From contig NZ_BFCB01000003.1 in the NCBI RefSeq assembly GCF_003569045.1, positions 930,001 through 994,000 of the forward strand: a stretch of 64,000 bases of DNA. The letters run 5' to 3'. The translations under genes and the position numbers were made by a program. The stretch's first letter is position 1. Each line of letters begins with the position of its first letter. The stretch is from Aggregatilinea lenta (GTDB lineage: Bacteria; Chloroflexota; Anaerolineae; Aggregatilineales; Aggregatilineaceae). Positions 1-64,000 of this stretch are shown here, in pieces. The notes below the pieces were generated by a model. It saw only the letters and a list, made by a program, of their open reading frames with translations, was not told the DNA's origin and did not search any database.

Positions 1-3000
1 CCGAACAGCGCCAGCACGATCAGCAGACTCAGCCACCGGAACGCGCGGCGACGGTTGATCCCGCCCAGGCCCAGCAGCGGCAGGAACAGCCCGAAGCCGA
101 GGCCCGTGTAGTCCGTGGGCGGGATGCCGGTGACGCCCGATGACGCCACCGTCGTCTCGAAGGTGACGACGCCGACCTGCCCGCCGGGGATCGACGGCAG
201 CGGAATGCTGAGGGCCGCCCCTTGCGTGTTGCTCTGCGGCGTCAGCCCGGCGACAGGAGCCGTCGAGGGACATGCCGCCAGCACGCCGGTCGAGAAGGTC
301 GTGGGGGCGTCGAGCGCCGCCGTGTCGATGGTGTCGGTGACGACCACCCCGCCCACAGCGGACGCGGACGGGTTCGTGACACAGATGATCCAGGCGATGG
401 TGTCGCCTTCTTCCAGCGCGCCGCCGTTCATGTCAATGCCCTGCTTGGTGATGGTCAGCGCCGCGCCGCCGCTTCCGGCGGTGAAGGCTGCCGTATCAAC
501 GTTGTTGTTGGCGTTCGAGTCGGTCTGGTCCTGCGTAACCGTCGCCGTGTTGGTGACCGTGCCCGATGCGCTGGCGGCGACGGTTGTCTGGATGGTGAGC
601 GTCGCGCTGCTGCCGGACGTCAGACTGCCGATCTGCCACAGCCCGGTCCCCGGTGTGTACGTGCCGGTGGACGGGGTGTTGCTGACGTGCGTCACGCCTG
701 CGGGCAGCATGTCGGTCACGCTGACGTTGGTCGCGTCGGCGGGGCCGTTATTGGTCACGACGAGCGTGTACGTCACGGTGTCGCCCGCGTCGGCGGCGGC
801 GGTGCTGGCCGTCTTGTCGATCTGGACGTCCGTGCCGCCTGCCACTTCGTTATCGGTGATCGTCACGGTGACGTTGGCCGGGTCGACCCCGCTGTACGTG
901 CCGTCGGTGCTGGTAGCGGCCCCGGTGACGACCGTGCAGGTGCGCCCGCCGGGGTTCGAGATGAAGTCGTCCGCCACCTGGATCGTCACCTGCTGGCTGG
1001 CTGGGCCAGTCGGCGTGAACTGCACCGACGTGACGCTGCCCAGCGAGCAGGCCGTATCGCCGGTGAGGCCCAGCGAGACCGTGACGTTGGCGGTCGGCGC
1101 GCTGCCGATCACCAGATTGAAGCTGGCGCTGCCGCCTTCCGCGATCGTCAGGCTGGTCGGCGCGGGGCTGATGGTGCCCGGCGTGCCGGTGGTGTCGGTG
1201 TCGTGCACGGTGACCACGACGTCGGCAGGATTGCCGCTGAAGTTTGTGTCGCCGCTGGTCACCGCGCCGGTCTGGACGGTACAGGTCTGGTCGCCGTCCA
1301 CCACGTCGTCGTCGACGCCGTTGACGTTGACGAAGACGCCGGTCTGCCAGTTGGAACTGGTCAGCGTAACGGGCGATGCGCCAGAGTCCAGCGCGCATTC
1401 GCTGTTGGACGTGCTCAGGGCGATGGTTACGGGCTGGGTCGGCTGGGCGGTCAGGCGCACGTTGAACGATTGCACACCGCCCTCGTCGACGGCCAGCGCG
1501 GTCGGATCGACCACGACGCCCGCCGTGTCGTTGTCGGTGACGCTCAGCGTCACATTGTCCACGGTCATGCCGTTGTAGGTCGTGTCGGTGCTGGCCGCGT
1601 CGCCGGTCGTGATCGTACAGGTCTGCGTGCCGTCCACCTCGGTATCATTGGCCCCGCGCACCGTGACGGTGACGCCGGTCTGCCAGTTGGTCGCGTCGAG
1701 GTGGGCCGGGCTGGTGCTGACGACTGTGCATTCGTCCGGCGTGGCCGAGGTCACGGCGATGTTGACGAACGCGGTCGGCTGGCTGGTCAGGGCCAGGGTG
1801 AAGGTCGCCTGCGTGCCCGATTCGCTGATGGTCGCTGGCGTGGGCGCGCCGACCGTAATGCCTGCTGCATCGTTGTCCGCGACGGTCGCGCTCACCTGGG
1901 GCGGATTGTCGCCGTTGAAGTTCGGGTCGGCGCTGATCGCGCTTTGGAGCTGGACGGTGCAGGTCTGCGTGCCGTCCACGATGTCGTCATCGACGGCGGT
2001 GACTGTCACCGATGCGCCGGTCCAGGTCGTGTCGTCCAGCGTTACCGCGCTTGGCGATACGGTGCATTCGGTGGTGTCCATCGAGAACAGGTTGATGGTC
2101 ACGTCCGCCGTGGGCTGGCTGGTCAGACTGATGGTGAACGATCCGCTGCCGGACGGCTCGGAGAGCGACAGCGAGGTGGGCGCGACCAGGATGTCGGCGG
2201 TTTCGTCGTCGGTGACGATAGCCAGCACGTCCGCGATGGTCAGGCTGTTATAGACCGGGTCGCTGCTGGTGCGCGTCACGTCGAGCAGGCAGTGCCGCGT
2301 GCCGTCGAACGTGTCGTTATCCGGCACGTGTACGGTGAACGTGGCGGCGGTCTGCCAGCCGGACGGCGTGATGATGGCATTGGCCGGGCTGACGGTGCAC
2401 AGCGCCGTGTCGGACGAGCTGACCGCGACCTGAACGTCATTTGCGGGACGGCTGCCCAGTGCCACGGTGAAGGTCTGGTCCAGGCTGCCTTCCGGCATGT
2501 TGAGCGTTGTCGGCGTGACGGTGAAGGCCGCCGTATCGTCGTCGGTCAGGGTGACCGCCACGTCGGACACGACCTTGTCGGAATAGTTCGGGTCGGTGCT
2601 GCTGGTGTTACCGGTGGTGATGGTGCAGCTCCGGTTGGGCTGGTCGTCGATGGCGTTGTCCACCGAGGTAATCGTCACCGTCTGGCTGTTTCCGCCGGAC
2701 GGCGAGAACGTCAGCGATGCGGGCGACACCGTGCAGCTTGTGGTGTCGGACGAGTTGAGCGCGATGGTGACGTCCGAGGTGGGCGCGCTGGTCACGCGGA
2801 CGGTGAAGGTCGCGGTCGCGTTATGCTCGCTCATGGTGATCGCGGTCTGGCTGACGATCACCTGCGGCGTTTCGTCGTCGATGACGGCCACGGTCACGTC
2901 GTCAACATCGTCCGCGCCCAGTGCGGCGAAGTTCGCGTCCTCACCGGACGGATCGCCGGTGACGACGGTACACAGCCGCTGGCCGCCCGCATCGACGGTG

Positions 3001-6000
3001 GCGTTGTCCGCCGCCGTCACGGTGACGGTCAGGCCCGCCTGCCAGTTGCCTATGTTGAACTCGACGCTGCTCTGCGAGATGGTGCAGACGCCCGCGCCGG
3101 GGCTGGTCGAGAGCGGGATCGAGACGCTGCCGCTCGGCTGGCTCGCCAGCCGCACGGTGAAGGTCGTGCTCGACGCCGGTTCGAAAACGGTGATATCGGT
3201 CGGCTCGACGATCACCTGCGCGGCGTCGTTGTCGAGCACCGTCACGGTGATATCGCCGATGCTCAGGCCCTCGTAGTGGGTGTCGGCGCTGGTGGACGTG
3301 CCCGCCGAGCGGACCGTACATGTGCGCGCACCGCCGGGGTTCAGGATGTCGTCGTCTACGGCGGTCACGGTCACGGCTACGCCGGACGCCCACTGCGACG
3401 TGCTGATGACCGCGTTGGTCGGGCTGATGGTGCAGACCGTCGGATCGTCGGTTTCCAGCGGGATCGTCACGTCTTCGGTGAGCTGCGTGGTCGGCTGGAT
3501 GTAGAACTGCGTCGCGCCGTTCGGCTCGCTGACCGACAGCGCCGTCGTGTTGGCGACCAATCCGGCAGTGTCGTTGTCGTTGACCGTCACGACGACGTTG
3601 TCCACGGTCAGGCCGTTGTAGGCCGAATCGCTGCTGACAGTCGTGCCGGTCAGGACGGTGCAGGTCTGCGGCCCGTCGATCAGCACGTCGTCCTCCGCGC
3701 GGACCAGGACCGTCTTGCCGGTCCAGTCGGCAGGCTGGAGCGTGACCGAGGTGATGGGCGAGCCGATCGGGCCGATCGAGCACTCGGACGAGTCCGAACG
3801 GCTCAGGCTGATGGTTACCGGCGCGGTCGGTTGGCTGCCCAACTGGATCGTGAAGGTCGCGGAGCCGTTCGGCTCGCTGATTTCCAGCGCCGTGGTCGGG
3901 ATGATGACCGCCGCCGCTTCGTTGTCGAGCACGGTGACTGCCACGTCCGCCGGATCGACACCTGCGAAGTTTGTGTCGCCGCTGGTGGCCGCCGCCGTCA
4001 GGATGGTGCAGGTGCGCGCCGGGTCGTCCAGCACGGTGTTGTCCACGGCGGTCACCGTGACCTGCGCGCCGGACTGCCAGGAGCCTGCGTCGAGACTGAC
4101 GCTGGCCGGGCTGACGGTGCAGGCCGTGGCGTCGGACGAGCTGAGGTCCACGTTCACCGCGCCGGTCGGTTGGCTGCCGAGCGTTACGGTAAAGGTCGTG
4201 GTGGTGTCTGGCTCGCTGACGGTGACGTCGACCGGCTGCACGTTGATCGTCGCCTGATCGTCGTCGACGACGGTCACCGTGACGTCTGCCGGGTTGATGC
4301 CCGCGAAGTTCGTGTCACTGGTGGTGGTGGGCGAGGTGGTCACGGTACAGGTGCGCTGGCCGCCCGCGTTGATGATGTCGTCGTTGACCGCCTGAACGGT
4401 GACCGACTGCGGCGTGTTCCAGGCTGCCGGGGCGATGGTCAGCGTCGACAGGCTGGCCGCGCAGTCGGCGCTCGTGCTGATGTCGAAGCTCACGTCGGCA
4501 GTCGGGCGGCTGCTCAGCACGACGGTGAAGGTCGTGGAGCCGGTCGGCTCGACCACGGTCAGGGCAGTCTTGTTCAGCGTGACTCCGGCGGTGTCGTTGT
4601 CCGTGACGGTCACCGTCACGTCGCCGATCTCACTGCCGAGGATGTTGTTATAGTTGCCGTCTGGGCTGGTCGCGCCGTCGGTGATGACGGTGCACGTGCG
4701 CGCGGGTGCATTGATGAACGCGTCGTCCACCGGGGTGACCGGGACCAGGACGCCCGTCTGCCAGCTCCCGCTGGGGATGGTGACCGTCGCCGGGACGGTG
4801 CAGATCGTCGTATCGGACGAGTGCAGCGCCAGCGTCACGGTCTGGGTCGGCTGCGTCGCCAGGTGGACGTTGAAGCTGCCGCCCAGGTTCGGCTCCGCGA
4901 TGGTCAGCGACGCGGGCACGATGACGCCCGGCGTGTCGTTGTCGATCACGGTCGCCGTGATGTCCGGCACGGCGATGCCGTTGTAGGACGTGTCAAGCGT
5001 GCTGGCGGCGCTGGTCGTGATCGTGCAGGTTTCGGTCGGCTCGATGGACGAGTCGTCGGTGGCGGTCACGGTGACGGATTGGGCCACATTCCAGGTTGTG
5101 TCGCTGAAAGTCAGCGTACCCAGGCTCACCGCGCACTCGCCGTTTTGCGGCACGAGGTCGATCGTCACGTCGCCGGTGGGCTGGGTGTTCAGGCGCACCG
5201 ACACCGGCACGCCCGGCTGCCCTTCGGTGACGGTGAGCGCGGTGCGGCTCAGGGTCACGCCCGGCACCTCGTCGTCGGTGACGGTGATCGTCACGTCCTC
5301 CGGGTCGAGCGATTCGTAGGCGGGATCGGTTGGCGTGGCGGGCGCGCTGAGAACCACGGTGCAGGTGCGGCTTGCGCCGTTGGTGATCGCGTCGTCCACG
5401 GCTGTGATGGTGACGATCTGCGGCGTGTTCCAGTCGCCGTTGGTGAAGGTCAGCGATGTCTGGTCGCTGGTGCAGATGTTGGTATCTGACGGCGTTACGT
5501 CGATGGTGACGTCCGTCGCGGGTTGGCTGTTGAGCCGCACGGTGAACTCGCCGCTCGACGCGCTGCCCGATTCGGCCAGGGTGAGCGCCGTGGGATCCAC
5601 GGTGAAGCCCGGCTGATCGTCGTCGGTCACGGTGACGGCGATGTCGTCCGGGTTCAGCCCATTGTACTGGGTGTCCGCCGTGCTCGTGTCCGCGTCGATC
5701 AGCACGGTGCACGACCGGGCGGGATCGTTCATGGCGTCGTCATCGACCGCCGTCACGGTGATGGTCTGCGCCGTGTCCCAGTCGGCGGACGAGAACGTCG
5801 CCGTCGAGGGATTGACGGTGCAGGCCGTCGTATCGTCGGTGTCAAAGCTGACCGTCACGTCGGCGGTCGGCTCCGTGTTGAGCTGGATGTTGAACGAGGC
5901 CGTGCCGTTCGGCTCGTCGACGGTCACGGTCGGCGGGTAGGCGGTGAAACCGGCCTCGTCGTCGTCCTCGACGGTCACCGACACGTCGGCGGGATTCAGC

Positions 6001-9000
6001 GATGCGTCGTTGTAGTCGGGATCGGCGCTGGTGGGATCGCCCGTTTCGATGGTGCAGGGCTGATCGTCGTCGTCGATGTCGTCGTCGACGGCGGTGATGG
6101 TGACTGCTACGCCGGCCTCCCAGCTTGCCGCCGGGATCTGAACTTCGGACGGGGTCGCACATTCGGTGTTGCTGGCCGTCAGCGGGATGGTCACCGTGTC
6201 GGTGGGCTGGCTGGTCAGCGAGACGGTGAAGCTGCTCGACGTGCCCGATTCGCTCACAGTGATATCGGTCGGGCTGACGACGATGCCCGCCGTGTCGTTG
6301 TCGATGACGGTGACGGTGACGTCCGCTGCATCCGTCTCGATCAGATCGTTATAGTTCGTGTCGGGACTGGTCGGGTCGCCGGTGATGACGGTACAGGTGC
6401 GCGCCGGGGTATTGACGCTGTCGTCGTCTACCGCCGTCACGGTGACGGAGACGCCGGTTTGCCATGCGGTGCCCACGTTGGAGATTACCGCCGAGGCCGG
6501 GCTGACCGAGCACGCGCTGGTGGGCGAGGTGCTCAGCGGCACGGTGACCGGGGCGGCGGGCTGGCTGCGCAGGCGGATGGTGAAGGTCGCGGTTTCGCTT
6601 GGCTCGATCACGCTGATGATGGTCGGCAGGACCGTGATGCCGGGGCCGTCGTCATCGGTGACGCTCACCGTGACGTCGTCCGGGTCGATGCTGCTGTAGT
6701 CGGGATCGGTGCTGCTGAGCGAGGTCGCCAGCAGGCAGTCGCGCACGCCGCCGGGGTTGATCACGCTGTCGTCGATGGCCGTCACGGTCACGGACGCGCC
6801 GGTGTCCCAGTTCGTGCCGTCCAGCACAGCCGTGCCGGGCGCGGTGATTTCGCAGGCCGGGTTCGAGGCCGGCGCGGTGAAGGTCACGGTGACGGAGGTG
6901 CCCGTGGCGGGCTGGCTGCCCAGGGTCACGGTGATGTTTTGCGTGCCGACCGGTTCCGCGATGGTGGGCGCGGTAGGGTTGATGTTCACCACGGCCTCGT
7001 CGTTGTCGGTGATCGACACACTGAGGGCCAGCGGTCCGGCCTCCGGTGCGAGCGCGTCCACCTTGAACTCGGCGGCATCGAACAGATCGTCGGTCGCCGC
7101 CGTGTCGATGGTATGGGTGATGTCGTCGCTGTGCGGCCCTTCGATGGTGGAATCATCCACCGCGCGCACCCAGACCGTGACGCCGCTGCTCCACGTCGTA
7201 TCGGTCAGGGTCACGGTCGCGCTGCTGGCGAACGTCGCGCCGTTGGTGCTGATCTCGATCTCCGCGCCTGCCGACAGGTCGATGACGACGTTCCCGGCGG
7301 GCCGCGAGCTGAGCTTGAGCGTATAGGTGTCCTGGTCGAGGCTGGTGGAAGGCGTCGCTTCGCGCACGTCTACCGAGTTCGAGGTGCGTGTAACGATCAC
7401 CTGGCGGAGCACGCTCAGTTTGGCGACGAAGCCTTCGGGCGGGGTCGTCGTGGCGTCGGCGGGGCCGAGCAGATCGATCTGGATCGATGCCGTTTCGCCC
7501 GCGATGTACATCGCGCCGTCCGCGTCCACGGCAATGCCGTAGCCGAGGTCGTTGCTTGCGCCGCCGTAGGTCGTGCTTTCGGCCAGTGACTGTGTATCCC
7601 CCAGTGTCGTGTCGAATTTGGACACGAACGCATCCTGCCCGCCGCGCTGGACATTCGGCGACAATTCCAGCGGATTCTTCTGCGGGAAGCTCGGCGTGGA
7701 TCCGGGCGTTGTGGTCGTGCCGACGATGTACGCGTTTTGCAGTGTGTCGACGGCGATGGCTTCAGCCTGATCGTCCAGCACGCCGCCAAGGTAGGTGTTG
7801 TACAGGACCGTGCTGCCGTCGGCGCTGAGCTTGAGCAAATAGGCGTCGTAGCCGCCGTTGGAAGTACTGTCGTAGGTCAGTGCGCCGGGCACGTAAGCGT
7901 CGCTGGAGGTCGTGCGGCCCGTCACGTAGGCGTAGCCGGACCCGTCGACGGCGATGCCATAGCCGTCGTCGTCCTGGCCGCCGCCCCACAGGCGGCTGTA
8001 AGCGCCCGCGCCAGTCCACGTGCCGCTCGCGTCGAGCCTGGTCACGAAGGTGTCGAACGCGCCGTGATGGGTGCTGCCCGCGACAGTCACCGGGAAGTCG
8101 GCGGATGCGGTCGAGCCGGTGACGTACGCGTTGCCCGATCCATCCACCGCAATGCCGCCGCCGAGGTCAGTGGCGCTGCCACCCAGGATAGTGACATAGG
8201 CGGGCGCGCTGCCGGGGGCGATCTTCACGACGAACGCGTCGCTCGGCGTGCTGGAAGTGCGGGTCTGGCCCAGGAAGCTGGTCGAAGTCGTCGTGCCGGT
8301 CAGGTAGGCTGCAGTTCCGTCAAAGGCCAGGTCGGTCGCCTCGTCGGTGCCCGCGCCGCCCAGGTAGGTCGCGTAAGTCAGTGCGCCGGTGTTGTCCAGC
8401 CGGACCAGCACGGCGTCTTCCGCGCCGCCGCCAAATGTGGCCTGATGAGCGCCCGTGTTCGGAAAGTCGGTCGAGTTGGTAAAGCCCGCGACGTAAACGT
8501 TGCCGCTGGCGTCTACCGCAATACCGGTGGCGTTGTCGCTGCCTGCGCCGCCGAAGATGGTCGTGTAGAGGATGCTGGCGCCGTCCGCGCTGAGCTTGGT
8601 CACGAAGATATTCTGACCTGCCGGGGGAGTACCTACCGCCCCGGGGAAGTCCGCGCTGGCGGTGTTGCCGGTGATGTACGCGTTGCCGAGGTCGTCCACG
8701 GCGATGGCGCGCGCGCCATCGCTGCCCGTGCCACCCAGGTAGGTGCTGTAGACCAGGATCGGGTCGACGACGAGCGGCTGCGTCGTGTCGTACGCGCCCA
8801 CGGCGAAGCCAATCGTGCCGTCGTTGGAAAGCACAAAGCGGCTCTCGACTGAGATCCGCTCGCCGTTCACGTCCTGGTAGGCGTAGGGTGCTTTATGCCT
8901 CAGCACCCCGTCTCCCACTTGCAGCAGCAGGTCGCCGCCCTCGTCCAGGCGGATGCCCGTCGCGCCGTCGAGGCCCAGGCGTATGAGGTCGGGCGATGCG

Positions 9001-9533
9001 CCGGGTGCGATGATGAAGTCGTATTGGAGCTGGCGCTGGTTGCCGTAATAGAGCAGGTCGATGCCGGGATAGACGTCCGTGTACCGGACCTGCCCGTAGT
9101 GCGCCACGTCCGTCACCCAGTCCGCCGGATCGCTGCCGGTGTAGTAGTGCGTCACACCCGGCTGCGGATCTTCGGCGCTGGCCTGGGGCATCGTGCCGCC
9201 AATGGGTCGCATAGTGACCACAGCGGGCTGCGTATCCCCACTTGCGCGCAGCACGAGCACGTTCTGACCGCCAGACAGGGCCAGGTTGTAGCCCGCGCCG
9301 GACGCGATGAAGTCGGCGTCCGTGCTGCTTTGTCCAATGTTAGGCTCAAAGGTAAGTGGAAGCGCGCCGTAGGTATCGGACGCTGTGGTGTGGCTGGTGA
9401 TGTTCGGGCCAGCGCTGCTGGCCGCCGCAGATACGGGGTGTGTGGCGGTGGTGAAAAGCTGCGGGCCAGAAGCCAGGCCCAGAACCAGCGCGCAAACAAC
9501 CAGTATCACGAATCGATTCGATCGCTTCAACAT
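1..9533 (-). CDS. Giant secreted SBBP-propeller / tandem beta-sandwich surface protein (3' end outside window)
   Basis: The frame opens at ATG 9533 and is unbroken to base 1: 3177 codons and no stop, so the gene continues beyond the left edge. I spot-checked the frame near 8700, 6000, 4300, 3000, 1500 and 17 and it holds. Order of parts: signal peptide (about residues 1-37, hydrophobic core VILVVCALVLGLASG); a DUF7948-like region with FEPNIGQS at about 60; seven SBBP repeats (about 250-680) of the type YLGG-D-AIAVD-GNAYITG, consistent with a seven-bladed propeller; 19 repeats of about 113 residues, most with two cysteines; two DUF11-like domains; then a hydrophobic C-terminus with a basic NRRR stretch. 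It probably sits on the cell surface as an adhesin or sheath component. No partner genes are adjacent. A purine-rich GGGGGA lies upstream of the start. The family assignment is firm; the role is inferred. Confidence 0.9.
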   Translation of the reverse strand, partial: MLKRSNRFVILVVCALVLGLASGPQLFTTATHPVSAAASSAGPNITSHTTASDTYGALPLTFEPNIGQSSTDADFIASGAGYNLALSGGQNVLVLRASGDTQPAVVTMRPIGGTMPQASAEDPQPGVTHYYTGSDPADWVTDVAHYGQVRYTDVYPGIDLLYYGNQRQLQYDFIIAPGASPDLIRLGLDGATGIRLDEGGDLLLQVGDGVLRHKAPYAYQDVNGERISVESRFVLSNDGTIGFAVGAYDTTQPLVVDPILVYSTYLGGTGSDGARAIAVDDLGNAYITGNTASADFPGAVGTPPAGQNIFVTKLSADGASILYTTIFGGAGSDNATGIAVDASGNVYVAGFTNSTDFPNTGAHQATFGGGAEDAVLVRLDNTGALTYATYLGGAGTDEATDLAFDGTAAYLTGTTTSTSFLGQTRTSSTPSDAFVVKIAPGSAPAYVTILGGSATDLGGGIAVDGSGNAYVTGSTASADFPVTVAGSTHHGAFDTFVTRLDASGTWTGAGAYSRLWGGGQDDDGYGIAVDGSGYAYVTGRTTSSDAYVPGALTYDSTSNGGYDAYLLKLSADGSTVLYNTYLGGVLDDQAEAIAVDTLQNAYIVGTTTTPGSTPSFPQKNPLELSPNVQRGGQDAFVSKFDTTLGDTQSLAESTTYGGASNDLGYGIAVDADGAMYIAGETASIQIDLLGPADATTTPPEGFVAKLSVLRQVIVTRTSNSVDVREATPSTSLDQDTYTLKLSSRPAGNVVIDLSAGAEIEISTNGATFASSATVTLTDTTWSSGVTVWVRAVDDSTIEGPHSDDITHTIDTAATDDLFDAAEFKVDALAPEAGPLALSVSITDNDEAVVNINPTAPTIAEPVGTQNITVTLGSQPATGTSVTVTFTAPASNPACEITAPGTAVLDGTNWDTGASVTVTAIDDSVINPGGVRDCLLATSLSSTDPDYSSIDPDDVTVSVTDDDGPGITVLPTIISVIEPSETATFTIRLRSQPAAPVTVPLSTSPTSACSVSPASAVISNVGTAWQTGVSVTVTAVDDDSVNTPARTCTVITGDPTSPDTNYNDLIETDAADVTVTVIDNDTAGIVVSPTDITVSESGTSSSFTVSLTSQPTDTVTIPLTASNTECATPSEVQIPAASWEAGVAVTITAVDDDIDDDDQPCTIETGDPTSADPDYNDASLNPADVSVTVEDDDEAGFTAYPPTVTVDEPNGTASFNIQLNTEPTADVTVSFDTDDTTACTVNPSTATFSSADWDTAQTITVTAVDDDAMNDPARSCTVLIDADTSTADTQYNGLNPDDIAVTVTDDDQPGFTVDPTALTLAESGSASSGEFTVRLNSQPATDVTIDVTPSDTNICTSDQTSLTFTNGDWNTPQIVTITAVDDAITNGASRTCTVVLSAPATPTDPAYESLDPEDVTITVTDDEVPGVTLSRTALTVTEGQPGVPVSVRLNTQPTGDVTIDLVPQNGECAVSLGTLTFSDTTWNVAQSVTVTATDDSSIEPTETCTITTSAASTLDTSYNGIAVPDITATVIDNDTPGVIVPASLTIAEPNLGGSFNVHLATQPTQTVTLALHSSDTTICTVPATVTIPSGSWQTGVLVPVTPVDDAFINAPARTCTVITDGATSPDGNYNNILGSEIGDVTVTVTDNDTAGVTLNKTALTVVEPTGSTTFTVVLSSRPTADVSFDISTSADCAASLSTLTIAPAAWNTPQSVTVQAVNDDIINAGGQRTCTVTTSPTTTSDTNFAGINPADVTVTVVDDDQATINVQPVDVTVSEPDTTTTFTVTLGSQPTGAVNVDLSSSDATACTVSPASVSLDAGSWQSGAQVTVTAVDNTVLDDPARTCTILTAAATSGDTNFAGVDPADVAVTVLDNEAAAVIIPTTALEISEPNGSATFTIQLGSQPTAPVTISLSRSDSSECSIGPIGSPITSVTLQPADWTGKTVLVRAEDDVLIDGPQTCTVLTGTTVSSDSAYNGLTVDNVVVTVNDNDTAGLVANTTALSVSEPNGATQFYIQPTTQLTEDVTIPLETDDPTVCTISPTNAVISTSQWASGVAVTVTAVDDDILNPGGARTCTVRSAGTSTSADTHYEGLSIGDITVTVLDNDAAQVIVEPTDITVFEPASSTTFTVRLASQPSGSVSIPLSTSPGAGVCTISQSSVEFNIGNWQAGLTVTVTAADNATVDAGGQRLCTVVTGDPSGEDANFAALGADDVDDVTVAVIDDETPQVIVSQTAITMSEHNATATFTVRVTSAPTSDVTIALNSSDTTSCTVSPASLTFSPSGGNSQTVTITSVDNAIDDQPNRSCTITTGNTSSTDPNYSDKVVSDVAVTLTDDDTAAFTVTPTTLNMPEGSLDQTFTVALGSRPANDVQVAVSSSDTALCTVSPANAIITPSGWQTAATFTVHVPDNDTFDGTRHCLLDVTRTSSDPVYNSLTIADVLAIVTDDETADILVAPTSLSLSEPSGSGSFTISLTSQPTADVTINLFSMDTTECTVSPSAVTLDDTTWTGASVTVTAVDDDIVDGTQTCTVQLQSAISADPNFNGDNPPQVSATVADNDAAGITVGAPTPATISESGTQATFTLALTSQPTAFVNIAVTSATPDECTVVSTSPAHLDATNWQTGVTVTVRGANDTEVDGTQTCTITTGDAASTDTTYNGMTVDNVTLSVTDNDTAGVVVDPTALAVDEGGVQSFNVRLTAQPTQPVTIALSTSNSECALDSGASPVTLTSSNWQTGVFVNVNGVDDDVVDGDQTCTVQTGAVTSGDTNFSGNPADVVVTVHDTDTTGTPGTISPAPTSLTIAEGGSASFNLVIGSAPTANVTVSLGLTGDTACSLGSVTSVQFTPTGPASQQVTIQVADDFISNPGGRTCTVVTGAATSTDGTYSGVDPANVTVTITDNEVAGGTDVQIDKTASTAAADAGDTVTYTLVVTNNGPADATNVSVTDMLPAGVTHVSNTPSTGTYTPGTGLWQIGSLTSGSSATLTIQTTVAASASGTVTNTATVTQDQTDSNANNNVDTAAFTAGSGGAALTITKQGIDMNGGALEEGDTIAWIICVTNPSASAVGGVVVTDTIDTAALDAPTTFSTGVLAACPSTAPVAGLTPQSNTQGAALSIPLPSIPGGQVGVVTFETTVASSGVTGIPPTDYTGLGFGLFLPLLGLGGINRRRAFRWLSLLIVLALF
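860..7380 (-). repeat. 19 tandem ~113-residue beta-sandwich domains (about 340-bp period)
   Basis: Each unit begins with a strand such as AGVTLNKTALTVVEP, then an E-P-x-G turn, S-x-P-T-x-x-V-x-(V/I), a first cysteine near the middle, VTVTAVDDD, a second cysteine in RTCTV, and ends in the linker DDVTVTVTDND. The pattern resembles Calx-beta/cadherin-like sandwiches. The paired cysteines suggest one disulfide per domain outside the cell, and the acidic DDD linkers suggest calcium sites. The first unit lacks the cysteine pair. Nucleotide identity between units is imperfect, so the array looks old rather than freshly amplified. Confidence 0.85.
7490..8790 (-). repeat. Seven SBBP propeller-blade repeats inside the giant gene
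   Basis: Seven successive units read YLGGTGSDGARAIAVDD, IFGGAGSDNATGIAVDA, YLGGAGTDEATDLAFDG, ILGGSATDLGGGIAVDG, LWGGGQDDDGYGIAVDG, YLGGVLDDQAEAIAVDT and TYGGASNDLGYGIAVDA, each followed by a Y-(I/V/L)-x-G strand. SBBP repeats are known to form beta-propeller blades, and seven blades is a common closed propeller. Closure is inferred. Confidence 0.85.
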
Positions 9534-10145
9534 CAGAGGTCCCCCGCTCTATGCCGCATCCGGTGCGGCAGGCTGGCTGAACGCCTCGTTCAAGCCACGC
9601 TCATAATGCCGTTGAAATAAAGAAAGAATTAAATTCCATTGATATTGTATCTCTATTTTCCATTTACTCACGCAGTTTCGTGACCAATGTACTACTCGAT
9701 CAAGGCTTTAAAATGAAGTCATAGTCATGTGTAAGAAAGCACTTTGTACGGAGCGACACAGCGCGCTTTTTGCAAAGCTGCCTGAGAAACGGAGCATGAG
9801 ATACTGGCGGGCGGACTAAACGCAGCGTGGTCGGCGGTAGACGCCGGGGCGGCGCGAGCACAATTCAAAATTAATGCTATCTTTGACTGAGAATTGAACT
9901 CAGTATGCTAATGTTGATCGCGCTCTTGCTCGCACTCGTGCTCGTGTAGTGCGGTTGTTCGCGGGCGGGCTGGTCAAGCCGAACGTCGTCACCCTGGACC
10001 GGCCAGGCGACGCACAGCGTGCGACTGGCAGCGTTCCTGGGCATCATCCTGCTGGCGCTGATTTCCATCTACAGGCGTCAGACCAGCTTGCGGCAGTAGC
10101 CTGGAAGGCCGTAAGACACTTTGCTTGAGTCTAAGGAGATTTTCA
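9534..10145. other. Divergent intergenic region, no gene seen
   Basis: This 612-bp gap separates the giant minus-strand gene from the plus-strand dehydrogenase. It holds a small hairpin in the giant gene's leader (GCCGCA 9553-9558 with TGCGGC 9564-9569), an AT-rich stretch at about 9610-9720 that probably carries the minus promoter, and CTGAG/CTCAG arms at 9887-9903. A weak TTGACT (9883-9888) with GCTAAT (9907-9912) could be a plus promoter. I see no RNA gene or convincing small ORF. Confidence 0.4.
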
Positions 10146-11228
10146 ATGGACAAAGTACGTTTGGGCATCATCGGGAGCGGCTTTATTTCCAACCTGCACG
10201 TCAACAGCTTGCAGCGCCTGCCGGAAGCGGAGGTCGTCGCCGTCGCCAGCCCGACGCCGGGTAAGGCGCGTGCGTTCGCGGATGAGCACGGCATCCCCGA
10301 CGCCTATGAGAGCTACGAAGCGATTTTGAAGCGCGACGACATCGACGCGATCACGGTCGGCGTCCCCAACGATCTGCACGAGGAAGTCGTCGTCGCGGCG
10401 GCTCAGGCGGGCAAGCACGTTCTGTGCGACAAACCCCTGGCGCGCAGCCTGCCCGAAGGCGAGCGCATGATGGCGGCGGTCCATGCGGCGGGCGTGAAGC
10501 TGGTGTATGGCGAGATGCTGTGCTTCGCGCCGAAGTACGTGCGGGCCAAGAAGCTGATCCAGGAGGGCGCGCTGGGCAAGGTGTTCCTGGTCAAGCAGAA
10601 CGAGGAGCATGATGGGCCGCATTCGCCCTGGTTTTGGGACGTGAACCGCTCCGGCGGCGGAGCGCTGCTCGACATGGGCTGCCATAGCATTGAGTTCGCG
10701 CGCTGGATTCTCGATCGCCCGCAGGTGCGCAGCGTGCAGGCCACGATGGGGCGCTTCATGCACCCCGAAAAGACGCGTGCCGAAGACCACAGTATCGTCG
10801 TGATCGAGTTCGAGAACGACGTGATTGCCATCGCCGAAAACAGTTGGGCCAAGACCGGCGGCCTCGACGATCGCTGCGAGATTTACGGCACGCTGGGCAA
10901 TACGCGCGCGGATCTGGTGCAGGGCGTGGGCCTGAGAACGCACAGCAAAGTCGGGTATGGTTACGCGGTCGAAAAGGCCGGCAGCACCGTGGGTTGGTCC
11001 TTCACCGGCTTCGAAGAAGAATGGACGCACGGCTTCCCGCAGGAGATGCAGCACTTCGTGAACGTGGTGCTGGGCCGGGAAGAACCGATGGAAACCGGCG
11101 AGGACGGCCTGGAAGTGCTGCGCATCATCTACGCGGCGTACCAGTCGGCGGGCGAGGGGCGGCGTATCGAGTGGCCGTACACGCCGCCGGACGTCGAGAA
11201 GCCGGTCGATTTGTGGCTGAATGCATAG
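10146..11228 (+). CDS. Gfo/Idh/MocA-family NAD(P)-dependent oxidoreductase
   Basis: 360 residues, usual length for the family. The N-terminal Rossmann fold has the dinucleotide motif GIIGSGFI at residues 6-13, followed by CDKPLARS, the position of the family's E/D-K-P catalytic lysine. The C-terminal half has GGGALLDMGCHSIEFARW, which matches the substrate-domain helix with the conserved D-x-x-x-H. These enzymes oxidise or reduce sugars, inositols and sugar-like alcohols using NAD(P). The start at ATG 10146 is chosen because AAGGAG lies 8 bases upstream; a TTG in the same frame at 10125 has no ribosome site. The gene stands alone, so its substrate cannot be deduced from neighbours. A palindromic repeat block follows the stop. 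Confidence 0.9.
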   Translation: MDKVRLGIIGSGFISNLHVNSLQRLPEAEVVAVASPTPGKARAFADEHGIPDAYESYEAILKRDDIDAITVGVPNDLHEEVVVAAAQAGKHVLCDKPLARSLPEGERMMAAVHAAGVKLVYGEMLCFAPKYVRAKKLIQEGALGKVFLVKQNEEHDGPHSPWFWDVNRSGGGALLDMGCHSIEFARWILDRPQVRSVQATMGRFMHPEKTRAEDHSIVVIEFENDVIAIAENSWAKTGGLDDRCEIYGTLGNTRADLVQGVGLRTHSKVGYGYAVEKAGSTVGWSFTGFEEEWTHGFPQEMQHFVNVVLGREEPMETGEDGLEVLRIIYAAYQSAGEGRRIEWPYTPPDVEKPVDLWLNA

Positions 11229-11452
11229 AGGCTGTTATGCGCGTTTTGAGCGAACCCGCGTGCAGAAAGAGCAACCTCACCCCGACTCGCTGACGCTCGT
11301 TTCCGGGGTCCCCGCGCAACAGGGTTGCGTGGGGCGAATTTCCCCCTCTCCAATCGGATTGGAGAGGGGTCAGGGGGCGAGGTGCTTTTGACACGGCGCT
11401 GTGTTGGCTGGTAAAGGCTGGCTCGTCTGCTCGGGCGATTGGCGCTGTGAGG
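11229..11452. repeat. Dispersed palindromic repeat block between convergent genes
   Basis: Two palindromes lie between the dehydrogenase and the oppositely oriented citryl-CoA-lyase-like gene. The first has arms CCCCGCGCAAC 11310-11320 and GTTGCGTGGGG 11324-11334 with one mismatch. The second has perfect 13-base arms at 11343-11355 and 11357-11369 (CCCCTCTCCAATC and its complement), followed by TCAGGGGGCGAGG. The second matches units at 22455, 29014 and 35986. Located between gene ends, they could also act as a bidirectional terminator. Confidence 0.7.
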
Positions 11453-12241
11453 CTATTCCAGGTCGCGCGGGGGCGGGCCGTCGTAGCCGTGATCGGTGGG
11501 ATGGATGGCACGCATGGGACGCTCGCGCGTTTGCTCCTCGTGGATCTGCGCGATCAGACCCGGCACGCGCGCCATGATGAAAAAGGCGTTGGCGAGCGCG
11601 GGCGGCAGGTCAAGGTCGATCAGCAGCGCGGCAATCGCCCCGTCTACGTTGATCGGCAGCGCCCGCCCGGTCTGGCGTTCGAGCGCCGCCGCCAGCGCGC
11701 GGACCGCCGCAACGCCCTGCCCGGCGATCCCCGTTTCTTCCGCCAGCGCGAACAGGCGCGCCGTGCGCGGATCGGCGGTGTGGATGCGGTGGCCCAGGCC
11801 CGCGATGCGCTCGCGGGCGGCGCGGCGGTTAGCGACCACCTCGTCGGCGGCAGCGCCGAGCCGGTCCGCGTCTCCGGCGGCGAGATGGAGCACCTGGAGC
11901 AGGGTGTTCATGCTGTTTTCGATGGCCGCGCCGTGATACTGGTTGATGCTGAGGATGCCCGCCGCAATCGCCGCATTGAGCGGCGCGCCCGTGCTGGCGG
12001 AGGTGCGCGCAGCCAGGGCGGAGGGCGGCGTCGCGCCGTGGTCGATGGAAGCGACCAGGATCGCGTCGAGCAGGCGGCCCGTTTCGGGCGTGGGCAGCGT
12101 ACCGGTCAGCGCGAGGTAGATCGCCTGCGCGAAAGTGACGCGGCCCATCAGCTCGTCGATGCGGTAGCCGCGCAGCCGCACTTCGTTGGGCTGCACCTGC
12201 GTGATGGCCGAATTCCAGTGCAAATCGTCATGCTCGCTCAC
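11453..12241 (-). CDS. Citryl-CoA lyase-like (citrate synthase superfamily) protein
   Basis: 262 residues from GTG 12241, which overlaps the end of the SucD-like gene by 14 bases and has AAAGGGG upstream; an earlier in-frame ATG at 12319 would add an unconserved N-terminus. The chain is short for citrate synthase (about 380-430) and fits citryl-CoA lyase. Superfamily active-site landmarks are present: NQYHGAAIEN, GLGHRIHTADPR, and the aspartate in NVDGAIAALLID. Known members cleave citryl-CoA to acetyl-CoA and oxaloacetate, or related acyl-CoAs. With the two upstream genes it forms the split counterpart of ATP-citrate lyase (SucC-like, SucD-like, CS-like). It is last in the LacI-led operon. 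The exact substrate is inferred and could be another 3-hydroxyacyl-CoA such as malyl- or citramalyl-CoA. Confidence 0.8.
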   Translation of the reverse strand: MSEHDDLHWNSAITQVQPNEVRLRGYRIDELMGRVTFAQAIYLALTGTLPTPETGRLLDAILVASIDHGATPPSALAARTSASTGAPLNAAIAAGILSINQYHGAAIENSMNTLLQVLHLAAGDADRLGAAADEVVANRRAARERIAGLGHRIHTADPRTARLFALAEETGIAGQGVAAVRALAAALERQTGRALPINVDGAIAALLIDLDLPPALANAFFIMARVPGLIAQIHEEQTRERPMRAIHPTDHGYDGPPPRDLE

Positions 12242-13166
12242 GAAAAGCCCCTTTCGTGTCCAGTGCGCCGATGCGTTCCAGCACGTCGCGCGCGGCGGCG
12301 GGGATGTCGTTGAAGGCATCCACGACCGTCGCGCCCGCGTCGCGCAGCCGGGCGACTTTGCCCTCGTGCGTGCCGCGCCCGCCCTCGATGATCGCGCCCG
12401 CGTGGCTGAAGCGCGTCCCGCTGCGCGCGCTCTTGCCTCCGATGTAGGCGATCACCGGCTTGGTCAGTTCGCCCGCTTCGATCAAATCCGCGACCTGTTC
12501 TTCCTGCGACGTGCCGATTTCCCCGAACAACACAATCGCTTTCGTGGCCGGGTCCTGCTCGAAGAGGCGCATCACGGCGGGATGGGGCAGGCCGACGATC
12601 GGATCGCCGCCGACGTGCACCAGCGTCGAGGCGCCGATGCCCGCCTGGGCGAGATAGTACGCCATGCTGGTGGTGATGCCCCCGCTGCGGCTGGAGATGC
12701 CGACCGGGCCGGGGAAAAACCATTCGCGGGCGCTGGCGGCGCGCCCGCCCATCATGCCGAGAACGCCCTGGCCGGGGCTGAGCACGCCGAGTGTGTTCGG
12801 GCCGACGAACTGCGCTCCGGCGCGCTGCGCGGCATCCGCGATTTCGAGTACGTCGTAGATCGGTACGCGGTCGGGCACGATGACCAGCAGCTTCACCCCG
12901 GCGGCGATGGATTCCAGCGCGGCGCTTTTGACCAGCGGCGCGGGGATGAACAGCACGCTGATGTCGATCGGGCCGGACTGTTCCCAGGCTTCGCCCACGG
13001 TGTCGTAAACGGGGATGCTCTCGATCGTCTGGCCGCCCTTGCCCGGCGTGACGCCCGCCACGACCTGTGTGCCATAGGACGCCATCAGGCGCGTGCGCGC
13101 CAACCCTTCGCGCCCGGTGATGCCCTGCACCAGCACGCGTTTCGTCGCATCAATGAGGATCGCCAT
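12228..13166 (-). CDS. SucD-like acyl-CoA synthetase (ADP/GDP-forming) alpha subunit
   Basis: 312 residues, usual for the alpha subunit of succinyl-CoA-type ligases. The N-terminal CoA-binding fold has VQGITGREG and GKGGQTIESIPVYDTV. The ligase domain carries FSHAGAIIEGGRGTHEGK, in which the histidine of HAGAII corresponds to the phosphohistidine of SucD. The reaction type is ATP- or GTP-driven thioesterification of a carboxylic acid with CoA. It overlaps the SucC-like gene by 17 bases and the lyase by 14, so the three are almost certainly translationally coupled. The pairing with a citrate-synthase-like lyase argues for a citryl-CoA-synthetase-type enzyme rather than TCA-cycle SucD. Substrate is inferred. 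Confidence 0.85.
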   Translation of the reverse strand: MAILIDATKRVLVQGITGREGLARTRLMASYGTQVVAGVTPGKGGQTIESIPVYDTVGEAWEQSGPIDISVLFIPAPLVKSAALESIAAGVKLLVIVPDRVPIYDVLEIADAAQRAGAQFVGPNTLGVLSPGQGVLGMMGGRAASAREWFFPGPVGISSRSGGITTSMAYYLAQAGIGASTLVHVGGDPIVGLPHPAVMRLFEQDPATKAIVLFGEIGTSQEEQVADLIEAGELTKPVIAYIGGKSARSGTRFSHAGAIIEGGRGTHEGKVARLRDAGATVVDAFNDIPAAARDVLERIGALDTKGAFRERA

Positions 13167-14721
13167 GCGTCACCTTCCCCTGCTGCGCGCGGTACGCGTC
13201 CAATCCGGCGATGGGCAGATCGACATACCCGCCCTTGTTGCCCTCGAAATAGCACTCGACTTCGCAGGCCAGGCACTCGATGCAGCCGCCGCGTTTGGCT
13301 GCGTCGCGGGTGATGTTCAGCACCGGCACATCGCCGTCGAGCGATAGGATCTGCGGCACGCACGATGCGATGCATGCTTTGCTTTCGCAGTTGCGGCAGC
13401 GGGCGTGATCGAGCGTGACTGTGCCGCCCGTGATCGTCTCGAAGCTGTATGGCTCCTGCGGATCTCGCCGGGCGTAACCGGACGTCGCGCCGGGCGCGGC
13501 GCTGCCTTCCGGGATCAGGTCGCGCAGGCGGGCGGCGCAAAAATCGGGCGAGTCGTCTTTGCCGTAGGCTTCGACCGGCACGGGCAGTTCCGGCTGGGCG
13601 CGCTGCAAGATGGCGATGGCCTGTTCTTCCGCATTGCCGCCGAGCCGGATCACCGCCGGGACGGCCAGCGGTTCTTCCAGAAACGCCTTGACCAGCGCGC
13701 GGGCGGAATGGAACTGCTCCTGGCTGGCGACGCCGCTGCCGCTGGCGAAATAGCCGTCGATGCCGGGCTGGCTGAGGATGATGCGCGCCGCGCGGTAAAC
13801 CTTGCTGGCGGGCGGATTGCCGCTCGTGTCCACGAAGTTGGCGATGCGCAGGCCGTGCGCTTGCAGCGCGTCCATGCTCATCATGCTGCCGCCGCCGCCC
13901 GCCCCGTGGAAGCCGACTACGCCCTGACCGGAGGCGAACTCCTGCTCCATCTGGATGAAAAAGAACGTGCCGCGATAGTCGCCGCGCTCCACGTCCCAGG
14001 CGATTTTCTCCAGCGGCGTCGGCGGGCGATCCAGCTCGCGCGCGAAGCTGATCTCAAGCTCCGGGTGGCGGAACACGGCGTAGTCGTCGATGGTGAAGCG
14101 GCAGTCCGCCGCCACCAGACGGCCATCGGCGGTCAGCACCAACGGGTTGATCTCCGCCGCACGCGCGTCGTAGTGCCGGGCGGCGTCGTAGAGCTTCGGC
14201 AGGAAGCCGCCCAGCTTGAGCAGCAAATCGCCGTGCAGCTCGGTGCGCCGGACCAGCTCGCGTGCTTCGAAATCGCGCAGGCCGAGGCGGATGTCGATGG
14301 CCTGCCGCGCAACGCGGTCGGGATGCTCGCGCGCGATGACTTCCACGCCGGAGCCGCCCAGACTGCTGAAGATCATGACCGGAGCGCGGGACTGGTCGTC
14401 GATGATCACGCCCGCGTAAAATTCCTGGGCGATGTCCAGCCGCTCCTCGACCATCACCTGCTCGACGGGGAAGTGGCCGATGGTCATGCCGAGGATGGCC
14501 GCTGCCGCATCGCCCGCCGCCGCCGGATCGTCCGCGAAGCGGATCGCGCCCATCCCGGCGCGCCCGGTCACCCACGCCTGGGCCTTGATCACGACCGGTC
14601 CGCCGATCTCCGCCGCAAGCGTGCGCGCCTCACCGGCGCTGGCCGCGACCCCGCCGCGCGGGATCGGGATGCCAAACTGCGCCAGCAGCGCCTTGCCCTG
14701 ATATTCGTGCAGTTTTGCCAT
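13150..14721 (-). CDS. SucC-like acyl-CoA synthetase beta subunit fused to a C-terminal two-cluster ferredoxin domain
   Basis: 523 residues from ATG 14721; SucC is normally about 390. The first 400 residues match SucC: MAKLHEYQGKALLAQFGIP at the start, the ATP-grasp domain, ARAAEINPLVL, GAGGGGSMMSMD, and a CoA-ligase fold near 300-400. The extra C-terminus carries CRNCESKACIASC from residue 442 (CX2CX4CX3C) and CIECLACEVEC near 480 (CX2CX2CX3C), enough for two iron-sulfur clusters. It is transcribed between the second ADP-ribosylglycohydrolase and the SucD-like subunit, with 4 bases to the former and a 17-base overlap with the latter. I know of no standard SucC with such an extension. The domain could couple the ligase to a redox partner, or be structural. 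Alternative in-frame starts further upstream fall inside the preceding gene and are rejected. Confidence 0.85.
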   Translation of the reverse strand: MAKLHEYQGKALLAQFGIPIPRGGVAASAGEARTLAAEIGGPVVIKAQAWVTGRAGMGAIRFADDPAAAGDAAAAILGMTIGHFPVEQVMVEERLDIAQEFYAGVIIDDQSRAPVMIFSSLGGSGVEVIAREHPDRVARQAIDIRLGLRDFEARELVRRTELHGDLLLKLGGFLPKLYDAARHYDARAAEINPLVLTADGRLVAADCRFTIDDYAVFRHPELEISFARELDRPPTPLEKIAWDVERGDYRGTFFFIQMEQEFASGQGVVGFHGAGGGGSMMSMDALQAHGLRIANFVDTSGNPPASKVYRAARIILSQPGIDGYFASGSGVASQEQFHSARALVKAFLEEPLAVPAVIRLGGNAEEQAIAILQRAQPELPVPVEAYGKDDSPDFCAARLRDLIPEGSAAPGATSGYARRDPQEPYSFETITGGTVTLDHARCRNCESKACIASCVPQILSLDGDVPVLNITRDAAKRGGCIECLACEVECYFEGNKGGYVDLPIAGLDAYRAQQGKVTHGDPH

Positions 14722-14725
14722 GCGT

Positions 14726-16873
14726 TTACGCTTCCATTTCACCCACGGCGGGCGCAACGTTGAGCGCTTCGCAGCGGGTATGGCTGCCGTGCCACGTCGA
14801 AAGGCCGATTTGACCGCTGAGATAGGGTGCGGGATCGGTGAAGGCCAGCACGGTGCGGCCTTCGTCGCCGTGCGCCTCGACCGTAATGGTGTTTTGCTGC
14901 GCCGTGACGCGCAGCGTATAACGCGCGCCGTGCTGCCACGCGAACGCCGCCCAGGCGACGCGCTCGTAGTCCTGGCCCTGCTTGCGGTAAATCGCCAGGG
15001 TGCCGTCCGGCCCCAGGCCGCAGGCATAGGAGCGCTGCGCGCCCTGCATGCGCACATTGACGTAATGGTGATCGCCAATCAGCGGGACGAGGACCGCCGT
15101 CACCGTATAGTCGCGCCATGCGATGTCGCCCGTGTACGTCTCGCACAGGCCGATCCCGCTGCCGTGATACGCGCCGTCTTCGAGCCGCCAATAGCCGCGC
15201 AGCTTGGTCCACTGGCTGATGCAGCTGCCTTCGGCGCGCTCCCGCGCAAAATCGACGGCATAGGCCGGATCGCCGGACCAGTCCAGCGCGCGCAGGTGGA
15301 ACGCGCCCGTTTCCCAATTCTCGCCCAGGTTGCGCACCACGACGCCTACGCGTGAGAGGCACGCGCCCGCCAGCTCCGGCACGGTGTAACACAGGGTGTG
15401 CCATGCGCCAGGGGTGAGCAGCTCGCCGGGAGACTGGTGCGTCTCCTTATAATGATCGTCAGTGACGAACAGGCCCGCGTGCAGATTGTCCGGCGCGTCC
15501 GCAGGGACGAAAACCTCCGCCGTGACGGTCTGGCCGGGGTGGATCAGCGGCGTGAAGGTCGCGCCGTAGTAGTTGCCATTGAGCATGCCGGGGCGCAGGT
15601 AGGTGTCGGTGTAGATGCGCAGCTCGCCCTTTTTGTTGAGCTTACGCACGCTGGCTTGCAATGTCCCGTTCGGATCGGCCAGCATGGACTGTCGCAGATC
15701 GATCACGCGCCCGCGCTCGCCTTCCGCGTGGAAGTTCGAGGTCGAGCCGGGATAGTGGAAGTGGTAGCGGGGACGCGCCGGGGCTGCGGGTCCGCCCGCC
15801 AGCGCGCGACCCAGCGTGCAGAACAGGTCCGCGCATTGGGGAATAGTCAGCAGGTTGCGCGTGCCGATGATGCTGGCCGCGACCAGCAGATCGTTCATCG
15901 GTTCGCGCCAGCGCCATTCGATGCCGTCCAGGCCGACGACCACACCCATAATCGCGCCGACGTTGCCGACGTTGCAGTCGGTGTCCCACCCGGCCATGTT
16001 GGCGATCTGGATCGTGCGTGTGAAATCGCCTTCGCCGTACGCCAGGGCCATTGCCACCACGCCCGCGTTGGGGATGATGTGCACCTCGCCGGGATAGCGG
16101 TCGTAGCCGAAGTTGGCTTTCAAATAGGCGTAACAGGCGCGCCAGTCGCCGGGATGGGCGTGATAGAAATCGACCATCGCGCGCGTGACGCGGGCGAACT
16201 CGGACTCCGCCGGGACGAGCGACAGGCCGATCTCGATCAGGGTGAGCGGATCGCGCTCCGTGAATGCGGCGCTGACCAGCGCCGCGATGAAGCGCCCGCC
16301 GTAAATGCCGTTGCCATCGTGGGAGACGCTCGATGCGCGTGCGGCGAGGTCCGCCGCCAGCGCCGGATTGCCGGGCGCGACGAGGCCCCAGATATCGCTG
16401 AAGATCTGCCCGCCGATCTGCTCCGCGAGCGCCGCGCCGTTCTGCGCAATCGAGCCGCTGCGGGGCGCGGGGATGCCGCTGGTCAGGTTGAGGTAAGCGG
16501 TGTGCTCAGTCGAGACGCCGTAGCCGCCCCACCACAGCGTGCCGTGCTGGTCGCCCAGGTAGTTCAGCCACGTGTCCGCGATCTGCTGGGCGGTCAGGTC
16601 CGGCGACGCGCCGTAGTCTTGCAGCGCGCGGATCAGGATCATCGGCAGGGCCGTGTCGTCGTCGGGCTTGAACAGCTTGCCGGGCGCTTCGTTCAGGTAG
16701 GTGTCTACCGTGCCCAGGTTGCTGCGGATGTCGTCATAGGTCCAGCCTTCGAGCGGCGCGCCGAACCGCACGCCGACACACTTGCCGACCCAGCCTGCAT
16801 AAACCCGCTCGTCGTAGTCAGTAGGTATGCTAACCATCCCTCGCCTCGGTTTGTCATGCGTGCCATTTAACAT
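14726..16873 (-). CDS. ADP-ribosylglycohydrolase-family protein with C-terminal concanavalin-like domain
   Basis: 715 residues, about twice the usual family length. Residues 20-340 are the DraG/ARH fold: YAGWVGKCVGVRFG, then the metal motif DDDTALP near 70, and AGWDTDCNVGNVGAIMG near 290, which supplies the second set of magnesium ligands. After a linker, residues about 400-540 form a beta-rich segment and about 560-710 a LamG/DUF1080-like sandwich. Family members hydrolyse N- or O-ribosyl bonds on proteins or small molecules; beside a sugar importer a small N- or O-glycoside is more likely. No signal peptide is seen. ATG 16873 is taken, but its ribosome site lies within a hairpin (16874-16905); an in-frame ATG at 16837 (MVSIPTDYDERVYAGW) is a credible alternative. 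Confidence 0.8.
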   Translation of the reverse strand: MLNGTHDKPRRGMVSIPTDYDERVYAGWVGKCVGVRFGAPLEGWTYDDIRSNLGTVDTYLNEAPGKLFKPDDDTALPMILIRALQDYGASPDLTAQQIADTWLNYLGDQHGTLWWGGYGVSTEHTAYLNLTSGIPAPRSGSIAQNGAALAEQIGGQIFSDIWGLVAPGNPALAADLAARASSVSHDGNGIYGGRFIAALVSAAFTERDPLTLIEIGLSLVPAESEFARVTRAMVDFYHAHPGDWRACYAYLKANFGYDRYPGEVHIIPNAGVVAMALAYGEGDFTRTIQIANMAGWDTDCNVGNVGAIMGVVVGLDGIEWRWREPMNDLLVAASIIGTRNLLTIPQCADLFCTLGRALAGGPAAPARPRYHFHYPGSTSNFHAEGERGRVIDLRQSMLADPNGTLQASVRKLNKKGELRIYTDTYLRPGMLNGNYYGATFTPLIHPGQTVTAEVFVPADAPDNLHAGLFVTDDHYKETHQSPGELLTPGAWHTLCYTVPELAGACLSRVGVVVRNLGENWETGAFHLRALDWSGDPAYAVDFARERAEGSCISQWTKLRGYWRLEDGAYHGSGIGLCETYTGDIAWRDYTVTAVLVPLIGDHHYVNVRMQGAQRSYACGLGPDGTLAIYRKQGQDYERVAWAAFAWQHGARYTLRVTAQQNTITVEAHGDEGRTVLAFTDPAPYLSGQIGLSTWHGSHTRCEALNVAPAVGEMEA

Positions 16874-16905
16874 GCGGCCCCTTTCCAGGGACGAAAAGGG
16901 GCCGC
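16874..16905 (-). promoter_or_regulatory. Hairpin that masks the ribosome site of the 16873 start
   Basis: Arms GCGGCCCCTTT 16874-16884 and AAAGGGGCCGC 16895-16905 form an 11-bp perfect stem with a 10-base loop. On the transcribed strand the 3' arm contains GGAAAGGGG just before the start codon of the second hydrolase. It follows the binding-protein gene and so could lower readthrough or translation of the downstream enzymes, or stabilise the binding-protein message. Confidence 0.6.
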
Positions 16906-16929
16906 GTCGTGCCGGTTCAGTCGTCTCGC

Positions 16930-18228
16930 TTAGAAGTCGTAGTTGTCGTCCAGGCAGAACTGCGCCGTCTGCGCTTCTTCGCTCAACATCGATTCGAGAT
17001 CACGCTCGCCGTTCTGGACCCAGCGTACGCGCACGTTGTCGAACGCGGGATAGACGCAGTCCCAGAAGTACTGCGAGCGCAGGTAGTTGGCGACGCGTGT
17101 TTCCTTTTGCAGCTCGGCGTAGGGCACGCTGAGGATCGGGTCCGTGTCCCAACCGAGTTCCTGCCAGACGGCGGGGCTGTTCGACGGCCAGATGCCTGCT
17201 TCGGCGGCCATGAGCTGCGCGTCATGCGCGCCCAGCCACTCGATGAACTGCCACGCGGCGTCCTTGTGCTTGCTGTCCGACCACATATAGTGGGCGTAGG
17301 AGTCGGTCCAGGCGATGCCCGGCTCGTCGGCGCTGTAGCGCGGCGGTGCGACGACGCCCCAGTTGAAGGTAGCGTCTTCCATCAGCGCGGGCAGTTCCCA
17401 GTTGGACACCGACTGCATGGCGACGCTGCCGGACAGGAACACCAGCTCGCCGTACTGATCCTGCAGCTCCGCCGGGGCAGATACCTTGTCTTCGGTGATG
17501 AGGCTCAGGCAGTAGCTCCACGCCTCGACTGCTTCGGGCGTATCCATATAGCCCACGACATCCTTGCCATCGGGGCTGATCACGTCCGTCCCCAGGTTGA
17601 ACGACATGGGCGACCACATCATGCAGCCTTCGCCACCGTTGATCGCGCCGATGCCGTACTGGTCGTTCTCCGCGTCGGTGAGCTGCAGCGCGAGCTGGCG
17701 ATAGTCTTCGACCGTCCAGTCAGCTTCGGGATAGGCCACGCCCGCCGCGTCGAAGATGTCCTTATTGTAGGCGATAAACGCGGCCACAGCATCGCGCGGG
17801 ATGCCGTAGTAGTCGCCTTCGTAGACCGTGCGCTGCTGCGCGACGGGGAACCAGTCGTCTTCAGGATTGATCAACTCGGACGATTCGATGTAGGGCGTGA
17901 GGTCTTCCAGGAAACCCTGATTCGCCACGTCCGCCGCGTAGTAGGTGGTCCAGATATCGGGGCCTTCGCCCGCTGCAATCGCGGTGGCGACGCGGGTGTT
18001 AAAGGCACGGCTGGGGAACAGCGAGACGGCGACGCTGATGCCGGGATGCGATTCTTCGAAGGCGCGGGCCAGTTGGAAGTGCAGGTCGCGCGTGGCGGCG
18101 GTGTCGCGCCCGCGTTCGGTGCTCCACCACGTGATGGTGACGGGTTCGTCGTCCTGGGCCTGGATCGCTGCCGCCGGAACCAGCATGGCGACGATCACCA
18201 GCAGAATAATCCATGTGCGCTTGTTCAT
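16930..18228 (-). CDS. Sugar ABC transporter substrate-binding protein (family 1)
   Basis: 432 residues. An N-terminal signal peptide (NKRTWIILLVIVAMLVPAAA followed by IQAQ) precedes the mature start; there is no lipobox cysteine. VTITWWSTERGRDTA begins the first lobe, and AAGEGPDIWTTYYA is the usual region where a family 1 binding protein recognises its ligand. It captures a carbohydrate-like ligand outside the cell for the two permeases encoded upstream. TAGGAG precedes the ATG at good spacing. No ATP-binding subunit is encoded nearby, so a shared MsiK-like ATPase elsewhere is expected. The operon also encodes two ADP-ribosylglycohydrolase-family enzymes, which hints at a ribosyl- or glycosyl-linked ligand. 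Confidence 0.9.
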   Translation of the reverse strand: MNKRTWIILLVIVAMLVPAAAIQAQDDEPVTITWWSTERGRDTAATRDLHFQLARAFEESHPGISVAVSLFPSRAFNTRVATAIAAGEGPDIWTTYYAADVANQGFLEDLTPYIESSELINPEDDWFPVAQQRTVYEGDYYGIPRDAVAAFIAYNKDIFDAAGVAYPEADWTVEDYRQLALQLTDAENDQYGIGAINGGEGCMMWSPMSFNLGTDVISPDGKDVVGYMDTPEAVEAWSYCLSLITEDKVSAPAELQDQYGELVFLSGSVAMQSVSNWELPALMEDATFNWGVVAPPRYSADEPGIAWTDSYAHYMWSDSKHKDAAWQFIEWLGAHDAQLMAAEAGIWPSNSPAVWQELGWDTDPILSVPYAELQKETRVANYLRSQYFWDCVYPAFDNVRVRWVQNGERDLESMLSEEAQTAQFCLDDNYDF

Positions 18229-18348
18229 TGTGAGCAGTCTCCTAAAATGTCTCGAAAAAGAAGCTGAAAAACTTGCGAGCGTGTTTTCCTCCCGTGGCCT
18301 TCACCTCCTTCGGGCTGTCGCCACGATGTATGTACGGAAACCCGTGAA

Positions 18349-19209
18349 TTACCCTTTCAAACCATCGACCGAAATGCCCCCGATCAACTGCTTCTGCGCG
18401 AAGAAGAACAGGATCAGCGGCGGAATCATCGCCAGGACCGACCCGGCCATCAGCAGATTCCAGTTGGTTTCGCGCGCGCCCTGGAAGAAGCTCAGGCCGA
18501 GAGAGACGGTAAACATATTCGGATCGTTGAGGTAGATCAGCGGCTGCAAGAAGTCGTTCCACACGTCGATGAAGGTGAACACGATCACCAGCATCAGCGC
18601 GGGACGGGTGAGCGGCAGGATGATGCGCCAGAAGACGTCGAAGCGGCTCGCGCCGTCGATGTAGGCGGCTTCGTCCAGGTCGAACGGGATGCTCATCATG
18701 TACTGGCGCACCAGGAAGATCAGGAACGGGCTGCCCGTGAAGGCGGGCAAGATCAGCGGCCAGTAGGTGTTGATGAGGCCCAGCTTCGAGAACATGATGA
18801 AGCGCGGAACGAGCGTCACCTGATAGGGGATCATCAGCGTCGAGAGCATGACCAGGAACAGGATGTTACGCCCAGGGAAACGCAGCCGCGCAAAGCCGTA
18901 GGCAACTACCGTTACCGAGACGAGGTGCCCGGCGATGTTGGCCGCGACCAGGAACAGCGTGTTGGCGTAGAACCGCGCGAACGGCACTTCGTCGAACACC
19001 GCCGAGAAGTTGTCCCATTTGGCCGGGCTGGGGATCCATTCCGGCGGGATGGCGAAGGTCTGCGTTTGTGTCTTGAGCGCCGTCGAGAACATCCAGTACA
19101 GCGGGACCATAAATACGGCGGCCAGCACCATCAGGACCGTGTAACCGGAAAGGTTATTGAAGCGCTGCTGCCCGCGCAGACCCATGTGAAAGCGGTTGGA
19201 AAGCTGCAT
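18349..19209 (-). CDS. Sugar ABC transporter permease (MalG/UgpE type)
   Basis: 286 residues with six membrane segments. The EAA loop that docks the ATPase reads DEAAYIDGASRFDVFWRIIL, followed by PLTRPALMLVIVFTFID. The start ATG 19209 shares its A with the stop of the partner permease (TAATG), so the two are coupled; a longer in-frame extension to 20124 runs through the partner gene and is not real. It forms the inner-membrane channel with the 19209-20156 product and works with the binding protein at 16930-18228, 120 bases downstream. Confidence 0.93.
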   Translation of the reverse strand: MQLSNRFHMGLRGQQRFNNLSGYTVLMVLAAVFMVPLYWMFSTALKTQTQTFAIPPEWIPSPAKWDNFSAVFDEVPFARFYANTLFLVAANIAGHLVSVTVVAYGFARLRFPGRNILFLVMLSTLMIPYQVTLVPRFIMFSKLGLINTYWPLILPAFTGSPFLIFLVRQYMMSIPFDLDEAAYIDGASRFDVFWRIILPLTRPALMLVIVFTFIDVWNDFLQPLIYLNDPNMFTVSLGLSFFQGARETNWNLLMAGSVLAMIPPLILFFFAQKQLIGGISVDGLKG

Positions 19210-20156
19210 TATTTGGTCCTCTTGCGCTCCGCTTCGTAATAAACCCAGTAGCTTGAGCTGCGGAATACCACCAGCGTAATGACCATGATGAATGCGGTCA
19301 TGATCCAGGCCAGCGCGGACCCGTAGCCCATGCGCATCGACTCGAACGAGCGGTTGTAGATGTACAGCATGTAGAACAGGCCCGATTGCAGCGGCCCGCC
19401 GCTGCGCCCGGCGGCGATGAAGGCCGGGGTGAACGTCTGGAACGTGCCAATCAACCCGAGCACCACCTGGAAGAAGATCGTCGGGGAGAGCATGGGCAGC
19501 GTAATCCTGACGAACTTCTGCACGCGGTTCGCGCCATCGACTGAGGCGGCCTCGTAAAGCTGATCGGGCACGTTTTGCAGCCCGGCGAGGTAGATCACCG
19601 CGCTGCCGCCCACGCCCCACAGCGACATCAGGATGATGCTCGGCAGCACCCAGTCGGGATCGCTCAGCCAGCGCGGACCGTCGATGCCCAGCCCGTTCAG
19701 CATCGTGTTGACCAGCCCATAGCGCGGGTTGAGCACCCATACCCACACCAGCGAGCTGGCAACTTTGGGCACGATATAGGGCATGTAATACATGGTGCGG
19801 AACAGGCCGATAGCGCGCAGCTTCTGGTTGAGCACGACCGCGATCCCGATGCCGCAGAGGACCTCCAGGGGCAGATAGATCACGGCATATTTCAACGTGA
19901 CCATCACCGCCTTGCGGAAGTACGGGTCGGCGGTGAAAATGCGCTCGTAGTTGTCCAACCCGACCCACTGCGGCGTGCCGACGATGTTCCAGCGCGTGAA
20001 GCTCAGGAAGAACGACGCGATGATCGGCCCCGCGAAGAACACGATGAAGCCGACGATCCACGGCGAAATGAACAGGTAACCGGCCAGGGCTTCGCGCCGC
20101 TCGCTGTCGGAAAGCTGTGTCCAACTTTGGGTGAAGCGTTTGGTCAGGACACTCAT
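19209..20156 (-). CDS. Sugar ABC transporter permease (MalF/UgpA type)
   Basis: 315 residues. The first membrane segment reads YLFISPWIVGFIVFFAGPII, and the EAA loop YEAASVDGANRVQKFVRITL lies near residue 215. It is the MalF-like half of the importer encoded here, translated just before the MalG-like half with a one-base overlap. It starts 33 bases after the first ADP-ribosylglycohydrolase, with AAGGAG upstream, so it belongs to the LacI-led operon. Confidence 0.93.
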   Translation of the reverse strand: MSVLTKRFTQSWTQLSDSERREALAGYLFISPWIVGFIVFFAGPIIASFFLSFTRWNIVGTPQWVGLDNYERIFTADPYFRKAVMVTLKYAVIYLPLEVLCGIGIAVVLNQKLRAIGLFRTMYYMPYIVPKVASSLVWVWVLNPRYGLVNTMLNGLGIDGPRWLSDPDWVLPSIILMSLWGVGGSAVIYLAGLQNVPDQLYEAASVDGANRVQKFVRITLPMLSPTIFFQVVLGLIGTFQTFTPAFIAAGRSGGPLQSGLFYMLYIYNRSFESMRMGYGSALAWIMTAFIMVITLVVFRSSSYWVYYEAERKRTK

Positions 20157-20189
20157 ACCATACTCCTTAGGCGGCTCGACCCGGTGCGC

Positions 20190-21173
20190 CTAGAGCGCCA
20201 GCTCGACCAGCGCCTCCGCCAGCGCGATCACGTCTTCGTCCATGACGAACTTCAGGCTGACGCCGCTCGCCACGCGCACCTGCTCGACCCAGCGCGCCGG
20301 GATCACGTCGAGGCCGTGGCGCGCGCCGGAGAGCGCCCCGCACATGGCGGCGATGCTGTCGGCGTCGCGGCCAAAGTTGCACGCCCAGAACATGCCCTTG
20401 CGGAAATCGCCGTCCGTCAGGCGGAAGATGGCGAACATCTGCGGCACGGCCTCGGCACTCATCGAGTGCACGGGCGTCCACAGCGCCGTGTGCAGGTCTT
20501 CCCAGGCGTCTTCGACCGACTCCGCCGCATCGCAGATCGCCATCGCGCGGTCGAACGAACGCCCCAGCCAGCTGTCGGTGGGGATGTAGTCACGCGCTGC
20601 CATCAGAATGTCGTCCGTGGAGCCATCCACCATCGCCACGGCAATCGCTGCCGCGACGGCTTGCGCCGCCCAGATGCCATCCGCGTAGTGGCTGATCTCG
20701 GCGTCGATGCGGGCTAGCTCTGCCGCGCGGACCGGATCGCCCGCCGCGACGATGCCGATCGGTGCGACGCGCATCGCCGCCCCGTCGTCGTTGTTCTGCA
20801 CGTTGTCCCTGCCGGAGAGCGGTGGCAGGACGCCGCGCTTGATGTTTTCCACCGCGCCATAGAGCGGCTTGCCCGCGCGGTCGAAGATGCCGCCCTGGTC
20901 GATGATGTGCGTCTTCCACGCGGCCAGCACCGCGTCGGGCGTGAGGTCGCCGCCGCAGTCGAGCAGCGCGCGGGCCGTTAGCAGCCCGAACTCGGTGTCG
21001 TCCGTGCTCTTCGCACCAGGATACAGGGTGGTGACGATGCCATAGCGGCTGCGATAGGCGTCGCTGCGTCCGAGGTCGCCCATCGCGTCCCCGGTCGCCA
21101 GCCCGATCAGGCAGCCTTTGGCCTTACTGACGTAACTTGCTTTGTCCTGGTGCAGCTCGTCCTGCGTGCGCAT
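20190..21173 (-). CDS. ADP-ribosylglycohydrolase (DraG/ARH) family protein
   Basis: 327 residues, usual length. Landmarks are KGCLIGLATGDAMGDLG near 20-35, the metal motif STDDTEFG near 58, and NFGRDADSIAAMCGAL near 270. Together these keep the aspartates that bind two magnesium ions in the family. The reaction is hydrolysis of an N- or O-ribosyl link. Being first after lacI, with its own copy of the operator (21201-21217), it is probably induced by the same ligand as the importer that follows. A second, larger homolog lies at 14726-16873, so two family members serve one operon. A free small-molecule substrate is inferred from context; protein de-ADP-ribosylation is the alternative. Confidence 0.85.
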   Translation of the reverse strand: MRTQDELHQDKASYVSKAKGCLIGLATGDAMGDLGRSDAYRSRYGIVTTLYPGAKSTDDTEFGLLTARALLDCGGDLTPDAVLAAWKTHIIDQGGIFDRAGKPLYGAVENIKRGVLPPLSGRDNVQNNDDGAAMRVAPIGIVAAGDPVRAAELARIDAEISHYADGIWAAQAVAAAIAVAMVDGSTDDILMAARDYIPTDSWLGRSFDRAMAICDAAESVEDAWEDLHTALWTPVHSMSAEAVPQMFAIFRLTDGDFRKGMFWACNFGRDADSIAAMCGALSGARHGLDVIPARWVEQVRVASGVSLKFVMDEDVIALAEALVELAL

Positions 21174-21200
21174 ACGTTGTCCTTTAGCGTCGTGACGGTA

Positions 21201-21217
21201 ATGGGAACGTTCCCCAT
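21201..21217 (-). promoter_or_regulatory. LacI operator copy 2, before the ADP-ribosylglycohydrolase gene
   Basis: ATGGGAACGTTCCCCAT, with central palindrome GGGAACGTTCCC, is identical to the copy at 22276-22292. No clear promoter accompanies it, so it may repress by roadblock or loop with the upstream copy. Confidence 0.75.
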
Positions 21218-21233
21218 TTCACACAAAAAAACA

Positions 21234-22253
21234 TCAAGCGGGTGCGCTGGTCGTCTGCCGGATCTGTAAATGCCCGTCCAGCAGCAGCTTCTGCGGTACG
21301 TCGTGTTTGACGCCCCGGATCTTTTCCAGCAGCAGGTTCGCCGCCTGCACGCCGATCTCGTACTTGGGCTTGGCGACGGTGGTCAGCGGCGGTGAGGTCG
21401 TCGCGGCGGCGTAGATGTCGTCGATGCCGATGATCGACAGGTCGACCGGCACGGTGAGACCCGCACCTTGCGCCGCCAGCAGCGCGCCAATCGCGAGGAT
21501 GTCGTTCCCGGCCAAAACCGCTGTGGGTGGGTGGGGCAGGCTCAACAGCTGGCGCATGGCGTCCGCGCCGCCGGTACGTGAATAGGGCGCGCGCACCACC
21601 AGCGACTCGTCCAGCGCCAGCCCGGCTTGGTAATGCATGTCCGCGTAACACTGGTAGCGCATGTCGCGGTGGCTGCGCTGCGAAACACCCGCGATTAGGC
21701 CGATGCGCGTGTGCCCCAGCTCGATCAGGTGGCGCATGGCGGTATACACCGCGCCCGCGGAATTGCTGCCGACCGAGTCGAAGTCGGGATAATCGTCGCC
21801 GGAGCCGAGCAGCACCGCCGGGGTGCTGAGCGACTTCAGCTCGTTGTTGGTGATCTTGATGGGGTTGAGCACGATGCCGTCGAAGCGGTTGCGGCGCACG
21901 GTCTGGAGGTGATTCGCCTCGCGCGTGGCGTCCCAGTCACTGTTGAGCAGCGCGACCGTGTAACCCTGGACCTCGAAGGTGTCCTGCACGCCGCGCGCCA
22001 CTTCGGGCCAGAATGGGTTCATGATGTCGGGGATCGACAGCGCCACGATGAAGGTCTGGTCGGTGCGCAGGCTGCTGGCGATACTGTTACGCTCGTAGCC
22101 CAGCATCTGGATCGCGGCGTGCACGCGCGAGCGTGTGTCTTCGCTCACGCGGTCCTGCTCGCCGCTGATGACCCGTCCGACGGTCGTCTTGGACACGCCC
22201 GCCAGACGCGCAACATCTTTAATCGTGGGCTGTTTTAAGCGCATCCGTAACAT
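21234..22253 (-). CDS. LacI-family transcriptional repressor
   Basis: 339 residues. The N-terminal helix-turn-helix reads TIKDVARLAGVSKTTVGRVI, followed by the hinge helix and a periplasmic-binding-like sensor domain (FIVALSIPDIMNPFW; IDDIYAAATTSPPLTTV). It should bind the two identical 17-bp palindromes at 22276-22292 and 21201-21217. One overlaps its own predicted start site, so it is autoregulated and controls the downstream transport operon. An in-frame ATG at 22244 (MRLKQPTIKD) is an equally good start. The inducer is probably the imported sugar or a derivative. Confidence 0.92.
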   Translation of the reverse strand: MLRMRLKQPTIKDVARLAGVSKTTVGRVISGEQDRVSEDTRSRVHAAIQMLGYERNSIASSLRTDQTFIVALSIPDIMNPFWPEVARGVQDTFEVQGYTVALLNSDWDATREANHLQTVRRNRFDGIVLNPIKITNNELKSLSTPAVLLGSGDDYPDFDSVGSNSAGAVYTAMRHLIELGHTRIGLIAGVSQRSHRDMRYQCYADMHYQAGLALDESLVVRAPYSRTGGADAMRQLLSLPHPPTAVLAGNDILAIGALLAAQGAGLTVPVDLSIIGIDDIYAAATTSPPLTTVAKPKYEIGVQAANLLLEKIRGVKHDVPQKLLLDGHLQIRQTTSAPA

Positions 22254-22275
22254 TCTTTCAAACTCTCAAAAAGAA

Positions 22276-22327
22276 ATGGGAACGTTCCCCATAGCAAAAT
22301 CGTAGCGGATTTCTCCGGCGGTGTCAA
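22276..22327 (-). promoter_or_regulatory. Promoter and LacI operator of the lacI-led operon
   Basis: On the minus strand TTGACA (22327-22322), a 17-base spacer and TACGAT (22304-22299) form a good housekeeping promoter. The operator ATGGGAACGTTCCCCAT (22276-22292) begins six bases after the -10 box and so covers the start site, the usual position for repression. Confidence 0.75.
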
Positions 22328-22394
22328 GAGGATGGCGACAGAGCGGTTGTCAGCGATGAGGATCGGCGGTTAACGAGGGCAAGACCACAGGCGT

Positions 22395-22495
22395 GCGGGC
22401 CTTGCGCCGCCCGCCAGGGCGTATCGCAATACGCCCGCCCCTACATCTTATTCCCCTTCCCTCCGCTTGCGGAGGGAAGGAGTCAGGGGATGGGA
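22395..22495. repeat. Dispersed palindromes upstream of the lacI promoter
   Basis: One unit has arms GGGCGTAT 22417-22424 and ATACGCCC 22429-22436 followed by GCCCCTAC, the GTAGGGGC family. A second has 12-base arms 22455-22466 and 22469-22480 (CCTTCCCTCCGC and complement), then AGTCAGGGGATGGG, matching the CAGGGG-tailed family. They lie just after the stop of the kinase gene. Confidence 0.7.
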
Positions 22496-22499
22496 GCAC

Positions 22500-24041
22500 T
22501 CAGGATCGCCGTGCGGCGTGGGCCTGCCACACGGGGCGTAGCGCCTCGCGCAGCTGTGTATAGGTGGCGAACGTGGCCTCGTAAGCGCGCTGCGCCGCCG
22601 GATCGCATTCGTACACCTGGCACGCGCTGGCCGTGCGGTGTACCGCGTCCGCGATGAACGGGTACCAGCGGATGCCGACCGCCGCCAGCAGCGCCGCGCC
22701 CTTCGCGCCGAACTCGCTGCCAGCCGGGACCAGCACGCGCCTGCCGGTGACGTCCGCGACCATCTGGCAGAAGAATGCGCTCTTGGCTGCGCCGCCGGAC
22801 AGCCGGATTTCGTGGATGGCCGCGGGGATCACGTCGTAGCCGTCACGGATGGAGAAGGCCAGCCCTTCATACACGGCGCGCAGCAGGTCGCCGCGTGTGT
22901 GCTCGTTGGTCAGCCCGAAGAAGTCCGCGCGGGCGGCAGGGTCGGCCACGGGCGCGATAATGCCGTTGGCGCTCAGGTATGGCAGGTAGATCGCGCCGTT
23001 CGCCCCGATGGGACTGGCGCGAACCAGCGCCTCGACCCCCTCAAACAGCGCGGCGGTGGAATCCGCAGCGGCCTTTTCTGGCCCGCAGAACTGCTCGATA
23101 GCCCAGTCCAGGCTGGTCGTGCCGGAGACGTTGATCGTCGCGCGCAGCCAGCGGCCACCGGGCAGCAGGAACGACACGCCCACGTCGCGCGGCTCGAACA
23201 CGGGCTGATCGACCACGAGGCAGTTCAGGAAGTTCGTGCCCAGCAGCGAACACGCCACACCGGGATCGACCGCGCCGACGCCCAGCGCGGAGGCGGGCAC
23301 GTCACCCGCGCCCAGCACGACCGGCGTCCCGGCGGCCAGCCCGGTTAGCGCGGCGGCTCTGGGCTGCACGGTCCCGATAACCTGCTCCGAAGGCCGGATC
23401 GGCGGGAACAGGCGGCGGTATGCGTCCAGGCCGAACAGCGCGATCATCGCGTCGCTGTAGCCGCGGGTGCGGATGTCGCCGGGCATACCGGGCGCTTCGG
23501 TCGGATCGATCTGGATCGTGCCGGTGAGGTTGTAGGCCAGCCAGTCCTTGCAGCCGACGAGGGTAACGGCGCGGTCCAGCACGTCCGGCTCGTGTTCGGC
23601 CAGCCAGCGCAGCACGGGCAGCGTGCAGCCCTGCTGCATGACGCTCGCGGAGTGGTCGAAGATGTGCGACATGAAGCCCGGCTGTTCCGCACTGAAGCGG
23701 TCGATCAGCGGCTGCGTGCGACCATCCGCCCACAGGATCGCGTCGCGCACGGGGCGGCCCTGCGCGTCGAGCAGCCACGCGCCGACCATGTTGCCCGACA
23801 GTCCGACGGCGGCGATCTGCGCCGGGTCAACGTCGCTTTCCGCGAGCACGGCGCGGATCGCGCTGGCGGCCATGACCCACGTTTCGTCCATGCTGGTTTC
23901 GGCCCAGGCGGAATGCGGTGTTTTGACCGTGGTGCGCCGCGCAACCGACCCCACTTCGCGCCCGTCGGCGGTGAACAGCGCCGCCTTAACGACCGATGTG
24001 CCCGCATCGACGCCGAGCAAATAGTCCTGACTGGCTCCCAT
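22500..24041 (-). CDS. FGGY-family carbohydrate kinase (xylulokinase-like)
   Basis: 513 residues, normal for the family. YLLGVDAGTSVVKAALF is the N-terminal phosphate-binding motif; GLSGNMVGAWLLD and DAILWADGRT follow; LGAGDVPASALGVGAV and the C-terminal IRLSGGAAKSAFFCQMVADV are the ATP-site signatures. It transfers phosphate from ATP to an imported pentose, ketose or polyol in the cytoplasm. Last gene of the GntR-SIS-ABC operon, 16 bases after the MalG-like permease. The partner SIS isomerase suggests the phosphorylated product is then isomerised or deaminated. Substrate not determined. Confidence 0.9.
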   Translation of the reverse strand: MGASQDYLLGVDAGTSVVKAALFTADGREVGSVARRTTVKTPHSAWAETSMDETWVMAASAIRAVLAESDVDPAQIAAVGLSGNMVGAWLLDAQGRPVRDAILWADGRTQPLIDRFSAEQPGFMSHIFDHSASVMQQGCTLPVLRWLAEHEPDVLDRAVTLVGCKDWLAYNLTGTIQIDPTEAPGMPGDIRTRGYSDAMIALFGLDAYRRLFPPIRPSEQVIGTVQPRAAALTGLAAGTPVVLGAGDVPASALGVGAVDPGVACSLLGTNFLNCLVVDQPVFEPRDVGVSFLLPGGRWLRATINVSGTTSLDWAIEQFCGPEKAAADSTAALFEGVEALVRASPIGANGAIYLPYLSANGIIAPVADPAARADFFGLTNEHTRGDLLRAVYEGLAFSIRDGYDVIPAAIHEIRLSGGAAKSAFFCQMVADVTGRRVLVPAGSEFGAKGAALLAAVGIRWYPFIADAVHRTASACQVYECDPAAQRAYEATFATYTQLREALRPVWQAHAARRS

Positions 24042-24057
24042 GCCCGCTATCCCTGAC

Positions 24058-24885
24058 TTACTTGACCGCGCCGGCGGTCAGCCCTTCGACGAAGTTGCGC
24101 CCCACGAGGCTGAACAGGATCAGCACCGGCAGCGTGGTCGCGGTCGCGCCCGCCAGCAGCAGGCCCCAATCGATCTGGTACTGGCCGATAATGCCCGCCA
24201 GCCCGACGGGCAACGTGCGGTTGGCCTCGCTGATGATGAGGATCGACGAGAAAATGTACTCGGTCCACGAGGTGATGAACGCGAAGATGGCGATGCTCGC
24301 CACACCTGGCGCGGCCAGCGGCAGCATGATCCGCACGATGATGCCCAGCCGCGACGCGCCGTCGAGGGCGGCGGCTTCTTCCAGCTCGCGCGGGATGGTG
24401 CGGAAGAACGCTTGCAGCATCCACACCGCGAACGGTGCGGACAGCGTCACGTTGACGATGACCAGCGCAGTCAGACTGTCAACCAATTTGAGCTTGCTCA
24501 TCATCTGGTACATCGGCACCAGCAGCAGCACGCCGGGGAACGCGTAGGTGATCAGGATCACGCGGAACAGCGTGATGCGCCCCGGAAAGCGCAGCCGGTA
24601 CAGACCATACGCGGCCAGCGTGGACAGCACGACCGTGATCGCCATCGTGCCCACCGCCACGACGATGCTGTTGCGCATGTAGGTGGGGAAGGACGATTCG
24701 CCCAGCAGCTTGTCGTAATGCTCGGTGGTGAACGAGTGTGGAACGAAGGTCGGCGTGGCGCTGATAATCTCCTGCGGCAACTTGATCGACGAGGAGAAGA
24801 TCCAGTAGAACGGCGCCAGGACCAGCACCATCAGCACGAAAATGGACAGGCCCAGCAGCAGGTTATGGCGGAACCGGGAAGCCAT
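24058..24885 (-). CDS. Sugar ABC transporter permease (MalG type)
   Basis: 275 residues with six predicted membrane helices. The EAA loop is EEAAALDGASRLGIIVRIML near residue 170. It begins two bases after the stop of the MalF-like partner and is followed by the kinase. It forms the second half of the membrane channel for the ligand bound by the 25896-27197 protein. Confidence 0.93.
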   Translation of the reverse strand: MASRFRHNLLLGLSIFVLMVLVLAPFYWIFSSSIKLPQEIISATPTFVPHSFTTEHYDKLLGESSFPTYMRNSIVVAVGTMAITVVLSTLAAYGLYRLRFPGRITLFRVILITYAFPGVLLLVPMYQMMSKLKLVDSLTALVIVNVTLSAPFAVWMLQAFFRTIPRELEEAAALDGASRLGIIVRIMLPLAAPGVASIAIFAFITSWTEYIFSSILIISEANRTLPVGLAGIIGQYQIDWGLLLAGATATTLPVLILFSLVGRNFVEGLTAGAVK

Positions 24886-24887
24886 CG

Positions 24888-25844
24888 TTACGCCTCCTCG
24901 GTGTCGGCTTCAGGGGACAGGAAACGGATGAATGCCGCCGCGAACAGCAGCAGGATCACCCCGGTGATAACCGACATCGCCGCCGCCTGGCTGAGCCGGT
25001 AGCGCTTGAAGGCCGTCTCGTAGATCAGCACCGGCAGCGTCGTGGTCGCGCCGGACGGACCGCCGCCGGTCAGCAGCCAGATCACGTCGAAGACGTTGAA
25101 CGACAGCAGCGTGCCGATCAGTCCCATCACGAACAGCACCGGCTGCAGGCTGGGCAGCGTGATGAAGCGGAACTTCGCGAACGCAGTCGCGCCGTCCACT
25201 GCTGCGGCCTCGTACAGTTCTTCGGGGATGCGCTGCAGCCCGGCTAGCAGAATCACGGCGTTGAACGGGAACCAGCGCCACGAGTTGATCAGGATGACCG
25301 AGAGGAACGCCATGTTGCCAGTCGAAAAGAAGCCCACCGGTTTGTCCACGATGCCCGTGTTCACCAGCAGATAGTTCACCACGCCGCCAGACGCGCTGAG
25401 CAGCCAGCGCCAGATGATCACCACTACCACGGTCGGCACGACCCACGACAGGATGATCCACACACGAGCGATGCGGTTGCCCCGGAAGCGCTGCTTGAGG
25501 ATCGTCGCGGCGGCAAACGCCAGGATCGTCTGCACGAGCGCGTTGGCCAGCACCCAGATCCCGCTGTTCTTCAGCGCCTCGCGGAAGTCCGGCGATTCGA
25601 AGGCGCGCCTATAGTTTTCGATGCCGACGTAGCTGCCCACCGAGCCGATGATCTTCACGTTTTGCAGGCTGAGGTCGACCGATACGATCAGGGGATAGAG
25701 GATCGTCCCGGCCAGCCACAGCATCAGCGGCAGTACGAACGCGTACCCGATCAGCGTCTCCATGCGGAGCCACTCGCCCCGCCAGCTCGATCGCCGCCCG
25801 CCTACCGCCTCGTCGTGCGTGATGTCCCTCATGGTGTCTCCCAA
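24888..25844 (-). CDS. Sugar ABC transporter permease (MalF type)
   Basis: 318 residues. The first membrane segment is YAFVLPLMLWLAGTILYPLI, and the EAA loop YEAAAVDGATAFAKFRFITL is near 215. A GGGPSGATTT loop precedes the last helices, as usual in MalF-like proteins. A strong hairpin separates it from the binding-protein gene upstream, consistent with the binding protein being made in excess. Confidence 0.93.
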   Translation of the reverse strand: MGDTMRDITHDEAVGGRRSSWRGEWLRMETLIGYAFVLPLMLWLAGTILYPLIVSVDLSLQNVKIIGSVGSYVGIENYRRAFESPDFREALKNSGIWVLANALVQTILAFAAATILKQRFRGNRIARVWIILSWVVPTVVVVIIWRWLLSASGGVVNYLLVNTGIVDKPVGFFSTGNMAFLSVILINSWRWFPFNAVILLAGLQRIPEELYEAAAVDGATAFAKFRFITLPSLQPVLFVMGLIGTLLSFNVFDVIWLLTGGGPSGATTTLPVLIYETAFKRYRLSQAAAMSVITGVILLLFAAAFIRFLSPEADTEEA

Positions 25845-25852
25845 ACCGGAAA

Positions 25853-25877
25853 CCGGGGGAGCAACCTGCTCCCCCGG
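25853..25877 (-). terminator. Intra-operon hairpin between binding-protein and permease genes
   Basis: CCGGGGGAGCA 25853-25863 and TGCTCCCCCGG 25867-25877 form an 11-bp stem with a three-base loop. There is no T-run. Such hairpins commonly protect or partly end the message after an ABC binding protein. Confidence 0.7.
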
Positions 25878-25895
25878 CTGCGATGCAGTGCTGCG

Positions 25896-27197
25896 TCAGT
25901 CCTCGATGGCCGATTCCATGAGCGACTGGCCTTCCGCCACGGCGTCGGCGGGCGACTGGCCGTCGATGGCGACCAGTTGGAGCGTCTGCGCGAGCAGGTT
26001 CTGCGCGGAGATGGACGCGATGCTGGGGAACGTGTTGCCGCTCGTGAAGCCGAACAGGCGGCCACTGGTCGAGTTCTCGATCATGGTCTGGACCTGATCC
26101 TGGTACTTGACCACCAGCGGATCTTCCCAGAAGCTGTCGGCGGTCGCGCCATCTTCGGTCACCGGCAGAAACAGGCCCGGTTCCATGTTCAGGAAGCGGC
26201 CATAGTTTTCCGGCTGGAGCAGCCAGCTGATGAACGTCTCGGCGGCTTCCTTCTTGGCCGGGTCGTCGGTCAGCAGCATGACGGCGTTAGCATAAGCGAT
26301 CGTGCCCGGATCTTCGACGCCTTCCTTGTAGGGGATCGGCGCGACGCCCAGGTCTTCCGCATCGCCTTCGGCCTGCGTGTCATAGGTGGTGATGACGGTG
26401 AACTGGATCACCATCGCGCAGGTACGGTTGGCAAAGCACGCTTCGGCCTCGCCCCAGGCCCAGTTCGGGCTGTCGACCGGCGAGTACTGGAGCAGCTGGT
26501 TGTACATGTCGTAGGCTTCGACCGTCTCAGGATTGTTGAAGCGCAGCGTGCCGTCGTCGTTGTAGATCTCCGACGCGCCCGCGCCGATCATCAGGTCGTA
26601 CATCACCTGATCGGTGTAAAGGTTCTTGGCGGCGGGCAGGCCGACGCCGTACTGGGCGTCCGTGGTCAGCGCTTCGGCAGCGGCCAGCCACTCGTCCCAG
26701 GTGGTCGGAACTTCGACCCCGGCAGCCTCGAGGACGCTCTTACGGTACCACAGGTTCTGCGACATGTTGTACAGCGGCACGGCCCAGGTGTGGTCGTCGT
26801 AGGTATACTGCTCGACCGTCGCCGGATAGAAGGGGTGCTCGGCGTCCAGCTCCGCGACAAAGTCTTCGACCGGCTGCAGCGCGCCGAGGTCCTTCAGGAT
26901 CGGCGTGAAGTCGGGGATGGCAAACAGCAGCTCCGGCGCGTTGCCGGCGGCGATGGCGGCGGGGGCCTTGGTGTAGATCTCGCCCCAGTTCTGCGGCTCC
27001 TGCTTGACTTCGATCTCAGGATGCGCGGCGTTGAACTCGTCGATCAGGGTTTGAATGCGCTCGACGCGGTTGGTCGGCTCTTCCATGTGCCACAGCGTGA
27101 TCTCGACCTTGTCCTGCCGCGCCTGGGCGGGCAGGGAGGGGAGCACCATTGCGGCGACCAGCAGCAGAACGAGGATAGGGACGAACTTGCTTCTCAT
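25896..27197 (-). CDS. Sugar ABC transporter substrate-binding protein (family 1)
   Basis: 433 residues. The signal peptide (FVPILVLLLVAAMVLPSLPA) ends at AQARQDK, with no lipobox cysteine. The mature chain begins VEITLWHMEEPTNRVERI and includes AAGNAPELLFAIPDF and GVAPIPYKEG, typical of maltose/oligosaccharide-binding proteins of family 1. It delivers ligand to the permeases at 24888-25844 and 24058-24885. AAAGGAG precedes the start. Upstream genes are a SIS isomerase and a GntR/HutC regulator, which suggests an amino sugar or similar phosphorylatable sugar. Confidence 0.92.
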   Translation of the reverse strand: MRSKFVPILVLLLVAAMVLPSLPAQARQDKVEITLWHMEEPTNRVERIQTLIDEFNAAHPEIEVKQEPQNWGEIYTKAPAAIAAGNAPELLFAIPDFTPILKDLGALQPVEDFVAELDAEHPFYPATVEQYTYDDHTWAVPLYNMSQNLWYRKSVLEAAGVEVPTTWDEWLAAAEALTTDAQYGVGLPAAKNLYTDQVMYDLMIGAGASEIYNDDGTLRFNNPETVEAYDMYNQLLQYSPVDSPNWAWGEAEACFANRTCAMVIQFTVITTYDTQAEGDAEDLGVAPIPYKEGVEDPGTIAYANAVMLLTDDPAKKEAAETFISWLLQPENYGRFLNMEPGLFLPVTEDGATADSFWEDPLVVKYQDQVQTMIENSTSGRLFGFTSGNTFPSIASISAQNLLAQTLQLVAIDGQSPADAVAEGQSLMESAIED

Positions 27198-27279
27198 GTC
27201 TGGCTCCTTTTAACACTATCTTGAGGCGATTTGCAACGGACGGGTGGATCACCCGGCTAGTGCCAAAAACAGGTGGTGC

Positions 27280-28032
27280 TCACAGGTGCGGGTTGCGCAG
27301 CCGGTACGTCTCGACGAGCGTGTCGTTGTGGGCCTGCGCGCCCGGCATGTTCGCGCTGATGTAGATCGGCGGCATCTCGCCGTCGGCGTAGATGCGCCAC
27401 GCGACTTCGGTTAGGGTCGCGTTGAGCAGAAACGCCCCGGCGATGGTCGACAGCGGGCCGACGCGCAGGTCGCTGTCTCCCAGCGACACCAACGCGTCAC
27501 CCGGCACGCCCTGGTTGTCCAGCACGATGTCGGCAAGGTCGGTCAGCTTTTGCCCGGTGGGACCGGCGGTCGCCTGCGCGGCGTAGTCGCACGCGACGAC
27601 CGCGATCACGCTCAGGCCGAGATCCTTCGCGGCGGCGGCGGTTTCCACCGGGACGGCGTTTACCCCGCTGTTGGAGAAGATCACGAGCACGTCCGGCGGC
27701 GCGGGCTGGTAGCGCGACAGCACGGCAGGCCCCAGGCCGCTGGTGCGCTCAAGCTGCGTGCTGGCTACGGCACCCTCGTGCAGCATCAGGCTGGAGCTGA
27801 GCACCGGGCAGACTGCCGCCAGCCCGCCCGCGCGGTAGTGGCCTTCTTCGGCCAGCATGTGCGAGTGTCCGGTCCCGAAGAGGTAGATCTGGCCGCCCGC
27901 GCGGATGGCCTTGACGATCGTGTTCGCCGCACGGTCGATGCCATCCGACTGGCTCTGCGCGATCGCGTCGAGCCGTTCCCGAACTGCCGCCATGTAGGCG
28001 GTCGCACCCTGCAAATGGTGTTGGTTCGTCAT
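27280..28032 (-). CDS. SIS-domain phosphosugar isomerase-like protein (UPF0309 type)
   Basis: 250 residues. A single SIS fold: AGGQIYLFGTGHSHMLAEEG near 46-66 and LVIFSNSGVNAVPVETAAAA near 115-135, the phosphosugar-binding loops. GHSHMLAEE followed by YRAGG is characteristic of the UPF0309 group. SIS proteins isomerise, cleave or sense phosphosugars in the cytoplasm. It starts three bases after the GntR gene and precedes the binding-protein gene, so it probably acts on the kinase product of the same operon. The precise reaction is unknown for most of this group. Confidence 0.85.
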   Translation of the reverse strand: MTNQHHLQGATAYMAAVRERLDAIAQSQSDGIDRAANTIVKAIRAGGQIYLFGTGHSHMLAEEGHYRAGGLAAVCPVLSSSLMLHEGAVASTQLERTSGLGPAVLSRYQPAPPDVLVIFSNSGVNAVPVETAAAAKDLGLSVIAVVACDYAAQATAGPTGQKLTDLADIVLDNQGVPGDALVSLGDSDLRVGPLSTIAGAFLLNATLTEVAWRIYADGEMPPIYISANMPGAQAHNDTLVETYRLRNPHL

Positions 28033-28035
28033 GGT

Positions 28036-28776
28036 TTATCCGTTCGTATAGCGCAAAATGGTTCGAAGCTGGTACCGGTCGCATCGGTACACCGAACTGA
28101 CATATTCGGCTGGTTGGTCGTGCTCGGTGTAGGTGACGCGCGTCAGGCTGAGCACGGGCGTCTTGTGGTCCAGGTCCAGGGCGTCGCGCTCCTCGCGGGT
28201 GGGCATCCGCGCGCTGATGAGCTGGTCGGCCCACAGCAGGCGCAGGCCGTATTCCTCGCGCATGGCCTGGTAAAGCGAATCCTGGCCGAAGTTGTGGCGG
28301 TCCAGAATGCCGGGGCACAGCCGGTGATTGACCGCACAGATTTCCCACGCGATCGGCTCCTCGTCGGCCATGCGCACGCGGCTGAGCAGCAGCACTTCGG
28401 CCCCCTGCGACACCTTCAGGTGCGCGGCCACGTCTTCGTCGGCGCGCTCGATGGCAGCGCGGATGATGCGGCTGCGGGGCGTCATGCCGCGCTGGCGGAT
28501 GTCTTCGGTGAAGCTCGTCAGGAGCAGCAGCTCCTGGTCGATGCGCGGCTTGAGCACGAACGTGCCTTTGCCCACGTGCGCGGAGATGAAACCGTCCGTT
28601 GCCAGCAGCCGGATCGCCTGGCGCGCAGTCATGCGGCTGACCTGGAACGTGTCGGCCAGTTCGCGTTCCGAAGGGAGACGTGAGCCGGGCGCGTACGAGC
28701 CATCCTCAATCTGCTGGCGCAGGTGCTCTTTGAGTTGGAGGTAGAGCGGAACCGTGGAGTTGCGATCGATCGGCAT
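28036..28776 (-). CDS. GntR-family (HutC/UTRA) transcriptional regulator
   Basis: 246 residues. The winged helix-turn-helix occupies residues 1-70 (GSRLPSERELADTFQVSRMT); residues about 90-240 are a UTRA effector domain (ILLLTSF-type start at LLLLTSFTEDIRQRGM, and LSLTRVTYTEHDQPAEYV). HutC members bind phosphosugars or histidine-pathway intermediates. The GGTATAGACC site at 28810-28819 matches the family operator form and overlaps its own predicted start site. It therefore probably represses the SIS-ABC-kinase operon it leads, with a phosphosugar from the kinase as a plausible inducer. Confidence 0.92.
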   Translation of the reverse strand: MPIDRNSTVPLYLQLKEHLRQQIEDGSYAPGSRLPSERELADTFQVSRMTARQAIRLLATDGFISAHVGKGTFVLKPRIDQELLLLTSFTEDIRQRGMTPRSRIIRAAIERADEDVAAHLKVSQGAEVLLLSRVRMADEEPIAWEICAVNHRLCPGILDRHNFGQDSLYQAMREEYGLRLLWADQLISARMPTREERDALDLDHKTPVLSLTRVTYTEHDQPAEYVSSVYRCDRYQLRTILRYTNG

Positions 28777-28809
28777 ATAGCTGCGTCCAAAAGTTTATTG
28801 GTATAGGGT

Positions 28810-28857
28810 GGTATAGACCTTTTTAACTCATTATATGACAGATTTGTCTGTTGTCTA
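28810..28857 (-). promoter_or_regulatory. Promoter and HutC-type operator of the GntR-SIS-ABC-kinase operon
   Basis: On the minus strand TAGACA (28857-28852), a 16-base spacer and TATAAT (28835-28830) form a strong promoter. Ten bases on lies GGTCTATACC (28819-28810), the HutC/NagR-like operator, with a second GGTATAG half beside it. A further palindrome, ACAGA-TTTG-TCTGT (28838-28851), fills the spacer. Confidence 0.7.
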
Positions 28858-28954
28858 GCGGTTCGTCTGCCAAGCTTCGAGACGAAACCTTGCTGCATGT
28901 TGCACAGGGCACGCCGCCGCGCGGTTTGAAACGCCCAGGCAGCAAGGGCAGACA

Positions 28955-29055
28955 AAGAGCAGGGCGCGGTAATTCATGAATGCCCCCTACGGATCGCGCA
29001 GGATCTGACGTCTCCCCTCTCCAGCCCAGACTGGAGAGGGGCCAGGGGTGAGGTC
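28955..29055. repeat. Dispersed palindromes in the 28777-29215 intergenic region
   Basis: A degenerate GTAGGGGC-family unit ends in TTCATGAATGCCCCCTAC and GGATCGC (to about 28997), close to the unit at 43195-43222. A CAGGGG-tailed unit follows, with arms CCCCTCTCCAG 29014-29024 and CTGGAGAGGGG 29031-29041 and tail CCAGGGGTGAGGTC. Its arms are identical to those at 35986-36013. No coding signal is seen in this region. Confidence 0.75.
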
Positions 29056-29152
29056 GCGTTTTTCGCCACCAGCGCCTTATTTTCCGGTGATTGTGTCATT
29101 CTTCACGGACGGCGCGTGATAGATCACACTGCTGCGGTCCAGCTTAAAAGCC

Positions 29153-29189
29153 TAATATACGAGTATTGCTATATCCGGTAATGCGGATA
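29153..29189 (+). promoter_or_regulatory. Candidate ArsR operator upstream of the regulator gene
   Basis: TATCCG 29172-29177 and CGGATA 29184-29189 form an inverted repeat with a six-base spacer. AATA and TATT arms lie just upstream (about 29153-29166). The site is 27 bases before the ArsR start codon and would allow autorepression; AT-rich inverted repeats of this kind are typical for the family. Confidence 0.45.
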
Positions 29190-29215
29190 AATGGCCAGTA
29201 GGTAAGGAGCCGCCC

Positions 29216-29554
29216 ATGATTTCGCAATCCCTCGCTCGTGAAGTTTCGCAGATGGAAGCCGACCTGTGCTCGGCGTTCGCCGACTCCACTCGCATCCTCA
29301 TCCTGTATGCCCTCAACGAGGGGCCGCGTAACGTGGGCGAGCTGGCCGAGGAATTAGGGATTCCGCAGTCGTCCACCTCGCGCCACCTGAAGATGCTCAA
29401 GGATCGCGGGCTGGTCCTCATGGTGCGGCAGGGCACGAGCAACCAGTACCACCTCGCCGATCCGCGCCTGATTGAGGCGCTCGATATTCTGCGATCGATC
29501 TTGCGCGACCGGATCGCCCATCGCGCTAATTTGATCAACGAAGCCGAGGGCTAA
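29216..29554 (+). CDS. ArsR-family winged-helix regulator
   Basis: 112 residues. The DNA-binding core reads NVGELAEELGIPQSSTSRHL, followed by the wing KDRGLVLMVRQGTSNQYHLA. Only one cysteine is present (residue 20), so it lacks the classical ELCVCDL metal site and the cysteine pair of SqrR/BigR persulfide sensors. AAGGAG precedes the ATG. It lies directly before the cytochrome/YeeE/molybdoenzyme genes on the same strand, so it is the likely local regulator of that respiratory block. The signal it senses is unknown. Confidence 0.9.
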   Translation: MISQSLAREVSQMEADLCSAFADSTRILILYALNEGPRNVGELAEELGIPQSSTSRHLKMLKDRGLVLMVRQGTSNQYHLADPRLIEALDILRSILRDRIAHRANLINEAEG

Positions 29555-29597
29555 TGCGCCGCCCCGGCTTCCTTTGCTTCTGAGGGGGAGTAAATAG

Positions 29598-30503
29598 ATG
29601 CCTTATAAGATGCCTTATAACAAGTCACCCTTTCTTTTGTCATCCTTCGGACTGGTGCTGATCGCAATCGCGGGCGTATTCTGGATGATCCCATCCCAGC
29701 CCGCAGCGGCGCAGTGCGGCTCGCAGGCGTCCTCGTGCAAGAGCTGTCACGAGGTACAGGCCGAGCTGCCGGTCAACAGTGATGGCACCGGTTGGCACGA
29801 GTCGCACGCGTTCGGCGATTTCTGCTACATCTGCCACGCGGGCAACCAGCAGGCGACCGATATGGACGCCGCACATACCGGCATGGTCGATCCGCTGTCG
29901 GATCTCAATGCGTCGTGCCAGATGTGCCACGCCGACGACCTCGACGCGCGCGCGCAGGTCTACGCTGACGAACTCGGCATCGATTTGGCGAGCCTGTCGG
30001 CGGGATCGGGTCCGGCGGCCCCGGCAGCGGATACGCCCGGCGGCGAAACGACCGCTGACGAGTCCGCAGACGCCGTTGCGCCGTCTGACGAACAATCGGC
30101 AGTGGTCCAGCACATCACGACGAATATTCCCGCGAACAACCAGATCGACCTCAACGATCCCAACGTGGTGGACTATGTCGAACGCTACGACGAGATCGTG
30201 CTGGGCAAGCACCCGACCAACTGGGGCAATATCGTGCTGGCCGGGCTGATCGGGCTGATGCTGGTGGGCGGCGGCGGGTTCGTCGTCTACAACGAGATGC
30301 ATATCAGTGCCCGCGCCGAAAAGCCGCTCCCGGCGGAAGTGAGCGCGACGTACCCGGCGGACGTGGTGGACATGCTGCCTGCGCTGGCCCGGCTGAAGGT
30401 CCAGACGCGCCAGACGCTGCGCCGCATCATCGAAAATCCCAAGAAAGCGGACAAAGTCATCGGCCTGATCGACTCGGTCGTCTCGGACGAGACGGAGGAG
30501 TAA
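29598..30503 (+). CDS. Membrane-anchored triheme cytochrome c
   Basis: 301 residues. An N-terminal signal or anchor segment (FLLSSFGLVLIAIAGVFWMI) ends near AAAQ. Three haem c motifs follow: CKSCH 47-51, CYICH 76-80 and CQMCH 107-111, with further histidines (W-H-E-S-H; AAHTG) available as second ligands. A low-complexity acidic linker (about 130-175) leads to a membrane helix near 208-235 and a basic cytoplasmic-looking tail. It could pass electrons between the molybdoenzyme and the membrane quinone or cytochrome b proteins encoded downstream. A tandem duplication of MPYK/MPYN at the start leaves two possible start codons (29598 and 29613). Confidence 0.85.
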   Translation: MPYKMPYNKSPFLLSSFGLVLIAIAGVFWMIPSQPAAAQCGSQASSCKSCHEVQAELPVNSDGTGWHESHAFGDFCYICHAGNQQATDMDAAHTGMVDPLSDLNASCQMCHADDLDARAQVYADELGIDLASLSAGSGPAAPAADTPGGETTADESADAVAPSDEQSAVVQHITTNIPANNQIDLNDPNVVDYVERYDEIVLGKHPTNWGNIVLAGLIGLMLVGGGGFVVYNEMHISARAEKPLPAEVSATYPADVVDMLPALARLKVQTRQTLRRIIENPKKADKVIGLIDSVVSDETEE

Positions 30504-30506
30504 CCC

Positions 30507-31052
30507 ATGCGCTTCATTCTGAACTATATCCGCCGCGACGAATGGTCGCCCTACGTGGCCGGAACGCTGCTCGGCATCGTGGGCATTTTGTCCGTCGCTT
30601 TGAGCAATACCCTGTTGGGCGCGTCGGGCGCATTCGAGAATGTGGTCGGCATGATCGGTGATGCCGTCGCGCCCAAGACGTTTGACAACCTGTACTTCAA
30701 CTACATCATGCCGCCCGGCATCACCTGGGGCGTGGTGCTGGTGATCGGCATGTTTTTCGGCGGGATGCTCGGCGCGGCCACCAGCGGCACGCTGAAGTGG
30801 GGCAAAAAGGAATCGCTCAACGACGACGCGCAGTGGAAGAGCATCTTCGGCCCGCAGACCTGGAAGCGCTGGGGGCTGGCTTTCGTCGGTGCGATCATCC
30901 TCGAATATGCCGCCGGGATTGCGGGCGGCTGCACCAGCGGCCTCGCCATTTCGGGCGGGATGCTGCTCGCTCCGTCCGCCTATCTGTTCATCGCCGGAAT
31001 GTTCCTTTCGGGCATCGTCACCGCGATGGTGATTTACCGCAGGAGATATTAA
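30507..31052 (+). CDS. YeeE/YedE-family membrane protein, first half (sulfur-compound transport)
   Basis: 181 residues with about four membrane helices. It has the family signature GGCTSGLAISGGMLLAPSAY with its conserved cysteine, and ISGG. YeeE (TsuA) of other bacteria imports thiosulfate and is a single protein of about 350 residues; here two half-length genes follow each other with two bases between them. Three bases separate it from the cytochrome gene. Thiosulfate as substrate is inferred from the family and from the downstream thiosulfate/polysulfide-reductase-like enzyme. Confidence 0.87.
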   Translation: MRFILNYIRRDEWSPYVAGTLLGIVGILSVALSNTLLGASGAFENVVGMIGDAVAPKTFDNLYFNYIMPPGITWGVVLVIGMFFGGMLGAATSGTLKWGKKESLNDDAQWKSIFGPQTWKRWGLAFVGAIILEYAAGIAGGCTSGLAISGGMLLAPSAYLFIAGMFLSGIVTAMVIYRRRY

Positions 31053-31054
31053 TC

Positions 31055-31606
31055 ATGTCAAGCGATATCGCGGCGCTGCTGCTGGGTGTGGGGTTCGGGT
31101 TCGCGCTGAACAAGGCCGGGCTGACCAAGTATCACAAGATCGTGAATGTGTTTCGCTTCACCGATATGGCCGTGCTCAAGTTCATGATGACCGCGCTGGT
31201 GGTGTCCATGAGCGGGCTGTACCTGCTGCGCGGCATGGGGTTGGTGACCTTCCCGAACGTCCCGGCGACGTACGTCGTGGGGAATCTGGTCGGCGGGCTC
31301 CTGTTCGGCGTCGGCATGGCGCTCAGCGGCTACTGCCCCGGTACGTGCGCGGCGGGCGCGGGCGAGGGCAAGCTCGACTATTTGATCCCCGGTGTGGCGG
31401 GCTTCCTGGTGGGCGCGGGGCTGTACGGCCTGACGTACCAGGACGTGTTCCCCTCCATTTCGAAGATCGCCAACTACGGCGCGACGGTCATCCCGGATCT
31501 GTGGGATCTCAGTCCGTTTCTGACGGTGGTGTTCTTCGCGCTGATGGCGACCTTCCTGTTCTACCTGATCGACCGGGCGGGTCTGCAGCGTAAGGCGAAG
31601 AGTTAA
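31055..31606 (+). CDS. YeeE/YedE-family membrane protein, second half (sulfur-compound transport)
   Basis: 183 residues from ATG 31055, with AGGAG at 31041-31045. A longer in-frame opening from 30797 lies within the preceding gene and is rejected. The conserved family motif GYCPGTCAAGAGEGK has two cysteines. The N-terminus LLLGVGFGFALNKAGLTKYH and four or five hydrophobic stretches fit a half-transporter pairing with the 30507-31052 product. Together they should form a conduit for thiosulfate or a related sulfur species across the membrane. Confidence 0.87.
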   Translation: MSSDIAALLLGVGFGFALNKAGLTKYHKIVNVFRFTDMAVLKFMMTALVVSMSGLYLLRGMGLVTFPNVPATYVVGNLVGGLLFGVGMALSGYCPGTCAAGAGEGKLDYLIPGVAGFLVGAGLYGLTYQDVFPSISKIANYGATVIPDLWDLSPFLTVVFFALMATFLFYLIDRAGLQRKAKS

Positions 31607-31665
31607 CCAGTTTTCATCGTGCCGCTGTCTGAAAACAACTGACCTTTGAGGACTGGAGATTCCGA

Positions 31666-33843
31666 ATGACTCAGGCTTTGACAGCACTTTCAAGACGAGG
31701 CTTTATAAAGTTAAGCGCGATCACGGCGGGTGCGCTGGCGATCGGCGATATGCCGGTGGCCCAGGCGGCGCGCGACGCGGGTCTGATCAACGCGCACGGC
31801 GATGGCGTCGTGCCGTCGATGTGCGAGATGTGCGTGTGGCGCTGCGGCCTGCTGGCGAAGGTCGAGGGCGGGCGGGTCGTCAAGCTGGAAGGCAACCCCG
31901 AACATCCCCATTCGCGCGGGCGGTTGTGCGTGCGCGGCCAGTCGGGACTGATGAACACCTACGATCCCGATCGCGTACTGACGCCGCTGATCCGCGTGGG
32001 TAAGCGCGGCGAGGGCAAGTTCCGCAAGGCGTCGTGGAAAGAGGCGCTCGATCTCGTCGCCAGCAAGATGCAGGAAATCAAGGACACCTACGGGCCGGAG
32101 GCGATGGTCTTTTCGTCCACACACAACCTCAGCCAGATGCAGTTCGAAAACCTGCTGTATGCCTACGGATCGCCCAATTACGGCACGCAGCGCAGCCTGT
32201 GCTTCAACGCGATGATCGTCGCCAACACGATGACGTACGGCATGGAAGAGCCGGAGCGCATCTACGACGCGGATCTGCAATATGTGATCCTGACCGGGCG
32301 CAACTTGTTCGAAGCGATCTCGACGTCGGAGACGGGCGATCTGAGCCGGGCCATCCAGCGCGGTATGAAGGTCGTGTACCTCGATCCGCGCTTCACCAAG
32401 ACGGCGGCCAAAGCAACCGAGTGGCTGCCGATCAAGCCCGGCACGGATCTGGCGTTCCATCTCGCGCTGCTGAACGTGATCGTGATCGAAGACCTGTACG
32501 ATCACCGTTTCGTGGAGCGCTACACCATCGGCTTCGACGAGCTGGCCGCAGAAGTGGCGCAGTTTACGCCCGAATGGGCCGCGCCGCTGACCGAGATCCC
32601 CGCGGACACGATCCGGCGCATCGCGCGCGAGTTCGCCGCCGCCGCGCCGCACGCGCTGGCACACAATGGCTGGCGTACGTCCAACTTCATCAACTCGTTC
32701 CAGACGCAGCGCGCCATCGCCATCCTGAACGCGCTGGTCGGCAACTGGAACGTCACCATGCGCGCCTCGGCGGGCGAATCGAGCGGCGGGCTGGGCAAAC
32801 CGGAACAGCCGCCGTACCCGCGTGTATCGGCGCTGCGCCTGGACGGCGTGCCGTACAAGTTCCCGGTCGTGCCGCTGAAGATCGGCGTGTTCCAAGAACT
32901 GCGCGACAGCATCCTGACCGGGCAGCCCTACGAGGCGCACGGCTGGTTCATCTCGCGCCAGAACCCGGTCATGTCGCTGCCGGATCGCAGCAAGACGCTG
33001 GCGGCGTTCGAGAAGATGGACTTCATCGTCACGGTGGACATCATGCTGAACGACACGGCGTGGTTCTCCGACGTGGTGCTGCCGGAAGCGTCGTACCTGG
33101 AGCGCTACGATCCGCTGCTGCCGGTGGGCAACCGCGTGTATCTGCGCCAGCCGACCATCGAGCCGCAGGGCGACGCCAAGTCCGCGCTGTGGATCTACAA
33201 GCAGCTTGGTGAGCGTCTGGGCCTGGGCGATTACTTCCAGTACGAAGACGAAGAAGACTACATCAACCAGCAGCTTGCGCCGCTCGGCGTGACGCTGGAT
33301 GACATGCGCGAGACGGGGTACATCGATCTGCCCGCGTCAGAAGAAGCGGAGCCGGAATACGCGTGGGACACACCCAGCGGCAAGATCGAGATCTTCTCCG
33401 ATACGCTGGCGAAGGTCGGGTTCCCCGGCGTGCCCACCTGGGACGCGCCGCCGGAACCGGGCGATGGGCAGTTCTATCTGCTGACGGGCAAGGTCGCGCA
33501 GGCGACGCAGTTCGCGTCACAGAACAACCAACTGCTGTTCAAGTATGCGGACGAGCCGCGCCTGTGGATCAATGATCACGTGGCGGCGGATCGCGGGCTG
33601 AAGGCCGACGATTGGGTGGAGGTCACGAGCGAGGTGGGGCAGGTGCACGTCCGCCTGCTGCCAACGCCCGGCATCCGGCCCGACTGCGTGTACATGACGC
33701 CCGGTTACGGCCATCTCTCCAAGGGGCTGACCACCGCGTACGGCGTGGGCGCGAGCGACTCCGTGCTGCACGTTACCTACACCGATCCGGCCAGCGGCAG
33801 CCAGGCGCTGACCCAGACGTTCGTCACGATCCGAAAGGTATAA
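31666..33843 (+). CDS. Molybdopterin oxidoreductase catalytic subunit (PsrA/PhsA-like, Tat-exported)
   Basis: 725 residues. The twin-arginine signal SRRGFIKL (residues 9-16) predicts export of the folded enzyme. Cysteines 53, 56, 60 and 88 (CX2CX3CX27C) bind the [4Fe-4S] cluster. Cys179 in QRSLCFNAM is at the position of the molybdenum ligand in polysulfide and thiosulfate reductases. The C-terminal cofactor-binding domain is present (WINDHVAADRGLKADDWVEV). With the iron-sulfur and NrfD-like proteins that follow it forms a PsrABC/PhsABC-type complex that reduces polysulfide, thiosulfate or tetrathionate with quinol electrons. YeeE/YedE genes upstream favour a sulfur oxyanion. Arsenate or another oxyanion cannot be ruled out from sequence alone. 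Confidence 0.9.
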   Translation: MTQALTALSRRGFIKLSAITAGALAIGDMPVAQAARDAGLINAHGDGVVPSMCEMCVWRCGLLAKVEGGRVVKLEGNPEHPHSRGRLCVRGQSGLMNTYDPDRVLTPLIRVGKRGEGKFRKASWKEALDLVASKMQEIKDTYGPEAMVFSSTHNLSQMQFENLLYAYGSPNYGTQRSLCFNAMIVANTMTYGMEEPERIYDADLQYVILTGRNLFEAISTSETGDLSRAIQRGMKVVYLDPRFTKTAAKATEWLPIKPGTDLAFHLALLNVIVIEDLYDHRFVERYTIGFDELAAEVAQFTPEWAAPLTEIPADTIRRIAREFAAAAPHALAHNGWRTSNFINSFQTQRAIAILNALVGNWNVTMRASAGESSGGLGKPEQPPYPRVSALRLDGVPYKFPVVPLKIGVFQELRDSILTGQPYEAHGWFISRQNPVMSLPDRSKTLAAFEKMDFIVTVDIMLNDTAWFSDVVLPEASYLERYDPLLPVGNRVYLRQPTIEPQGDAKSALWIYKQLGERLGLGDYFQYEDEEDYINQQLAPLGVTLDDMRETGYIDLPASEEAEPEYAWDTPSGKIEIFSDTLAKVGFPGVPTWDAPPEPGDGQFYLLTGKVAQATQFASQNNQLLFKYADEPRLWINDHVAADRGLKADDWVEVTSEVGQVHVRLLPTPGIRPDCVYMTPGYGHLSKGLTTAYGVGASDSVLHVTYTDPASGSQALTQTFVTIRKV

Positions 33844-33849
33844 AACCTT

Positions 33850-34638
33850 ATGGCTCACGAAATCACCGCGCCGCATTATGGCTTTCTGATCGACGCTTCG
33901 CTGTGCATCGACTGCCGTACCTGCATGGTGTCGTGCAGCGTGGAAAACAACGTGTCGATGGACACGACGCGCATCTGGATCGAAGAGACGGGCGTCACGG
34001 GGACCTTCCCCGACCTCAAGCGCTATACTGTGCCCTATCACTGCATGCACTGCGTGGACCCCTCGTGCGCGTCGGCGTGCACGGTGGGCGCGCTGCACCG
34101 CAACGAGGAAGGCATCGTCACCTACGACAAAGATATCTGCATCGGCTGCCGCTACTGCATGTACGCGTGCCCGTTCGAAGTGCCCAACTATGAGTGGGAA
34201 GCGACGCTGCCGCTGGTGGTGAAGTGCGATATGTGCGCCGCCCGCCTGGACGAAGGCCAGCAGCCCGCCTGCGCCACGACGTGCCCCACCGGGGCGATCC
34301 GCTTCGGGCTGTACGAGGATATGCTGGCCGAAGCGCACCGCATGATTAACGAGAATCCCGGCAAGTACGTGAATCACGTCTACGGCGAGGAAGAAAACGG
34401 CGGCACGGCGACGCTCTATATCTCGCCCGTGCCATTCGAGGAACTGGGCTTCCCCATCGCGGGCACGTCGTCCCCGGCCTACTCGAACCGGCTGGTGACG
34501 GAAGGCACGCCGCTGGTCGCCGGGGCGATGCTCGTCGGGCTGTCCGGCGCGTACCTGACCATCAAACATCTGAAGGAAGAGGCCGCCGCGGAGCGCCGCG
34601 AGGCTGAGCACGCGCACGCCGGGGAGGACCACGAATGA
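33850..34638 (+). CDS. Four-cluster ferredoxin subunit with C-terminal membrane anchor (PsrB/PhsB-like)
   Basis: 262 residues. Cysteine groups LCIDCRTCMVSC, CMHCVDPSCASAC, CIGCRYCMYACPF and CDMC with CATTCPTG supply ligands for four [4Fe-4S] clusters, as in DmsB, NrfC and PsrB. It carries electrons between the membrane subunit and the molybdenum subunit. Unlike many PsrB proteins it ends in a hydrophobic segment (PLVAGAMLVGLSGAYLTI) and a charged tail, like HybA. Six bases separate it from the catalytic gene, and its stop overlaps the NrfD-like start (ATGA at 34635). Confidence 0.93.
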   Translation: MAHEITAPHYGFLIDASLCIDCRTCMVSCSVENNVSMDTTRIWIEETGVTGTFPDLKRYTVPYHCMHCVDPSCASACTVGALHRNEEGIVTYDKDICIGCRYCMYACPFEVPNYEWEATLPLVVKCDMCAARLDEGQQPACATTCPTGAIRFGLYEDMLAEAHRMINENPGKYVNHVYGEEENGGTATLYISPVPFEELGFPIAGTSSPAYSNRLVTEGTPLVAGAMLVGLSGAYLTIKHLKEEAAAERREAEHAHAGEDHE

Positions 34639-35825
34639 TTTTACGACGAGTGATTGCCGAACTGCGCGCCATGCCCAAGTTCATCTACGTGCTGGCCGCG
34701 ATTGCCGCCTTCGGGATCGGCGTGGGCCTGTACCGTATGGCGGTGGGCCTGGGGCCGACCACCAACCTGACGGACGAGTCACCCTGGGGGATCTGGATCA
34801 GCTTCGACCTGGCGACGGTGGCGCTGTCGGGCGGGGCGTTTACGCTGGCCGCGCTGGTGTACGTTTTCCAGTTCGACAGCCTGCATGCCGCCGTGCGTCC
34901 GACCGTGCTGGCCGGGCTGCTCGGCTACAGCTCCGTGCTGGTGATTTTGCTTTTCGACCTGGGGCGCTGGGACCGCTTCTATAACGTGTTCCTGCACCCG
35001 AACTTCAGCTCGGCGCTGCTGGAAGTGAGCTGGTGTATCGCCGCCTACTCGACGATCCTGATCTACGAGTTCAGCCCGGTGCTGCTGCAAAACTCGCGGC
35101 TGAAGTGGCTGCTGCCGACGATCAAGAAGTACCTGATCCCGCTGGTGATCGTGGGCGTGACGCTCTCGACCATGCACCAGTCGTCGCTCGGCACGCTGTT
35201 CGTGATCATGTCGCCGCGCGTGCACCCGCTGTGGTACTCGATGCTGCTGCCGGTGTTCTTCCTGGTCAGCTCGCTGGCGGCGGGGATCTCGATGGTCATC
35301 GCCGGTGCGACGGTCAGCTACTGGCTGTTCGGACGCAGCCTGAAGATCAAGACGCTCTCGCAGTTGAGCTGGTTCCTGCCGTGGATCCTGGGCTTTTACC
35401 TCGTGCTGAAGTTCGGTGAGCTGATCATCGCCAACGAACTCGATCTGCTGACCGAGGGCGGGCGCTATACGGCACTGTTCTGGACGGAACTGATCATCGG
35501 CGCGGCAATCCCGATCATGCTGTTCGCCATGAAGCAGGTGCGCACCAGCCGTGCGGCGTCGTTGTTCGGGGCGTCGCTGGTGCTGGGCGGCGTGATCCTG
35601 AACCGCTTCGACGTGACGTGGTTCGGCATGAAGGCCAGCGGGGCGAGCTATACGCCGCACTGGATGGAAGTCGCGCTGCTGGTGGGTGTGCTGTCCGGCG
35701 TGGTGCTGGTATACAGCCTGATCGCGCGGTACTTCCCGGTGTATGAAGAGACGTATGCCGTGGAACGCGCCGCGAAGGCCGCGCCTGCGCCCGCCCTCGA
35801 CGGCGCGCGCCCGGCGGAAGCGTGA
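34635..35825 (+). CDS. NrfD/HybB/PsrC-family quinol-interacting membrane subunit
   Basis: 396 residues with about ten membrane helices. GPTTNLTDESPWGIWISFDL near the first helices is the conserved stretch of HybB-like proteins, and H-Q-S-S-L-G-T-L (MHQSSLGTLFVIM) is the matching later motif. It binds the quinone pool and connects to the ferredoxin subunit, with which its gene overlaps by four bases. The residue pattern is closer to HybB than to short PsrC. It closes the first respiratory operon; a palindrome-rich gap follows. Confidence 0.92.
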   Translation: MILRRVIAELRAMPKFIYVLAAIAAFGIGVGLYRMAVGLGPTTNLTDESPWGIWISFDLATVALSGGAFTLAALVYVFQFDSLHAAVRPTVLAGLLGYSSVLVILLFDLGRWDRFYNVFLHPNFSSALLEVSWCIAAYSTILIYEFSPVLLQNSRLKWLLPTIKKYLIPLVIVGVTLSTMHQSSLGTLFVIMSPRVHPLWYSMLLPVFFLVSSLAAGISMVIAGATVSYWLFGRSLKIKTLSQLSWFLPWILGFYLVLKFGELIIANELDLLTEGGRYTALFWTELIIGAAIPIMLFAMKQVRTSRAASLFGASLVLGGVILNRFDVTWFGMKASGASYTPHWMEVALLVGVLSGVVLVYSLIARYFPVYEETYAVERAAKAAPAPALDGARPAEA

Positions 35826-35839
35826 TTCTGGGGGGAAAG

Positions 35840-36025
35840 GTTGTGTACGGGCGTAAGCCATTCGCCCCTACGACTCCGGTGATCCTGCCTTTTGTAGGGG
35901 CAGGTTTCTAACCTGTCCTGCACTTCAAAAAACCGGGCGGGTCACAGACCCGCCCCTACACAATCTGTCGGATACTCGTATTTCTCCCCTCTCCAGCGCC
36001 GACTGGAGAGGGGCCGGGGGTGAGG
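35840..36025. repeat. Cluster of dispersed palindromes between the PsrABC-type and cytochrome b genes
   Basis: Three GTAGGGGC-family units occur in a row: one ending CGCCCCTAC at about 35872; one with CAGGTT 35901-35906 and AACCTG 35910-35915; one with GGGCGGGTC 35935-35943 and GACCCGCCC 35947-35955. A CAGGGG-type unit follows (CCCCTCTCCAG 35986-35996, CTGGAGAGGGG 36003-36013, tail CCGGGGGTGAGGTC). The rest of 35826-36098 shows no gene. Confidence 0.75.
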
Positions 36026-36098
36026 TCTCTTCGCCCATCTACCCTGCCCCAATTCCGGGGCGTTTTCTCACGCGATACGCTGGTTGTCCCTGATCCCG

Positions 36099-37133
36099 AT
36101 GCGTCCAAACTTCTTTCACCATCTACACCCGCCGACGATTCCCGCCCAGCAGTCCCGGTGGCGTTACACGCTGGGTGCGGGCGGCACGGCGATCTTCCTG
36201 GTGCTGGTGCTGGGCATCACGGGCGCGCTGGAAATGTTCTACTACGTGCCGACGCCGGACGAAGCCGCGCTCTCGGTGCAGACGCTGACGTATCACGTGG
36301 CGCTCGGGGGGCTGGTGCGCGGCGTGCATTACTGGGCGGCGCAGCTTTTGCTGGTCGTGGCGACGGTGCACCTCGTGCGCGTCGTGATGACCGGGGCCTA
36401 CGCACCCCCGCGCCGCTTTAACCACCTGCTGGGCCTGATCCTGTTCGTGGCGCTGATCCTGCTGGACTTCACCGGCTACGTGCTGCGCTGGGATCAAGGT
36501 GTGCAGTGGGCGCTGGTGGTCGGCACGAACCTGATCAAGTCGATCCCCGGCGTGGGCGAGACGCTGTACCGCGTGACCGTTGGCGGAGCGCGGCCCGGTC
36601 CCGCCACGCTCACCCGCTTTTATGCGTGGCACATCTTCGGGCTGGGGCTGGTGGCGATCTTTTTCATGGGCTGGCACATCTTCAAGGTGCGGCGCAACGG
36701 CGGCATTGCGGTCCCGCCGCCGACGCTGCGTCCCGATCCGGCGCGCATCACGCGCTACGAGCTGGTGCGGCGCGAAGTGCTCGCCATGCTGATTACTGGC
36801 GTGGTGCTGCTCGTGCTGGCGGCGTTTGTGCCCGCGCCCATCGCCGTGCCGATCGCGGATGTCACCGCGCCTTCCGCCGACGCGCGCGCGCCGTGGTTCT
36901 TCCTGTGGGTGCAGCACATGCTGGGCTGGGGCGATCCGTTCGTATGGGGCGTCGCCGTGCCGCTGATCGTGCTGATCGTGCTGGCCGCGATTCCGTACGT
37001 GCTGGCGCGTCCCGCTGAGGCGGAACTGGGGCGGTGGTTCCCGCGCTCCGGGCGGATCGCGCAGGGGATGCTGGGCGCGATTGCGCTGGGCGTCGTCGTG
37101 CTGACTGTGCTCGGCTGGCTGAGTGGAGAGTAA
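36099..37133 (+). CDS. Cytochrome b (b6-type) subunit of a Rieske/cytochrome b complex
   Basis: 344 residues. Paired histidines on two helices, in VHYWAAQLLLVVATVHLVRV and in YAWHIFGLGLVAIFFMGWH, are the expected ligands of two b haems, each pair 13-14 residues apart. Further hydrophobic helices extend to the C-terminus, giving roughly the combined size of b6 and a shortened subunit IV. It should oxidise quinol and pass electrons to the Rieske protein and multihaem cytochrome encoded next. ATG 36099 is chosen over the TTG at 36084; neither has a strong ribosome site. Confidence 0.88.
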   Translation: MRPNFFHHLHPPTIPAQQSRWRYTLGAGGTAIFLVLVLGITGALEMFYYVPTPDEAALSVQTLTYHVALGGLVRGVHYWAAQLLLVVATVHLVRVVMTGAYAPPRRFNHLLGLILFVALILLDFTGYVLRWDQGVQWALVVGTNLIKSIPGVGETLYRVTVGGARPGPATLTRFYAWHIFGLGLVAIFFMGWHIFKVRRNGGIAVPPPTLRPDPARITRYELVRREVLAMLITGVVLLVLAAFVPAPIAVPIADVTAPSADARAPWFFLWVQHMLGWGDPFVWGVAVPLIVLIVLAAIPYVLARPAEAELGRWFPRSGRIAQGMLGAIALGVVVLTVLGWLSGE

Positions 37134-38378
37134 ATGACCATACGCCGCACCATCGCCCTTGCGTCGCTCCTGTTTTTAGCCGCGCTGCTGGCCGCGTGGT
37201 GGTCCGACGACCGCCGCACGGACCCGGTCGGGCTGACGCCCTCGCTGACCGGGCAGGTCGAGTACTGCACCACCTGCCACGCGGATCTGCCGGAGATCAG
37301 CCCGTCGCATCCGGTCGAGACGTTCGGCTGCGTGATCTGTCACGGCGGGGAGCGGCTGGCGCTGGATGCGGATCTGGCGCACAGCACCTTGCGCGGCGGC
37401 GCGAACCCATCCGATCTGGCGGTGGTCGAGCAGTCGTGCGGCGGCGCGGAATGTCACAGCGGCAGCCCTGATGACGACAGCGACCACATCCAACGCGTGA
37501 TGACCAGCGTGCAGGCGACCTATACCGGGGCGATTGCCAGCATCCGCTATACGTTCGGCGCGCAGCCCGACCTCACCGCGCACGCCGGGGTCTATGCCGT
37601 CGCGGATGAGGTGATCACCAGCGAAACGGGCCTCTTCGCCATCGACGCGTTCGATCCGGCAGCGGAGACGAACCCGTTCGTGCAGGCGTTTGGGGAACGC
37701 TGCCTGACGTGCCACCTCAGCGCCGATCCGCCGGAGGGCGACGCCTACGCCCGGCTGACCGGCTGCGCGGCGTGCCACACGCCGGGTATTGAGGGCATGG
37801 AGAACGGTCAGGTCCACCGCCTGACGACCGCGATCCCCTATACGCAGTGCAACACCTGCCACAACCGGGGCAACTACGACCTGCGCGCGATGGAGTTCGT
37901 CGAGCGGACCGACACGCCGACCGACCGCCTGCACGATTATTACCAGCCGATCGCGGAGTTCACGCAGTGCGAGTACACGCTGGACTGCATCGACTGCCAC
38001 ACGCGTGTGGAATCGATGGGCGACGGCGACATTCACTCTAATCAGGCAGAGATCGAATACGTGCAGTGCAAGACGTGCCACGGTACGCCCGACGAACTGC
38101 CGCTGACGCACACCATCACCGGCGAGGATGACCTCGCGCTGAAGCTGGCCTTTCTGAACCCCGTGACGGACTTGCGGGTGGGCGATACGATCCTGGTGAC
38201 GGAGCAGGGCGAGCCGCTGTGGAATACGCGCGTGATGCCAGACGGCACGTATACGCTGGTGGGCAAGGCGACCGGGCAGACGTTCACCTTCAACCCGGTG
38301 ATGGGCACGGCCTGCCAGCAGGACCCCGCCAATCAATTGTCCGCGTCATGCCACGCATGCCACGCGGTGGAGCGATAA
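37134..38378 (+). CDS. Nonahaem cytochrome c
   Basis: 414 residues. After one N-terminal membrane segment ([17 protein letters not shown]) there are eight CXXCH motifs (CTTCH, CVICH, CLTCH, CAACH, CNTCH, CIDCH, CKTCH, CHACH) and one CX4CH motif (CGGAECH), so nine potential c haems. Many spare histidines could serve as sixth ligands. It starts directly after the cytochrome b stop and precedes the Rieske gene, so it probably replaces cytochrome c1 or f as electron acceptor of the complex and carries electrons outside the membrane. Homologs in octahaem/cytochrome c554 groups exist, but I cannot place it in a named family. Confidence 0.88.
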
Positions 38379-38382
38379 GACT

Positions 38383-38805
38383 ATGGACGAGATGCCGCGT
38401 CGTGACTTCTTGAAGCTGGTGACGAATGCGCTGTTGGGCGTCAGCGGCCTGTTGGGATTGGGCGGGCTGGTGCGCTACCTGGATTTTGAGGCGGAAGCAC
38501 CCCCGCCGGAGGTGTTCGAGCTTGGCGCGGCGGCGGATTATCCGCCTGGCTCCTCGACCGTGCTGCCGGACGTGCCCGCCGTGCTGATCCATGACGAGGC
38601 GGGCTTCCGCGCGATGAGTCTGGTGTGCACGCACCTGGGCTGCACCGTCGAGCCGAATGCGGCGGGGGATGGCTACGTGTGCCCGTGCCACGGATCGCGC
38701 TACGACGCGGCGGGCGCGGTGCGTCGCGGCCCGGCATCCGATGCGCTGCCCGCGCTGCGCGCCGAGGTGACCGGCGACAGCCAACTGCGCCTCACCCTGA
38801 GTTAA
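38383..38805 (+). CDS. Rieske [2Fe-2S] protein with Tat-type N-terminus
   Basis: 140 residues. The N-terminal PRRDFLKL is a twin-arginine signal, followed by an uncleaved-looking membrane helix ([17 protein letters not shown]). Cluster ligands are CTHLGC and CPCHGS, with the two cysteines and two histidines in normal order. It completes the cytochrome b/multihaem c quinol-oxidising unit. The gene starts four bases after the nonahaem cytochrome stop. Confidence 0.95.
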
Positions 38806-38988
38806 CGCCCTCCTCGTTCGTGCCGCAAAGCGCCGATCCGCCCCCGAAATGGTTACTTTTGGGGAGTGCGCAGGATTGCCCGCCGATCTTATACTCTGCG
38901 ATATCATTCACCACGTGCTCTAACGCTGGTCGTGCGCCTTTTCCCGCGATTGTTTGCGGCATTGCGTGGCAAGAAGAGGAAACTGCTT

Positions 38989-39765
38989 GTGGCATCCCAA
39001 AGCTCAACCACTGAACGCGACGATCGGCGTCTGGTCGTCGTGGTGATTCCCACCTACGACGAAAAGGAAAACATCGCGGACCTCATCGCCGACATCTTGA
39101 GCCAGCAGCCCAAGGTCGAGGGTTTCGACCTGGATGTGCTGGTATCCGACGGTCACTCCAAGGACGGCACGCAGGAGATCGTCACCCGGATCGGCGCGGC
39201 GAACCCGAAGGTTCACCTGCTCGACGTGCGCGAGCGCGGCATCGGCGTCGGCCTGTACAACGGCTTCGTGCACGCCATCGACGAGTTGGGCGCGGACGTG
39301 CTGATCGAGATCGACGCGGACTTCCAGCACAATCCCTCGGACATCCCCGCGCTGCTGGCGGGCATCCGCGAGGGCTACGACGTGGTGATCGGCTCGCGCT
39401 TCGTGGAGGGCAGCGTCAACAAGATGCCGCTGCACCGCCGCATCCTCAGCGTGGGCGCGAATCTCGTCATCCGCACCATGCTCGGCCTGAAGCGCATCAC
39501 CGAGATCACCACCTCCTACCGCGCGTTCACCAAAGAGATCTTCCTGAAGGTCGATCCCGAAACGGTCCCCTGGGGGCAGGAGAAGTCATTCATCGCCGTG
39601 CCCGTGTTCCTGGTGCGCATGATCGACGCCGGGGCCTCCGCCAAAGAGATCCCGATGACCATGCACCCCCGCGTGCGCGGCTACTCCAAGATGGATTTTT
39701 CGCGCTACATCCGCGACATCTTCGTGTTTTCGATCCGGTCGCGTCTGGGTCTTGAGAAGAAGTAG
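38989..39765 (+). CDS. Family 2 glycosyltransferase (dolichol-phosphate mannosyltransferase-like)
   Basis: 258 residues from GTG 38989, chosen for AGAGGAA upstream; an upstream in-frame GTG at 38866 gives a basic N-terminus not typical of the family. VVVIPTYDEKENIADLI starts the GT-A fold; LIEIDADFQHNPSDIPAL holds the metal-binding D-x-D; VIGSRFVEG follows. This is the DPM1/polyprenyl-phosphate sugar transferase group, which moves a sugar from a nucleotide donor to a lipid-phosphate carrier at the membrane. No C-terminal membrane domain is present. It is unrelated to the respiratory genes upstream. Confidence 0.9.
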   Translation: MASQSSTTERDDRRLVVVVIPTYDEKENIADLIADILSQQPKVEGFDLDVLVSDGHSKDGTQEIVTRIGAANPKVHLLDVRERGIGVGLYNGFVHAIDELGADVLIEIDADFQHNPSDIPALLAGIREGYDVVIGSRFVEGSVNKMPLHRRILSVGANLVIRTMLGLKRITEITTSYRAFTKEIFLKVDPETVPWGQEKSFIAVPVFLVRMIDAGASAKEIPMTMHPRVRGYSKMDFSRYIRDIFVFSIRSRLGLEKK

Positions 39766-39797
39766 CGCGGACGGATCGCCGTTCGAGGAGACAACGA

Positions 39798-39832
39798 CCA
39801 CCCCGCCGGATCAGCGCGATCCGGCGGGGTGG
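39798..39832. terminator. Bidirectional terminator-like hairpin between convergent genes
   Basis: CCACCCCGCCGGATC 39798-39812 pairs perfectly with GATCCGGCGGGGTGG 39818-39832 across a five-base loop. It sits between the glycosyltransferase stop and the htpG stop. There is no T-run on either side. Confidence 0.75.
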
Positions 39833-39844
39833 CTTGTGTATGGG

Positions 39845-41779
39845 CTAATCTGCGCTCGTGGGCCGTGTGGCAAGCTGAAGCATGTCCAGCAGGTCGGATG
39901 CCAGCACGCCGGGGTTGGGGTGGATGCCGTCCGCCAGCAGCGCCAGTTCGTACAGCATGTCCACGCCGCGCTCCAGCACCGGGTCGCTGCGGTCGGCGTG
40001 CAGTCGCTCTGCGAGGTTCGCGATCAGCGCGTGGTGCGGGTTGATCTCCAAAATGCGCGCCGTGTCGGTCACTTCGCGGTCGAGCATGCGGTACAGCCGC
40101 TCCTGGTGGCGGTCCATCGTCCCGGCGGGCGTCACGAGGCGCACCGGCCCGCGCGACAGCAGCTTGCCGGCCCGCACCGACTTCACCCGCTCGCCCAGCC
40201 GCCCGGTGATGTAGCTCACGAGGTCGTCCAGCTCGTCCGCCTCGACCGTTTCTTCGTCCGGCTCGTCCTCCGGCGTGCTGCCGACGCCATCCAGGTTGAG
40301 GTCGTCGGTGTCCACCGCCACGAAGTCGTGCCCCTTGTAATTCATCAGGCTGGGGACCAGCAGCCCGTCGATGGTGTCCGTCAGGTACAGCACGTCGATC
40401 CCGCGTGCCCGGAACGCGTCGAGGTGCACACTGCGCGCCGCCGCCGCGTCGTTATCCGCCACGACGTAATAGATCGCCTTCTGCTCTGCGGCCATACTCT
40501 CAACGTACTCGTCTAGCGTGATGAGCTTCTCGTCGCGGCTGGACGCGAAGCGCAGCAGCGGCAGCAGGCGGTCGCGGTTGGCGAAGTCGGAGATCGCGCC
40601 GTGCTTGAGGAAGGCGCGGAACTCGTGCCAGAACGCGGTGTAGTCGTCCGGCGACTGCTCGGCCAGAGCCTTGATCTCGTTGATCACGTTGCGCGTGAGC
40701 ACGTTTTTGAGCTTGCCGACCAGCGGGTTGTCCTGGATCGTCTCGCGGCTGACGTTGAGCGGCAGGTCTTCGCTGTCCACTACGCCCTGCACGAACCACA
40801 GGTATTCCGGCAGCAGGTCGGTGTTGTACTCGTCGATCAGCACCTTGCGCGCGTAGAGCTTGAGGCCCGGCTCCTTGCGCGGCGTCAGCATCGAGCGCTC
40901 GGCGCTGTGCGGGATGTAGAGCAGGGCGTAAAACTGGAGCGGCGCGTCGGCGCGGGTGTGGATCACGCGGCGCGGCGGCTCGAAATCGAGCGTCAGGGAT
41001 GAATAGAAGCTGTTGTACGCCTCCTGCTCGATCTCGTCCGGCGACCTGCGCCACAGCGCGGTCTGCTGGTTGACGGGTTCCGGCGCGCGTTCTTCGACCT
41101 CTTCCGCCTGTTCCTCGCCCGGTTCTTCTTCGGCGGGCGCAGCGACTTTGCCCAGGTAGATCGGGAAGTTCACGTAATCGGAGTGGCGCTTAATGATGTC
41201 GCGCAGCCGCCACTCGGTCCCGAACTCGGCGGCGTCCTCGCGCAGCCGGATCAGGATGTCCGTCCCCCGGTGTTCCTTCTCCGCCGGTTCGATCGTGTAG
41301 CCGTCGTCGCCGGACGAAATCCAGCGCACGGCCTCGGCGTCGGGCCGGTACGAGCGCGACGTGACCTCCACGCGCTCCGCCACCATGAACACGCTGTAAA
41401 AGCCGACGCCGAACTGCCCGATAATCTCGGTCGCGGTTGGGGTGGCCTCGCCCTCGCCGACCTGGTCGAGGAAGGCGCGCGCGCCGCTGCGGGCGATGAC
41501 GCCCAGCCCGTCCACGATCTCGTCGGCGGTCATGCCGATGCCGGAATCGCTGATGAGGATCGTGTGGTTCGCTTCATCGACCGTGATATGGATCGCCAGC
41601 TCGGCTTCCTTGTCGAACACGTCCTCGTTGGTGAGCATCTCGAACCGCACGCGGTTGAGTGCATCCGAGGCGTTGGAGACGATCTCGCGCAGGAAGATTT
41701 CGCGGTCTTTGTAGAGCGAATGCACAAGAATATTGAGAAGCTGTTTGATCTCAGCTTGAAATGGTTGGTTTTCTGCCAT
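39845..41779 (-). CDS. htpG: Molecular chaperone HtpG (Hsp90)
   Basis: 644 residues from ATG 41779, with GGAG upstream; a longer in-frame opening from 41908 adds an unrelated N-terminus. GHKL ATPase motifs are clear: SNASDALNRVRFE, DSGIGMTADEI and GQFGVGFYSVFMV. The middle domain has the conserved ILPEYLWFVQGVVDSEDLPLN-type segment and NVSRETIQ. It is an ATP-dependent cytoplasmic folding chaperone acting as a dimer. An acidic glutamate-rich insert near residue 240-265 is slightly longer than in E. coli. No CIRCE element is visible upstream. Confidence 0.97.
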   Translation of the reverse strand: MAENQPFQAEIKQLLNILVHSLYKDREIFLREIVSNASDALNRVRFEMLTNEDVFDKEAELAIHITVDEANHTILISDSGIGMTADEIVDGLGVIARSGARAFLDQVGEGEATPTATEIIGQFGVGFYSVFMVAERVEVTSRSYRPDAEAVRWISSGDDGYTIEPAEKEHRGTDILIRLREDAAEFGTEWRLRDIIKRHSDYVNFPIYLGKVAAPAEEEPGEEQAEEVEERAPEPVNQQTALWRRSPDEIEQEAYNSFYSSLTLDFEPPRRVIHTRADAPLQFYALLYIPHSAERSMLTPRKEPGLKLYARKVLIDEYNTDLLPEYLWFVQGVVDSEDLPLNVSRETIQDNPLVGKLKNVLTRNVINEIKALAEQSPDDYTAFWHEFRAFLKHGAISDFANRDRLLPLLRFASSRDEKLITLDEYVESMAAEQKAIYYVVADNDAAAARSVHLDAFRARGIDVLYLTDTIDGLLVPSLMNYKGHDFVAVDTDDLNLDGVGSTPEDEPDEETVEADELDDLVSYITGRLGERVKSVRAGKLLSRGPVRLVTPAGTMDRHQERLYRMLDREVTDTARILEINPHHALIANLAERLHADRSDPVLERGVDMLYELALLADGIHPNPGVLASDLLDMLQLATRPTSAD

Positions 41780-42096
41780 TGCAGACTCCTGGTCTAGTCC
41801 CAAATCCACCGCTGTTATACAAAACGCTGTTGTACAAGCCGTCGCACTAGATTTATACCAGACGCGCATAAGAATCAAAGTAGAAAACAGGAAAACCCAC
41901 GGATGCAAAAAGGAGTGCGGTGGAACGCGTCTGCGGGATCGCTGCCCAACGCTGCCCCTACGCGATGCTGCGGAGATGCACGTGAACGGGCAAAATCGTT
42001 ATAAACTGGAAAACACGCTGGCCACTGTACCGGGGGATCGCTTTATCGTTAGGCAACATCGGCGGTGTTGGATTAGCAGACAGAGGACACACACGG
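41780..42096. other. Divergent intergenic region between htpG and the secreted hydrolase
   Basis: This 317-bp region must contain the htpG promoter (minus) and that of the hydrolase (plus). I see two near-copies of an ACGCTGTTGTACA / CGCTGTTATACA motif at about 41810-41846 but no CIRCE repeat, no HAIR/HspR-type palindrome and no RNA gene. Confidence 0.35.
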
Positions 42097-43128
42097 ATGG
42101 CTGGACACACGCACAAATGGTGGACGGCGCTGTTCGTCCTGGCGATGATCGTAACGAGTCTGTCGGGGGCCGGGCCGCTCCTGGCACAGGGCGGCGGAGA
42201 ACAGGACGGCGACGACGCGCCGTTCGAGGTCGGCAACGACCTGACGGTGGACGCGCTGCGCGAAATGAACATCGAGGGCAGCGACATCGTGCTGGAGCAG
42301 CAGCTCGCCAACGGCGTGAACTACGCGCAGTACATCGCCAGTTACACGTCCGAGGGCAACAAAGTCTACGGCCTGTTGACTATCCCCTTTGGCGATCCGC
42401 CGGAGGGTGGCTTCAAAGCCATCGTCTTCAACCACGGCTACATCCCGCCGGACTACTACGTGACCACTGAGCGCTATGTGGCCTACGTCGCGACGCTGGC
42501 GAACCACGGCTTCGTGGTCTTCAAGATCGACCTGCGTGGGCACGGCAATTCGGAGGGTGACCCGACCGGCACGTACTTCTCCCCGGCCTACACCATCGAC
42601 GCGATCGCCGCGTTCAAGAGCCTGCAAAAGCTGGACTTCATCGATCCCGACGGGATCGGGATGTGGGGGCACAGCATGGCGGGCAATCTCGTGCTTCGCG
42701 CGATGGAGGTCGAGCCGGGCATCAAGGCCGGGGTGATCTGGGCGGGCGCGGTCTACAGCTACGACGACTTCGTGACCTACCGCATCTCCGACCCCTCGCG
42801 GCCCGCCAACGCGGACGAGTCGCCCAGCCGCAGGCGGTCACGCGAGATCATCGAGACGTACGGCGAGCCAACCAGCGCCGAGCCATTCTGGCAGGCCGTG
42901 TCGCTCACCGAGCACATCGATTACCTGGAAAGTCCGCTGCAAATTCACCATGCCGTGGATGACCCGGTGGTCAACATCGGCTACTCGCGCGATCTGGTCA
43001 GCGTGCTGCAGGAACACGGCAAGGTGTACGAGTTCTACGAGTACGAGGGCGGCGGGCACGACATCGACTCGCCATATTTCAACACGGCGATGGAGCGCAC
43101 CATCGCGTTCTTCCAACTGTATCTGTAA
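42097..43128 (+). CDS. Secreted alpha/beta hydrolase (dienelactone hydrolase / S9-like)
   Basis: 343 residues. The signal peptide (ALFVLAMIVTSLSGAGPLLAQ) ends near residue 31. The catalytic serine is Ser193 in GHSMAGN; the acid is likely in HHAVDDPVVN and the histidine in GGGHDID. Residues 85-120 show the N-terminal strands and the oxyanion-hole HG (VFNHGYIPP). It hydrolyses an ester or peptide-like bond outside the cytoplasm. No linked genes indicate the substrate. A hairpin with a short T-run follows the stop. Confidence 0.87.
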   Translation: MAGHTHKWWTALFVLAMIVTSLSGAGPLLAQGGGEQDGDDAPFEVGNDLTVDALREMNIEGSDIVLEQQLANGVNYAQYIASYTSEGNKVYGLLTIPFGDPPEGGFKAIVFNHGYIPPDYYVTTERYVAYVATLANHGFVVFKIDLRGHGNSEGDPTGTYFSPAYTIDAIAAFKSLQKLDFIDPDGIGMWGHSMAGNLVLRAMEVEPGIKAGVIWAGAVYSYDDFVTYRISDPSRPANADESPSRRRSREIIETYGEPTSAEPFWQAVSLTEHIDYLESPLQIHHAVDDPVVNIGYSRDLVSVLQEHGKVYEFYEYEGGGHDIDSPYFNTAMERTIAFFQLYL

Positions 43129-43148
43129 GCGTAGAGGAATATGGGTAG

Positions 43149-43173
43149 GGGCGGAGCTTGCTCCGCCCGTTTT
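43149..43173 (+). terminator. Terminator-like hairpin after the hydrolase gene
   Basis: GGGCGGAGC 43149-43157 and GCTCCGCCC 43160-43168 form a 9-bp stem followed by GTTTT. The left flank GTAGGGGC shows that it derives from the dispersed palindrome family, here in a position to act as a terminator. Confidence 0.65.
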
Positions 43174-43194
43174 CCCGCGCCGCCTCACTCAGTG

Positions 43195-43222
43195 GTAGGG
43201 GCAATTCATGAGTTGCCCCTAC
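43195..43222. repeat. Complete GTAGGGGC-family palindrome
   Basis: Arms GTAGGGGCAA 43195-43204 and TTGCCCCTAC 43213-43222 flank the loop TTCATGAG. This is the best-preserved unit of the family in the window; the following GGATCGCC is shared with the unit at about 28990. Confidence 0.85.
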
Positions 43223-43301
43223 GGATCGCCTAACCGTGCTTTTGTCCATGAGATGCAGGGGATGCGGAAGCCCTGCACATAACCTGGGCCTCGTCCGCCC
43301 G

Positions 43302-44336
43302 TTACTCCGCCGGACCACTCACGTTGGCATCCTCGAAGCTCGCCATTTCCTGCAGCGTGCGCATCGCCGCCTCGACGATCGGGAACGACAGCACCGCGCC
43401 GCTGCCTTCGCCCAGCCGCATGTTCAGGTCCAGCAGCGGCTCCAGGCCCAGCGCGCGCAGCGCCGCGACGTGGCCGGGTTCCAGGCTGCGATGCCCCGCG
43501 ATCAGGAACTGCTCGACGCCCGGCGCGGCCTGTGCCGCAATGAGCGCCGCCGAGGTGCTGATCAGTCCGTCGATGACGACCGGAATCCGCGCCGCCGCCG
43601 CGCCGATCATCGCGCCTGCCATCGCCCCGATCTCGAATCCGCCGACCTTCATCAGCGTGTCCTGTCCAGCGGGGTCGTTGGCGGCCAGCGCGCGCTCGAT
43701 GATGGCGACCTTGTGGGCGTGCTGCGCGTCGTCGATGCCCGTGCCGCGCCCGGTAACAGTCGCCGCAGACTCGCCGGTGATGGCCGCGATGATGGCGCTG
43801 GCGGCGGTCGTGTTGCCGATGCCCATCTCGCCCACGGCCAGAATATCCAGCCCGCGCGCGATCTCCCGCTGCGCCACGTCCAGCCCCAGCCGGATCGACT
43901 GCTCGGCCTGGGCGGCAGTCATCGCCGGACCCACGCTGAAGTCCGCCGTGCCGGGCGCAACCTTGCCGTCCACGAGATCGGGATGCGCGTCGAATGCGCC
44001 CGCGACCCCCGCATCCACGACGAGCACGTGCGTGTTCATCTGGCGCGCGAGCACGTTGATCGCCGCGCCGCCGCCCAAAAAGTTGAGCACCATCTGCTGC
44101 GTGACCACTTGCGGGTAGGCGCTGACTCCCTGCGCGACGACGCCGTGGTCCCCGGCGAAGACGATCACGCTGCGGCGTGCAGGCAGCCACGCCAGACTGC
44201 CGGTCATACCGGCCAGCCGGATCGACAGGTCTTCCAGGCGGCCCAATGCTCCGGCGGGTTTGGTCAAAATGGCCTGTCGGGCGCTGGCGCTTTGCTGTTG
44301 CTTGACATCAAGAGCGGGAATTACGGGCAGATCCAC
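43302..44336 (-). CDS. cobT: Nicotinate-nucleotide--dimethylbenzimidazole phosphoribosyltransferase
   Basis: 344 residues, standard for CobT. TKPAGALGRLEDLSIRLAG, VFAGDHGVVAQGVSAYP, GEMGIGNTTAASAI and the C-terminal LGEGSGAVLSFPIV are hallmark sequences; the glutamate of LGEGSGA is the expected catalytic base. The enzyme makes alpha-ribazole phosphate from nicotinate mononucleotide and dimethylbenzimidazole for the lower loop of cobalamin. No other cobalamin gene is nearby and I see no B12-box riboswitch upstream. A short hairpin (TCCCGG 44374-44379 with CCGGGA 44384-44389) lies in the leader. Confidence 0.96.
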   Translation of the reverse strand: MDLPVIPALDVKQQQSASARQAILTKPAGALGRLEDLSIRLAGMTGSLAWLPARRSVIVFAGDHGVVAQGVSAYPQVVTQQMVLNFLGGGAAINVLARQMNTHVLVVDAGVAGAFDAHPDLVDGKVAPGTADFSVGPAMTAAQAEQSIRLGLDVAQREIARGLDILAVGEMGIGNTTAASAIIAAITGESAATVTGRGTGIDDAQHAHKVAIIERALAANDPAGQDTLMKVGGFEIGAMAGAMIGAAAARIPVVIDGLISTSAALIAAQAAPGVEQFLIAGHRSLEPGHVAALRALGLEPLLDLNMRLGEGSGAVLSFPIVEAAMRTLQEMASFEDANVSGPAE

Positions 44337-44458
44337 AGAGTTTATCCTTTGCGTGATGGGAAAATTACGGCGGTCCCGGTCTGCCGGGATCGCCTGAGCA
44401 GACTGCCCGCAGTTTTACCACGCTGATCCTGGCGCTGCTACCTACGCGCTTGAACACG

Positions 44459-44490
44459 AAAAAGGCCCTGGAACGCTGCGATCCGGAGCC
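44459..44490 (-). terminator. Rho-independent terminator after the dppD/dppF-like operon
   Basis: On the minus strand GGCTCCGGA (44490-44482) pairs imperfectly with TCCAGGGCC (44472-44464) and is followed by TTTTT (44463-44459). It lies 29 bases after the stop of the DppF-like gene. The rest of the 44337-44518 gap shows only the cobT leader hairpin. Confidence 0.75.
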
Positions 44491-44518
44491 TTATGTTTGT
44501 GGGTGGTCGCGCCGCGTC

Positions 44519-45562
44519 TCACGCCGTCTGCGCGACGTCCGCCTGTAGCTGGGGCTGCGCTTGCGACTGGGGCGGGACCAGGTGGCACGCGGCGCGGTGA
44601 CCGGCGCTGACCTCGATCAGCGGCGGCTCGACCTCGAAGCACTGCGGCTGCGCCAATGGGCAGCGCGTGTTGAAGTTGCAGCCCTTGGGTGGGTTCGAGG
44701 GGCTGGGCACGTCGCCTTCCAGCTCGATGATCTCGCGCTGTTCCTCGATGACCGGGTCCGGGATCGGCACCGCCGACAGCAGCGCCCGCGTATAGGGATG
44801 CAGCGGGTTTCTGTACAGCTCGTTGCGGTCGGTTAGCTCCACGATCTTGCCCAGGTACATCACCGCAATGCGGTCGCTGATGTGCCGCACCATGCTCAGG
44901 TCGTGCGCGATGAACAGGTACGTCAGGCCGAGCGAGTCTTGCAGTTCTTCGAGCAGGTTCACGATCTGCGCCTGGATCGAGACGTCCAGCGCGGAGATCG
45001 GCTCGTCGCACACGATGAAGCGCGGCTCCACGGCCAGCGAGCGCGCGATGCCGATGCGCTGGCGCTGCCCGCCGGAGAACTCGTGCGGGTAGCGCTTGGC
45101 GAAGTAGGGCCGCAGCCCGACCATTTCCAGCAGCTCGCGCACGCGCTCGTCGCGCTGCTCGCGCGGGACGACGCGGTGGTACATCATCGGCTCGCTGATG
45201 ATGTTGCCCACGGTCATGCGCGGGTTCAGCGAGGCGTAGGGGTCCTGAAAGATCATCTGGATGTCGCGCCGCATGACGCGCATCTCAGCCGGTTTAAGCT
45301 GCGTGATGTCCTGGCCCTCAAAGTAAACCTTGCCCGCGGTCGGCTCGTAGATCTGGAGCAGGGTGCGGCCTACGGTGGTCTTGCCGCAGCCGCTTTCGCC
45401 GACCAGCCCCAGCGTTTCGCCCTCGTAGATCTCGAAGCTGACGTCGTCGACGGCTTTCACGTTGCCGACGTGCTTGCGCATGACCATCCCCTGGTAGATC
45501 GGGAAGTACTTCTTCAGGTTTTCCACTCTCACCAGGACGTTCTGATTAGGCTTCCCCGACAC
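44519..45562 (-). CDS. Opp/Dpp-type ABC transporter ATP-binding protein (DppF-like)
   Basis: 347 residues. Walker A is [14 protein letters not shown], the ABC signature [17 protein letters not shown], and Walker [13 protein letters not shown]. The C-terminal region has the CPLAQPQC cysteine cluster ([14 protein letters not shown]) usual in oligopeptide-type ATPases. It powers the importer whose binding protein and permeases are encoded on the opposite strand (47689-51310). It overlaps the DppD-like gene by 17 bases and ends in a terminator. Confidence 0.93.
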
Positions 45563-46556
45563 GGTGACCTCCGTTTACGTTCGCACGCTGCGTTTCGTCC
45601 TTGCGCCAGCAGGCGACCCGGTGCTGCTCGCTGACGTTCTCCTCCGGCGGCATCTCGTGCAGGCAGCGCTCGATGACCATGCTGCAGCGCGGCGCGAACG
45701 GGCAGCCCGCAGGCAGTGCGACCTGATCCGGTGGGTGGCCGGGGATCGAGGCGAGCTTGGTGTTGGGCGGCGCATCTAGCCGGGGCAGGGAGCCAAGCAG
45801 GCCGAGCGTATAGGGGTGGCGCGGGTCGGCATACAGTTCCTTGACCGGCGCGGCCTCGACGACGTACCCGGCGTACATGACCATCACCCGCTGCGCCAGC
45901 CGCGCGACCACGCCCAGGTCGTGCGTGATCCAGATCACGGCCATGTGGGTGCGCTGCTGCAAGCGCCGCACGAGGTTCACGATCTGCGACTGGATTGTGA
46001 CGTCCAGCGCGGTAGTCGGCTCGTCCGCGATGAGCAGATCCGGCTCGCACGCCAGCGCCATTGCGATCATGGCGCGCTGGCGCATCCCGCCCGAAAACTG
46101 GTACGGGTAATCCTTCAAGCGCGCGGGGGCGTTGGGGATGCTCACCATCTCCAGCAGCTCGGTGGCGCGCTGCCTGGCGGCAGCGCCGTGCGCCTTGTTG
46201 TGCTGTTCGAGCACTTCGGTGATCTGGCGCTCGATGGTCAGCACCGGGTTGAGCGAGGTCATAGGGTCCTGGAAGATCATTGCGATCTCATCGCCACGGA
46301 TCTTGCGCATGCCTTCGTCGCTGAGCTTCAGCAGGTCGCGCCCTTTGAACATGACCCGGCCCGACTCGATCTTGCCGGGCGGTTGGGGGATCAGCCGCAT
46401 AATCGAGCGCACGCTGACACTTTTTCCGCAGCCGCTCTCGCCGACAATCGCCAGGATCTCGCCCTGGTCGACCGTGTAGGACACGCCGTTGACGGCGTTA
46501 ACGACGCCTTCACTGGTATAGAAGCGCGTTACGAGGTTTTCGACTTCCAGCAACAA
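45546..46556 (-). CDS. Opp/Dpp-type ABC transporter ATP-binding protein (DppD-like)
   Basis: 336 residues. Walker [15 protein letters not shown], signature [17 protein letters not shown], Walker [13 protein letters not shown], and the C-terminal [14 protein letters not shown] cluster. Partner of the DppF-like ATPase. It follows the FadR-type regulator gene by 36 bases on the same strand, so regulator and ATPases form one operon facing away from the rest of the transporter. A CTCACTAGTGAG palindrome (46569-46580) lies between them. Confidence 0.93.
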
Positions 46557-46592
46557 GTCTCTTGACTCCTCACTAGTGAGTATCTATTCGGT

Positions 46593-47282
46593 TTAACAGG
46601 ACGTGCCGTGCAGCCGGACTTCAAGGTTCGTGAAGCTCGCCAACAGTTTTTCCTGGGCTAAGACGGCGTCGCGGCGCTTGATCGCCTCAAAGATGGCCAG
46701 GTGCGCCTGGAACTCGATCTCGAGATCGGCGTCGCCCGCCAGATCGGCGTTGACCGTTTCGAATGCGCGCCAGAACACACGCAGCAAGCTGGCGAACGTA
46801 TCGTTTTCCAGCGTCTGGTAAAGTACGTTGTGAAACTGTTCGTCCAGATCTGCAAAGGCGGCCTTGCTATCCGAGCGAGCCTTCCATGCCTGCATTATTG
46901 TATCCAGCTCTGCAATTTCTCTGGGGGTGATCCGCGCGACGACCTCGCCGATGGTGGCTGACTCCAGCCAGATGCGGATTTGCAGCAGCTCGCGGAACGC
47001 CGCCGGGTTGAAGCAGATCCCATAGCTGAGCGTTTCCAGCACGGGGTCCAGGTTCCACTTGCGCACGAAGAAGCCCTCGCCGCGCTGCACGCGCACGATG
47101 CCCAGCGATTGCAGCGACTTCATCGCCTCGCGGATGGAGCTGCGGCCCACACCCAGGTCGGCGGCAAGCTGCGCTTCCGGCGGCAGAGAATCGCCCGGTT
47201 TGAGCTTTTTTTCGAGGATATAGCGTTGGATGTGCTTGCGAACGGTTTCGCTAAGGACCGGTCGCCGGAGGTTAGCATCCAT
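46593..47282 (-). CDS. GntR-family (FadR/FCD) transcriptional regulator, paralog 1
   Basis: 229 residues. Winged helix-turn-helix with LAADLGVGRSSIREAMKSLQ near 35-55, then an all-helical FCD domain whose metal or effector ligands probably include D-x-x-FH (DLDEQFHNVLY) and H (QAHLAIFEAI). The DNA-recognition helix is nearly identical to that of the regulator at 56414-57124, so both should read the same operator. Its predicted promoter (47549-47520, minus) overlaps the operator at 47496-47516, implying autoregulation together with control of the opposed transport operon. FCD regulators usually respond to organic acids or sugar acids. Confidence 0.93.
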   Translation of the reverse strand: MDANLRRPVLSETVRKHIQRYILEKKLKPGDSLPPEAQLAADLGVGRSSIREAMKSLQSLGIVRVQRGEGFFVRKWNLDPVLETLSYGICFNPAAFRELLQIRIWLESATIGEVVARITPREIAELDTIMQAWKARSDSKAAFADLDEQFHNVLYQTLENDTFASLLRVFWRAFETVNADLAGDADLEIEFQAHLAIFEAIKRRDAVLAQEKLLASFTNLEVRLHGTSC

Positions 47283-47326
47283 TTAAATACCTGAAAAAAC
47301 TCAAAAAACTGCGCGAATAGTTCTAA

Positions 47327-47444
47327 GAGCGTGTATGGAAAGCGGCTTTACGCCCCTTCGCGTTCCTCACCGCGAGCGCCTTCCGCTGTCTTGCTCCCTT
47401 CTCCGTCAGGGAAAAGGAGCGGGGGAGGGTTTCCCTATACACTC
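47327..47444. mobile_element. MITE-like palindromic element, copy 1
   Basis: 118 bp bounded by imperfect inverted repeats GAGCGTGTATGGAAA (47327-47341) and TTTCCCTATACACTC (47430-47444), matching at 12 of 15. The interior has a GGCTTTACGCCCC stretch and a CTTCTCC/GGAAAAGGAG hairpin with the CAGGGG-family look. The ends and first 45 bases resemble copy 2 at 57363-57485. It codes for nothing and lies between the regulator gene and its operator. Confidence 0.7.
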
Positions 47445-47466
47445 CAAAGTGCAGGGCCGAGTGTTG

Positions 47467-47549
47467 TTGACAAGCCAGATATTCTTATACTATAATTCAG
47501 ATGTCTGATATCTGAACTAAGTATAACATTAGCTAAATTTGAATGTCAA
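47467..47549. promoter_or_regulatory. Two overlapping face-to-face promoters sharing one FadR-type operator
   Basis: Plus promoter: TTGACA 47467-47472, 18-base spacer, TATAAT 47491-47496. Minus promoter: TTGACA 47549-47544, 18-base spacer, TATACT 47525-47520. Between the two -10 boxes lies the operator 47496-47516, TTCAGAT and ATCTGAA arms around GTCTGAT. The same 16-base core (TCAGATGTCTGATATC) appears inverted at 60358-60373. Plus drives the binding-protein operon; minus drives the regulator and ATPases. Confidence 0.78.
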
Positions 47550-47688
47550 CAACAGCGCATCCCAGATTTCGCTGAGTGGACACTTTGAGTAGACATACTT
47601 TTAAGGAGGTGCCTATCCCGCGTTCCCCCGGCTCACGCTTCACCTTAACTAGTTCCATAACTCAAGTTACTCTGGAGAAAACCTCATT

Positions 47689-49317
47689 ATGACCAAGAGA
47701 CTCATTGCGATTTTCCTCGTCCTCGCCCTGATGGTTCCCGCCGTCTCCATGACCTCGGCACAGGGCGACGACGAGCAGGTGCTCTACGTGGGCCTGGACG
47801 TTGGCCCCGGCGGTTATAACAATGGCATGCCCTACAACTACGGTGCCGGGCACACCATGCACATCAAGATGTACTCGCCGCTGTTCGTCTGGAACGAAGA
47901 CTCGACCGACATCGTGCCGTTCATCGTGGAGAGCTACGAGTCCAACGACGACTTTACGGTGTGGACGTTCAAGCTGCGTGAAGATGTCTACTTCTCGGAC
48001 GGCGAGCAGCTCACGGCCAACGACGTCAAGTTCACCGCCGACTTCATGACTTCGTCCGACATCAACCTCGAAAACTTCAACCACATTAACGAGGCATTCG
48101 GACAGATCGAAGGCTTTGACGCGCATCGCAACGGCGAGGCGGAAGAGCTGACCGGCGTTCAGGTGATTGACGACTTCACCTTCCAGTATACGCTGAGCAC
48201 CTCCAATCCCCGCATCTATGGCCGTATGTACGGCACGTACATCTTCCCGGAACACGCGATTGACTTCGCCCCGGCGGACTATCAGACCATCGACTGGTGG
48301 TATAATTCCGACAAGCAGGTCGGGTCCGGCCCGTTCTCGGTGGCCGACTACAAGCGCGATGAGTACCTCGAGCTGGTCCCGAACGAGTACTACTTCCTGG
48401 GCGCGCCCAAGCTCGATCGCCTGGTGGACCGTTACTTCCCGGATGAGACCGCTGCTGTCCTCGCGCTGGCGGCGGGCGAGATCGACTTCTCTTACGTCAG
48501 CCCGGACGTGCTTTCGACGCTCGACGCGGACACGTTCGAGATCTACGGCGGCAATTCGTATGTGTCGATCTTCTTCCATATCAACTACAACAACTCGCCT
48601 GAAGCATGGCAGGATCTGCTCGTGCGCCAGGCGTTCATGTACGCCATCGACCGTCAGGCCATCGCGGATGTCGTGCTCGAAGGCACCCACATGGTGCTGC
48701 CGTGCCTCGTCCCCATCGAGAGCGTTTACACCGACAGCCTGAACGACTACGCGTATGATCCTGACAAGGCGAAGGCGCTGTTGGCCGAAGCCGGTGTCGA
48801 TCCCGCCGACCTGGGCACGGTCGACTGGGTCACCCACCCTGGTTATGCCAACCCGTTGATGAAGGACGCCGTCCAGGCGTCACAGGCGTATCTGGCCGAC
48901 ATCGGCATTCAGGCCGAAATGCGTTACCTGGATCTGCCGACCTGGCGTACGACCTACCTGGCCGAAGGTTACCAGATGGGCTTCCGTGGTCAGGCGTATG
49001 CCATCTTCAGCCCGCCGCTGGCCGCGCTCTACACCAATGCTGGTGGGCAGGGTGGCGACATCAATGGTTGGGACTTCGTCGCGACCGGCTTTGAGGATGT
49101 CGTGAATCAGGCGCTGTCCGCCCCGACCTACGACGAATACACCGCCAAGCTGGGCGAGCTGTGCCAGATGGAAAACGAGCAGCTGCCCTGGCTGCCCATG
49201 TGGGTTGGCGAGCGTTACGGCGCGCTGAACACCCGCGTCAAGGACTTCTACTGGTATCCCGCCGGTGGTGGTGGCCCTTACGACGACCACGCCGAGCAGT
49301 GGTACGTCGAGGACTGA
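47689..49317 (+). CDS. Family 5 (peptide/nickel/oligosaccharide) ABC substrate-binding protein
   Basis: 542 residues. Signal peptide (IAIFLVLALMVPAVSM then TSAQ) with no lipobox cysteine. Family 5 landmarks: MYSPLFVWNEDSTDIVPFI, the FKLREDVYFSDGEQLTANDVKFT block near 95-120, and GSGPFSVADYKRDEYLELV. Family 5 proteins bind peptides, but many bind oligosaccharides or other small solutes; the sulfatase-rich neighbourhood suggests a sulfated glycan fragment or similar anionic compound. GGAG precedes the ATG by 11 bases. It is first in the operon transcribed from the promoter at 47467-47496. Confidence 0.92.
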   Translation: MTKRLIAIFLVLALMVPAVSMTSAQGDDEQVLYVGLDVGPGGYNNGMPYNYGAGHTMHIKMYSPLFVWNEDSTDIVPFIVESYESNDDFTVWTFKLREDVYFSDGEQLTANDVKFTADFMTSSDINLENFNHINEAFGQIEGFDAHRNGEAEELTGVQVIDDFTFQYTLSTSNPRIYGRMYGTYIFPEHAIDFAPADYQTIDWWYNSDKQVGSGPFSVADYKRDEYLELVPNEYYFLGAPKLDRLVDRYFPDETAAVLALAAGEIDFSYVSPDVLSTLDADTFEIYGGNSYVSIFFHINYNNSPEAWQDLLVRQAFMYAIDRQAIADVVLEGTHMVLPCLVPIESVYTDSLNDYAYDPDKAKALLAEAGVDPADLGTVDWVTHPGYANPLMKDAVQASQAYLADIGIQAEMRYLDLPTWRTTYLAEGYQMGFRGQAYAIFSPPLAALYTNAGGQGGDINGWDFVATGFEDVVNQALSAPTYDEYTAKLGELCQMENEQLPWLPMWVGERYGALNTRVKDFYWYPAGGGGPYDDHAEQWYVED

Positions 49318-49341
49318 CGTTCACCCCGTTGTTGGTATCAC

Positions 49342-49365
49342 GAGGGGGCGGCTGCCCGCCCCCTC
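49342..49365 (+). terminator. Intra-operon hairpin after the family 5 binding-protein gene
   Basis: GAGGGGGCGG 49342-49351 and CCGCCCCCTC 49356-49365 form a 10-bp stem with a four-base loop and no T-run. It sits between binding-protein and permease genes, as at 25853-25877. Confidence 0.7.
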
Positions 49366-49417
49366 TCACGCGATGTCAATAGATTTCATTCCCCAATATT
49401 CGCCAAGAGGTGTGTGA

Positions 49418-50383
49418 ATGGGTGGGTACGTAATACGGCGTCTTTTGATCAGTATCCCTGTATTGTTTTTGGTCACGTTTCTGGTGTTTACCCTGATCGA
49501 AATTGCGCCCGGCGATGTCGTGGATTATTTCATCTCGCCTGAGTCGATGCAGTACACGACCGAAGCGGATATTCAGCGCCTGCGCGAGCGAACCGGGCTG
49601 GACCAGCCATTCCTGGTGCGCTATGGCAAGTGGCTGGGCCACCTGGCGCAGGGTGACCTGGGGTACAGCTTTGTCGAGAGCAAGCCGGTCGGCGGGCTGA
49701 TCGTCGATCACATGAAGAACACGCTGCCCCTGATGGGCGCGGCGTGGCTGATGGGCATCGTCTTCGGGATCACCCTCGGCGTGTTCGTCGGCCTCCGGCA
49801 GTATTCCGTGTGGGACTTCTCACTGACCGGATTTTCCTTCCTGGGCCTTTCCATCCCGGCGTTTATTTCGGGCATTCTCGGACTCTATATCTTCTCCGTC
49901 CGATTAGGCTGGTTCCCGGCGGGCGGGATGCGCACCGCTGGCGGCGAGTCGTCCCTGAGTGACTCGCTGTACCACCTCGTGCTGCCCGCGACCACACTGG
50001 CGCTGATGGACATCGCGCGCAACATGCGCTACATGCGCTTCAGCATGCTGGAAGTGCTCAACCAGGACTACATCACCACCGCCCGCGCGAAGGGCCTGCG
50101 TCCCCGGCTGGTCAACTACCGGCACGCGATGCGCAACGCGCTGCTGCCCGTGGTCACCGTAACCGGGATGAGCCTGCCGCAGTTGGTGGCGGGTGCGGTG
50201 TTCATCGAGACGATCTACAGTTGGCGCGGCATGGGCACGCTCTACCTCAATGCGGTGTCGGGGCGCGACTACCCGGTAATCATGGGCGTCAACCTCGTCT
50301 TCGCCGTGATGGTGCTGGGCGCAAACCTGCTGACCGATATTGTTTATTCGATAGTAGACCCACGGGTCCGTTTTGAGGGCTAA
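49418..50383 (+). CDS. Opp/Dpp-type ABC permease (DppB-like)
   Basis: 321 residues. N-terminal VIRRLLISIPVLFLVTFLVF is the usual first helix, followed by GLDQPFLVRYGKWLGHLAQGDLGYSF. The cytoplasmic loop YITTARAKGLRPRLVNYRHAMRNALLPVVT is the DppB form of the ATPase-docking motif. It pairs with the DppC-like protein encoded six bases downstream and with ATPases from the opposed operon. Confidence 0.95.
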   Translation: MGGYVIRRLLISIPVLFLVTFLVFTLIEIAPGDVVDYFISPESMQYTTEADIQRLRERTGLDQPFLVRYGKWLGHLAQGDLGYSFVESKPVGGLIVDHMKNTLPLMGAAWLMGIVFGITLGVFVGLRQYSVWDFSLTGFSFLGLSIPAFISGILGLYIFSVRLGWFPAGGMRTAGGESSLSDSLYHLVLPATTLALMDIARNMRYMRFSMLEVLNQDYITTARAKGLRPRLVNYRHAMRNALLPVVTVTGMSLPQLVAGAVFIETIYSWRGMGTLYLNAVSGRDYPVIMGVNLVFAVMVLGANLLTDIVYSIVDPRVRFEG

Positions 50384-50389
50384 AACACG

Positions 50390-51310
50390 GTGACCGAGCG
50401 AATCGAATCTTTCTCCAATAACCCAATCCCGGTCGTCAATCTCGAAGCCAAAGCGCGGATCGAGACGCCCACGCGGATCGCGTGGCGGCGGTTCAGGCGT
50501 CACCGTCTGGCGTTTATAAGCCTCATTCTACTGGTGATCATCATGGTGATGGCGATCGCTGCGCCGCTGTTCACGCAGTACGAACCGGACGCGATGAGCC
50601 TGCGCGACCGCGCGCTGGCACCCAGCAGCGAGCATTGGCTGGGCACGGATAACCTGGGCCGCGATATGTGGGCACGCACCGTGTACGGCGGGCGCGTGTC
50701 GCTGGAAGTCGGGCTGGTAGCTGCCGGGATCTCGACGGTGATCGGCGTCATCCTGGGCGCGCTCTCCGGCTATTATGGCCGCTGGGTCGATATGGTCATC
50801 ATGCGCATCACCGACGTGGTGATGACGTTCCCGCCGATCATCATTATGCTGACGGTCGCCGCCATCGCGGGCACCGGCCTGCTTAATGTGATCCTGATCA
50901 TCGGCGGCCTGCGCTGGCCTGCCACCACGCGCCTCGTGCGCGGGCAGTACCTGTCGCTCAAGAACCAGGAGTTCGTGCTGGCAGCGCGCACGATGGGCCT
51001 GCCGGACTGGATCATCATCTCGCGCCACATCCTGCCGAGTGTGATGGCGCCCCTGATGGCGAACATCACGTTTGCCGTCAGCGCGGCGATCCTGGCCGAA
51101 GCCGGGCTGAGCTTCCTGGGCATGGGTATTCCGCTGCCCACGCCGACCTGGGGCAACATCATGGAAAACGCGCGCAGCCTGACCATTCTACAGGACAAGC
51201 CCTGGATGTGGATGCCCGCCGCCGCGGCGACCCTGCTGACGGTGCTGTGCATCAACTTCGTGGGCGACGGCCTGCGCGACGCGCTCGATCCGCAGCAGCA
51301 GATGTTGTAG
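50390..51310 (+). CDS. Opp/Dpp-type ABC permease (DppC-like)
   Basis: 306 residues from GTG 50390. RFRRHRLAFISLILLVIIMV is the first membrane segment; HWLGTDNLGRDMWARTVYGG is the hallmark of DppC proteins; the docking loop is FVLAARTMGLPDWIIISRHI. It completes the importer. The next gene, a DapA-family enzyme, follows after 18 bases on the same strand. Confidence 0.95.
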   Translation: MTERIESFSNNPIPVVNLEAKARIETPTRIAWRRFRRHRLAFISLILLVIIMVMAIAAPLFTQYEPDAMSLRDRALAPSSEHWLGTDNLGRDMWARTVYGGRVSLEVGLVAAGISTVIGVILGALSGYYGRWVDMVIMRITDVVMTFPPIIIMLTVAAIAGTGLLNVILIIGGLRWPATTRLVRGQYLSLKNQEFVLAARTMGLPDWIIISRHILPSVMAPLMANITFAVSAAILAEAGLSFLGMGIPLPTPTWGNIMENARSLTILQDKPWMWMPAAAATLLTVLCINFVGDGLRDALDPQQQML

Positions 51311-51328
51311 CGCGGAGGCAGTCGAGCG

Positions 51329-52258
51329 GTGAACCCCCTGCGCAGTGACCAGATTCGCGGCAACTGGGCCGCACTCGTGCTGCCCATCGACGCCGACGAC
51401 CGGATCGACTTCGCCCGCCTCGCGGACGAGATCGACGTGCTGGTCGCGTCCGGCGTCGACGGGCTGTATTCCAACGGGACCACGGCGGAGTTCTACAACC
51501 AGACCGAAGCCGAGTTCGACGCGATCCACGCGCTCTTTGCCGAAAAATGCGCCGCCACCGGGATGCCGTTCCAGATCGGCGTCAGCCATATGAGTCCGGC
51601 GATCTCGCTGGAACGCCTGCGCCGCGTGCGCGACCTGCATCCCGGCGCGGTCCAGGTGATCCTGCCGGACTGGTTCCCGCCCACCGACGCGGAGGCCATC
51701 GCGTTTTTGGAGCGCATGGCGGATGCCAGCGCGCCGGTGGGCCTGGTGCTCTACAACCCACCCCACGCCAAACGCAAGCTTCAGCCGGAAGAAATCGGTA
51801 GGCTGGCGGATGCCGTGCCCGCGCTGCTGGGCGTCAAGGTGGCGGGCGGCGACGCGGACTGGTACGCGCGTATGAAAGCCGCGGCGCCGGACCTGTCGCT
51901 GTTTGTGGCCGGGCACACGCTGGCGACCGGCTGGGGCCGGGGCGCGCACGGCGCGTATTCCAACGTCGCGTGCCTGCATCCCCGCGCCGCGCAGCGCTGG
52001 ACGGACCAGATGCACACTGATCTGCCCGCCGCGCTGGAGCTGGAAACGCGCATCCAGGCCTTCATGCGCGACTGCATCCACCCCTTCATCAGCGATCAGG
52101 GCTATTCGAACCAGGCCGTCGATAAGCTGCTGATGGCAGTTGGCGGTTGGTGCGACGTCGGCACGCGGCTGCGCTGGCCGTATCGCTGGATTCCGCTCAG
52201 TGAGGCCGACCGCCTGCGCCCCATCGCGCGTGACTTATTGCCTGAATTCTTCGTCTGA
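51329..52258 (+). CDS. DapA/NanA-family class I aldolase or lyase
   Basis: 309 residues from GTG 51329, with GGAGG upstream. A TIM barrel with family residues in place: GLYSNGTTAEFYNQTEAEF (the threonine pair), VGLVLYNPPHAK (catalytic tyrosine), and LGVKVAGGDADW (Schiff-base lysine). Members include dihydrodipicolinate synthase, N-acetylneuraminate lyase and 2-keto-3-deoxy sugar acid aldolases. In a transport/sulfatase operon a catabolic aldolase for a keto-acid intermediate is much more likely than lysine biosynthesis. This fits the FCD-type regulator. Confidence 0.87.
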   Translation: MNPLRSDQIRGNWAALVLPIDADDRIDFARLADEIDVLVASGVDGLYSNGTTAEFYNQTEAEFDAIHALFAEKCAATGMPFQIGVSHMSPAISLERLRRVRDLHPGAVQVILPDWFPPTDAEAIAFLERMADASAPVGLVLYNPPHAKRKLQPEEIGRLADAVPALLGVKVAGGDADWYARMKAAAPDLSLFVAGHTLATGWGRGAHGAYSNVACLHPRAAQRWTDQMHTDLPAALELETRIQAFMRDCIHPFISDQGYSNQAVDKLLMAVGGWCDVGTRLRWPYRWIPLSEADRLRPIARDLLPEFFV

Positions 52259-52272
52259 ATCGAGAGCTTCTC

Positions 52273-53751
52273 ATGCCGCCCAATGTTCTTTTGATCCTGA
52301 CCGACCAGCAGCGCACGGATACGCTCGGCTTTCGGGGGCAGGCACCCTGCCGCACGCCACATGTGGACCGGCTCGCCGCCGAGGGCATTTCGTTCGATCG
52401 CGCGATCTGCACCGCGCCGCTGTGCTCGCCGTCGCGCGCGTCGATCTTTTCCGCGCAGTACCCGCATCAGGTCGATATGATGACCAACCACAATACGCTG
52501 CGCGTTCCGCCGCATCTGACGGATGCGCTCAAGACACGCGGCTACTACACGGCCTATGCGGGCAAGGTCCATTTCCAGCCGGAGGCCAAACCCGCCGAGA
52601 TCTTCGGCTCCAAAGAGGAGCAGGAGGCGCGCTACCGCCTGGAAGGGTTCCAGTTCAAGCCGGAAAACGCCGACCGCGTGATCGAGCACTGGTTCGACCG
52701 TGTCGCGGGCGAAAGCATTTCCGAGTATGTCGCGTGGTGCGAAGCAAACGGCCTGCCCAACGGCTTCCCCTACGCCGATCCGCGCCTGCGCACGCATCGT
52801 GAGCCTGCTATGTCCATTCCGCAGACGGCGGTCATGGACATGGACGTGCAGGACACGATCGACGGCTGGACGACGCAGCACGCGCTGCGCTTCTTCGAGG
52901 AACGCCCGCACGAGCAGCCGTTTTTCCTGGTGTGCAGCTACGTGGGGCCGCACCCGCCGTTCAAGGTGCCGGAGCCGTACTACAGCATGTATGACCCGGC
53001 GGATATCCCGGAGCCGCCCAACTTCCACGACGGGCCGAACAAGCCCCGCGCTAACGACACCAGCTTTTACCACCAGCTCTGGCTCGATCACGGCGACGAC
53101 TGGGCCGCGTGGCAGAAGTCGATGGCGGTCTATTGGGGCTACTGCACCCTGATCGACGATCAGGTCGGGATGCTGCTGAACGCGCTCGAAGCCGAGGGCG
53201 TGCTGGACGACACGCTGGTGATCTTCGCCTCCGATCACGGCGAGATGCTGGGCAGCCACGGCCTGTGGCACAAGATGATGCCCTACGAAGAGGCGCTGCG
53301 TGTCCCGCTGGTGATGCGTTTGCCGGGCACGATCCCGGCGGGCGTACCCAGCGACGCGGTAACCTCGCTGATCGACATCGCGCCGACGATCCTGTCGGTC
53401 TGCGGGGCGGACGCGCCGCCGGAGTATGTCGGGCGCGATCTCTCGCCCGCCTTCGCGGACGGAGCCGAGTTCCAGGCGGACGCATACCGCTTCGCGGAGC
53501 ACAGGCCGCTCGGCGAGTGGCACGCCACGGTCGAGTTCCGGCTGGTGGTGGACGATCGCTACAAGTACGTGTGGAACCAGGGCGACCTGAACGAACTGTA
53601 CGATCTGCAAACCGATCCCTACGAGCTGGACAACCTGATCGACCGGCCCGAACACGCCGCGACCCGGTCGCGCCTGCGCGCGCGCCTCGCGCAGTGGATG
53701 CGCGATACGGACGATCCGTTGAGGGAGGCGTTCGAAAAGGAGGTCTCGTGA
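52273..53751 (+). CDS. Sulfatase 1 (formylglycine-type, no signal peptide)
   Basis: 492 residues. NVLLILTDQQRTDTLGF is the N-terminal metal-binding strand. CSPSR in APLCSPSRASIFS (near residue 56) is the modification motif whose cysteine becomes formylglycine. FASDHGEMLGSHGLWHKMM carries the second set of metal ligands. Sulfatases hydrolyse sulfate esters. There is no signal peptide, so it should act in the cytoplasm on an imported ester. No maturation enzyme is encoded in the window. It follows the DapA-family gene by 14 bases and overlaps sulfatase 2 by four. Confidence 0.93.
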   Translation: MPPNVLLILTDQQRTDTLGFRGQAPCRTPHVDRLAAEGISFDRAICTAPLCSPSRASIFSAQYPHQVDMMTNHNTLRVPPHLTDALKTRGYYTAYAGKVHFQPEAKPAEIFGSKEEQEARYRLEGFQFKPENADRVIEHWFDRVAGESISEYVAWCEANGLPNGFPYADPRLRTHREPAMSIPQTAVMDMDVQDTIDGWTTQHALRFFEERPHEQPFFLVCSYVGPHPPFKVPEPYYSMYDPADIPEPPNFHDGPNKPRANDTSFYHQLWLDHGDDWAAWQKSMAVYWGYCTLIDDQVGMLLNALEAEGVLDDTLVIFASDHGEMLGSHGLWHKMMPYEEALRVPLVMRLPGTIPAGVPSDAVTSLIDIAPTILSVCGADAPPEYVGRDLSPAFADGAEFQADAYRFAEHRPLGEWHATVEFRLVVDDRYKYVWNQGDLNELYDLQTDPYELDNLIDRPEHAATRSRLRARLAQWMRDTDDPLREAFEKEVS

Positions 53752-55124
53752 GCGCACCGAATATTCTGTACCTGCACTCGCACGACACCGGGCGCACCGT
53801 GCAGCCGTACGGTTACGCTGTGCCTACGCCAAGCATCCAGCGACTGGCCGAAGAGGGCATGCTGTTCCGGCAGGCGTTTTGCGCCGCGCCGACTTGCTCC
53901 CCCAGCCGCGCCGCGCTGCTGACGGGGCAGAGTCCGCACAACTGCGGGCAGGTCGGGCTGGCGAACCTGGGCGTCAATCTGCGCGATACGCATAAACACC
54001 TGGCGCATACGCTGCACGGCGCAGGCTATACCACGGCGCTGTTCGGCGTGCAGCACGTACACGTCGATCCCACGCTGTTGGGCTACGACGTGATCGCGGA
54101 GGTGAAGAAAGACCCGAACCGGGCGCACCCGTCCGCCAAGTATCCCGCCGCGCAGACGACCGAGAACGCGATCCGTTTTCTCGAGGCGACCCCACCCCAG
54201 CCATTTTTCATGTCGGTCGGCTACTTCGAGACGCACCGGCCCTTCCCGCCTTCCGACAGCCTGAACGACGAGAAATACAGCCTGCCGCCTGCGCCGCTGC
54301 CGGACGCGCCCGACGTACGCCGCGACATGGCCGGGTTCAAGGCCAGCGCGCGCATCCTGGACCGCAACATCGGCGCGGTGCTGGATGCGCTGGAGCGAAC
54401 CGGGCTGGCAGAGAATACGCTGGTAATCTGCACCACCGATCACGGCCTCGCGTTCCCGTGGATGAAGTGCACGCTGACCGACCACGGCACGGGCGTCATG
54501 CTGATCCTGCGCGGACCGGGCGGTTTCGCGGGCGGAACGGTCTGCGACGCGCTGGTGTCGCACATCGACCTGTATCCCACGATCTGCGAGCTGGCGGGCA
54601 TCCCCGCGCCGGACTGGACACAGGGGCGCTCGCTGCTGCCGCTGGCGCGCGGCGAAGCGGACGCGATCCACGACGCGATCTTCTCGGAAATCAACTACCA
54701 CGTCGCGTACGAACCGCAGCGCGCCGTGCGTACCACGCGCTACAAGTACATCCGGCATTTTGGCGCACGCGATACCGTGTACGTCGCCAACACCGATTCC
54801 GGCCCCAGCAAGTCGGCGCTGCTGGCGGCGGGGTACGCCGATGCGCCCATCGCGCACGAACAGCTTTATGACCTGCTGTTCGATCCGCAGGAGCGCCGCA
54901 ACCTCGCGGACGAGCCGGAGCTGTGGCCCATGCTGGACGAGATGCGCGCGCGCCTGGACGCGTGGATGCAGCGAACGGACGATCCACTGCTGGCGGGCGA
55001 CGTGCCGCTGCCGCCCGGCGCGGTAACCAGTCCGCTGGACGAACCGGAAGCCGAGGATTGGAACCGGCGGCGTCCGCCGATCGCGTGGGATACGCGCATC
55101 CCGGTTGATAACCGCCGCGCATGA
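53748..55124 (+). CDS. Sulfatase 2 (formylglycine-type, no signal peptide)
   Basis: 458 residues from GTG 53748, with a strong AAGGAGG ahead and a GTGA overlap with sulfatase 1. PNILYLHSHDTGRTVQPYG starts the fold; APTCSPSRAALLTGQ has the CSPSR formylglycine motif; CTTDHGLAFPWMKCTLTDHG has the distal metal ligands. The DHG region differs from sulfatase 1, lacking the second GSHG-type loop, so a different leaving group is likely. An in-frame extension to 53109 is antifunctional noise within sulfatase 1. No signal peptide. Confidence 0.92.
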   Translation: MSAPNILYLHSHDTGRTVQPYGYAVPTPSIQRLAEEGMLFRQAFCAAPTCSPSRAALLTGQSPHNCGQVGLANLGVNLRDTHKHLAHTLHGAGYTTALFGVQHVHVDPTLLGYDVIAEVKKDPNRAHPSAKYPAAQTTENAIRFLEATPPQPFFMSVGYFETHRPFPPSDSLNDEKYSLPPAPLPDAPDVRRDMAGFKASARILDRNIGAVLDALERTGLAENTLVICTTDHGLAFPWMKCTLTDHGTGVMLILRGPGGFAGGTVCDALVSHIDLYPTICELAGIPAPDWTQGRSLLPLARGEADAIHDAIFSEINYHVAYEPQRAVRTTRYKYIRHFGARDTVYVANTDSGPSKSALLAAGYADAPIAHEQLYDLLFDPQERRNLADEPELWPMLDEMRARLDAWMQRTDDPLLAGDVPLPPGAVTSPLDEPEAEDWNRRRPPIAWDTRIPVDNRRA

Positions 55125-55134
55125 AAGGGAAATT

Positions 55135-56073
55135 ATGAACTACACGATTGCATTTCCGCCGGGCCTCAGCCGCTTCCAGCCGCTGCCGACCATTCTGTGT
55201 TACGACGACTTCGATCGCGGGACCAACGGCTGGCTCGACCTCAAGCCCAATTACCGTTTCGAAGGCTTCGAGCCGCGCAAGGGGCCGCTGGACCTGACGC
55301 GCTGGGGGCCGACCATGCTCAGCAGCGCGACCTTTGCCTTCCCTGGCACGCACGGCTCGATGGACGGCACGTACTCGCTCAAGCTGGCCACGCGCCCGGT
55401 CGCCAACCCGTACGAGGACATCCCCGCGCCGGGCAGCCTGGGCCACGCGATCAAGCGCATGGCGATGCACCAGCCGCCGGGCCTGCTCCGGTTCGAGATG
55501 TGGTACACCTACACGCCGGAACAGGACCGCATCGGCCTGGGCGAAAAAGACATCCGCGCGTTCGGCTTCCTGTTCGACCTGCAAGACGGCCAGTACCGTT
55601 ACATGCCCGGCGTGCGCTACCTGAATTCAGTCGATGGCGAGCTGGTCCAGCGCTGGCAGTACTGCAACGCGGACGGCGTGACCGACGCCGAATGGGAATA
55701 TGGCATGGAGGGCTGGTGCAAGCGCGGCATCGATCCGCAGTGGTTCGGGCGGCGCTACGCCGACGGCCACACCGACGGGTTCAAGGATGTGCCGGATGGC
55801 GCGCAGCATCTGTGTTACAACGAGAGCGACGACAAGATCAACTGGATGTATCTGCGCCTCACGGTCGATCTCGAAAAGCGCGCGTACGTCGAGATGCAGT
55901 CCGGTAACCGGGTGTTCGACCTGCGCGGCCTCGGCCCGACGCTCGTACCGGGGTACGCCAACATCGAGGGCCTGCTGAACCCGATGCTGTGGGTGGAAAC
56001 CGACACGGATCGGCGCGTGTTCCTTTACGTGGATTCGATCGTGATCTCGATGGGGCCGGGGGAGAAGGCGTGA
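55135..56073 (+). CDS. Unrecognised 312-residue beta-rich protein of the sulfatase operon
   Basis: ATG 55135 is preceded by AAAGGGA. I do not recognise the family with certainty. The chain is rich in aromatic and charged residues (YDDFDRGTNGWLDLKPNY near the start; LRFEMWYTYTPEQDRIGLG near 120; VFLYVDSIVISMG at the end) and looks like one or two concanavalin-like sandwiches, the kind that bind or cleave carbohydrates. It has no signal peptide and no membrane segment. It is coupled to the next gene by a TGATG overlap and is the penultimate gene of the transporter-aldolase-sulfatase operon. A role as a glycan-recognising or lyase component is speculative. Confidence 0.7.
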   Translation: MNYTIAFPPGLSRFQPLPTILCYDDFDRGTNGWLDLKPNYRFEGFEPRKGPLDLTRWGPTMLSSATFAFPGTHGSMDGTYSLKLATRPVANPYEDIPAPGSLGHAIKRMAMHQPPGLLRFEMWYTYTPEQDRIGLGEKDIRAFGFLFDLQDGQYRYMPGVRYLNSVDGELVQRWQYCNADGVTDAEWEYGMEGWCKRGIDPQWFGRRYADGHTDGFKDVPDGAQHLCYNESDDKINWMYLRLTVDLEKRAYVEMQSGNRVFDLRGLGPTLVPGYANIEGLLNPMLWVETDTDRRVFLYVDSIVISMGPGEKA

Positions 56074-56402
56074 TGCGCAGTTTTCAGACGACTGTGTTGG
56101 AACGCAAGACGGGAATTCATGGCGCGTTTGCCACCGAGCCGTTCGAGGCCGGATGGGCCGCCGAGGCGATCTACTTCGTCGAGGCGCACGAATTGGCGGG
56201 CGGCCCGCTGCACGCCCGCGCGCAGATCTCGCCGGACGGCATCCGCTGGATCGACGAGGGATCGGCCTGCGACTTGGCCGGACCGGGTCAGGCCTTTGTC
56301 CGGGTGGCGCACTTCGGCGGCTGGCTGCGGCTGGCGCTCGACGCGCCGGATGACAGCGCCGGAACGGCCCTGGTGACCGTTCATCTGGCGCTGAAATCGT
56401 AA
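56073..56402 (+). CDS. Unrecognised 109-residue protein coupled to the 55135 gene
   Basis: ATG 56073 lies in a TGATG overlap with the preceding stop, indicating coupled translation. The chain is predicted to be a small beta-sandwich (HGAFATEPFEAGWAAEAIYF; GQAFVRVAHFGGWLRLALD; TALVTVHLAL), with no signal peptide, cysteine cluster or catalytic motif that I can name. An accessory subunit or binding domain for the product of the previous gene is the simplest reading. It ends 11 bases before the stop of the convergent regulator gene, with no clear terminator. Confidence 0.65.
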   Translation: MRSFQTTVLERKTGIHGAFATEPFEAGWAAEAIYFVEAHELAGGPLHARAQISPDGIRWIDEGSACDLAGPGQAFVRVAHFGGWLRLALDAPDDSAGTALVTVHLALKS

Positions 56403-56413
56403 CGCCGGGGCGT

Positions 56414-57124
56414 TTATTGCGGTTGAGGTTCGGTCGTGGCGCGCGCGCGAATGCTGGTGCGCAGGCCCATGTACGTGCCCACCAGCTCCTGCTTGGCGGC
56501 TTCGGCATCGCCGCGCTTGACGGCGTCGATCACCGCGCGGTGACGAAACACGTTTTCGAGCTTACGTTCCGGGGTGGGCGGGTCCTGCTTGAAGGTGCGG
56601 AACGCGATCCAGAACACCTCGAACAGCTTGAGCATGGTTTCGTTGTCGAGCGCGCCGTAGAGCATGCGGTGGAAGTCGGCGTCGATCAGCGCGTCGTCGT
56701 AGTCGCCCGCGCGGATCTGCGCTTCCCACCGGGCGATCAGGTCGTCCAGGCGGGCGATGGTCGCGGCGTCGATGATCTCGACCACATCGTACATCACGGC
56801 GGATTCGAGCCACATGCGGATATCGAGCAGTTCGGCCAGCGACTTAGTGTTGAACTTCAGGCCATATTCGAGCGTTTCGAGCACCGGGTCCAGGTTCCAC
56901 TCGCGCACGAACAGGCCGTTGCCGTGCCGGGCCTCGATGATGCCCAGCGATTGCAGCGCCTTGACCGCTTCGCGCACGGAGCTGCGGCCCACGCCGAGAT
57001 CTTCCGCCAGCTGGTTTTCAGACGGCAGCGGATCACCGGCTTGCAGCTTTTGTGTGATGATAAAGTCCTTGATGTAATCGCGGACGGACTGGCTGAGCGC
57101 CGGGCCGCGCAACTTGTGGATCAT
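56414..57124 (-). CDS. GntR-family (FadR/FCD) transcriptional regulator, paralog 2
   Basis: 236 residues. LAEDLGVGRSSVREAVKALQ is nearly the same recognition helix as in paralog 1, and the segment WNLDPVLETLEYGLKFN is also shared, so the two arose by duplication. The FCD domain keeps DADFHRMLYG and FRHRAVIDAV, probable metal or effector ligands. Its own promoter (TTGACA 57186-57181, 17-base spacer, TAAGAT 57163-57158, minus) is followed by degenerate operator halves. It is divergent from sulfatase 3, whose promoter carries a full operator. The two paralogs probably respond to different ligands on common sites. Confidence 0.93.
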   Translation of the reverse strand: MIHKLRGPALSQSVRDYIKDFIITQKLQAGDPLPSENQLAEDLGVGRSSVREAVKALQSLGIIEARHGNGLFVREWNLDPVLETLEYGLKFNTKSLAELLDIRMWLESAVMYDVVEIIDAATIARLDDLIARWEAQIRAGDYDDALIDADFHRMLYGALDNETMLKLFEVFWIAFRTFKQDPPTPERKLENVFRHRAVIDAVKRGDAEAAKQELVGTYMGLRTSIRARATTEPQPQ

Positions 57125-57132
57125 GGGAAATT

Positions 57133-57242
57133 CCTCAGATATCCGATCATGACTGACATCTTAGCCTGACTGTAAGCTTGTGTCAAACCTGACTTGACAC
57201 GCCTGAACGCGCACCCTACACTTATGTCAGACATCTGATATC
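57133..57242. promoter_or_regulatory. Back-to-back promoters with FadR-type operators
   Basis: Plus promoter: TTGACA 57194-57199, 17-base spacer, TACACT 57217-57222, then TCAGACATCTGATATC 57227-57242 over the start site. Minus promoter: TTGACA 57186-57181, 17-base spacer, TAAGAT 57163-57158, then degenerate halves TCAGATATC (from 57135) and TGACATC (to 57160). The -35 boxes are only seven bases apart. The plus transcript has a leader of nearly 300 bases that includes MITE-like copy 2. Confidence 0.75.
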
Positions 57243-57362
57243 CTATAAAAATATTGATCATGCTCGAAAATGCTGTTTTGACCTGGCTTTACGCCGCACC
57301 CTTCGCCCCGGAGGCAGCGCGCGGCAGCGCGTTCCCCCGATCCCGGATCGTTTCACCCCTGA

Positions 57363-57485
57363 GAGCATGTATGGAAAGCCGCTTTACACCCCGTCGCGTC
57401 ACTCACCGCCAGCGAAAGGCGCTGGCTTGCTCCCCTTCTCCCCTAGGTAGAAGGGGTCGGGGGATGAGGGTTTCCGTACACACTC
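57363..57485. mobile_element. MITE-like palindromic element, copy 2
   Basis: 123 bp with terminal repeats GAGCATGTATGGAAA (57363-57377) and TTTCCGTACACACTC (57471-57485), matching at 12 of 15. Interior palindromes are AGCGAAAGGCGCT and CCCCTTCTCCCC with GAAGGGG, ending in a GTCGGGGGATGAGG tail. It aligns with copy 1 at 47327-47444 over the first 45 and last 20 bases. Here it lies in the untranslated leader of sulfatase 3. Confidence 0.7.
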
Positions 57486-57524
57486 TGAGGTGTATCCCAT
57501 TCTGCTGCACCCTTTGGAGGCCCG

Positions 57525-58976
57525 ATGGCGTCGCCTAATTTGCTCGTGATGCTGACCGACCAGCAGCGCATCGATACCGTGGGCGCGTATGGCAGCCCCA
57601 TTTGCCAGACGCCAGCCCTCGACCGTTTGGCACAAACGGCGGCGGTCTTCGACCAGGCGTACACGGTCTGCGCCCTGTGCAGCCCCGCGCGCGCCTCGAT
57701 CTACACCGGCCTGTACCCGCACCATCATGGCATGGAGCGCAACGAGATCGAGTTCCGCGACGACGCGCGCCTCGTCTCGCAGGATCTGATCGACGCGGGC
57801 TACCGCTGCGGCTTCGTCGGCAAGTGGCACTGTGGCGTCGAAAAGCTCCCGCGCGACTTCGGCTTCGAGGGCATGAGCGTGCCCGGCTACGGCAACGCCC
57901 GCAAGACGCCGGAATACCGCGCCTACCTGGAGCGAACCGGCCTGGACCCGGCGACGGTCGAGGCGGAGGGTGCGGGCTGGGCCAACAACACCGTGCTGAT
58001 GGGCAAGATGAGCGGCCCCGTCGAGGCGTCCGTTCCGTACTTCCTGGCCGAAGAAGCCATCGCCGCCATACGCCGCTACCGCGACGCGGGCCAGACGTTC
58101 CTGCTGTTCCTGAACTTCTGGGGGCCGCACGCGCCCTATCTGCCCTCCGAGCCGTACGCTTCCATGTACGACCCGGCGGCGATCCCGCCCTGGCCGAACT
58201 TCACGGACACGTACGAGGGCAAGCCGGTCGCGCACCGCCGCTACCGCGACTCATTCTACGGCGAGGGCAACCCCGTGCGCACCTGGGAGGAGTGGTCGAA
58301 GTGGGTTGCGCGCTATTACGGCTTCATGACGCAGATCGACGCGCAGATGGGCCGCGTGCTCGATGCGCTGGACGAATTAGGACTGGCGGACAGCACCGCC
58401 GTGATTGCCAGCACGGATCACGGCGAGCACGCGGGCGCGCACGGCGGTGTGCACGACAAAGAAATGCTCATGTACCAGGAGACCTATCACATCCCCTTCA
58501 TGCTGCGCCTGCCGCGGCAGACGGCGGGGATGCGCGTCGCGCAACCGGTCACCAATCTGGACATCACGCCGACGCTGCTGGATCTGGCAGGCGTCGAGCC
58601 GCAGCGCCCACTGGATGGGCGCAGCCTTGCGCCGCTGGCGCGCGGCGAGAACCAGCCGGAGCGCGGCGACACGGTGTTGTGCGTGTTCAACGGCCACCAC
58701 ATCCTCTACCAGTCGCGTTTGGTCACCGGCGGCGCAATGAAATACATCTTCAACCCCACCGACTACGACGAGTTGTACGACCTGCACGCCGACCCGTGGG
58801 AGCTGCACAACCTGATCGGCGATCCCGCTTACGCAGAGGCGCTCAAGGCGCTGCGCGTGCGGATGGAAGCGCACCTGCGCGAAGCGGGTGACGACCTCGT
58901 ACATATCTATTTCCAAAACCTGTTTGCGCCGCGCCGACCGGCCACGCCGGAGCACTTCACGCCGTACCGCGACTGA
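57525..58976 (+). CDS. Sulfatase 3 (formylglycine-type, no signal peptide)
   Basis: 483 residues. NLLVMLTDQQRIDTVGAYG begins the fold. CALCSPARASIYTG holds the CSPAR motif for formylglycine; FVGKWHCGVE and STDHGEHAGAHGGVHDKEML supply further active-site residues. TTTGGAGG lies seven bases before the ATG. It heads the transcript that continues into the FAD oxidoreductase, separated by 21 bases. Cytoplasmic location is inferred from the missing signal peptide. Confidence 0.93.
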   Translation: MASPNLLVMLTDQQRIDTVGAYGSPICQTPALDRLAQTAAVFDQAYTVCALCSPARASIYTGLYPHHHGMERNEIEFRDDARLVSQDLIDAGYRCGFVGKWHCGVEKLPRDFGFEGMSVPGYGNARKTPEYRAYLERTGLDPATVEAEGAGWANNTVLMGKMSGPVEASVPYFLAEEAIAAIRRYRDAGQTFLLFLNFWGPHAPYLPSEPYASMYDPAAIPPWPNFTDTYEGKPVAHRRYRDSFYGEGNPVRTWEEWSKWVARYYGFMTQIDAQMGRVLDALDELGLADSTAVIASTDHGEHAGAHGGVHDKEMLMYQETYHIPFMLRLPRQTAGMRVAQPVTNLDITPTLLDLAGVEPQRPLDGRSLAPLARGENQPERGDTVLCVFNGHHILYQSRLVTGGAMKYIFNPTDYDELYDLHADPWELHNLIGDPAYAEALKALRVRMEAHLREAGDDLVHIYFQNLFAPRRPATPEHFTPYRD

Positions 58977-58997
58977 GCGGCACAGGGGGATAGCATA

Positions 58998-60293
58998 ATG
59001 CCAGAGACGTATACCGCCCCAGTCACGCGGCTGTGGGACTCGGACGTGCTCGTGGTGGGCGGTGGCCCCGCCGGAGTGATCGCGGCGGTGGCGGCGGCGC
59101 GCAGCGGCGCGTCCGTCACGCTGATCGAGCGTTACGGCTTTTTGGGCGGCAACAGCACGCAGATCCTGGATCGTTTCTGCGGCTTCTTCACGCCCGGCCC
59201 CGATCCGCAGAAAATCGTGGGCGGCCTGCCGGATGAAGTGATCGACGCGCTGTTCCGGCTGCATGCCGCCGACTACCACATGTGCCCCTACAGCGACGCG
59301 CAGCTAATCACCTACAATCCCGATGTGCTCAAAGTGATCTGGGAGCGGCTGGCGCTCGACGCGGGCGTGCGGCTGCTCGGCCACGTACAGGTGATCGACG
59401 TGCTGCGCGAGGGCGACCGCGTGACGGGTGTGATCGGCGCGGGTAAAAGCGGCCTGATCAGCCTGGGCGCGGCGGTGATCGTCGATGCCTCCGGTGACGC
59501 GGACGTGGCATTCCGTGCGGGCGTGCCTTGCGAGGGCGCGGAGACGGGCGGACTTCAGGCGCTGACCACTACCTTCCGGCTGATCAACGTCGATACGGAT
59601 CGCGCGGGACAGGTCGCGCCGGGCACGCTGCACGCGATGATGGTCGAAGCGAACGCGCGCGGCGACTATGACCTGCCGCGTCACCAGGGCAGCGCCAGCC
59701 TGACGTGTATGCCGGGCGTCGTCGCCACCAACATGACGAAAGTGACGGATATCGACGTGACCGATCCGTGCCAGATGACCGGCGCGGAGATCGAGGGGCG
59801 GCAGCAGGCGATGGAATATGCCCGCTTCCTGATCGAGCAGGTGCCGGGCTACGAGCGCGCCGAGTTGGGCGGCCTGAGCACCCAGATCGGCATCCGTGAG
59901 AGTCGCCGCATCCGGGGGCAGTACCGGCTGACGCGCGACGACATCGTCGCCGGGCGGGTGTTCGAGGACGCCATCGCGCGCTGTGCGTGGCCGATCGAGG
60001 ATCACCATGCCCGCCCGGATACACGCTGGGAACGCGTCGCGCAGGGCGGCACGTTCGATATCCCCTACCGCTGCCTCGTGCCGCAGGCGGTCGAAGGGCT
60101 GCTGGTGGCGGGGCGCTGCCTGTCGGGGGACCACGACGCGCACGCCTCGGTGCGCGTCATGGCGCAGTGTATGGCGATGGGACAGGCTGCCGGGGTCGGC
60201 GCGGCATGGGCGGCGCAGCGCGGCCTCTCGCCGGGTGACGTGCCCGTCTGGGAAATTCAGGATCAAATCCGCGCGTGGGGCGCACTTATTTAG
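58998..60293 (+). CDS. FAD-dependent oxidoreductase 1 (FAD_oxidored family)
   Basis: 431 residues. The dinucleotide-binding motif is LVVGGGPAGVIAAVAAARSG (near residues 16-35), followed by LIERYGFLGGNSTQ. DASGDADVAFRAGVP is the second FAD contact and GLLVAGRCLSGDHDAHASVR the C-terminal one. The family oxidises small hydroxy or amino compounds, with few members characterised. The gene follows sulfatase 3 and precedes a separately regulated homolog, so it may oxidise the desulfated product. FAD binding is confident; the substrate is not. Confidence 0.88.
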   Translation: MPETYTAPVTRLWDSDVLVVGGGPAGVIAAVAAARSGASVTLIERYGFLGGNSTQILDRFCGFFTPGPDPQKIVGGLPDEVIDALFRLHAADYHMCPYSDAQLITYNPDVLKVIWERLALDAGVRLLGHVQVIDVLREGDRVTGVIGAGKSGLISLGAAVIVDASGDADVAFRAGVPCEGAETGGLQALTTTFRLINVDTDRAGQVAPGTLHAMMVEANARGDYDLPRHQGSASLTCMPGVVATNMTKVTDIDVTDPCQMTGAEIEGRQQAMEYARFLIEQVPGYERAELGGLSTQIGIRESRRIRGQYRLTRDDIVAGRVFEDAIARCAWPIEDHHARPDTRWERVAQGGTFDIPYRCLVPQAVEGLLVAGRCLSGDHDAHASVRVMAQCMAMGQAAGVGAAWAAQRGLSPGDVPVWEIQDQIRAWGALI

Positions 60294-60317
60294 GTGACGG
60301 TTGCCCCTTGCGGTCAA

Positions 60318-60373
60318 TTGACTTCAGAATGCCATTGATCTACAATGGATGCATTAAGATATCAGACATCTGA
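60318..60373 (+). promoter_or_regulatory. Promoter and FadR-type operator of the FAD oxidoreductase 2 operon
   Basis: TTGACT 60318-60323, 17-base spacer and TACAAT 60341-60346 form the promoter. GATATCAGACATCTGA 60358-60373 is the exact reverse complement of the core at 47497-47512 and begins near the expected start site. TTTGGAG before 60397 is the ribosome site. Confidence 0.8.
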
Positions 60374-60396
60374 ACTCACTTTGGAGAACTAGATTT

Positions 60397-61779
60397 ATGT
60401 CCGAACGCCTCACGTTTGACGCCCCCATCATTGCGGATGTGGAAGTTCTGGTCTGCGGCGGCGGTCCCGCCGGGATCGGTGCGGCGCTGGCGGCGGCTCG
60501 CCAGGGCGCGCGCACGATGATCATTGAGCAGCAGGGCTGTCTGGGCGGCGTCGCCACCAGCAGCCTGATCGGCACGTGGTTCGGCAGCTACTCGCGCGAT
60601 GGCCGTTACCCGGTCATCGAGGGCCTGTTCAAGGAGATCGTGGACCGGCTGGTGGCCGACGGCTCGGCCATGCCCGCGACCAACGACCTGGATGGCGGAT
60701 CGGCCTACAGCGGCTACGCGCCGTGGCATCGCGGGACCGTGCCGTTTGAGTATGAAGCTGCCAAGCGCCTGTTCGACTGCATGGTGCAGGAAGCCGGGAT
60801 CACCCTGCGCTACTTCACCAGCGCGCTCTACCCCAAAATCGAAGACGGGCGCATCACCGGCATGTTCGTCGCGTCAAAGGCCGGGATCGAGTTTATCCGC
60901 GCGCAGACGGTGGTCGATGCCACGGGCGACGCGGACGTTGCCTTCCGCGCAGACTGCCCGATGCTGATCGGCCTCGAGGAAGAGGGTCACCGGGGCTGGA
61001 TGTCGCCCGGCGCAATGTCCTTCGTGCTGGAAGACGTGGACGCGCAGGCGTATGGCGATTACTGCCGCGCGGGCGACTACCGTTTCCGCGAAATGATTGC
61101 GCACCTGCGCGAGATCGGCGAGTGGCCGTACACGGACAACATCTTCATCGCCTTCGAGCTGCCCAACCCCAGGCACTATTACGTTAAGGTCAGCCCAACG
61201 ACGCACGAGCAGGGCTTCGACGGCACCGACCCCGACGTGCTGACTCTCGGCATGACCAAAGGCCGCCAGGAAGTCCACACGCTGCTGAACGTGCTGCGCA
61301 AGCACTTCCCCGGCTTCGCCCACGCGCGCCTGTCGCAGACCGCCCCGGTGATCGGCGTGCGCAATACGCGGCGCATCATCGGTGAGTATCAGGTTGCCAC
61401 CAGCGACGTGCGCGACGGGCGTCACTTCGCGGACACCATCGCCCTGACCGGCTATCACTGGGATATGGCGACACCCGGCACGGAGCAGCGTTTGCTGCAT
61501 CAGGTCGAGATCGCCTTGCCCTACGCCGAGATCCCCTACGGCTGCATTATCCCGCAGACGGTCGATAATTTACTGGCTCCGGGCCGCGCGATCTCGGCGG
61601 AATGGGACGTGCTGGGACCGTTCCGCATCATGCCCGCCGCGTTTGCGATGGGCCAGGGCGCGGGCACGGCGGCGGCGATGGCGGCGCACAGCGGCGCGGC
61701 CATGCGTGACGTGGACGTCCCGGCGCTGCGCCAGCGGCTGCGCGACCAGGGCGCGATTGTGGACGGGCCGGAAGGCTAG
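60397..61779 (+). CDS. FAD-dependent oxidoreductase 2 (FAD_oxidored family)
   Basis: 460 residues. EVLVCGGGPAGIGAALAAAR is the FAD-binding strand-turn-helix; MIIEQQGCLGGVATSS, VVDATGDADVAFRADCP and NLLAPGRAISAEWDVLGPFR follow in the family order. It is a paralog of the 58998-60293 product, with a different substrate-binding middle part (residues 180-330), so the two probably act on successive or related substrates. It has its own operator-controlled promoter and is followed by sulfatase 4 after 11 bases. Confidence 0.88.
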   Translation: MSERLTFDAPIIADVEVLVCGGGPAGIGAALAAARQGARTMIIEQQGCLGGVATSSLIGTWFGSYSRDGRYPVIEGLFKEIVDRLVADGSAMPATNDLDGGSAYSGYAPWHRGTVPFEYEAAKRLFDCMVQEAGITLRYFTSALYPKIEDGRITGMFVASKAGIEFIRAQTVVDATGDADVAFRADCPMLIGLEEEGHRGWMSPGAMSFVLEDVDAQAYGDYCRAGDYRFREMIAHLREIGEWPYTDNIFIAFELPNPRHYYVKVSPTTHEQGFDGTDPDVLTLGMTKGRQEVHTLLNVLRKHFPGFAHARLSQTAPVIGVRNTRRIIGEYQVATSDVRDGRHFADTIALTGYHWDMATPGTEQRLLHQVEIALPYAEIPYGCIIPQTVDNLLAPGRAISAEWDVLGPFRIMPAAFAMGQGAGTAAAMAAHSGAAMRDVDVPALRQRLRDQGAIVDGPEG

Positions 61780-61790
61780 GATCGAACGCT

Positions 61791-63161
61791 ATGGCGCCCC
61801 AATACCCGAATCTACTCGTCATCACCTGCCACGACCTGGGCGACACCCTCGGCTGCTACGGCACGCCGATCCACACGCCCAATCTGGACGCCATCGCCGG
61901 GCAGGGCGCGCTGCTCGAAAATCATTTCGCGCCCGCGTCGATCTGTTCCCCGGCGCGCGGATCGCTGTGGACGGGCTGTTACCCGCATACGCACGGCCTG
62001 ATGGGCCTGATGCCGCGCGGCTGGCAAGTGGACGTGGATCGCTGCCCGCCGCTGCCCGCGCTGCTCAAGGACGCGGGCTACGAGAGCCACCTGTTCGGCG
62101 TGCAGCACGAGCACTGGGATCCGCGCCGCCTGGGCTACGATGCCATCCACGATCTGCCGTCCGAGTTTTGCGACGACGTGACGCCCGCCGTGGTGGACTG
62201 GTTGCGCGCGCGCGCGGACGCTGACGCGCCGTTCCTGGCGGCAGTCGGCTTTTTCGACCCGCACCGCATCGGCCTCGCCAGCCAGGGCTATCGCCCCGAT
62301 TTGCTCAACCAGCCGCCGTCGCACTTCTGGCGCGACGTGTACACCAAAGTCGATCCCGCTGCGGTCGAGGTCCCGCCCTTCCTGCTCGACACCCCCGTGC
62401 AGCGCGCGGAGTTGGCCGATTTTTACGCCGCGATCCAGTTCGTCGATCGGCAGATCGGCGTCATCACGCGCACGCTGGACGAAACCGGGCTGGCCGATAA
62501 CACGCTGCTGATGTTCGTCATCGATCACGGCGCGTCGTTCCTGCACTCCAAAGGCACGCTGTACGACGGCGGCACGAAGGTCGCGTGCATGGTGCGCTGG
62601 CCGGGCGTGATCCCGGCGGGGCAGCGCGTGGCGGGCCTGACCAGCCACGTGGACATCGTGCCGACCCTGCTCGAACTGCTGGATCTGCCAACCCCCGCGC
62701 ACGTCGAAGGGCAGAGCCTCGCGGACGTGCTGCGCGGCGGCGACGCCCCCACGCGCGATTACGTTTTCGCGGAAAAGAACTACACGCAGTACTTCGATCC
62801 GCAGCGCATGGTGCGCTCGGAGCGGTTCAAGTACATCCGGCGCGGGATTCGCAGCTCGATCTTCGACTTCGTGCTGACCGAGCTGGAGATGAGTGCGCCC
62901 AGCTTCCGCAACAACAAGGACGTGTTCGGATTTTACTCCTGCGCGCGGCGCACCGAGGAATTCTACGATCTCGACGCGGACCCCGCCGAACTGCACAACT
63001 TGGCCGAAGATCCGGCCTACGCGGACACGCTGAACGCCCTGCGTGCCGCGCTGGATCGCCACCTGGATGCCACCGCCGACCCGTTCCGCGACCTGCGGAT
63101 CAGCCCGCAGATGCCGCCGGACGTTTACGCAGAGATGAAGCGAGCGAGTAGGGCGCGATGA
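61791..63161 (+). CDS. Sulfatase 4 (formylglycine-type, no signal peptide)
   Basis: 456 residues. NLLVITCHDLGDTLGCYG begins the chain, with HD replacing the usual DDQ/DQQ of metal-binding sulfatases. ASICSPARGSLWTG holds CSPAR. VIDHGASFLHSKGTLYDGG has the distal ligands, closer to sulfatase 2 than to 1 and 3. No signal peptide. It overlaps the following UroD-family gene (ATGA at 63158). The altered N-terminal metal site suggests a different substrate or metal geometry. Confidence 0.9.
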   Translation: MAPQYPNLLVITCHDLGDTLGCYGTPIHTPNLDAIAGQGALLENHFAPASICSPARGSLWTGCYPHTHGLMGLMPRGWQVDVDRCPPLPALLKDAGYESHLFGVQHEHWDPRRLGYDAIHDLPSEFCDDVTPAVVDWLRARADADAPFLAAVGFFDPHRIGLASQGYRPDLLNQPPSHFWRDVYTKVDPAAVEVPPFLLDTPVQRAELADFYAAIQFVDRQIGVITRTLDETGLADNTLLMFVIDHGASFLHSKGTLYDGGTKVACMVRWPGVIPAGQRVAGLTSHVDIVPTLLELLDLPTPAHVEGQSLADVLRGGDAPTRDYVFAEKNYTQYFDPQRMVRSERFKYIRRGIRSSIFDFVLTELEMSAPSFRNNKDVFGFYSCARRTEEFYDLDADPAELHNLAEDPAYADTLNALRAALDRHLDATADPFRDLRISPQMPPDVYAEMKRASRAR

Positions 63162-64000
63162 ATTCACGAGAGCGGATCAAGACATCGCTCGCGTTCCGGG
63201 AACCGGATCGCATCGGCAAGGGGGATGCCTATTGGGAAGATACGCTCACGCGCTGGCATGACGAAGGCCTGCCGGTCGATGCCGACGTGAAGGACGTCTT
63301 CGGGTTTGACATCGAGCCGATCTTCATGGACGCGTCGCTGCGTTTGCCGGAAATGCTGCTGGAAGACACGGACGAATACACCATCCGCCAGGACAAGATC
63401 GGTTATACAGCCAAGCAGTGGAAGGGTCGTTCCGGGGCGCTGGGTTACCTGAACCACGTGATCGAAACGAGCGCGGACTGGGACCGGTTGAAGGGTCGCC
63501 TCGCGGTGGACTTCGGCGGCACGAGCCGCATTCACACCGTCTCGTACTTCGAGCCGTTCGTGCAGTACCCTACCTGGGCCGAGATGGGTGCGACTTTCCG
63601 CCATCTGCTGATCAAAGAACGCTACATCCTGCTGCACGTCTACGGCCCGTGGGAAGCGACGTGGCGCAAGCACGGGTTCGACACGTCCCTGATGACGCTG
63701 GCGCTGGAGCCGGAATTTATCGCGGACATGTGCGAAACGCACGTCGATCTGGTGATCGCCACGCTCGACCGTGCGCAGGCGGAAGGCATCGTGCCGGACG
63801 GGCTGTTTATGGTGGAAGACCTGGGCATGAGCACCGGGATGATGTTCTCGCCCCGCATGTACGAGCGTGTGATCTATCCGGCGCACAAACGCCTGGGCGA
63901 CGCGCTGCGACAGCGCGGCATCACCTACTTCATGCACAGCGATGGCGACATCCGCACGGTGATCCCGCGCCTGATCGACGCGGGCGTGCAGGTGCTGCAG
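63158..64000 (+). CDS. Uroporphyrinogen decarboxylase (UroD/MtaA) family protein, 3' end outside window
   Basis: 281 codons are present, open at the right edge. The start MNSRERIKTSLAFREPDRI is typical of UroD-like proteins outside haem synthesis. HVYGPWEATWRKHGF and FMVEDLGMSTGMMFSPRMYE follow. ITYFMHSDGDIRTVIPRLID contains the H-x-D/C-G element near where methyltransferase members bind zinc. Such proteins include corrinoid-dependent methyltransferases and several unassigned catabolic enzymes. ATG 63158 overlaps the sulfatase 4 stop, so it belongs to that operon. A role in demethylation of the substrate is possible but unproven; tetrapyrrole synthesis is unlikely in this context. Confidence 0.85.
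   Translation, partial: MNSRERIKTSLAFREPDRIGKGDAYWEDTLTRWHDEGLPVDADVKDVFGFDIEPIFMDASLRLPEMLLEDTDEYTIRQDKIGYTAKQWKGRSGALGYLNHVIETSADWDRLKGRLAVDFGGTSRIHTVSYFEPFVQYPTWAEMGATFRHLLIKERYILLHVYGPWEATWRKHGFDTSLMTLALEPEFIADMCETHVDLVIATLDRAQAEGIVPDGLFMVEDLGMSTGMMFSPRMYERVIYPAHKRLGDALRQRGITYFMHSDGDIRTVIPRLIDAGVQVLQ

What the first reader, a model, noticed from the sequence alone, without database searches (positions are those of the whole stretch)
11453..22253. LacI operon joins sugar import, two ADP-ribosylglycohydrolases and a split ATP-citrate-lyase-like module
Tight spacing and overlaps connect a sugar importer, two DraG/ARH-type hydrolases and a SucC/SucD/citryl-CoA-lyase trio. I know of no described pathway with this set. 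One reading is import of a ribosyl- or glycosyl-linked organic acid, hydrolysis of the link, CoA activation of the acid and lyase cleavage to acetyl-CoA.
Basis: inference. Interest (0 to 1): 0.75.

Follow-up and report, generated by a model that had tools for sequence, protein, structure and literature searches.

The report
Operon eating a sugar-linked organic acid
A group of bacteria carries one gene cluster that seems to import a sugar (perhaps ribose-like) joined to a citrate-like acid, cut the joint with enzymes better known for removing ADP-ribose, and split the acid into acetyl-CoA; a matching cluster in root-nodule bacteria does the acid step with unrelated enzymes, which suggests an undescribed nutrient pathway.

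Summary
On the minus strand at 11453-22253 lie LacI, an ARH-fold hydrolase (ARH2), two permeases, a sugar-binding protein, a second ARH (ARH1) and a SucC/SucD/citryl-CoA-lyase trio, with gaps of -17 to 120 nt. LacI operator-like sites precede lacI and ARH2; none precedes the trio.

The trio looks like citryl-CoA synthetase/lyase (CcsAB + Ccl); its large subunit has a ferredoxin-like tail with invariant cysteines (81 of 81). ARH1 models with two carbohydrate-binding-module-like domains. Yet in 151 genomes of the order this SucC occurs only with ARH1 or ARH2: 27 of 27.

The best new evidence is on rhizobial plasmids. Their ARH1 is sister to this one, in a like LacI-ABC-ARH-ARH1 operon. In 6 of 11 (one in broken frames) it ends in a CoA-transferase plus CitE-type lyase, unrelated proteins for the same two steps; 2 of 11 have a ribokinase.

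I favour catabolism of a glycosyl hydroxy-acid, citrate most likely (0.6). Ribocitrin, recalled as ribose plus citrate, is a testable candidate. No substrate is shown.

The parts
22299..22327 (-). sigma-70-like promoter TTGACA-17-TACGAT before lacI
   Evidence: 2 promoter-like sites in the region against 1.6 expected, so weak alone; it lies just before operator 1
22276..22291 (.). LacI operator-like site 1 (ATGGGAACGTTCCCCA)
   Evidence: 2 matches in 64 kb, 0.07 expected; similar sites in relatives
21234..22253 (-). LacI-family regulator
21201..21216 (.). LacI operator-like site 2, before ARH2
20190..21173 (-). ARH2, 327 aa ADP-ribosylglycohydrolase-fold hydrolase with TDDT motif
   Evidence: present in 25 of 151 genomes of the order at E<=1e-60
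19209..20156 (-). ABC permease A (UgpA-like)
18349..19209 (-). ABC permease B (UgpE-like)
16930..18228 (-). Sugar-type solute-binding protein; exchanged for a distant type (27-31% identity) in many relatives
14726..16873 (-). ARH1: ARH domain plus two CBM-like domains (model residues 368-533 and 540-711)
   Evidence: relatives suggest a start near 16837
13150..14721 (-). CcsA-like CoA ligase large subunit (SucC-like, 523 aa) with C-terminal eight-Cys ferredoxin-like domain (residues about 424-500)
12228..13166 (-). CcsB/SucD-like CoA ligase small subunit; keeps the HAGAII segment; fused to the lyase in many relatives
11453..12241 (-). Citryl-CoA lyase (Ccl-like)
   Evidence: over cut-off; best solved structure 6hxp, Citryl-CoA lyase, E 6.7e-52

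Best explanation
The operon is a LacI-controlled catabolic pathway for an imported glycoside whose aglycone is a hydroxy-tricarboxylic acid, most likely citrate or a close relative. Steps: (1) the ABC importer takes up the glycoside; in some relatives an esterase that looks secreted may trim it first; (2) ARH2 and ARH1 act as catabolic glycosidases, probably on a ribosyl-like furanosyl bond, ARH1 gripping the substrate with its CBM-like domains; (3) the sugar enters ordinary metabolism, perhaps through a ribokinase-type kinase; (4) CcsAB uses ATP and CoA to form the acyl-CoA; (5) Ccl splits it to acetyl-CoA and a 2-oxo acid (oxaloacetate if the acid is citrate). Shown: gene order, families, operator-like sites, co-occurrence, and the non-homologous replacement of steps 4-5 in a sister operon. 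Inferred: substrate, bond, direction, every activity, and the role of the ferredoxin-like domain.
For: Trio inside one tight operon with operator-like sites only at lacI and ARH2. Co-occurrence in 151 genomes of the order: SucC-Fd in 27, ARH1 or ARH2 in 29, both 27, neither 122 (Fisher 7.7e-28, not corrected for kinship; ARH2 by genus 16/2/1/42, p 1.2e-11). It holds in three genomes where trio and sugar operon are apart. By contrast the isocitrate-dehydrogenase partner of the trio's other context does not track SucC-Fd here: 5 genomes, 2 shared, p 0.22. Trio assignment: Ccl family over cut-off; the C-terminal part of SucC is nearest to citryl-CoA synthetase 6hxq and shares GGGGS and GNPPAxKxY with it; no residue separates operon-borne from tricarboxylate-context copies in SucC (21 v 34) or CCL (17 v 32), one does in SucD (19 v 33). 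Rhizobial ARH1 is sister to this ARH1 (SH-aLRT 100); of 11 such operons the CoA-transferase III plus CitE-type lyase pair is intact in 5 and in broken frames in 1, CoA-transferase alone in 1, full ribokinase in 2, a 65-residue ribokinase fragment in 1, none of these in 1; 0 of the 8 other plasmid loci have the CoA pair. Five of six rhizobial lacI genes tested have a GGTAACGTTCCCA site about 60-70 bases upstream. ARH1 is ARH fold (Z 28) plus CBM66-like (Z 20.7) and another CBM-like domain (Z 18).
Against: No substrate or activity is known. The trio is widespread without ARHs: in 80 loci from the genome scan 15 had ARH, 34 had aconitase-like, isocitrate-dehydrogenase-like or PrpD genes, 31 neither, so it can serve central metabolism. 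In G305 and G312 the isocitrate-dehydrogenase relative of that context is also present. The dispersed trio copies have no operator-like site beyond one weak one 1.5 kb away. The whole SucC scores higher against succinyl-CoA synthetases than against citryl-CoA synthetase. ARH2 is only distantly related to the rhizobial short ARH (31% over 232 aa), the permeases 27-28%. The rhizobial CitE-type lyase is below every curated cut-off, so its substrate is open. The rhizobial loci are close kin, not 11 independent cases; 19 of 29 plasmid records with a match were read. No sugar kinase lies in the Chloroflexota operon.
Confidence: 0.6

Rival explanations
1. The trio is an ordinary ATP-citrate-lyase system for acetyl-CoA supply. 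Sugar import induces it, but the imported substrate contains no acid.
For: Outside the order the trio often sits with aconitase-like, isocitrate-dehydrogenase-like and PrpD genes. No residue separates the two contexts in SucC or CCL. In three genomes the trio genes stand apart among housekeeping-type genes, named by eye.
Against: All 27 of 27 SucC-Fd genomes in the order sample have ARH1 or ARH2. The sister rhizobial operon has an unrelated CoA-transferase plus lyase, not an ATP-citrate lyase.
Confidence: 0.2
2. Same pathway shape but the acid is not citrate: citramalate, malate, homocitrate or another 3-hydroxy acid. (This overlaps the best explanation, which allows a close relative of citrate.)
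For: CitE/RipC-type lyases span several such acids (recalled), and the rhizobial lyase scores 148 bits for citE and 110 for RipC, both under cut-off. One aconitase-like partner elsewhere (L210) is homoaconitase by NCBIfam (743 bits, cut-off 530) and the dehydrogenase of L152 is nearest to homoisocitrate dehydrogenase, under cut-off.
Against: The large subunit is nearest to citryl-CoA synthetase in its C-terminal part and the lyase is a citryl-CoA lyase over cut-off.
Confidence: 0.25
3. Chance linkage: two unrelated functions share an operon.
For: Operon order alone can be neutral; ARH1 is missing at E<=1e-150 from 7 of the 27 SucC-Fd genomes.
Against: Repeated joint presence and absence, also among the listed members of genera g180 and g197, and non-homologous replacement in rhizobia.
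Confidence: 0.05

Closest known systems
Citryl-CoA synthetase (CcsAB) and citryl-CoA lyase (Ccl) of Hydrogenobacter; fused ccsB-ccl of Planctomycetes, discussed with type II ATP-citrate lyase (PMC5459899, section 17 read)
   Same: Three-gene layout; nearest solved structures for the lyase and for the C-terminal part of SucC; fused SucD-CCL in many relatives here
   Different: Extra ferredoxin-like domain; here inside a sugar-import operon instead of a reductive TCA context
ADP-ribosylglycohydrolases (DraG, ARH1-3, MJ1187)
   Same: Fold and DDT motif
   Different: Operon-borne with sugar import; ARH1 has two CBM-like domains
Rhizobial plasmid operon LacI-ABC-ARH-ARH1-UgpC-CoA-transferase-CitE lyase (L236, L240)
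   Same: Regulator, importer, ARH1 sister clade, CoA activation plus C-C lyase logic, similar operator-like site
   Different: CoA step and lyase are non-homologous; two related loci carry a ribokinase instead
Itaconate/citramalate degradation (CoA-transferase plus citramalyl-CoA lyase RipC); recalled
   Same: Acid activated to CoA ester then cleaved
   Different: No glycoside import or hydrolysis

Membership tests
Citryl-CoA synthetase/citryl-CoA lyase | Lyase belongs to the citryl-CoA lyase family | tested here: met
   NF004869 246.4 bits, cut-off 212; 6hxp E 6.7e-52
Citryl-CoA synthetase/citryl-CoA lyase | Large subunit is of citryl- not succinyl-CoA type | tested here: inconclusive
   C-terminal part nearest 6hxq, but the whole protein scores higher against succinyl-CoA synthetases, under NCBIfam cut-offs
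Citryl-CoA synthetase/citryl-CoA lyase | ATP-dependent citrate activity | not testable with these tools
   needs enzyme assay
ADP-ribosylglycohydrolase (PF03747) | Family profile and fold | tested here: met
   181.7 (ARH1) and 164.8 bits (ARH2), cut-off 26.2; ARH1 model against ARH3 Z 28.1
ADP-ribosylglycohydrolase (PF03747) | Removes ADP-ribose from protein | not testable with these tools
   ARH2 hits the Tri1 and DraG equivalog models far under cut-off; ARH1 hits none
2[4Fe-4S] ferredoxin domain | Eight cysteines in ferredoxin-like spacing | tested here: met
   invariant in 81 of 81; that the spacing is ferredoxin-like is recalled
2[4Fe-4S] ferredoxin domain | Profile match over cut-off | tested here: not met
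   Fer4_9 E 0.056, under cut-off; best PDB profile hit, a 2-oxoglutarate:acceptor oxidoreductase subunit, E 0.028

The most novel reading that the evidence does not exclude
Bacteria of at least two phyla share an undescribed pathway for ribosyl-citrate type compounds (ribocitrin or a relative). ADP-ribosylglycohydrolase-fold enzymes have become catabolic ribosidases with carbohydrate-binding domains, and the citrate is cleaved either by a ferredoxin-tailed citryl-CoA synthetase/lyase or by a CoA-transferase plus CitE-type lyase.
Probability: 0.2. Interest if true: 0.85.

Novelty: new variant of a known kind. Interest (0 to 1): 0.68.

Why it matters
ARH-fold proteins are mostly read as signal erasers (general knowledge). 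If this reading holds, a branch of them is digestive, which would change the annotation of PF03747 genes in transport operons. It also points to glycosyl-linked organic acids as a nutrient, and to a citryl-CoA synthetase with a built-in iron-sulfur domain in many uncultured groups. The two non-homologous CoA modules make the substrate question testable in culturable rhizobia.

Tried and rejected
Literature: five searches for ARH with citryl-CoA lyase, LacI, gene cluster, CBM or catabolic listed 1, 0, 0, 0 and 4 papers; from titles and abstract starts none is about such an operon; listings only, open-access library only. 'Not in print' claims go no further than these calls.

Plasmid search with SucC-Fd gave no match at 1e-60. 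The phylum sample mostly returned ordinary SucC, with at most four candidates per genome scored; I do not use it for absence.

Considered and set aside: protein de-ADP-ribosylation (no ADP-ribosyltransferase was among the neighbours I read; none was searched for); a reductive TCA role in this genome (a full-length citrate synthase is present; the isocitrate-dehydrogenase partner has no match at 1e-90).

Profile matches for the ferredoxin domain fell under cut-off; its assignment rests on the cysteine pattern and the model. The VIA-align list does not exclude other folds. On re-checking, one rhizobial ribokinase (L245) proved a 65-residue fragment and the pair in L249 is in broken frames; counts were mended, odds left as they were.
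Full report
OBSERVATION. The window lies at G000:C3:930001-994000 of a 6.2 Mb genome. Its nearest relatives by SucC with names are Chloroflexota, many labelled Anaerolineae, Anaerolineales or Aggregatilineales. On the minus strand, LacI, ARH2, two permeases, a solute-binding protein, ARH1, SucC, SucD and CCL run head to tail with gaps of 60, 33, -1, 120, 56, 4, -17 and -14 nt. Families were confirmed with Pfam and NCBIfam. A near-palindrome ATGGGAACGTTCCCCA occurs twice in the 64 kb window, before lacI and before ARH2; 0.07 sites are expected. Nothing like it stands before the trio.

CONSERVATION. SucC-Fd at E<=1e-80 is in 27 of 151 sampled genomes of the order; 26 stretches from these, L061-L086, were read. 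Where contigs reach far enough the same set recurs: LacI, ARH2, importer, ARH1 and trio, with the binding protein exchanged for a distant type in many, two further ARHs in some, ARH1 missing in some, and SucD and CCL fused in many. A PF00756 esterase with a signal-peptide-like start (by eye) follows the trio in 10 of the 26. Operator-like sites at 13 or more of 16 positions of ATGGGAACGTTCCCAT were found in 24 of 41 sources scanned, one of them the weak site in L138; the commonest form in relatives is ATGAGAACGTTCTCAT. The 41 include short contigs and loci without lacI. L081, with both genes, has none; nor have L222 (lacI cut) and L224 (paralogous operon).

THE TRIO IS WIDESPREAD AND SEPARABLE. 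A scan of the genome collection found 368 relatives of SucC-Fd; the best 80 were kept. By their titles they reach Calditrichota, KSB1, Neomarinimicrobiota, Zixiibacteriota, Aminicenantes, Acidobacteria and others. By neighbours 15 had ARHs, 34 had aconitase-like, isocitrate-dehydrogenase-like or PrpD genes, and 31 had neither, many on short contigs; L157, labelled 'other', starts at SucC and ends in the esterase, so it is an operon copy. In the SucC tree the ARH rows need 3 changes of label against 14.8 in shuffles; the copies of L145, L146 and L149, without ARHs nearby, lie among them. In G304, G305 and G312 the SucC gene stands apart from SucD and CCL, among housekeeping-type genes named by eye (such as dnaE and priA), while these genomes hold a LacI-ARH-ABC operon elsewhere without the trio. 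In G305 only a 3 kb piece of that operon was seen, and in G304, whose second ARH is not ARH2, the contig ends 0.4 kb after ARH1. In G312 SucD and CCL lie together.

BUT THEY CO-OCCUR. In the same 151 genomes SucC-Fd and ARH2 are both present in 23, SucC-Fd alone in 4, ARH2 alone in 2, neither in 122. The four have ARH1. The two ARH2-only genomes are 75% and 68% complete, and in one the contig ends inside ARH1, where the trio would follow. With ARH1 or ARH2 counted, 27 of 27 SucC-Fd genomes have one and 27 of 29 ARH genomes have SucC-Fd. Kinship is not corrected for, but presence and absence also go together among the listed members of genera g180 and g197. The isocitrate-dehydrogenase partner of the other context is in 5 of 151, 2 of them with SucC-Fd.

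WHAT THE TRIO IS. The lyase is over the curated cut-off for a citryl-CoA lyase subfamily, and its nearest solved structure is a citryl-CoA lyase (6hxp). The C-terminal part of SucC is nearest to citryl-CoA synthetase 6hxq and shares GGGGS and GNPPAxKxY with it, where the succinyl-CoA synthetases shown differ. The whole protein scores higher against succinyl-CoA synthetases. Operon-borne and tricarboxylate-context copies differ at no diagnostic site in SucC (21 v 34 rows) or CCL (17 v 32) and at one in SucD (19 v 33), at an 85% threshold. That suggests one substrate in both contexts. In the second context an isocitrate-dehydrogenase-like enzyme follows, which fits citrate; homocitrate is not excluded. 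Nine cysteines of SucC, eight of them in a ferredoxin-like pattern, are invariant in 81 of 81 sequences; residues 421-510 model with pLDDT 71-89, but profile matches stay under cut-off.

WHAT ARH1 IS. The model (pLDDT 80.6, 16 sequences) has an ARH fold at 17-359 (Z 28), a CBM-like sandwich at 368-533 (Z 18) and a CBM66-like domain at 540-711 (Z 20.7). No signal peptide is apparent by eye. A pair of ARH1-like paralogues in the same genome sits with a GntR regulator, a nucleoside hydrolase and another sugar importer. This hints at digestive glycosidases, perhaps of ribosyl bonds.

THE RHIZOBIAL COUNTERPART. ARH1 has relatives on plasmids: 29 records, 25 with over 80% of the query covered. I read 19, several without annotation, by tblastn. 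Eleven have LacI, two permeases, binding protein, short ARH and ARH1 in a row. Of these, the CoA-transferase III plus CitE-type lyase pair is intact in five (L236, L240, L244, L246, L247) and in broken frames in one (L249); one has the CoA-transferase only (L243); two have a full ribokinase (L239 in line, L242 divergent); L245 has a 65-residue ribokinase fragment; L241 has none of these. None of the other eight loci has the CoA pair within reach; L237 (Deinococcus) has a ribokinase. The ARH1 of the eleven is sister to the Chloroflexota operon ARH1 with SH-aLRT 100, away from the other plasmid ARH1s placed and from the own paralogues (midpoint root; quick method; L248 not included; the tool flags L237 and L241 as long branches). 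Upstream of lacI in five of six tested stands GGTAACGTTCCCA. Unrelated enzymes doing acid activation and C-C cleavage in the same slot are the strongest evidence that the acid is part of the imported substrate.

SUBSTRATE. A ribosyl-type sugar is suggested by the ARH fold, the few ribokinases and the nucleoside-hydrolase paralogue cluster. The own genome has one ribokinase over the cut-off elsewhere. A citrate-like acid is suggested by the trio. Ribocitrin is a reported Streptomyces dextransucrase inhibitor (PMC13136089, passages read); that it joins ribose and citric acid is my recollection and the name's meaning, and I have not read the structure papers. It is a lead, not a result.

KNOWN WORK. 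CCS/CCL and a fused ccsB-ccl are described for Aquificales and Planctomycetes (PMC5459899 section 17 read; PMC9802188 and PMC6137239 passages). Within the searches made I found no account of the ARH association or of the ferredoxin-like tail.

Noticed in passing
G000:C3:1071268-1080547 (L087): GntR-UTRA regulator, inosine-uridine nucleoside hydrolase, sugar ABC importer and two ARH1-like paralogues in a row: a second ARH transport operon in the same genome.
   Followed up: partly
L142-L221, e.g. L153, L161, L173, L215: In several phyla the ferredoxin-tailed SucC, SucD and lyase are followed by an HD-domain protein, aconitase-like subunits, an isocitrate-dehydrogenase-like enzyme and often MmgE/PrpD: a possible alternative entry to the TCA cycle.
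   Followed up: partly
L152, L158, L161, L174: HdrA-like iron-sulfur flavoproteins and 2-oxoacid:ferredoxin-oxidoreductase- and ETF-like genes lie near the trio in some, perhaps a redox partner for its ferredoxin domain; named by eye from the sequences.
   Followed up: no
window 22500-27197: A kinase that looks FGGY-type (by eye) and a second sugar-type ABC importer just upstream of lacI on the same strand; not seen beside the operon in L061, L062 and L064.
   Followed up: no
window 3-9191, minus strand: One open frame of at least 3063 codons running off the window start; not examined.
   Followed up: no
L079 14221-15138 and nine other loci: A PF00756 esterase with a signal-like start follows the trio in 10 of 26 loci of the order, hinting at an ester in the outside substrate.
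   Followed up: partly
L238 (Enterobacter hormaechei plasmid pMB8072_1): LacI, ARH1-like protein and a solute-binding protein without permeases, beside nag and chi genes on a plasmid.
   Followed up: no
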